This document shows, piece after piece, positions 1 to 24,501 of a stretch of 24,501 nt of DNA. The translations under genes were made by a program, and so were the position numbers. Position 1 is the stretch's first letter, and each line of letters opens with the position of its first letter. The notes below the pieces were generated by a model. The model was not told where the DNA came from. It ran no database searches and saw nothing but the letters and a program-made list of their open reading frames with translations. Location of the stretch: positions 1 to 24,501 of the forward strand of contig JAGRMP010000347.1 in NCBI GenBank assembly GCA_020441225.1, written 5' to 3'. This DNA is from Maritimibacter sp. (lineage in GTDB: Bacteria; Pseudomonadota; Alphaproteobacteria; Rhodobacterales; Rhodobacteraceae).

Positions 1-58
1 AGCTCGCACACCCCTCGCACATCCGGCCTTGGAAAGGCTCGGCGGCCGGCCGTCGCGG

Positions 59-544
59 TCAGTCGCGCATCCGGGCGGCGGCGATCCAGACGAAGACGAA
101 GACCAGCGAGCCGATGGCGTTGAGGTTGGCCATGGTGATGTCGAGCAGCTCCAGCGGGATTGCGTCCGACATCCGCCAGGGGATCTCGTCGCAGCGCACC
201 AGCGGCGCCTGGGTGAGCTGGCCCACGAGGTCTTCGGTGCTGAGCCCCGAGACGCCGCTGCCGGTGCAGGACGCGGGGCCGGGCCACCAGTGGCGTTCGA
301 CCCCGCTGTGGTAGAAGCCGATCGCAGAGGTGGCGGCGGCCAGAACGGCGCCGACCCAGGCGAGCCAGTACCAGCGTGCCGCGAGCGCGATGAACCCGAT
401 CACGATGATCGCGTAATGCGGGCCCCGCTGCCAGTAGCACAGCTGGCAGGGCGCGTAGCCGAGGAGCTGGAAGGTCCATGCCCCGGCGATGGAGAGGGTC
501 GAAAAGGCCCAGGCGACGAAGATCAGGGTGCGGCGTGTCAGCAT
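59..544 (-). CDS. dsbB: Disulfide bond formation protein DsbB
   Basis: Inner-membrane quinone reductase that reoxidises the periplasmic thiol oxidase DsbA and passes electrons to ubiquinone. Starting at the ATG at 544 gives 161 aa, the usual DsbB size. Four hydrophobic segments are visible. The first periplasmic pair is the CQLC motif (Cys33, Cys36) with the following YWQR typical of the family. The second pair is Cys93 and Cys118 in the second periplasmic loop, so all four catalytic cysteines are present. The frame stays open for 12 codons upstream of 544, but that would overlap the previous gene. The chosen start lies only 4 bp after the stop of the YqaA-like gene, so the two are probably co-transcribed. 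Confidence 0.93.
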   Translation of the reverse strand: MLTRRTLIFVAWAFSTLSIAGAWTFQLLGYAPCQLCYWQRGPHYAIIVIGFIALAARWYWLAWVGAVLAAATSAIGFYHSGVERHWWPGPASCTGSGVSGLSTEDLVGQLTQAPLVRCDEIPWRMSDAIPLELLDITMANLNAIGSLVFVFVWIAAARMRD

Positions 545-548
545 GGCG

Positions 549-1127
549 TCAGAGATACTTGATTGCCACGAACCCGCCAAGCAGCAGGATCATGAACAGG
601 GTGAACATCAGCCCGAGGCGCTTCTCGATGAAATCGCGGATCGGCTCGCCGAACTTCCACAACAGCCCGGCCACGAGGAAGAACCGGAAGCCGCGCGCGA
701 TGATCGAGGCGACCATGAAGACCATGAAGTTGAGCCCGGTGACCCCCGACAGGATGGTGATGACCTTGTAGGGGAAGGGGGTGATGCCGGCGATCAGCAC
801 CGCCCAGGCGCCCCATTCGTTGTACTTGGTCGAGAACTCGGCGAAATAGGCGTCCTTGCCGTAGAACTCGAGCACCGGCCGGCCGACGCTCTCGAAAGCG
901 CCCCAGCCGATGAAATAGCCCAGCATCCCCCCCAGTACCGAGGCCACCAGCGCGACGCCGGCGATCAGGAAGGCGCGTTTCGGGGTGGCGATGATCATCG
1001 GGATCATCAGGATATCGGGCGGGATCGGGAAGACCGAGCTTTCGACGAAGGCCACGAAGGCGAGCGCCCAGAGCGCGTGTTTGCTCTCGGCGAGCGAGAT
1101 CGTCCAGTCGTAGAGTTTGCGCAGCAT
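549..1127 (-). CDS. YqaA family VTT/DedA-like inner-membrane protein
   Basis: 192-aa polytopic membrane protein of the YqaA branch of the DedA/SNARE-associated (VTT) family. Known DedA relatives act in lipid-carrier transport and envelope homeostasis; the substrate of this branch is not established. The sequence shows the early ESS(V)FPIPPD motif, the glycine-rich membrane segment after it, and a later GITPFPYK motif, where the family carries its conserved prolines and basic residue. The start at 1127 (MLRKLYDW) is chosen because the longer open frame upstream is arginine/proline-rich and unlike the family. It is the first gene of a two-gene unit with dsbB. Confidence 0.88.
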   Translation of the reverse strand: MLRKLYDWTISLAESKHALWALAFVAFVESSVFPIPPDILMIPMIIATPKRAFLIAGVALVASVLGGMLGYFIGWGAFESVGRPVLEFYGKDAYFAEFSTKYNEWGAWAVLIAGITPFPYKVITILSGVTGLNFMVFMVASIIARGFRFFLVAGLLWKFGEPIRDFIEKRLGLMFTLFMILLLGGFVAIKYL

Positions 1128-1345
1128 GGCCTGCCTCGTTGTTTTCGGCTTTGCAGCATGACCGCGGGGCCCGGTCAAGCCTGCTCTGCGCTTTGCGGCC
1201 GTGACAACGGCGTTACCGGCGCAGGGGCGGGCGCGGCGCGGTGGGTGCCGGGGCGCGGGAACATTCCACCGTCCGGCGACGTTTTGAATTCGCCCGGTCC
1301 GAAATTCGCGGTATGACGGGACCCGGGACAGTGCAGGAGGTTGCG
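1128..1345. other. Divergent intergenic region
   Basis: This 218-bp gap separates the minus-strand YqaA-like/dsbB unit from the plus-strand metallopeptidase gene and must hold promoters for both. The only clear signal is a CAGGAGG Shine-Dalgarno match at 1334-1340, just before the metallopeptidase ATG. No convincing promoter boxes or inverted repeat could be assigned by eye. Confidence 0.5.
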
Positions 1346-2188
1346 ATGAAGTGGCAGGGTCGGCGGGGCAGCCGAAACATCGAGGACCGCCGCGGGCGGG
1401 GCACCCAGACGGCCGGGATCGGCGGCGTTGGGCTGCTGATCGTGCTGGCGATCGGGTATTTCGCCGGGATCGACGTGACGCCACTGCTCGAGGGGCAGGG
1501 CGCGATCACCGGGGGCGGCGGCACCGAGATCACCGAGGCCGACCGGCAGGCGGGCGAGTTCGTCTCGGTCACGCTGGCCGATACCGAGGAGGTCTGGAGC
1601 GCGGTGTTCCAGGAGCAGCTGGGCGAACCCTACACCCCGGTGACGCTCGTGCTCTACAAGGGCGTGACCCAATCGGCCTGCGGCGGCGCTTCGGGCGCGA
1701 CCGGCCCGTTCTATTGTCCGGGCGACAACAAGGTCTATCTCGACACTGATTTCTTCGCCACGATGAGCCGGCAATTGGGCGCGCATGGCGATTTCGCCGC
1801 CGCCTATGTGGTGGCCCACGAGGTGGCGCATCATGTCCAGGACGAGCTCGGCATTCTCGGCGAGGCCAACCGGATCCGCGCCCAGGTGGGCGAGGCCGAG
1901 AGCAACGCGATCTCGGTGCGGATCGAGCTGCAGGCGGATTGTTATTCCGGGATCTGGGCGCGCCATGTCGAAGAGCGCTTCGGCACGCTCGAAAAGGGCG
2001 ATCTCGAAGAGGCGGTGAACGCAGCGCGCCAGATCGGCGACGATACCCTGCAGCGCAACGCCGGCCGGGTGCCGATGCCGCATACCTTCACCCATGGTAC
2101 GTCGCAGCAGCGGTCGCGCTGGTTCGCAGAGGGCTACCGGACCGGCGACATGCGGTCCTGCGACACGTTCTCGACGGACGCTCTCTGA
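1346..2188 (+). CDS. KPN_02809/YpfJ-type neutral zinc metallopeptidase
   Basis: 280-aa predicted zinc metallopeptidase (neutral zinc metallopeptidase family, YpfJ-like). One transmembrane segment lies at about residues 24-41 after a short basic, glycine-rich N-terminus, and the catalytic part should be periplasmic. The HEVAHH zincin motif (His158, Glu159, His162) is clear, followed by the ELQADCYSG block at about 194-202 that supplies further metal-site residues. A CGGASGATGPFYCPGD block at about 112-127 is also typical. The start at 1346 is preceded by CAGGAGG and gives the family-typical MKWQGRR/NIEDRRG N-terminus. The open frame extends 35 codons upstream without a better start. Physiological substrate is unknown. 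Confidence 0.92.
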   Translation: MKWQGRRGSRNIEDRRGRGTQTAGIGGVGLLIVLAIGYFAGIDVTPLLEGQGAITGGGGTEITEADRQAGEFVSVTLADTEEVWSAVFQEQLGEPYTPVTLVLYKGVTQSACGGASGATGPFYCPGDNKVYLDTDFFATMSRQLGAHGDFAAAYVVAHEVAHHVQDELGILGEANRIRAQVGEAESNAISVRIELQADCYSGIWARHVEERFGTLEKGDLEEAVNAARQIGDDTLQRNAGRVPMPHTFTHGTSQQRSRWFAEGYRTGDMRSCDTFSTDAL

Positions 2189-2528
2189 GCGGGCCCGGTC
2201 TTCGGGGCCGGCCAGCAAAGGTCAGGCCGGCGCAGGCCGGGCCGGCAGAGGTCGGGCCACTTGAAAGCGGGCCGCTTGAAGTCGGGCCACCCGGGCAGAG
2301 ACCGCGATGGGGGGCGGGAAGGCGGACCGGGCGGGTGTGCTGCGAAGGGCGCGCGTCCGGCGAACCGGATATCCTGGGCGCGGAACGACCGTGGGCGCCA
2401 GGAACCGGCAGGCCCGACGCTTCCACCAGTCTCCCGTTCGCCGCGCGCCGACGCCATGGATCTGGTGCCTCGGCCGCGCGATCTCGCGATTGACGCTGCG
2501 GGCGCCGGGCGATACATGAAAACTCCGT
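2189..2528. other. Gene-free stretch between metallopeptidase and tRNA-Leu
   Basis: 340 bp with no credible gene. Several long open frames cross it on both strands, but they are proline/arginine-rich and some run straight through the tRNA. The first 110 bp contain a degenerate 15-bp tandem repeat, listed separately. The rest shows no feature I can name; it should contain the tRNA promoter. Confidence 0.6.
2211..2300. repeat. Degenerate 15-bp tandem repeat, about six units
   Basis: Six consecutive 15-bp units begin with GCC (2211, 2226, 2241, 2256, 2271, 2286). Most end in a purine-rich stretch plus GTCGG or a similar GG. Units 4 and 5 (GCCACTTGAAAGCGG and GCCGCTTGAAGTCGG) are the closest pair. 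Because 15 is a multiple of three, all frames show five-residue periodicity. On the minus strand it reads as P-[DA]-[FL]-x-x units that look faintly like a pentapeptide repeat. There is no credible start or complete gene, so it is a simple repeat or a relic. Confidence 0.55.
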
Positions 2529-2615
2529 GCCCGAGTGGCGGAATTGGTAGACGCAGGGGATTCAAAATCCCCCGATGGCAACATCTTGTCGGTTCGAGTC
2601 CGACCTCGGGTACCA
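2529..2615 (+). tRNA. tRNA-Leu (anticodon CAA)
   Basis: 87-nt class II tRNA with encoded CCA. The acceptor strand GCCCGAG at 2529-2535 pairs with CTCGGGT at 2605-2611, with one G-U at the end. The anticodon stem GGGGA/TCCCC encloses loop TTCAAAA, giving anticodon CAA (codon UUG). A long variable arm and the T-loop TTCGAGTC are present. A run of six T follows at 2629-2634 and may end transcription. An integrase gene ending 85 bp downstream suggests the 3' half of this tRNA served as attachment site for the adjacent island. Confidence 0.96.
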
Positions 2616-2673
2616 CTGATATTTAAGGTTTTTTCAGGCCACATCTTCGCTTGGTGGAGCGTGGAGATAGCCT

Positions 2674-2696
2674 GACTCCCACATCCGACTCCCACA
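2674..2696. repeat. Direct repeat GACTCCCACA x2 near the putative attachment site
   Basis: GACTCCCACA occurs at 2674-2683 and again at 2687-2696, a 13-bp period, between the tRNA and the end of the integrase gene. Short direct repeats beside an attachment site often serve as recombinase or excisionase arm-type binding sites. That role is inference from position; the repeat itself is plain in the sequence. Confidence 0.5.
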
Positions 2697-2699
2697 GGG

Positions 2700-3785
2700 T
2701 CAATCCGAACGTCGCATCTGCGCATTGCGCGAGAGCGTCTTTCGGTCCGCTTCTTTGCGATATTTCGCTACCATTTCGAGGCTCTGACCGGTCACCGCCT
2801 GGATCTCCGCGTCGGAGCAACCTGCCTCCGCGAGTTCGACACAGGCGCGTTTTCGCAAACCATGAAGAGTGTACCGCGTGGCATCGTCGTCATATTCATC
2901 TGCGATGTCGGCGAGCGTAGTGCGCCATTTCCTGAAATCCTTCTCAATCGAGTCGTACGATTTCGGCGATTTCTCGGTTCTTGCCAGCACATGGCGCGAG
3001 CCAGCCGGAAGTCCTCCCACAAGGGTCCGCAGGCGGTCAGGACAGTAGATCGGAAAGGTGTTGTCGCCCTTCTCGTCGCGAACGGTGACCCACTCACCCT
3101 GGAAAGCACTGCGCAGCATTTTGATCGCGGCGGACGGGCGTTGGCCGGTCCCTCGGATCAGCTCGCACGCGGTGCGTACATCCGAGGGGGCATCGTCCAG
3201 GGCATCGAGCATCCAGTCCGGCCAAGTCGGATACTCGCGCTGTGGACCATATTTGTCTATGCGAGCCGCCGGGTTCTCACCCAAAGGCCAGTCGAGCTGT
3301 TCCTTTGCATAGTTCCAGAGCAGAGAGACCGCTTGCAGCATCCAATCGGCCGCACGGGTCGTAGAAGCCATCGCATTGTGTTTGTTACGAATTGCCGTGC
3401 GCGTCGTGAAAGCCATCGCCTTGTCTGCGTTTTTCTCGAGGATCTTTTCGAATTCCCGATTGTATGACTTCCTGGTGCTCTCAGCGAGCTTCAGTATGTT
3501 TTTCGGATCAGTACGCCACTCGCGGATGCACTCACCCCAGGTGTGCGTCGGCGTTTTTCGCTGAGACGGATGTCGTCCAGCCTCAACAGCCCAGTATTCC
3601 TCATCGAGCTTCTGAAAGTCCCCGCCCCAATTCAGTTTGATTGCGCGCTCCTTGCGCTTGCCGGAAGCGTCGGTCCACGTGATTCGATGGTACGGGACCC
3701 ATTCACGCCCGTTGCGGGGCCAAACCCATTTCAGGCGCTCCCTTTTCACTTTCGGTTTCGGGGGCCGTTTCCTACTCGAAGTCAT
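2700..3785 (-). CDS. int: Tyrosine recombinase (phage-type integrase)
   Basis: 361-aa site-specific tyrosine recombinase expected to integrate and excise the island at the neighbouring tRNA-Leu. The N-terminal third is basic, with a core-binding-like helical segment at about 85-175. The catalytic domain shows the first Arg in GTGQRPSAA (about residue 216), an HGLRKR box (His308, Arg311), and the nucleophile in VAKYRK (Tyr342). The second conserved His is replaced: the LGH-type box reads VTGQS. The start at 3785 (MTSSRKRP) overlaps the excisionase stop by 14 bp, suggesting coupled translation; 26 more codons are open upstream. Transcription runs toward the tRNA, as is usual for tRNA-targeting islands. 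Confidence 0.93.
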   Translation of the reverse strand: MTSSRKRPPKPKVKRERLKWVWPRNGREWVPYHRITWTDASGKRKERAIKLNWGGDFQKLDEEYWAVEAGRHPSQRKTPTHTWGECIREWRTDPKNILKLAESTRKSYNREFEKILEKNADKAMAFTTRTAIRNKHNAMASTTRAADWMLQAVSLLWNYAKEQLDWPLGENPAARIDKYGPQREYPTWPDWMLDALDDAPSDVRTACELIRGTGQRPSAAIKMLRSAFQGEWVTVRDEKGDNTFPIYCPDRLRTLVGGLPAGSRHVLARTEKSPKSYDSIEKDFRKWRTTLADIADEYDDDATRYTLHGLRKRACVELAEAGCSDAEIQAVTGQSLEMVAKYRKEADRKTLSRNAQMRRSD

Positions 3786-3984
3786 CGTGTTCCTCTGGTT
3801 TACTCGCCGCGCCGGAAAAAATCGCTTCCAGGTCCGCGACGTACCAACGCTCGATTTCGCCAATATGTTGGGCCGGCGGCAGAGCTCCCCGGTCCACGAG
3901 CCGACGGAACTCCGCCGCCGACATGTCCAGCATGGCGGCGGCAGTCCGTTCCTTGACTGCGATCGGGTGTGCGCGCGGTTGCAT
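3772..3984 (-). CDS. AlpA/MerR-like DNA-binding protein, probable excisionase
   Basis: 70-aa protein with one helix-turn-helix: RTAAAMLDMSAAEFRRLVDRG followed by a short wing ending in RWYVADLEAIF, the pattern of AlpA/HTH_17 excisionases. The acidic tail (EEHDDFE) overlaps the integrase start. Known proteins of this kind bend attachment-site DNA to direct excision, or activate the integrase gene. The ATG at 3984 is preceded by a GGAG motif about 8 nt upstream and gives an excisionase-sized product. The frame stays open to a GTG at 4143, but the extra 53 residues look non-coding. Confidence 0.75.
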   Translation of the reverse strand: MQPRAHPIAVKERTAAAMLDMSAAEFRRLVDRGALPPAQHIGEIERWYVADLEAIFSGAASKPEEHDDFE

Positions 3985-4396
3985 CCTGATGCTCCGTTCC
4001 TTGGAGTTCAGGAAATCGGTTCGAGCGTCTCGGCACGGAAATGCAAAATGCGGTTCTCTTGGTTGTCGGGTCGGGACATGGGGTGATGCCGGCGGATCGG
4101 GGCGAATGGCGTCTCGGAAGCATGGGATGAGACCTCCTTTCACTGCTTTCGGTTGCGACTCCGGGGCTCATGTAGATCCAACCATTGGCGAGCGGATCTG
4201 CGCTGCTCGATGGGCTGGCCAAAGGGGATATTGGCCAATTCCGAAAAATGCGAAGCGAGGAAGCGAGGTTTTCTTTTCTCGGTCGAACGCCTTTGGCGGC
4301 CTACCGCCTTGAAACCCGGGGCCGCATTGAACGAAGGGAAGAAATGTCACAAGATGATGGGCCGGTCGTAGGTTCGGTAGGAACGGAGCAGGTCTG
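3985..4396. other. Intergenic region between excisionase and 537-aa gene
   Basis: About 410 bp separating divergent genes, so it should contain promoters in both directions. Visible signals are a perfect 10-bp palindrome ATTGGCCAAT at 4230-4239 with a second TGGCCAA at 4216-4222, a tandem 8-bp duplication GAAGCGAG at 4252-4267, and on the minus strand a near-perfect Shine-Dalgarno AGGAGGT at 4138-4132. That last motif sits 8 nt before an ATG (4123) that opens a frame other than the excisionase frame. No gene is convincing here. Confidence 0.5.
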
Positions 4397-6010
4397 ATGA
4401 GTATGTCGTTGCGCGAAGGCCTTTCGCCCCTTGCAAATCGAATGCCTCGCCCGACGCGCAACATCGAGGTCCTGAGGGTCTCGGCACGACTCGACGGCCG
4501 CGATTACGCGGCCGTGGCGAACGAAGCACGGCAGGCCGTGCTCGCATGGGCACAGAGAAGGGCGGGTGCCCGGCTGCCGCAGGAAGCCTGGGACCACGGC
4601 GAATTCGAACTCCTGGCAGGCGGGCGCAATAGCATGGCGGTGAGGGTGTCGAACGAACGCGCCGACATATGGTCTCTGCGAGCAGAGGATCCCGACAAGG
4701 ATGTCGCCGGCAGGGTTTGGGCCACTGAAATCGTCATCGGTGGTGCCATTGATGAACGACCCCAAGTCGGTGTTCGACTTGTTGTCTCTACGACGGAACA
4801 TGATCTCAACATTGAACCGCATGTGCCTGGCTTGGTACTCCAACTCGCTGAGTCCCCTGGCCTGATCCGCGGTGGGCGCAAACTTCGAGGCACAAGCACC
4901 ATCGTTTCCACCGAGCACGATACGGAAGATCTCTGTGACCACCTGATCGACCCGGATCGCCACCTCCCAGTTGTAGTCGCCTCAATCCCCGAGGACTCCG
5001 ACGGCGAAACCATGATCGACCTTGAGACTGTGGCGAAATCGACGGTCGGGATGGCACGTGTGTTTCGGTTGACGCCACAAGCGAGCTGGACCATGACCCG
5101 GCGCCTGGGGAGCAAACGTTCCGTTTTCGCTGGCGGTGTCAGGATCTACCTGCCTGGTTTCTCCGAGGTTGATGATCCCTACCGGCATCGACTTTTCCTC
5201 GCCGACCATTTGATCCTCGCAGAAGACCAGGCGGCGTGCGAGGCGTGGTTGCGGCGGACGGTCGCGGATACCGCAATCGCGGGGCTTCGTCTCGGCAAAG
5301 ATGTCCTGGAGTTCGTCAATGTTCGAACAGCGAGTAGGCGGCTCCAGAAGGAGGACGCGAAGGGCGCCGGGTCAAGCGACTCCGACGCCACCGAGGCATT
5401 CGAAGGACTCATTGCAAGCCTTGAGAGCGAACTCGCTGAAAAAACCGGAGAAATCGACGGATACGTGGATGAAATAGAAGCCACGGAAGCTCGGGCAGAA
5501 GCGTCGGAACAAGAAAACCGTGCCCTGCTCGCACGGATCCGAGTCCTGGAAGCTGCGCTGGTGGCATCAGGCGAAACCGAACAACGGTCGGAGGAGCTAC
5601 CTTCAAGCTGGGCGGACTTCGCTGACTGGATCGATGAGACCTACCCGGACCGGGTAGTTCTGACGAGAGCCGCCCGGCGAATGCTGCGCAGCCCCGATTA
5701 TGAGGACGTTACGAGCGCGGCCAGAATGGTGCGATGGCTTGCAACTGATCATTTTGCAATGCGGATGAATGGTGGGGACAGCCTCAGAGACTACCCCATC
5801 GAACCTGGATTCCGGAACTCGCTGTGCGGCGGCGACGAGTATAGGACGTACTGGAGAACTCGTTCCCAACAGGTCGACTGGCACGTCAAGAACGGCGGCA
5901 ACACACGCGACCCGAGGCGTTGTTTCCGGATCTATTACTTCTGGGAGCCGGAAACCCAAACGACGGTCATCGACCACCTTCCGGGTCACCGGACAACTTC
6001 AGCCTCGTAG
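4397..6010 (+). CDS. Unrecognised coiled-coil protein beside the Druantia locus
   Basis: 537-aa protein with no family I can name securely. Residues 1-300 look like a mixed alpha/beta globular domain with several short hydrophobic strands. About 305-395 is acidic and Ala/Glu-rich with heptad spacing, a likely coiled coil. Residues 405-537 form a second globular part beginning SSWADFADWIDETYPDRV and ending in a block with HVKNGGNTRD, RRCFRIYYFW and DHLPGH. I believe similar C-terminal blocks occur in other uncharacterised island proteins, but I cannot confirm this. A GGAG lies 7 nt before the ATG; a second ATG is two codons later. It ends 40 bp from the converging druE stop and lies inside the integrase-bounded island, so it may be an accessory defence gene or an independent system. 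No enzyme motif is apparent. Confidence 0.8.
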   Translation: MSMSLREGLSPLANRMPRPTRNIEVLRVSARLDGRDYAAVANEARQAVLAWAQRRAGARLPQEAWDHGEFELLAGGRNSMAVRVSNERADIWSLRAEDPDKDVAGRVWATEIVIGGAIDERPQVGVRLVVSTTEHDLNIEPHVPGLVLQLAESPGLIRGGRKLRGTSTIVSTEHDTEDLCDHLIDPDRHLPVVVASIPEDSDGETMIDLETVAKSTVGMARVFRLTPQASWTMTRRLGSKRSVFAGGVRIYLPGFSEVDDPYRHRLFLADHLILAEDQAACEAWLRRTVADTAIAGLRLGKDVLEFVNVRTASRRLQKEDAKGAGSSDSDATEAFEGLIASLESELAEKTGEIDGYVDEIEATEARAEASEQENRALLARIRVLEAALVASGETEQRSEELPSSWADFADWIDETYPDRVVLTRAARRMLRSPDYEDVTSAARMVRWLATDHFAMRMNGGDSLRDYPIEPGFRNSLCGGDEYRTYWRTRSQQVDWHVKNGGNTRDPRRCFRIYYFWEPETQTTVIDHLPGHRTTSAS

Positions 6011-6050
6011 CCCTGGTCGAAGACGCAAGCGACACACGGCCACTCGTGTT

Positions 6051-9000
6051 TCATTGGCTTTCCCAGACAATGGGTTCATCGCCACCTGAAATCGCAAGCG
6101 CACGCCCAAAAATACCTTTGGCCTGGAGCGCAGGATCTTGTCGGAAATCGTGCCGCAGATCCTTGCCACCACATTTCCACCCCCCAAATCCCTGGTCGAA
6201 AAGGACGCGGTAACGGCGGCCATCCTTCAGGCGGATTGTCATCTGGCGTCGATGAGGGAGGTCGTTCTTTCGCATCGCCATCCGGATATTCGCACTGGGC
6301 AACAGCGCGCGCAGAAACGATATTCGGGCTCCATCGTCGATGAAGCTGTGAAACACCTTCGGGAAATCGGGCTGATTCCAGGGCGCTTCGTTCGGCGCAA
6401 GATCAATCGAAAGCGACGCACCGGTGGCGCCAGGTGCGGCCCTCAACGTCTCCGACAGGAGGACCACGGTGACCGGGGTGAGCATATAGCGATCCGAATA
6501 GGATATCGCCTCGACCCCATGGTCTGCCATCGCCGACATTTCCAGGGGCAGGTGTCTCGACAAAGCCTTCCAGAATCTTGCGCCAAAGCCACGGATTGGC
6601 CCGTCAAGACTTGCGTCAGGTTCAATGACCTTTCCGTTTCCTGTGCCGAATTCGAGCAGTTTCGACGCCGACAGCAGGGTTGGCGTCGCCTCTGAAGAAT
6701 AGGGCCCGACAAGGATGGCGGCGCCCGATCCGTTGGCCCATTCAACAGTGGGGACCGCCTCATTCTCGGCCTGGACCGCAACGCCCCGTCTGGCGCCGTC
6801 CTTGCCGGAAAGGCACGCGACCATGGCGAGACCGCCCGCATCGAGCATCTCCGGGATGATGCCGACCTTGGCGTGCTCCGAGATGCGATGCAGCGCGAGC
6901 TTGACCCCGAGGTCAAACCCAGCATGGGAAATCGTGTTCTTCGCAAAGAGCAGGCGTACCTCGGTGCCCGACTCCGCGAGGTCCCGTATTGCGCCCCGGG
7001 CATTCCAAGCGGAAAGGTCCCAAGTGTCAGGATGCCCACGCAGAAACAGATCGACTCTCGAGAGCGTACCGGCGCGCCGGGCCCGGTCGAGGGCGGCAGT
7101 CAGGCTGCCGCCAAGCGAGCGCGTCGCGGGCCCGAAAACCTGTAATGCGTCTGGTATGCGGATTCTCTCGAGGATGGTTCGCGCGCAGCGCAAGGCCGCG
7201 GCCCGGTCGAGGCGGATTTCCTGGAGACTCAAGTCGGGTTGAAGGATGCAGGACGGGCAACCGTGCACACATTTCTCGGGACAATCGAGCACCTCGGCCG
7301 CTCGGGCCAACATGGCTGCGAAAAGCTCGGCTTCCTGCAACCGGGCAACCAGGCCTGCGCCCCCGGCGGCGCGGTCGAGAAGCCAAAGCGATACCAGACG
7401 GTCCTGGTCCACCCCGACACTCGGTCCGGCCGCGACGCCGATCTCGGCGGTCTCGACGCCGAGGCGTTCGCTGAGGGCCTCGCGCAGGGCCGCACCGAGG
7501 GCCAGGGCCGCGCCTTCGCCGACGCCGGCCGGCAGCTGAAACTCGAACACATCTGTGCGGGTTGTCTGCGCAAGGTGAACGTTGCGCTGAAGACGGTTCG
7601 GCGCGGTGTAGCCTCCCGGGCAGCGATTGTCAGAGGTTAGCCTGGTCGATTGGCTGCGTGCGAGGGGGAAATGGCGTTCCATTACGGAGGGGATTGCAGC
7701 CGCAACACCTTGTTCGGGATCGGCCATCGGTGCGGCCCGGCCGCAGTCCAGGCAGACCGCGAAGCCACCACCGAGTTTTCCGCTCGAGCGGTTCACGACC
7801 AACCCGACCGGGTCGTGCCGATAGCGACCCGCCGTCGGATCGGGGAGGGCGATCCAGTCGGCTCCCCGGGCAGAAACGCGCGGCGCGATGTAGGGGCTGT
7901 GTTCGAGGGCCTCGTATCCAGTGTGCGGGGGCTTGCGGGTCAGGAAGCCCGCGGGCCTGAGGATCTTCTTGGTCTCGATTGCGATGCCCTGGCAACTTGG
8001 GCAGGCGTCGGGCGCGCCAACGGCCGAGACCCCGAAGGCGTGACAGGTCTTGCATTCCCAGTAGTACTGAAAATCTTCCAGCTTCGAGGTGTCGGTTTCC
8101 GCGCCCCAGGCCGGGCGTACACCCTCGGATTGGTAGACCAGACCGTCGATGACCAGCTCGGCACCAGGCGCATATTCCCGGATCGCCTGGTGCAATTCCC
8201 GCGATGCACCGCCACGCTTGTGGAAACTGATCCCCTGGTCCTCGTATTGCCCGCCAGAGATCAGCGGGTCGAACGTGACCACGTCGGTGGCGAACCCATA
8301 CGCCGGGGTGAAGCCGCGCCTCGCGAGGTCCCCGATCAGGAATTCTCCGGCCATTCGTTTTGCACGCAGTTCGAACGCTTTGGCGGCGTCGTCCTCTGCA
8401 CCATTCTGGCGGTCCAGGATGTCGCGATATTCCTGCCGCCAGGTCTGGGTGATCTGTTCCAACGCATTCAGGGTCCGCTCGATCATGTGGTGCGTCTGCA
8501 CCCCGTCGAGAACCGTACCTTTCACCAGATCCGTGAGCCGCATGACCAGATTGGTGTCATTTGCGAGGTCGCCTTTCAGATCGTCCAGGCAACTGTCGAC
8601 GGGCGAGCCCCCGACGATCGCCGTGTCGACCTTTTCCGTTCCGAAGAACCACCCGGAGTTCGCCCGGATATTGAGACCGCCTCCTGTCCGGAACCAGTGG
8701 CCGAGCAGAGCGGCATTCACGTGGCGTTGCACCAGAGGGGCGCTGTCGAACCATACTTTGGGTGCCGCGATCGGGCGTTTCAGGAATTCGATGGGCTTCT
8801 TGAAGGCGAGAATGTCGAGAGGAAGATCGCGGCAGAAGGTCAGCCCGAACGCCCAGGGTTCGCGCCGGCGTCCTGCCCTGCCGACCCGCTGACGGTAGTT
8901 CGAAAGGGCAGGGGGGACGTTGGCATTCACCACGAGTTGGACTGCGGCGATATCGACGCCCATTTCCATTGTGGTCGAGCAGTTGAGAAGGTTGATCTCG

Positions 9001-12000
9001 CCGTCGTTGAAGCGGGTTTCGTAGTTCTTCAGGACCTTCCGTTCGATCTGGGCCGAATGTTCCTGGGCCCGGATGAAGGCGGGGTAGGTGGCGACACGGT
9101 CGGTCATGTCGCTCCAGAGCCCGCGTCGGCGTAGCGCAGCTACGGCGGGGTCCGTCTGGCACCAGTCGGCGATCTTTTTTCGGTCGGCCGTGGTGAGTCC
9201 GCCGGCATCCGCGTGCGGCAGCGACGGATAGGGAATCCGGTCCATCGGCCGCGTGATGTCGTAGGGTGTGCGGCCGGCTACAGAGTAGGAGAATGGCCGG
9301 CGCGTAACCGGGCACAGCCAGGCCTGTTCAAGCTTCGCCACGGCCGCCTTGTTGAAGTCGAGGCGCCAATGTCCGGTACCCATCGATACCAGTACGTTCC
9401 TTTGCAGGGTCGCCCAGAGGGCTTCGAGGGTTTCCGCGGCCAGATCCTGATGCTGCGGATTGCCCGGGTCGCCGCCAAACAGCCCGTACACCATCTTCTG
9501 CAGGCGTGACGGCCGGGTCTTCACAATCGGCCCGGGCCAGGCGCGCGCGATCTTGCTCGTTTCTTCGGCGGGGGCGTTCGCAGGCACGATTGAATTCAAC
9601 TTGCCGAACTTCGGAGAGACGATCGGGACCATCCACTCGGGGAGGTTCGTGGCGAGGTTGTCGCGGAAGACGAAATCGATGGCAGCGAAAGCGAGACCGC
9701 GCCAGCCTTCGGCATCAACGCCAGCCTGAGCGAGTGGACGAGGCACGGTGCCGGAGGCGATCTCTGCTTCCAGGCTCGGGAAAGCGAGTCGGACAAGCCC
9801 CATGGTTTCGGGGTTGTTCTGCACCTTCGGGCGGCGGAACAATTCGCGGAAAAGGAACATCTGCGCGAGGTCCCCGGGATGGTCGGCCATGCGTCCGCCG
9901 AGTTTCCGGGTCGACCAGACTTCGCCCGCGAAGGCCGTCAAGTCGGTATTGGCAGCGAACCTATCGATGAGGTCGGTCCAGGGGATGGGCTTCGCGATTT
10001 CCCCGGAAAGGGAGGCGCGCTCGCGCTCGAAATCTGCGATCATGTCTGCAAAACCGGCCTCGTCGGCTGCCCGAAGTCGCGCGATTTTTGCCTCAATTTC
10101 CGAGAGTTTGGCAGGGTCGGCCGGTGCCGATGTCTTCTGCACCGCGTGGTACAGGAAGCTCCGGGTCAGGGTGCGTTCCGCCTCCTGTTGCAGTTTCGCG
10201 GCGAGGCGTGCGACGCCCTGGCGGCTGTCAGAAAAGCTGATGGCCTTGCGCCCCCCGGCCGGCAGCCCGGGCCGGTTCTCGGGAAGGGTGAGGTCATCGA
10301 GCGCTTGCGGGATGGCATTGCCGAGAAAGAAGGTCGGGCCGAACCGCAGACTCTGCATCCGGACATGGTCCGCCTCGTCGCAACAATTGCGCTCCTTCGG
10401 CTCTTCGATCAGTTGCACCTGGTGGCAACGAGATGTTGCCGGTGGACCGTTCTCGAAAACCAAGCCGGTGTCGGATTCGACCCAAACCGTGTTCCCCGTC
10501 GTCGTGTCCTGACGCAAAAACACCATGGTCGTCCCGAGCGGCGCGTCCTCGTCCTCGCCGGTGTCCTCCGGTTCGGCGTCGAGGGCATAGTCATCGCCCT
10601 CTTGTGCCTCGGGTGTCTCAAGCCGCGGTTGTGCGCCGATGTGCATCAAGGCTTGCAGATGCACCGTTCCGCAGGAGGTGCACGCCACCACCTCAAACAC
10701 GGGCGCGCCGCATTTGCAGATCGGGCGCGGCGCGAGGTAGATCGCGCCGAACTGCCAATCGCTGCCTTCCGATGCGAGCTCCGGGTCCCGCTGTGCGCAG
10801 GCCGCGTCAATGCAGGCATAGATTCCGCCCTGAGCGCGATGGAAGAGGTGGGCGCGCCAGGGAAGGAATGCGTTGTCCCCCGAAGCGGCTTGCCCGGCCG
10901 CATCGAGCACCTTCTGCGCCTCCTCCTGGTGGTCGGGATCGTCGAAAAGGGCGGTGGATGCGGCGGCAAGATCGACCGGGTTGTCGTTCAGTTGGCGCCG
11001 GAGCGCCTGAAGGCGGGGGTGCGGGGCCAGGCTCTGCCACAACTCCGCATCGGTCTTGTGTTCGAGAGAAGCCACATCGACTGCGACGTCGGGTCCGGGC
11101 AAGGGAAGGATCGGCTGATCTTCGACCCCTTCGACGACCGCCACCTGCGTTGTCTCCTGACCTGCGAGCGCAGCGGTGAATTCGGCGAGTTTCTCGTTGG
11201 CGTTGGCCTCGCCGCCAATGGTCGCCGAGGTCGCGATCAGGCGGACATCCTGCGGCGAGACGTTGAACGCCGCGCGCACCCGGCGCAACAAGAGCGCCAT
11301 TTCAGCGGCCTGCGATCCGACATATGAATGCGCCTCATCGAGAACGATCCAGCGCAGGGCCCCGGACGAAGCATCGAGAAGGGCACGGTCCTGTTCCCGC
11401 AGCAGCATGTATTCCAGCATGGTGATGTTGGTAACGAGGATGTCGGGCGGAGATTTCCTGATGTCCTTTCGATTGGTCAACTCTACCTCGGTCGAACGGG
11501 CGCCGCCCTGGAAGGCCGTCTCGGGCGTGTCGCCGTTGTAGAGGGCGAATTTCACCCGGCCGCCCAATCCGCTTGCCCAGGCCGAAAGCCGTTCGCGTTG
11601 ACTCTCGATCAATGCGTTGAGCGGATAGAGAAGGATCGCCTGGATCCCGCCTCCGATGCGGCTGCGGGTCAGGATATCGTTGAGCAACGGGATCAGGAAA
11701 CACTCGGTCTTGCCGGAGCCCGTACCGGAGGTGACAAGCACCGACTTGTTGTCCTCGAGGCTCGCCCGCCATGCCGCGAGTTGGTGCGCATAGGGTGCGC
11801 GTTCGCGCGGCATGACATAACTCTGCGCGCTCGCCAGGGCCTCGACGAGACGCTCGTCGAGCAGGTCACCGGCAAGGTCTCCCAGGGAAACCTCGGCCGG
11901 TTTCCATGCCTTTGCCGCCTCAAAGACCGGCGATGCGAGCAGGGCATCCTGGTGTCCGGGGGCAGACGCCAACCGCCGCAGGAGCGCCGAGTTGAGCGCG

Positions 12001-12095
12001 AGGCTGGAGGTGCGTGACCGCGCGACGACGGCCGAAGCCGACCGCTGGGCCATACGATCGAGGGCATCGCCAAGGTGGGAGTGTCGAAATGGCAT
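6051..12095 (-). CDS. druE: Druantia DruE-type giant DEAH helicase with DUF1998-like region
   Basis: About 2014-aa superfamily 2 helicase. Motif I is SGTGSGKTE at about residues 123-131, motif II DEAH at 253-256, motif III-like SATIGG at 290-295, and the second RecA lobe ends with QRVGRAGRR at about 1067-1075. Cysteine pairs occur at about 459-475 (CKC...CTSC), 1347-1366 (CKTC...CPSC) and 1605-1616 (CPEKCVHGCPSC). The last, preceded by DRAAGGAG, is characteristic of DUF1998 helicases. Some 400 further residues follow. Size, helicase plus DUF1998 and the partner gene match DruE of Druantia anti-phage systems. The ATG at 12095 lies 4 bp after the partner's stop, indicating coupled translation; 88 codons are open upstream inside the partner gene but read as a shadow. 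DISARM or Dpd helicases are alternatives, but their partner genes are absent. Confidence 0.88.
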   Translation of the reverse strand: MPFRHSHLGDALDRMAQRSASAVVARSRTSSLALNSALLRRLASAPGHQDALLASPVFEAAKAWKPAEVSLGDLAGDLLDERLVEALASAQSYVMPRERAPYAHQLAAWRASLEDNKSVLVTSGTGSGKTECFLIPLLNDILTRSRIGGGIQAILLYPLNALIESQRERLSAWASGLGGRVKFALYNGDTPETAFQGGARSTEVELTNRKDIRKSPPDILVTNITMLEYMLLREQDRALLDASSGALRWIVLDEAHSYVGSQAAEMALLLRRVRAAFNVSPQDVRLIATSATIGGEANANEKLAEFTAALAGQETTQVAVVEGVEDQPILPLPGPDVAVDVASLEHKTDAELWQSLAPHPRLQALRRQLNDNPVDLAAASTALFDDPDHQEEAQKVLDAAGQAASGDNAFLPWRAHLFHRAQGGIYACIDAACAQRDPELASEGSDWQFGAIYLAPRPICKCGAPVFEVVACTSCGTVHLQALMHIGAQPRLETPEAQEGDDYALDAEPEDTGEDEDAPLGTTMVFLRQDTTTGNTVWVESDTGLVFENGPPATSRCHQVQLIEEPKERNCCDEADHVRMQSLRFGPTFFLGNAIPQALDDLTLPENRPGLPAGGRKAISFSDSRQGVARLAAKLQQEAERTLTRSFLYHAVQKTSAPADPAKLSEIEAKIARLRAADEAGFADMIADFERERASLSGEIAKPIPWTDLIDRFAANTDLTAFAGEVWSTRKLGGRMADHPGDLAQMFLFRELFRRPKVQNNPETMGLVRLAFPSLEAEIASGTVPRPLAQAGVDAEGWRGLAFAAIDFVFRDNLATNLPEWMVPIVSPKFGKLNSIVPANAPAEETSKIARAWPGPIVKTRPSRLQKMVYGLFGGDPGNPQHQDLAAETLEALWATLQRNVLVSMGTGHWRLDFNKAAVAKLEQAWLCPVTRRPFSYSVAGRTPYDITRPMDRIPYPSLPHADAGGLTTADRKKIADWCQTDPAVAALRRRGLWSDMTDRVATYPAFIRAQEHSAQIERKVLKNYETRFNDGEINLLNCSTTMEMGVDIAAVQLVVNANVPPALSNYRQRVGRAGRRREPWAFGLTFCRDLPLDILAFKKPIEFLKRPIAAPKVWFDSAPLVQRHVNAALLGHWFRTGGGLNIRANSGWFFGTEKVDTAIVGGSPVDSCLDDLKGDLANDTNLVMRLTDLVKGTVLDGVQTHHMIERTLNALEQITQTWRQEYRDILDRQNGAEDDAAKAFELRAKRMAGEFLIGDLARRGFTPAYGFATDVVTFDPLISGGQYEDQGISFHKRGGASRELHQAIREYAPGAELVIDGLVYQSEGVRPAWGAETDTSKLEDFQYYWECKTCHAFGVSAVGAPDACPSCQGIAIETKKILRPAGFLTRKPPHTGYEALEHSPYIAPRVSARGADWIALPDPTAGRYRHDPVGLVVNRSSGKLGGGFAVCLDCGRAAPMADPEQGVAAAIPSVMERHFPLARSQSTRLTSDNRCPGGYTAPNRLQRNVHLAQTTRTDVFEFQLPAGVGEGAALALGAALREALSERLGVETAEIGVAAGPSVGVDQDRLVSLWLLDRAAGGAGLVARLQEAELFAAMLARAAEVLDCPEKCVHGCPSCILQPDLSLQEIRLDRAAALRCARTILERIRIPDALQVFGPATRSLGGSLTAALDRARRAGTLSRVDLFLRGHPDTWDLSAWNARGAIRDLAESGTEVRLLFAKNTISHAGFDLGVKLALHRISEHAKVGIIPEMLDAGGLAMVACLSGKDGARRGVAVQAENEAVPTVEWANGSGAAILVGPYSSEATPTLLSASKLLEFGTGNGKVIEPDASLDGPIRGFGARFWKALSRHLPLEMSAMADHGVEAISYSDRYMLTPVTVVLLSETLRAAPGATGASLSIDLAPNEAPWNQPDFPKVFHSFIDDGARISFLRALLPSANIRMAMRKNDLPHRRQMTIRLKDGRRYRVLFDQGFGGWKCGGKDLRHDFRQDPALQAKGIFGRALAISGGDEPIVWESQ

Positions 12096-12099
12096 GGTG

Positions 12100-15000
12100 T
12101 CAATCCTGGGCTTGGACAGCGAGTTGGACTGCGAGAGGAAGCGCCAGCGCGAACCATTCGGGATCGGCGAAACGCAATGCGAGCAGTTCGAGGATCTCCG
12201 GCCCATTGGGTTTCGGCGCGATCCCCGCCGCGACCTCGGCAACGCGGAGCGGGGCCTCCAGGAGCGGGCGCAGTTCGTCGGCGAATTCAAGAGGAGGCAC
12301 CAGCCGGGTGGGGCGTTTCGATCCTCCGCCCTGGGGCAGCATTGGGGATCTTGAAGCAAGCTGCCCCCCGAAGACCAAGAGCATGTCCGCGGGGCGTTTC
12401 ACCGCCAGATCCACCCGTTCGCCATTCTGATCGGAGAGAAATGGAACATATCCGGCGACCTTCAGGGCCGCAGCGAAATGTCCGCCAAGTTCCGGGCGCA
12501 ACTGGAGAATTCGCCACAAGCGTTTCCGAACCGCTCCGAGGGCGGTCTCATTTGCTTCCTGCGGTTTGAGCCCCGCGCTCATGAGGTTCCTGGCTATATG
12601 GGCGAATGTGTGGGAGATCGCAAATTGCCAGTCCCTGACCTTGATCAGCGGCCACCACAGCGGGGCCTCGGTTTCGAGGTCCAGGATTTCCAGCGGATCC
12701 GGGTGGCGCATCAGCAGGGTCGCAGCGAACCGTTCGGAGCGACCGAGCGACTGGACCTGATCCAGAGCCCCACAGTCTCCGGCATTTCGTCCCGCGCGGA
12801 CCAGGTCAAGAAATTCCTGCCAACCCGGGGCATCCGGGTGCTCGAGTAGATCATTGAACGCCGCGCAATATGAGGCGATCCGGGCTTCGCGTTTCCTCTC
12901 GGTCGGTCCATCGCCCGTCCAGGCAAGAGGACGCATGACCCCATGGGCAGAATGCCCTTGGACAAACCAGACTGTCCCAACATCGCTGAGCCAAGAGGCA
13001 AGGTTGAACGGGCCGGATGCTTCGGTCTGGCGGGTCAGGATCGGCATTGAAACCGTCATCGCCGAAAGCGCTACGGGATCGCTCCCGAGGTCAGGTTCGC
13101 CGGCGACGCGCTCCGGCGACCAATCGTATCGCGAAATCTCCAGCCGGTCGCTCTGACCTGCCTGGGCGAGGCGCAGGTTGACCTTCCCATCCGCACCCGA
13201 CAGCGCCACCGCCTGTGCCAGGAGGTCCCTGTAGGTGGCAAGTCGGATTGTGCCCGAAGCCGGAAATCCGATCGGACTGCCTTCGGCAATTCGCAACAGG
13301 ACGGCGCCACCTTTGGCCGGCAACACGCCGCGCCAGCCGGAAATCGAGCCGAGTGCAACCTGATGGTTGCGGGTCATGCGCGCGCCATCGGGCGCAACCA
13401 ACATGGGGTCGCGCGCCGGCCAGCTCCGTTCGAGTCCAAGACTCGCCCCGGATTGAGTCTCAAAAAGACGAACCTGGAGGGCGCTTGGTGTGCCCGCGAC
13501 GTCCTTGAGTTCGGCCACGACCCTTTCGCCGTCTCTGTGCCCGTGCACAACCGAGTTGGCCGCCTCCAAAATTATTTGCCAGGTGGGTGGCACACCTGTC
13601 GCCATCAGCCTCACGTGCCCAGGAGCGATCTCCTGGGCGTGAAGGCTGACGTCTTGCGGGACGACCACGCACCGAACGGACGCACGCGGGACGCCGCCGC
13701 TGGTCCATCGGTAGATCCGCCCTCCAAGGAGCTTCGGTATTTCCGAAGCGGTCACTTGCCGGGTCACGTCATGAAGCGGCGACTCGGCCTCTGCTGCGAG
13801 GAAGTAGGGTTCACCACGGTAGATGGTGACGCCAGAAACAGCGCGCCATTCAGGAAAAGGTGTGCCGAAGGGTATCAACTGGACTTCGGTCGCGTCGGCA
13901 TCGGACCCGGTCGCAATGCTGAACCGATGGTGGCCGCACGCGACTTCGCCCTGGCCCGAGAATTGCCAGAGCACCCCGTTGGGTCCTGGTGCGCTCTCAT
14001 GGATGCGCGCGCTGGCGGACACCTGCGGGGCATACTCCGCCGGGAGCAACGCCCAGATACTGTCGTTCTTGGTGCGCGGACCGTGGAGCGGCGCGAGGCG
14101 GTCGGTGTGACCGTTGTCGGCACGCCAGAAGCTGGGTGCCTCATCCGGAAGCGGGGAACCGGGGTCAAGTACGACGTCACCGAGGGCATGGCCGTCCGCG
14201 CTGACGGCGAATGCCAGGGGCTCGCTTGGCGACAGGGCCACGAAGTCGCGAGCGGCCCGCCGGAGCCGCCATCCGGTCTCGTCCGGCCCGGCTCTCAGGA
14301 TCATACCCGCATCGGAGGTGAGGCGCAGGACCAGGCGCTGTTCGACATTTGGCAGCAGTGCCTTCGGCAGGAGGCCGCCATCTGTCACCTCGGCAGTGCC
14401 TACCCAAGCGGTTCCGTCCACGCTGCGCCTAAGAAAGCGCCGGACCATTTGTCCGATGGCGGCGGTCCGATGGATGCGTTCGGAAAGGGCCGGGCGCAAG
14501 ATGGTGCGCCGCGCCTCCTCTGACAATCGAATGGGTAGTTGGTGCGCCCAGCCGGGGCGGTTCCGTTCGAGCCAGATCTCTATGGCATTGTCGTCCAGAT
14601 TCTCAGGCAGGGCCCGCCTGAGGATTGCCAGCGCGAGCGCGAGATCGCAGAGCATCTCGACCGCCTCTTCGTCCTGATAGACTGCCGGGAGCGCTGTTAT
14701 TCGCCTACGGGCGACTGGGAGGGCCATTTCGCGATCGGAAACGGAGTGCCTCAAGAGTTCCGACACCGTCAAAAGCACGGCGTCTGCATATCCGCTATGT
14801 CGCGTTAGGAACGCGTCGGGAAGCCCTCCCTCGGCCATCAAGGAGTAAAGGAACAGCCGTTTCGCGTCAGTGTCGCGGCGGCGGACTTGGCGGCCCCATT
14901 GTTTTAGGCCCTGCTCTACCAAGGCACGTCCGTAGCCGTGGTCGCCACTTAGACCGAGACCTTGGAATACGAGGTCCCAAGATAGCGATCCTTGTCGGTA

Positions 15001-15198
15001 GTCCTTCCGAATGAACTCGGCGGCCCAAAAAACGAACCAGCGCGCGGTGCTCGGGAGCGTCTGGCCACTCGCGATACGAATTTTCAGCAGTTGCGAGAGG
15101 TGGTCGAACTCCTCATCGCCACAGTCGTAGGCGTGCAAGGGCCGCCCATCTGGCGAGTGCAATGCACGCCGCGAAAAAAAATATTCGTCGAAGTCCAT
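12100..15198 (-). CDS. druH: Druantia type III DruH-like protein
   Basis: 1032-aa protein without recognisable enzymatic motifs. The N-terminal ~270 residues are helical. The middle (about 270-760) is rich in predicted beta strands with many short V/G-rich segments, and the C-terminal ~270 residues are helical again. A ~1000-aa protein of unknown function immediately upstream of a ~2000-aa DUF1998 helicase is the defining pair of Druantia type III. I believe such proteins are annotated STY4851/ECs_5259-like in enterobacteria, but that is from memory. Start ATG at 15198 (MDFDEYFFSRR) has AGGTGAG about 5 nt upstream. It probably recognises phage DNA or proteins together with DruE; the mechanism is not established. 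Confidence 0.8.
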   Translation of the reverse strand: MDFDEYFFSRRALHSPDGRPLHAYDCGDEEFDHLSQLLKIRIASGQTLPSTARWFVFWAAEFIRKDYRQGSLSWDLVFQGLGLSGDHGYGRALVEQGLKQWGRQVRRRDTDAKRLFLYSLMAEGGLPDAFLTRHSGYADAVLLTVSELLRHSVSDREMALPVARRRITALPAVYQDEEAVEMLCDLALALAILRRALPENLDDNAIEIWLERNRPGWAHQLPIRLSEEARRTILRPALSERIHRTAAIGQMVRRFLRRSVDGTAWVGTAEVTDGGLLPKALLPNVEQRLVLRLTSDAGMILRAGPDETGWRLRRAARDFVALSPSEPLAFAVSADGHALGDVVLDPGSPLPDEAPSFWRADNGHTDRLAPLHGPRTKNDSIWALLPAEYAPQVSASARIHESAPGPNGVLWQFSGQGEVACGHHRFSIATGSDADATEVQLIPFGTPFPEWRAVSGVTIYRGEPYFLAAEAESPLHDVTRQVTASEIPKLLGGRIYRWTSGGVPRASVRCVVVPQDVSLHAQEIAPGHVRLMATGVPPTWQIILEAANSVVHGHRDGERVVAELKDVAGTPSALQVRLFETQSGASLGLERSWPARDPMLVAPDGARMTRNHQVALGSISGWRGVLPAKGGAVLLRIAEGSPIGFPASGTIRLATYRDLLAQAVALSGADGKVNLRLAQAGQSDRLEISRYDWSPERVAGEPDLGSDPVALSAMTVSMPILTRQTEASGPFNLASWLSDVGTVWFVQGHSAHGVMRPLAWTGDGPTERKREARIASYCAAFNDLLEHPDAPGWQEFLDLVRAGRNAGDCGALDQVQSLGRSERFAATLLMRHPDPLEILDLETEAPLWWPLIKVRDWQFAISHTFAHIARNLMSAGLKPQEANETALGAVRKRLWRILQLRPELGGHFAAALKVAGYVPFLSDQNGERVDLAVKRPADMLLVFGGQLASRSPMLPQGGGSKRPTRLVPPLEFADELRPLLEAPLRVAEVAAGIAPKPNGPEILELLALRFADPEWFALALPLAVQLAVQAQD

Positions 15199-15235
15199 AT
15201 CTCACCTATTGGAAGAGAGATGGACATGCCTTGCC

Positions 15236-15712
15236 CTACCAGATCAAGGGCAAAGTTGGCTGTGACGGAAGTGAGGGGGCCTCTGTCTGAACCGGCATGG
15301 GGCCACGAAGACATTTCACGGCGTCATGAAGCGCAATGAGTTCGGTTTTCGCGACCGACGGCACTTTGACCGAGCTCGCGCGCACCTCACTGAAATCGAT
15401 CGCTTCCATCGTCGCGCGAACGAACTCGACCGGGGCTCCGGTGGCGCGAACGAAGTAGTTGGATGCAGGCGAATACCCGGTGGACCGTTCAATATCACGC
15501 GGCAGATTCAGCATCGCGCCGGCGCGAGCACCAACCCAGCGTATCACGAAATCCGCGTCCACGACGTGCAGATCACCCGGGAGAGCCCGAACTATCGGAT
15601 CGGGTAGATAAACAAAATAAGGCGCGTAGCGCGGCTTGGAGTTCCTTGGGCTGAATGACTTCGGTGGGAAGTGTTGGAACATATCAAGAACTGTCAGCGG
15701 ATTCAGATGCAA
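15236..15712 (-). CDS. Hypothetical protein upstream of druH
   Basis: Up to 158 aa from a TTG at 15712, or 148 aa from the ATG at 15682; neither has a clear Shine-Dalgarno. It ends 37 bp before druH, so it could be the first gene of the Druantia operon. The central part (LPGDLHVVDADFVIRWVGAR) faintly resembles the first strands of a PAS domain, but I see no binding-site residues and do not assign one. The C-terminus is proline-rich. It may be an intact small protein or the 3' part of a gene damaged by the IS66 fragment upstream, since another open frame overlaps its start by about 10 nt. Confidence 0.5.
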   Translation of the reverse strand: MHLNPLTVLDMFQHFPPKSFSPRNSKPRYAPYFVYLPDPIVRALPGDLHVVDADFVIRWVGARAGAMLNLPRDIERSTGYSPASNYFVRATGAPVEFVRATMEAIDFSEVRASSVKVPSVAKTELIALHDAVKCLRGPMPVQTEAPSLPSQPTLPLIW

Positions 15713-15858
15713 TTTAGATTCAGGTAGCGGGCGATAGATGCAATTTGTCTGCGTGCCATGAGTTGTTCGAAACGTTCTGTGCTGATGGGCCCCCAGCCTT
15801 GTGCTCTCTTGTCAAACTGCGCTCGGGTTGATTGGTGAACGTCCTGCGTAGGCCGCGG
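15703..15858 (-). pseudogene. Short coding-like fragment between IS66 remnant and 158-aa ORF
   Basis: A 51-codon frame with no stop follows directly after the tnpC stop and ends at TGA 15703-15705. From about 15845 it reads plausibly as protein (for example RAQFDKRAQGWG and ERFEQLMARRQIASIARYLNL) rather than as noise. It has no start near its upstream end; the only ATG is at 15760. It overlaps the possible TTG start of the next ORF. It may be the 3' remnant of a gene cut by IS66, or the earlier part of the 158-aa ORF separated by a frameshift. Confidence 0.3.
15705..15746. repeat. 11-bp direct repeat with 31-bp period
   Basis: AGATGCAATTT is found exactly at 15705-15715 and 15736-15746. The 31-bp spacing is close to three helical turns, so bound proteins would sit on the same face. 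It lies at the start of the gene preceding druH, where an operator or promoter would be expected. Regulation is inference. It could equally be a duplication scar. Confidence 0.5.
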
Positions 15859-16155
15859 TCAGGCGGCCTTTCGGCTGGGTGAGGTCAGGCGCCAATGCCA
15901 GGGCAGAAGTTCCGGCACCTGTGACGCGCGGGTGTCGGGCGGCCGGGCGAGGACGTCGGCGAGCCGGGCTTGGGGATCGACGTCGTTCAGGTTGGCGGTG
16001 ACGATCAGAGAATACATGAACGCGGCGCGGTCGCCGCCGCGCTTGGAGCCGGCGAAGAGCCAGGACTTGCGGCCGAGGGCGACGCCGCGCAGGGTTCGTT
16101 CGGCGGCGTTGTCAAAGGGCATGATGACCTGCGGCGCCTCGGTTCTGCTTAGCAC
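15859..16155 (-). pseudogene. IS66 transposase TnpC, 3' fragment
   Basis: The 98-codon frame matches the C-terminal end of IS66-family TnpC: DNAAERTLRGVALGRKSWLF, then RAAFMYSLIVTANLNDVDP, and the terminal DVLARPPDT...ELLPWHW signature. Full-length TnpC is about 500 aa, so more than three quarters is missing. The 5' side is cut near 16140-16155, where IS110-like sequence begins. The lost part is not found in the window. Confidence 0.85.
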
Positions 16156-16159
16156 TGGA

Positions 16160-16350
16160 CCTGATCCCTGTCTGGGGGCAGCCTTCGGATACCGGGCCGG
16201 GGCGTCGGGAGCATGAAACGGCGGTAGGCCGTCCCGACCATGAGCTTCGAGCTCGCGTTGTTACGTGGCCACCCCTGCGGCCTGCCCGGTTGCGCTGCGA
16301 GCGCGGATCCGTAGATGTTGTGCAGACCCGCCAGCTCCCGTCAACTGAAG
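16160..16350 (+). ncRNA. Possible IS110 bridge-RNA region
   Basis: IS110-group elements encode a structured bridge RNA in the non-coding left end upstream of the transposase, specifying target and donor DNA. Here the only long non-coding part of the element lies in that position, is GC-rich and has several short self-complementary stretches (for example around CGAGCTCG at 16252). No specific fold or loop was derived, so this is a positional prediction only. Confidence 0.3.
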
Positions 16351-16360
16351 GAGAGGGAGC

Positions 16361-17567
16361 ATGCGTGTCATTGGCATGGACGTCCACCGAGCGTTTGCCC
16401 AGGTCGCTATCCTGGACGACAGGAAGGTGGTCAGCGAACACCGCGTCGAACTCGCGCAGGAGAAGGTCCTCGCGTTCGGGCGCACACTCGGACCGGAGGA
16501 TGAGGTGGTGCTGGAGGCGACCGGCAACACCGCGGCGATCGAGCGACGGCTTCGGCCGTTCGTTCCCGGGTGGTGTTCGCCAACCCGCGTATGGTGAGGG
16601 CGATCGCCTACGCCCGGGTCAAGACCGACAAGATCGATGCCATCACACTGGCGCGCCTTCAGGCTTCGGGATTTCTGCCTGAAGTCTGGGCCGCCGACGA
16701 AGAGACCGTCCGCCGGCGCCATCAGGCTGCCGAACGGATGGGCCTGCTGGAAGAGACGGTTCGGCTGAAATCGCGCATCCGCGCGATCCTTCACGCCAAC
16801 CAGGTTCCGAAATACAAAGACGCCCTCTTCTGTCCCACGGGTCGCCGCTGGCTGGCCAGGGCAGCGCTCCCTGACCATGAACGGCTGATCCTCAACCGCC
16901 TCGTCGACAAGTTGCAGCACACCACCGAGCAGCTCGCCAGTCCCGGTCGGGACCTCGCTCGCCTGGCTTTGGCCGACGCGCGCGCGGCGCGGCTGATGAC
17001 CATTCCCGGCATTGGACCGATCGTCGCGGCGATGGTCCTCAGTTCGATCGGGGACATCTCGAGATTCGAGACTCCGCAGAAACTCGCGACCTACTTCGGC
17101 CTCACGCCAAGGGAGCGTCAGTCGGGCGCGGGCCTGGCCCGTGACGGGCGAATCACGAAGCAGGGCAACGCTGCCGTACGCAAGATGTTGGTCGAGGCCG
17201 CGTGGTCGGACAGACCGCTCCGGGACCGCTGCGCGCGTTTTTCGCCCGTATCGTCGCCAGGCGCGTCGCCGCGACGGCGATCGTTGCAACGGCCCGAAAA
17301 TTGGCGGTGTTGATCTGGCATGTACTTGCCAAAAGTCAGGACTATGCCTTCGCGCGCCCCGACTTCCAGGCCATGAAACTGCGCGAGGTCGCTCTCAAAG
17401 CTGGCTCACCCCGGGCGTATGGAAACGCCGGTCCTGGCCGGGACTAATGGATCAAGGAAATCCGCCAGCTTGAGATGGAATACGTCAAGCGCGCCGAAGA
17501 TGCCTTTGCCCGCATGGCGGAAGCCTGGCGGCAGGCGCCTCCCAAGGCGAAGAAATGGACCTGCTGA
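16361..17567 (+). pseudogene. IS110-family transposase, disrupted
   Basis: About 400 codons spread over all three frames. The N-terminal RuvC-like DEDD domain starts MRVIGMDVHRAFAQ; the acidic positions are in GMDVH, VLEATGN and VKTDKIDA. The C-terminal Transposase_20 part has IPGIGPIVAAM, YFGLTPRERQSG and KQGNAAVRKML. A one-base loss near 16563-16566 shifts the frame between RPFV and VFANPRMV. A second shift near 17205-17215 separates EAAW from GPLRAFFARI. A TAA at 17445-17447 precedes the C-terminal tail (IKEIRQLEMEYV...). Start ATG at 16361 is preceded by GGAGAGGGAG. Three lesions make it a pseudogene unless the assembly is wrong. Confidence 0.88.
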
Positions 17568-17651
17568 GCGAAAAGGGGCTTCTCAACACCATCCGTGTGT
17601 CGGATAAAAAGCACAAGGCCGTCAATTATTCGACAAGTCAGGGTTGTGACT

Positions 17652-18437
17652 ATGATGCGGACAATTGTGTTCCTTCTTCTCATGTTCCTGCCTGTTGCGG
17701 GTACGGCGCAGACGGGCGGCTTCAACACCTCGTCAGGATTGGTTCAGGTGATCCTCGGTCAAGACCAGCCGTTTCTCGATGTTGGAGGACGACCGGTCGA
17801 GCTGCCACATTGGGCATATTACGCAACTCTTGAAGCGCAGTTTGGCGATTGGATTCTTATCGGCATGTCGCCTGGCGGCCGTATTTGTTCGGGAGATCAC
17901 GTTTGGTTTTTAGCCAAACCGGGCGAAATGCGTTTCTCAACGCCCTTCGGTGACTGTCAGTCCTTACTTTCCTTGGGCATTCGCGGCGAAGAGTTCGTAG
18001 CAACACTGGACGGCGGTGCGCCTGGCAAAGACCCCATTGCCTATGTATTTGACGGCAGATCGATCCGGGAAGAACCGGGCCAACGCGGCATGTCGGGATG
18101 GACCGCAGGTGGCGGGCCCGAATTCTGGTTGGGACGCCACCCCTATGAATTTCTTACGAGTGGAGATACGCGGGCGAGGCTTGCGCAATTCATGGAACCA
18201 GAAGCGTTGGCGGCGGCCGACGGTATCTTCAACAAATCATCCGGCTTCGAAATGGATGGCGACTGGGTCGTCGCGACTGCGTCCAGCAGTGATTTTTCCG
18301 CTCACGGTGTAATCGCGCTTGGAAGGGATGGCATGGTCCTTGTCGCCATGAAGCCTTGGGGAAAGCCCGTCTCGGTTCATGGCGCCCTGAGTGGAATCCT
18401 GCCCGCCGCGATTGTTGACCTGATGAAAGAAAAATGA
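17652..18437 (+). CDS. Secreted hypothetical protein
   Basis: 261-aa protein not recognised. A clear Sec signal peptide (MMRTIVFLLLMFLPVAGTAQ, cleavage expected near residues 18-20) leads to a soluble, glycine/aspartate-rich mature part. Two cysteines, in RICSGDHVWF and FGDCQSL, could form a disulfide. Tandem ATGs at 17652 and 17655 both fit; the open frame upstream adds 19 residues without a good start. Shine-Dalgarno is weak (CAGGG). It starts 84 bp after the IS110 transposase relic and may be read from a promoter in the IS right end. It appears intact and is trapped among IS remnants. Confidence 0.75.
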   Translation: MMRTIVFLLLMFLPVAGTAQTGGFNTSSGLVQVILGQDQPFLDVGGRPVELPHWAYYATLEAQFGDWILIGMSPGGRICSGDHVWFLAKPGEMRFSTPFGDCQSLLSLGIRGEEFVATLDGGAPGKDPIAYVFDGRSIREEPGQRGMSGWTAGGGPEFWLGRHPYEFLTSGDTRARLAQFMEPEALAAADGIFNKSSGFEMDGDWVVATASSSDFSAHGVIALGRDGMVLVAMKPWGKPVSVHGALSGILPAAIVDLMKEK

Positions 18438-18680
18438 CAGCACGTCCCGGTTCCGCCTCCCATGTAGCGCGAAAGGGTGACTTGGCCCCTTTGGCCAAAG
18501 CCTTTCGGAGCGACACAGCGTGGATTCGCTCGGTGGCCCGTTGAAAGAGGTCCTTCGCTACCACGCGGCCATGTCTTGAACCCTTTTTGTAGCCGGCACA
18601 GTCTGCGGTCGGGTCTGCGCGCGATTGCTCAATCCAACCCATCCGGTTACTCCATTGCATGACGGCAGGTAGAGAGGCGG
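18438..18680. other. Unassigned junction sequence
   Basis: About 240 bp between the secreted hypothetical protein and the start-less conserved protein. On the minus strand a frame beginning near 18657 (MQWSNRMGWIEQSR, then VVAKDLFQRATERIHAVSL) looks mildly coding but then runs antisense through the neighbouring gene, and I do not recognise it. It may be a mobile-element scrap. Confidence 0.35.
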
Positions 18681-19110
18681 ACAACGCCTGAGGACATCGA
18701 GCGGCTGTTCTCGCGCGGCGGCAGCTTTGCCATTGTGCGCTGGGGGCACCTGATCGCGGCCGCGGTCTTCGGCGGGGACTACGCCACGCCCGTCGCCGCC
18801 AAGGCAGCGCTTACCGCGGTGTCACTGCTTGCCGGGCGCGAGCTTGACGAGACCGATACGGAGCTCGGGACCAACCTGATAATCTTCCTGCTGCGCTACT
18901 GGCCCGAGCTCGTGGGCGCGCCCAACCTCGGCCAGATGATCCCCGACCTCGCCACCGTTTCCCGCGTGCAAAGCCTCCGGGCCAGCCGCCACCGGGTGTT
19001 CAGCTACTACGAGCCCGGCGCGATCCAGGCGGATTTCGTCTTCGTCGCAATGCTGGACGCGCTCAAGGATCTGCCGGCCGAGATCTGCACCGACTCGCCG
19101 GAGTGGCTCA
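18681..19110 (+). pseudogene. Conserved hypothetical protein fragment lacking its start codon
   Basis: The frame reads TTPEDIERLFSRGG...RWGHLIAAAVF...ETDTELGTNL...FLLRYWPEL...YEPGAIQADFVF and looks fully coding. It resembles a small conserved hypothetical protein of Rhodobacterales that, as I recall, begins M-T-P-E-D-I-E-R-L-F. Where the ATG would be there is ACA (18681-18683), although GAGAGG lies just upstream; a GTG at 18735 is the only nearby alternative start. The 3' end runs into IS66 tnpB-derived sequence near 19110-19130, so the C-terminus is also lost or replaced. Function is unknown. Confidence 0.6.
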
Positions 19111-19129
19111 CGTGTTGCCCTGCGGGCGA

Positions 19130-19383
19130 TTCTTGCATAGGCGAGAGGGGAACGATGAACTTGCCGGCCTCCAGCCGCTTCGCATAGAGCAACATGCCGA
19201 CCCTGTCGTGCCAGAGCAGCTTCACGAGATCGCCCCGCCGGCCCCGGAATCAGAAGATCTCGCCCGCATGCGGATCGCGCCCCAGCCCCTCCTGCACCTG
19301 CAACGCCGCGTGCTCCTGGCGTGCCGCATGTCGGTCGCGCCACCCGCGATCCAGACCTACACCCCCGCCGGTAACGCGATCAT
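19130..19383 (-). pseudogene. IS66 TnpB (Orf2) remnant
   Basis: Starts MIALPAGV, then TAG (19357-19359) where the family has GVRVW, then VWIAGGATDMRHA. After a frameshift near 19320 it continues HAALQVQEGLGRDPHAGEIF, then a TGA, then FRGRRGDLVKLLWHDRVGM and AKRLEAGKFIVPLSP. These are the hallmark TnpB blocks. The end of the protein is missing beyond about 19130. Its ATG overlaps the tnpA stop (ATGA), the normal IS66 coupling. Confidence 0.82.
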
Positions 19384-19793
19384 TCGCCGTCCACCACTTC
19401 CATGAGCCGGGCCTGGGCCATCGGGTCCACCTCGCGAGGCACCAAGAGCCGCCGCCCGTTCCCCACCACGATCCCGGCCCTGGTGTCCGGCCGAACGGCC
19501 TGCGTCGCCGACACGGTCGACACTCCCGGCGTCGGAGGACCCGACGCCTACGTCACCGCGATGAACGCCGATGACGGCGCGCCACCAAGCTCGCCTTCCC
19601 GACACTGCCGCCGCCAGCTCGTCAGCAACGACCGCGACACCACATGCCGCCGGGCCACCGCTGAGACCTGCCGATGCCCGACAAAGTTCTCCTCAGCGAT
19701 CCGGATCTTTTCGGCGTCGTCCGAGTTCCGCCGCCGCGGCATATCCTCGGCGAACAGGACTTCTATCTCAGGTCTGAACCTACGGTCGGCCAT
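19380..19793 (-). pseudogene. IS66 TnpA (Orf1) remnant with in-frame TAG
   Basis: The N-terminal part contains a helix-turn-helix (VSAVARRHVVSRSLLTSWRRQ) typical of IS66 TnpA. The frame is interrupted by TAG at 19548-19550 but continues in the same frame (VRPDTRAGIVVGNGRRLLVP, MAQARLMEVVDGE) to a TGA that overlaps the tnpB start. Total 137 codons, the usual TnpA size, so one nonsense mutation is the only visible lesion. Confidence 0.78.
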
Positions 19794-20158
19794 AAGGTCG
19801 GACCTGTCACTGGCCCCAGAATCCGGTCAGGCGGTCCTCGCCGGAGGGACACATTGCTGCTCCCCAATGCTTTGATTTCGAGCGGGATTGTCGACCCCGC
19901 TCGAGGCTTTGGGCGGACCTCGCTCGTGGAGCGCGGCGGTTTTTTCCACCTTTGCGTTCCGACTTCGGTCCACGGCAAATTTCGAGGGACATTTCCCGGC
20001 CCGCCGGCAGTCCGGGTGGAAGAGTGCGCACCGTGAAGCCGAACGCTTGTCTGCCGCGGCCCCCCAAAAAAACTTCCCACATGGCCCAAGCGATCTCGCA
20101 GAACCTGCCCACTCGCATCCACTGGTTACTTGCATAGGAAGAAAAGGAGAAATTGCCC
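19794..20158. other. Gene-free region upstream of the envelope-protein operon
   Basis: 365 bp without a credible gene; overlapping long frames on both strands are low-quality. It must include the lost IS66 left end and the promoter of the operon starting at 20159. It contains a perfect inverted repeat (19878-19904, listed separately), and a small CGCTC/GAGCG hairpin at 19921-19933 followed a few bases later by six T at 19940-19945. No IS66 terminal repeat was recognised. Confidence 0.45.
19878..19904. repeat. Perfect 9-bp inverted repeat with 9-nt loop
   Basis: TCGAGCGGG (19878-19886) and CCCGCTCGA (19896-19904) are exact reverse complements around the loop ATTGTCGAC. It could be an RNA hairpin, an operator, or a relic of a mobile-element end. 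No T-run follows it directly, so a simple terminator is unlikely. Confidence 0.5.
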
Positions 20159-20413
20159 ATGCAGACCGCAATCAAGAAGAACGGCTTTTCCTGGCGCGGT
20201 GGTGCGCTCGCGATTCTGCTCGCGAGTTCGCTTGCGGCCGCGGGCGGGTTGCCGGCCGAAGCCGGCAATGGCCTCCTCCGTCCGTTGATCAAGGCCAACA
20301 AGGTCATCTACTACTGCGTCGGCTGGGAGGCCGGTCGCCTGATCTCGATCAAGAAGTACGGGCGCGCGGGCGATCCTGGCGTTTGCCCGAAAGGCTTCTG
20401 GTTGCCCAGGTAG
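20159..20413 (+). CDS. Small secreted protein, possibly truncated by a stop codon
   Basis: 84-aa protein with a Sec signal peptide (basic start MQTAIKKNGF, hydrophobic ALAILLASSLAAAGG, likely cleavage near AEA-G). The mature part is short and basic with two cysteines (YYCVGW, GVCPKGF). The ATG at 20159 has AAGGAGA about 10 nt upstream. The frame ends at TAG 20411-20413 but then stays open in the same frame to 20680 with further cysteine motifs, so the intended product may be about 173 aa. Probably the first gene of the operon with the DUF4384 gene. Function unknown. Confidence 0.65.
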   Translation: MQTAIKKNGFSWRGGALAILLASSLAAAGGLPAEAGNGLLRPLIKANKVIYYCVGWEAGRLISIKKYGRAGDPGVCPKGFWLPR

Positions 20414-20680
20414 ACGCTGCAAATATCGGTAGTGGATTGTGCCGGGGAACGGGAGCGGCGGTCGCGGGGAACTCCGCGGCCGCCAACAACGAAGCTGAGC
20501 GGAACGCCAGTCCTGTCGGAGCCATGTCCAGAGGGCAATTTCCTGTGCGTGTTTGCGCCATGCATGGAACACTTGGCGCCGGCGTCCGAGTACGGTTTCA
20601 AGTGCGCCCCCGGACCCGGGGGACAAGTTCCGCGAAAAACGGGAGCCGACCTGACCACTTTGGGGTATTCAGTGAGGTGA
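20414..20680 (+). pseudogene. In-frame continuation after TAG: Cys-containing segment
   Basis: Eighty-eight codons in the same frame as the preceding small secreted protein, ending at TGA 20678-20680, 16 bp before the DUF4384 gene. The second half looks coding: PCPEGNFLCVFAPCMEH, then EYGFKCAPGPGG. The first 30 codons (ERERRSRGTPRPP) look less so. It could be the nonsense-separated C-terminus of the preceding protein or a separate small ORF. There is no good start with a Shine-Dalgarno. Confidence 0.35.
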
Positions 20681-20696
20681 CGTTGAGGAGGAAGCG

Positions 20697-22307
20697 ATGT
20701 TCAAAGAAAAGTTCTCAGATTTCCTGTCTTTCGGAGTGGAAATGCTTCTCCATGGGGGCGACGACTTGACGGAGAGCCTGCGCCGGTCGGTTTCGCTCCG
20801 CGCCTTCTGGGTGCCGTTTTTCCTTGGGCTCGGTCTCCTTCTGACATTCACGGCCCGCCCGGCGCAAAGCGACAACAACGAGGCCTTGTTCGCGCAGGCC
20901 GGCGCCCGCATCGCGGCGACCCTCGGTGATGCCAGCAAATGCAAGTCAGAGGGATTGTTGCGCGTTGGGGTCTGGCCCTTTGATCCGCGCGACATTCCCG
21001 TCTCGGGTGCGAGTGCCAGCCGGATCTATGGGGCGTTCCTCTCGGGTCTACTTGACGATGCACCGGCTTGTCTGGGGGTCATCGACGTTTCCGGCGTCGG
21101 TATCACCCTCGAACTCCTCAACAAAGCCGGCGCGTTCCGCTCTGCCAGCACCGACACCAAAGCCGAGATCGAGGAAAACCTGCGCAGCGTGGACTTCTAC
21201 GTGGCGGGCACCATTCGTGAACAGGGGGGCACTCCGTTTGCCGAGTTCAAGGCGATCGCCCGTGACAGTGGCCAGATCGTTGCCAACGTGGGGCCGGTGG
21301 ACATCCCGTCGGATCTCGCAGGTGGCAGTTGCAGCGACGGGGCATTGTCCGTGGATGTTGCCATGAACCGCTTTGCCGGAAACATGCGGGACGCGGCGCA
21401 CAAGATGACACACCTCGTGGTCGACGGCGGCTACTACGCCGACACCAACGGCAAGACACCGTTCAGTTTCTACCTTGAAGACCTCATGGTGAGCCACCTC
21501 ACTCAGAAATTCAACGAAACGCTCTCCGGGCGCACGTTGTCCGTGCAGAAGCTGCACATGATGGATTCGGGCAATCTCATCAACTCACGCGGAATGGACA
21601 TCAATCCTCTTCAAATGGAGGATGACCTGGTCCTCACCCGGGTCGCCGGACAGACCGAAGGCGTGTTCCGGCTCAAGTTCCGCTACTGGATTTGCGAAGA
21701 TGCGGTGCGCACGGTCGCTACTCTTACTGGCAATGACGGGGAAGCCCACGCGTGGATTGAGAACATCCGGCTGGACACCACCCCCGATGGGCTTGCCTTG
21801 ACGCCACCGAAGCCGACCGAAGTTCGTGACTGGGGGCCCGACGGGGCATTCACTTTCCAGATGACGAGTCAGCGTGGCCAAAGCCCGACCTACCGTCCGG
21901 GCGAGAAGTTCGAGACGCTGTTCCGCCTCTCCCGCGACGCCTGGCTGTTCTGTTTCTACACGGACTCCGAAGGCGAAACCATTCAGCTCCTGCCGAACCC
22001 GTTCCAGATCACCCAGTCCGCGCCCAACTTCTACCAGGGGGGGAAACTGCACCTGTTTCCCGACAAGGACAGGCTCCCACAACCGGACCCGTTTGATCTG
22101 ACGATCAACGGAAACACCTACGGGATCGAGTCATTCCGCTGCTACGCCACGTCGCGCGACATCCGGGCCGACCTGCCGGCGGCGCTCAGGGGCACGTCCC
22201 TCGACCCGATCGAACCGAAGTATGCGGCACGGCTCAAGGAAATCTTCCAGTCGTTGGAGGGCGCGTCGATCTCGACGGCGTCGATGACGGTCACAGTGAT
22301 TGAGTAG
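20697..22307 (+). CDS. DUF4384-domain envelope protein
   Basis: 536-aa protein. The N-terminus has a charged ~35-residue stretch, then one hydrophobic segment (about 36-53) ending TARPAQS, acting as a signal anchor or long signal peptide, so the bulk should be periplasmic. Residues ~75-200 (LLRVGVWPFD...) recall the alpha/beta domain of CsgG/FlgO-like proteins, as inference only. About residues 390-480 match DUF4384: YRPGEKFETLFRLSRDAWLF, then YTDSEGETIQLLPNP. DUF4384 often accompanies caspase-like or TPR signalling proteins. Start ATG at 20697 has GAGGAGGAAG upstream. The next gene starts 10 bp after its stop, indicating an operon. Confidence 0.82.
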   Translation: MFKEKFSDFLSFGVEMLLHGGDDLTESLRRSVSLRAFWVPFFLGLGLLLTFTARPAQSDNNEALFAQAGARIAATLGDASKCKSEGLLRVGVWPFDPRDIPVSGASASRIYGAFLSGLLDDAPACLGVIDVSGVGITLELLNKAGAFRSASTDTKAEIEENLRSVDFYVAGTIREQGGTPFAEFKAIARDSGQIVANVGPVDIPSDLAGGSCSDGALSVDVAMNRFAGNMRDAAHKMTHLVVDGGYYADTNGKTPFSFYLEDLMVSHLTQKFNETLSGRTLSVQKLHMMDSGNLINSRGMDINPLQMEDDLVLTRVAGQTEGVFRLKFRYWICEDAVRTVATLTGNDGEAHAWIENIRLDTTPDGLALTPPKPTEVRDWGPDGAFTFQMTSQRGQSPTYRPGEKFETLFRLSRDAWLFCFYTDSEGETIQLLPNPFQITQSAPNFYQGGKLHLFPDKDRLPQPDPFDLTINGNTYGIESFRCYATSRDIRADLPAALRGTSLDPIEPKYAARLKEIFQSLEGASISTASMTVTVIE

Positions 22308-22317
22308 GAGTGAGAAT

Positions 22318-23100
22318 ATGCATGGGAAACTGAAAAGCTGGAACAATGTCATTCAAATCGGCATTTCCGTGGTCGTTGCCGCCTTTGTCTTTGGAGGCAC
22401 GTCCGCTACCGCATGGCCCCTCGGGGCACGCAATTTGCAGGTTCCGATCCATTCCGAAATACCGCAAATTCTGCTGCTTGTTCAAAGCGAGGTCGAACCC
22501 CAAGGGACTTCAATTGAACAAGTCCAGACGGACTTGAAAACGTTGGGGTTCTACAACGGTGCAGTCGACGGCGTCGCTGGACAAGGAACGTGGGAGGCAC
22601 TTGAAAGGTTTTGGGCGGTTGCTGGAATGGAAGTCGGAGATCTGACTATCGCTCGGGCGCTGCACATTGGTGCGACGGCGGACATTGTCGCGGCGGGAAC
22701 AATGCCAATCGAAGAGGCGGTGGATCGGGCCAGCGAGTTGATCGCGGTCAGAAGCCAATGGGAGAAGGTCAGCGTATTCGTTGCGGCGGAGGACTTCCAA
22801 CGTGCGGAAGGCTGGGCGATCAGTTTGTCAAGCAAAACTGGTGCGATCCTCGGAGACAGTCACCCGGAAACACTCCGTGCGCGCAGTTTCTTGGCAAACA
22901 TGATTGAAAAACAAGGGCGGCTGTCTGAAGCCGAGGCGCTGTTTCGAGAAGTGTTGGAGGAAAGAGAGAGAACTCTCGGAGCCAAACATCCGGATACCTT
23001 GGCGTCGCTGGGAAGCTTGTTGAGGTGCGCTCTGGCTCAAGGTCATGAAGAAGAGGCCGGAGATATAATGCAAACAATGGCCGAGAGAATGAGCGAATGA
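22318..23100 (+). CDS. Peptidoglycan-binding-like and TPR protein
   Basis: 260-aa protein with an N-terminal signal segment (hydrophobic residues ~12-32). A peptidoglycan-binding-domain-1-like motif at about 65-100 (QTDLKTLGFYNGAVDGVAGQ) carries the classic LGxYxGxxDG pattern. The C-terminus (about 178-255) has kinesin-light-chain-type TPRs, with HPETLRARSFLANMIEKQGR and AEALFREVLEERERTLGAKH. Start ATG at 22318 has TAGGAGTGAG upstream. Its stop overlaps the next start (ATGA, 23097-23100), so translation is coupled. Likely a periplasmic scaffold. It looks like a shorter paralogue of the following gene. Confidence 0.82.
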   Translation: MHGKLKSWNNVIQIGISVVVAAFVFGGTSATAWPLGARNLQVPIHSEIPQILLLVQSEVEPQGTSIEQVQTDLKTLGFYNGAVDGVAGQGTWEALERFWAVAGMEVGDLTIARALHIGATADIVAAGTMPIEEAVDRASELIAVRSQWEKVSVFVAAEDFQRAEGWAISLSSKTGAILGDSHPETLRARSFLANMIEKQGRLSEAEALFREVLEERERTLGAKHPDTLASLGSLLRCALAQGHEEEAGDIMQTMAERMSE

Positions 23101-24501
23101 GGCCTATCGCCATTTTCCAGGTGTTGATTGCTGTATTGGCAATCTTGGTTCCCATTCGGCCGTCGGTGGCGTCAATAGCTGGGTTCGAAAGACCCGCTTC
23201 CATTGACGCGACGGGAAGTCGAGCATTCGTGATCCAGGCCCAGTATAATGCATCTGCGTTGAAGACAATAGAGGACGTTCAACTCTTCCTGAAGGGCGAA
23301 GGCCTCTATTCGGGTCCAATCGACGGCGCTTTTGGTCCTGGGACAAAGGAGGGGATGCTGAATCTCGCCAATCGCGCGGAGTCGGCGTACGCGGGTGGCC
23401 AGTACTCCCTGGCGGAAGAGGGCTTCTTTCAATTCTTAGCTGCGAGCGATCCGATTGGTTGGGGGCGAGATGAATCCCTGATGCTGCTAATCCAGAACAG
23501 CCTTGCGGCTGCTATCAATGCACAGGGCCGGCATGCCGAGGCCGAGGAGATCTACGCCAGTGTTTTGAATGCCAAGGAACGACTGCTTGGCCGAGATGAC
23601 CCCGATACACTTTCGAGCCTAAACAATCTCGCGGCGGCTATCGCGGCACAAAGCCGCTATGGTGAAGCAGAGGTTCTGTTTCGGCGCGCGCTGGCCGCAT
23701 ATGAAAACGTGTATGGATCCGAACGCCCGGAGACGTTGGTTGCGCTCACCAATTTGGGCAATTGCCTGGATGACCAGGGCCGCTACAGGGAGGCGGAGAG
23801 GTATCATCTTCGTGCTGTCCAGACTGCGGATCGAATATTCGGCTCGGATGATCCCAGGACTCTAACCTATTTGAACAATCTGGCGAGTACAGTTAACGGT
23901 CTGGGTCGAAGTGATTTGGCAGAAAAATACTATCGACAGGTGCTTGAGGGTCAGGAGAGCCGGTTAGGGCAAGACCATCCGTATGCGATTGCTGCTCTGG
24001 ACAACCTGGCAGTCGCCATAGCCCATCAAGGGCGGCTTCTCGAGGCCGCCGCTCTGTTTCGCCGTGCGCTGGATGCTCGAGGCCGGGCATTGGGTGCTGA
24101 CCACCCAGAAACCTTGCGATCGTTGAACAATCTGGCGAATTCCCTGATGGAACAGGGCCGCTACCCGGAAGCAGAAGAACTCTTTGCCAAGGCCTTGGAT
24201 GTCAAGGAACGGGTCTTGGGTATTGGTCATCCTGAAACACTGCTCACTTTGGACAATTTGGCCCATACGCAGGTGTTGGCAGGCGATATCCCGAGCGCGA
24301 TTTCCACGGGAGAACGTGGCTTTTCAGGGTTGTCGGAATTCTTCATTCGAGAAGAGGGATTAGTTATTTCGAACCCGCAAGCAAATCTGCCGTTCGATCC
24401 TCGATCGTGGCTTTGGATAGCTTGGAAGTATCGGTCGCAGGTGCGTCAAGCCGCCACCCGCAGTTTTGAAGCCCAGGGCTGGCTGACGTTTGGGTCGTTG
24501 G
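23097..24501 (+). CDS. Peptidoglycan-binding-like, multi-TPR protein, possibly TPR-CHAT (runs off window)
   Basis: The open frame of 468 codons reaches the window edge without a stop. A signal segment (about 3-26) precedes a peptidoglycan-binding-like motif at about 58-90 (DVQLFLKGEGLYSGPIDGAF). From about 105 to 400 there are roughly seven ~42-residue TPRs of the kinesin-light-chain/TPR_12 type; units typically read HPETLRSLNNLANSLMEQGR and AEELFAKALDVKERVLG. The last visible residues (QVRQAATRSFEAQGWLTFGSL) resemble the linker that precedes CHAT protease domains in TPR-CHAT proteins, but the domain itself would lie outside. Start overlaps the preceding stop by 4 bp. Confidence 0.82.
   Translation, partial: MRPIAIFQVLIAVLAILVPIRPSVASIAGFERPASIDATGSRAFVIQAQYNASALKTIEDVQLFLKGEGLYSGPIDGAFGPGTKEGMLNLANRAESAYAGGQYSLAEEGFFQFLAASDPIGWGRDESLMLLIQNSLAAAINAQGRHAEAEEIYASVLNAKERLLGRDDPDTLSSLNNLAAAIAAQSRYGEAEVLFRRALAAYENVYGSERPETLVALTNLGNCLDDQGRYREAERYHLRAVQTADRIFGSDDPRTLTYLNNLASTVNGLGRSDLAEKYYRQVLEGQESRLGQDHPYAIAALDNLAVAIAHQGRLLEAAALFRRALDARGRALGADHPETLRSLNNLANSLMEQGRYPEAEELFAKALDVKERVLGIGHPETLLTLDNLAHTQVLAGDIPSAISTGERGFSGLSEFFIREEGLVISNPQANLPFDPRSWLWIAWKYRSQVRQAATRSFEAQGWLTFGSL

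Follow-up and report, generated by a model that had tools for sequence, protein, structure and literature searches.

Described type III Druantia systems

Type III Druantia, a two-gene DruH-DruE defence system, is described for Escherichia coli in a 2026 preprint (PMC13192584) and for Mycolicibacterium smegmatis in a second 2026 paper (PMC13316683). In the E. coli system, DruH is the probable sensor of infection, with a late phage structural protein as its trigger, and DruE engages DNA at 3' single strands and cleaves it; DNA cutting was measured for DruE alone, nicking was measured for dimeric DruH, and no stable DruH-DruE complex was seen (PMC13192584). In M. smegmatis, DruH and DruE must interact and circularisation of phage DNA is blocked, and the 1667-aa DruE and its partner are both described as having no canonical nuclease domain (PMC13316683). 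The two accounts thus disagree on the DruH-DruE complex and on the location of the nuclease. Additionally, type III DruE was reported to carry two C-terminal PLD domains, of which the last one alone is predicted to be active (PMC12458937).

A type III pair in Maritimibacter sp.

The locus compared here with these systems lies in Maritimibacter sp. (Rhodobacteraceae; GCA_020441225.1), on contig JAGRMP010000347.1, and the whole stretch of 24,501 nucleotides that was analysed is called the window below. Judged from its sequence, the locus is almost certainly a complete type III Druantia, of the form with two PLD domains, in a Rhodobacteraceae-type genome. Its features are as follows.

12100..15198, minus strand: druH, 1032 aa, ATG start, frame unbroken
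6051..12095, minus strand: druE, 2014 aa with the ATG at 12095 as its start
DruE residues 126-130, 253-256, 290-293 and 1069-1076: helicase motifs Walker A (GSGKT), DEAH, SATI and QRVGRAGR, respectively
7245..7496, minus strand: MZB (MrfA Zn-binding, DUF1998-type) domain, DruE 1534-1617, Pfam PF09369, E 1.6e-8
6645..7148, minus strand: first PLD-fold domain (PLDi), degenerate, DruE residues about 1650-1817
6054..6644, minus strand: second PLD-fold domain (PLDa), DruE residues about 1818-2014, with D1868, H1948, R1950, D1967 and G1969

A preliminary description had noted two uninterrupted proteins of about 1032 and 2014 aa, spaced by 4 bp, and intact helicase motifs. The ORF coordinates bear this out, the 4 bp lying between the druH stop and the druE ATG at 12095, and all four motifs are found; the longest druE frame in the ORF listing, 6051-12359 (2102 aa), starts from a TTG, and the Pfam domain search was numbered on this form, longer by 88 aa. 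The same description had proposed a complete Druantia type III (DruH-DruE) system, a claim that held when the models were run on both proteins. DruE scores 1921.9 bits with the PADLOC DruE3 model PDLC00037, which it matches from residue 10 to residue 2001 of its 2014, and DruH matches NCBIfam NF038336 (YjiT/DruH) with 238.4 bits over residues 7-1021, against a curated cut-off of 150, and PADLOC DruH3 with 144.6 bits (best stretch, residues 6-288). The other PADLOC Druantia models give DruE 492.6 (DruE1), 356 (DruE2) and 335 bits (DruE4), and a better match to a DISARM or Dpd helicase, which had been raised as a possibility, was not obtained, with 81.3 bits for DpdJ and 41.4 bits for DrmA. Marker genes of the other types, DruA-D for type I and DruM/F/G for type II, had no PADLOC match among the 12 window proteins scanned, with small ORFs partly scanned.

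DruE is an SF2 helicase of the YprA family that carries a Zn module of the MrfA type and ends in two PLD-fold domains. Pfam finds the DEAD, Helicase_C and MrfA Zn-binding domains; the cysteines of the last are residues 1605, 1609, 1613 and 1616, and PF09369 matches all 61 A1 members. Both PLD-fold domains are seen by structure comparison in the DruE model (pLDDT 91.5), and this is the layout given in PMC12458937, where activity of the last domain is predicted only. The best solved relative by sequence is E. coli DruE 9tu7 (855 bits in two stretches), whose motifs agree in position with those of the DruE in PMC13192584 when the chain number is taken as the paper number + 4.

DruH is a YjiT-family protein and a probable phage sensor, with 53 other relatives listed at 31-42% identity. 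It matches the solved DruH 9tud at its N-terminus (85 bits), and this match and that to PADLOC DruH3 are limited to the N-terminal 250-290 residues. In the DruH structure model (mean pLDDT 90.6, pTM 0.84), helices predominate up to about residue 245 and again from 770 to 1032, and the stretch between, from about 250 to 765, is rich in beta structure. This predicted layout resembles that of E. coli DruH, in which helical ends flank a central alpha/beta and beta-rich part (PMC13192584).

Relatives and conservation of the pair

Scanning species genomes for DruE gave 239 relatives, and the best 80 loci were kept. The nearest are the DruE proteins of Rhodobacter sp. TJ_12 (65% identity) and R. capsulatus (64%). 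A quick tree of 61 DruE proteins groups the window protein with these two (SH-aLRT 100) and places the group among sequences mostly from Rhodobacterales. Together with a left flank syntenic with relatives' genomes, this agrees with the alphaproteobacterial origin first proposed.

Of the 80 loci, 67 have an ORF that resembles DruH, is 250 aa or longer and lies on the strand of druE; it adjoins druE in 65 of these, the exceptions being L005, where it is interrupted, and L031, where it lies 149 bp away and druE is in pieces. In L005 (positions 5486-9945), a Rhodobacterales MAG, druH appears to be interrupted, with 954 aa followed by a matching piece of 71 aa about 1.4 kb on. The remaining 13 loci gave no match for a DruH-like ORF; three of them (L018, L023 and L054) have less than 0.5 kb of upstream DNA, and in the other 10, where at least 1.7 kb of upstream DNA was searched, the partner may be missing or may have diverged beyond the reach of the search. 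Across 61 loci including the window, DruE and DruH identities correlate with a Pearson r of 0.98 (1830 pairs), and DruH is the less conserved protein in 1829 of the 1830 pairs. This fits the report that DruH and DruE spread as one module in which DruH is more divergent (PMC13192584).

Conserved residues and a proposed nuclease centre

The 33 DruE positions taken from PMC13192584 were mapped through the Escherichia locus L052 with an offset of 3 onto an alignment of 76 DruE proteins, and the DruH positions were mapped through the same locus without offset. The ATP-site residues K121, R165, D251, E252 and R1135 of E. coli correspond to K129, R169, D253, E254 and R1073 here and are identical in all 76 proteins; mutating K121, R165, D251 or R1135 abolishes E. 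coli Druantia III (PMC13192584). Similarly, the single-strand contacts N156, R207, N221, Y227 and R231 are kept in 76/76 and R1372 in 75/76. The window protein has all the near-invariant DruE cysteines and departs at none of the near-invariant polar positions (those shared by at least 72 of the 76). In contrast to these E. coli positions, the assembly residues H1415, K1546, H1572, H1574 and R2075 are variable and not conserved in the window DruE, so that higher-order assembly may differ.

In the C-terminal part of DruE, the conserved polar motif is confined to the second PLD-fold domain. D1868, H1948, R1950, D1967 and G1969 are present in 75 of the 76 proteins, and the sole exception ends at a contig edge. 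In E. coli DruE the motif includes D1947, H2037, R2039 and D2056, in the numbering of PMC13192584 derived as PDB chain number minus 4. The pocket residues named in PMC13192584 recur as the same residue in 19/76 (R1258), 3/76 (N1987), 4/76 (Q1990) and 4/76 (Y1995). The window DruE keeps R1207 (R1258) and N1907 (N1987) and differs at D1910 (Q1990) and F1915 (Y1995); the two residues that it keeps weigh against setting this pocket aside in the case of the window protein.

On the DruH side, mutating residues of the N-terminal surface abolishes defence in E. coli (PMC13192584), and much of this activation surface is conserved: among 64 DruH proteins G137 is kept in 64, W88 and G136 in 63 and L129 in 62, with lesser conservation of E75 (59), R78 (58) and F69 (55). 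The window DruH has F55, E61, R64, W74, W101, L117, L120, G124 and G125 of this surface, and carries S71, S73, Q100 and K65 in place of H85, K87, Y114 and R79 of E. coli DruH; H85, K87 and Y114 are not conserved across the DruH alignment. The reported ATP/Mg2+ ligands N672, Y733, D735, R1064 and K1067 are not conserved either, a variation that is only suggestive since the alignment is weak there, the C-terminus of the window DruH having 11% identity to that of L052.

Tentatively, we place the nuclease centre of type III systems in the last PLD-fold domain of DruE, a domain closest in shape to the MITD1 C-terminal domain, at its invariant Y-x-D-R-Y ... H-x-R ... D-Q-G residues, and not in the poorly conserved R1258/N1987/Q1990/Y1995 pocket; in the same tentative reading DruH is a sensor whose reported ATP/Mg2+ dimer site is particular to a lineage and not part of the core. 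It is rather unlikely that the cutting centre resides instead in DruH, as a dimer-dependent nuclease, with DruE acting mainly as a helicase. The nicking measured for dimeric DruH (PMC13192584) speaks for such an arrangement, as do the shorter DruE of M. smegmatis and the report that neither protein there has a canonical nuclease domain (PMC13316683), but cutting was also measured for DruE alone (PMC13192584), and the PLDa motif is all but universal in DruE while the reported DruH ligands vary in a weakly aligned region. Structure searches with the DruH model gave no match above background; no nuclease is among the PDB matches listed.

The most likely working scheme can be drawn by homology to the E. 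coli system (PMC13192584). DruH would recognise a late phage structural protein and act through its N-terminal surface; DruE, as a dimeric 3'-loading SF2 helicase, would load on phage replication intermediates where these are single-stranded, multimerise along them and cut the DNA. We propose that D1868, H1948, R1950 and D1967 of the last PLD-fold domain do the cutting and that the first PLD domain is structural. Such a division of labour between sensor (DruH) and effector (DruE) is probable; whereas the identity of the window pair comes directly from tool results, we infer its sensing, activation and cutting.

Surroundings of the locus

The pair is preceded and followed in the window by the following features.

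2529..2615, plus strand: tRNA-Leu(CAA), left island boundary (ARAGORN, Rfam RF00005)
2700..3863, minus strand: tyrosine-recombinase integrase beside the tRNA, 387 aa (Pfam PF00589; PHROG 1 integrase, E 1.9e-26)
4397..6010, plus strand: HEC-07 candidate defence gene, 537 aa (PADLOC PDLC04161, 606.7 bits, full length)
15236-15712, minus strand: orphan ORF, 158 aa, 37 bp upstream of druH, its sole database match being itself
15898-17450: remnants of IS66- and IS110-like transposases, no further than about 2.3 kb upstream of druH
20697-23100, plus strand: overlapping pair of genes for a DUF4384 protein (536 aa) and a peptidoglycan-binding/TPR protein (266 aa), by domain search

The preliminary description had also placed the locus in a tRNA island, and here the left side stands. 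Left of tRNA-Leu lie DsbB, VTT-domain and Zn-peptidase genes, a flank that is syntenic with parts of genomes in which DruE relatives occur. The Zn-peptidase gene adjoins tRNA-Leu(CAA) in four of five such stretches (L092, L093, L094 and L096; L095 has tRNA-Arg), and the similarity of L092 and L093 to the window ends at 2615, the end of the tRNA, as expected for insertion there. The right end was not found: a second copy of the tRNA 3' end (the far direct repeat) is absent from the window, and the right island end lies beyond its coverage. Among 12 druE loci scanned for tRNAs, chosen among the closer ones, 10 have none within the fetched DNA, which indicates that the location of the system varies from genome to genome.

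HEC-07 lies between the integrase gene and druE, tail to tail with druE and with 40 bp between the stops. It had no tblastn match in the 80 druE loci at E 1e-3, and it is treated here as a neighbour of the Druantia pair and not counted among its parts. HEC-07 is rare on plasmids (8 of 72,556 records). Further to the right, the DNA of 19241-19852 is 75% identical to a part of Paracoccus zhejiangensis plasmid pPZ03 for which no gene is listed. By eye, the frame of the IS110-like remnant looks broken.

These surroundings also bear on whether the pair is a relic, no longer functional, on a decaying island littered with IS elements, which is quite improbable. IS66- and IS110-like remnants do lie close upstream of druH, a scan of 14900-16200 for sigma-70-like promoters found none (alphaproteobacterial promoters are poorly covered by such a scan), and some relatives are broken: druE is in pieces in L010, L020 and L031, while L005, L009 and L020 have a split or interrupted druH. 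Against such decay, the druH and druE frames of the window are open over 3046 codons together, and the near-invariant polar positions of DruE are intact, which is what continued selection would lead one to expect.

Comparison with known systems

The locus is an ordinary member of an already known system, not a new system, and adds a small testable refinement. It is hardly credible that its helicase comes from another YprA/DUF1998 system (DISARM, Dpd, ARMADA or Druantia I/II) with a partner unrelated to DruH: an SF2 core and a Zn-binding module are common to these helicases and the DpdJ and DrmA models match weakly, but DruE3 scores 1922 bits against at most 493 for every other system among the best 25 of 34 families in a PADLOC copy of 2023 (presumably without a model by name for ARMADA, named in 2025), the C-terminus of the window DruE is PLD-type and not Vsr as reported for ARMADA and Druantia I/II (PMC12458937), and the partner passes the YjiT/DruH model over its full length. 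DISARM (DrmA/DrmB), Dpd (DpdJ) and ARMADA (ArmC), all of the YprA family, share the SF2 core and the DUF1998-type Zn module with the window system and differ from it in partners and nucleases.

As a divergent alphaproteobacterial member of a system whose mechanism is only now emerging, the locus is of use chiefly through the family comparison, which picks out residues whose mutation would help to settle which protein and pocket cut phage DNA, the point on which the two 2026 papers disagree (PMC13192584; PMC13316683). What is new here is a sharper prediction of the likely DNA-cutting residues, in the last PLD-fold domain of DruE.

E. coli Druantia III, cluster 11 (PMC13192584; 9tu7-9tuc for DruE, 9tud for DruH), has the same two genes and a DruE built alike, from helicase, Zn module and a pair of PLD-fold domains; its ATP-site residues, and part of its DruH activation surface, are the same as in the window. 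It differs in the assembly residues and in two of the four ATP-gammaS pocket residues, and a PADLOC match to Zorya is absent among the 12 window proteins scanned. At the sequence level, Escherichia L052 has about 30% identity to the window in DruE and less than 20% in DruH beyond residue 300. The M. smegmatis system is likewise a two-gene DruH-DruE pair, with antiphage activity there; by its published description its DruE has 1667 aa, against 2014 aa here, and is reported without a canonical nuclease domain (PMC13316683). The nearest relatives found, those of Rhodobacter sp. TJ_12 (L002) and R. capsulatus DSM 1710 (L003), have the same gene order and 64-65% identity in DruE and 47-48% in DruH, but they sit elsewhere, with no tRNA within the fetched 26 kb, and the druH-druE junction, a 4-bp gap in the window, is a 4-bp overlap in R. 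capsulatus.
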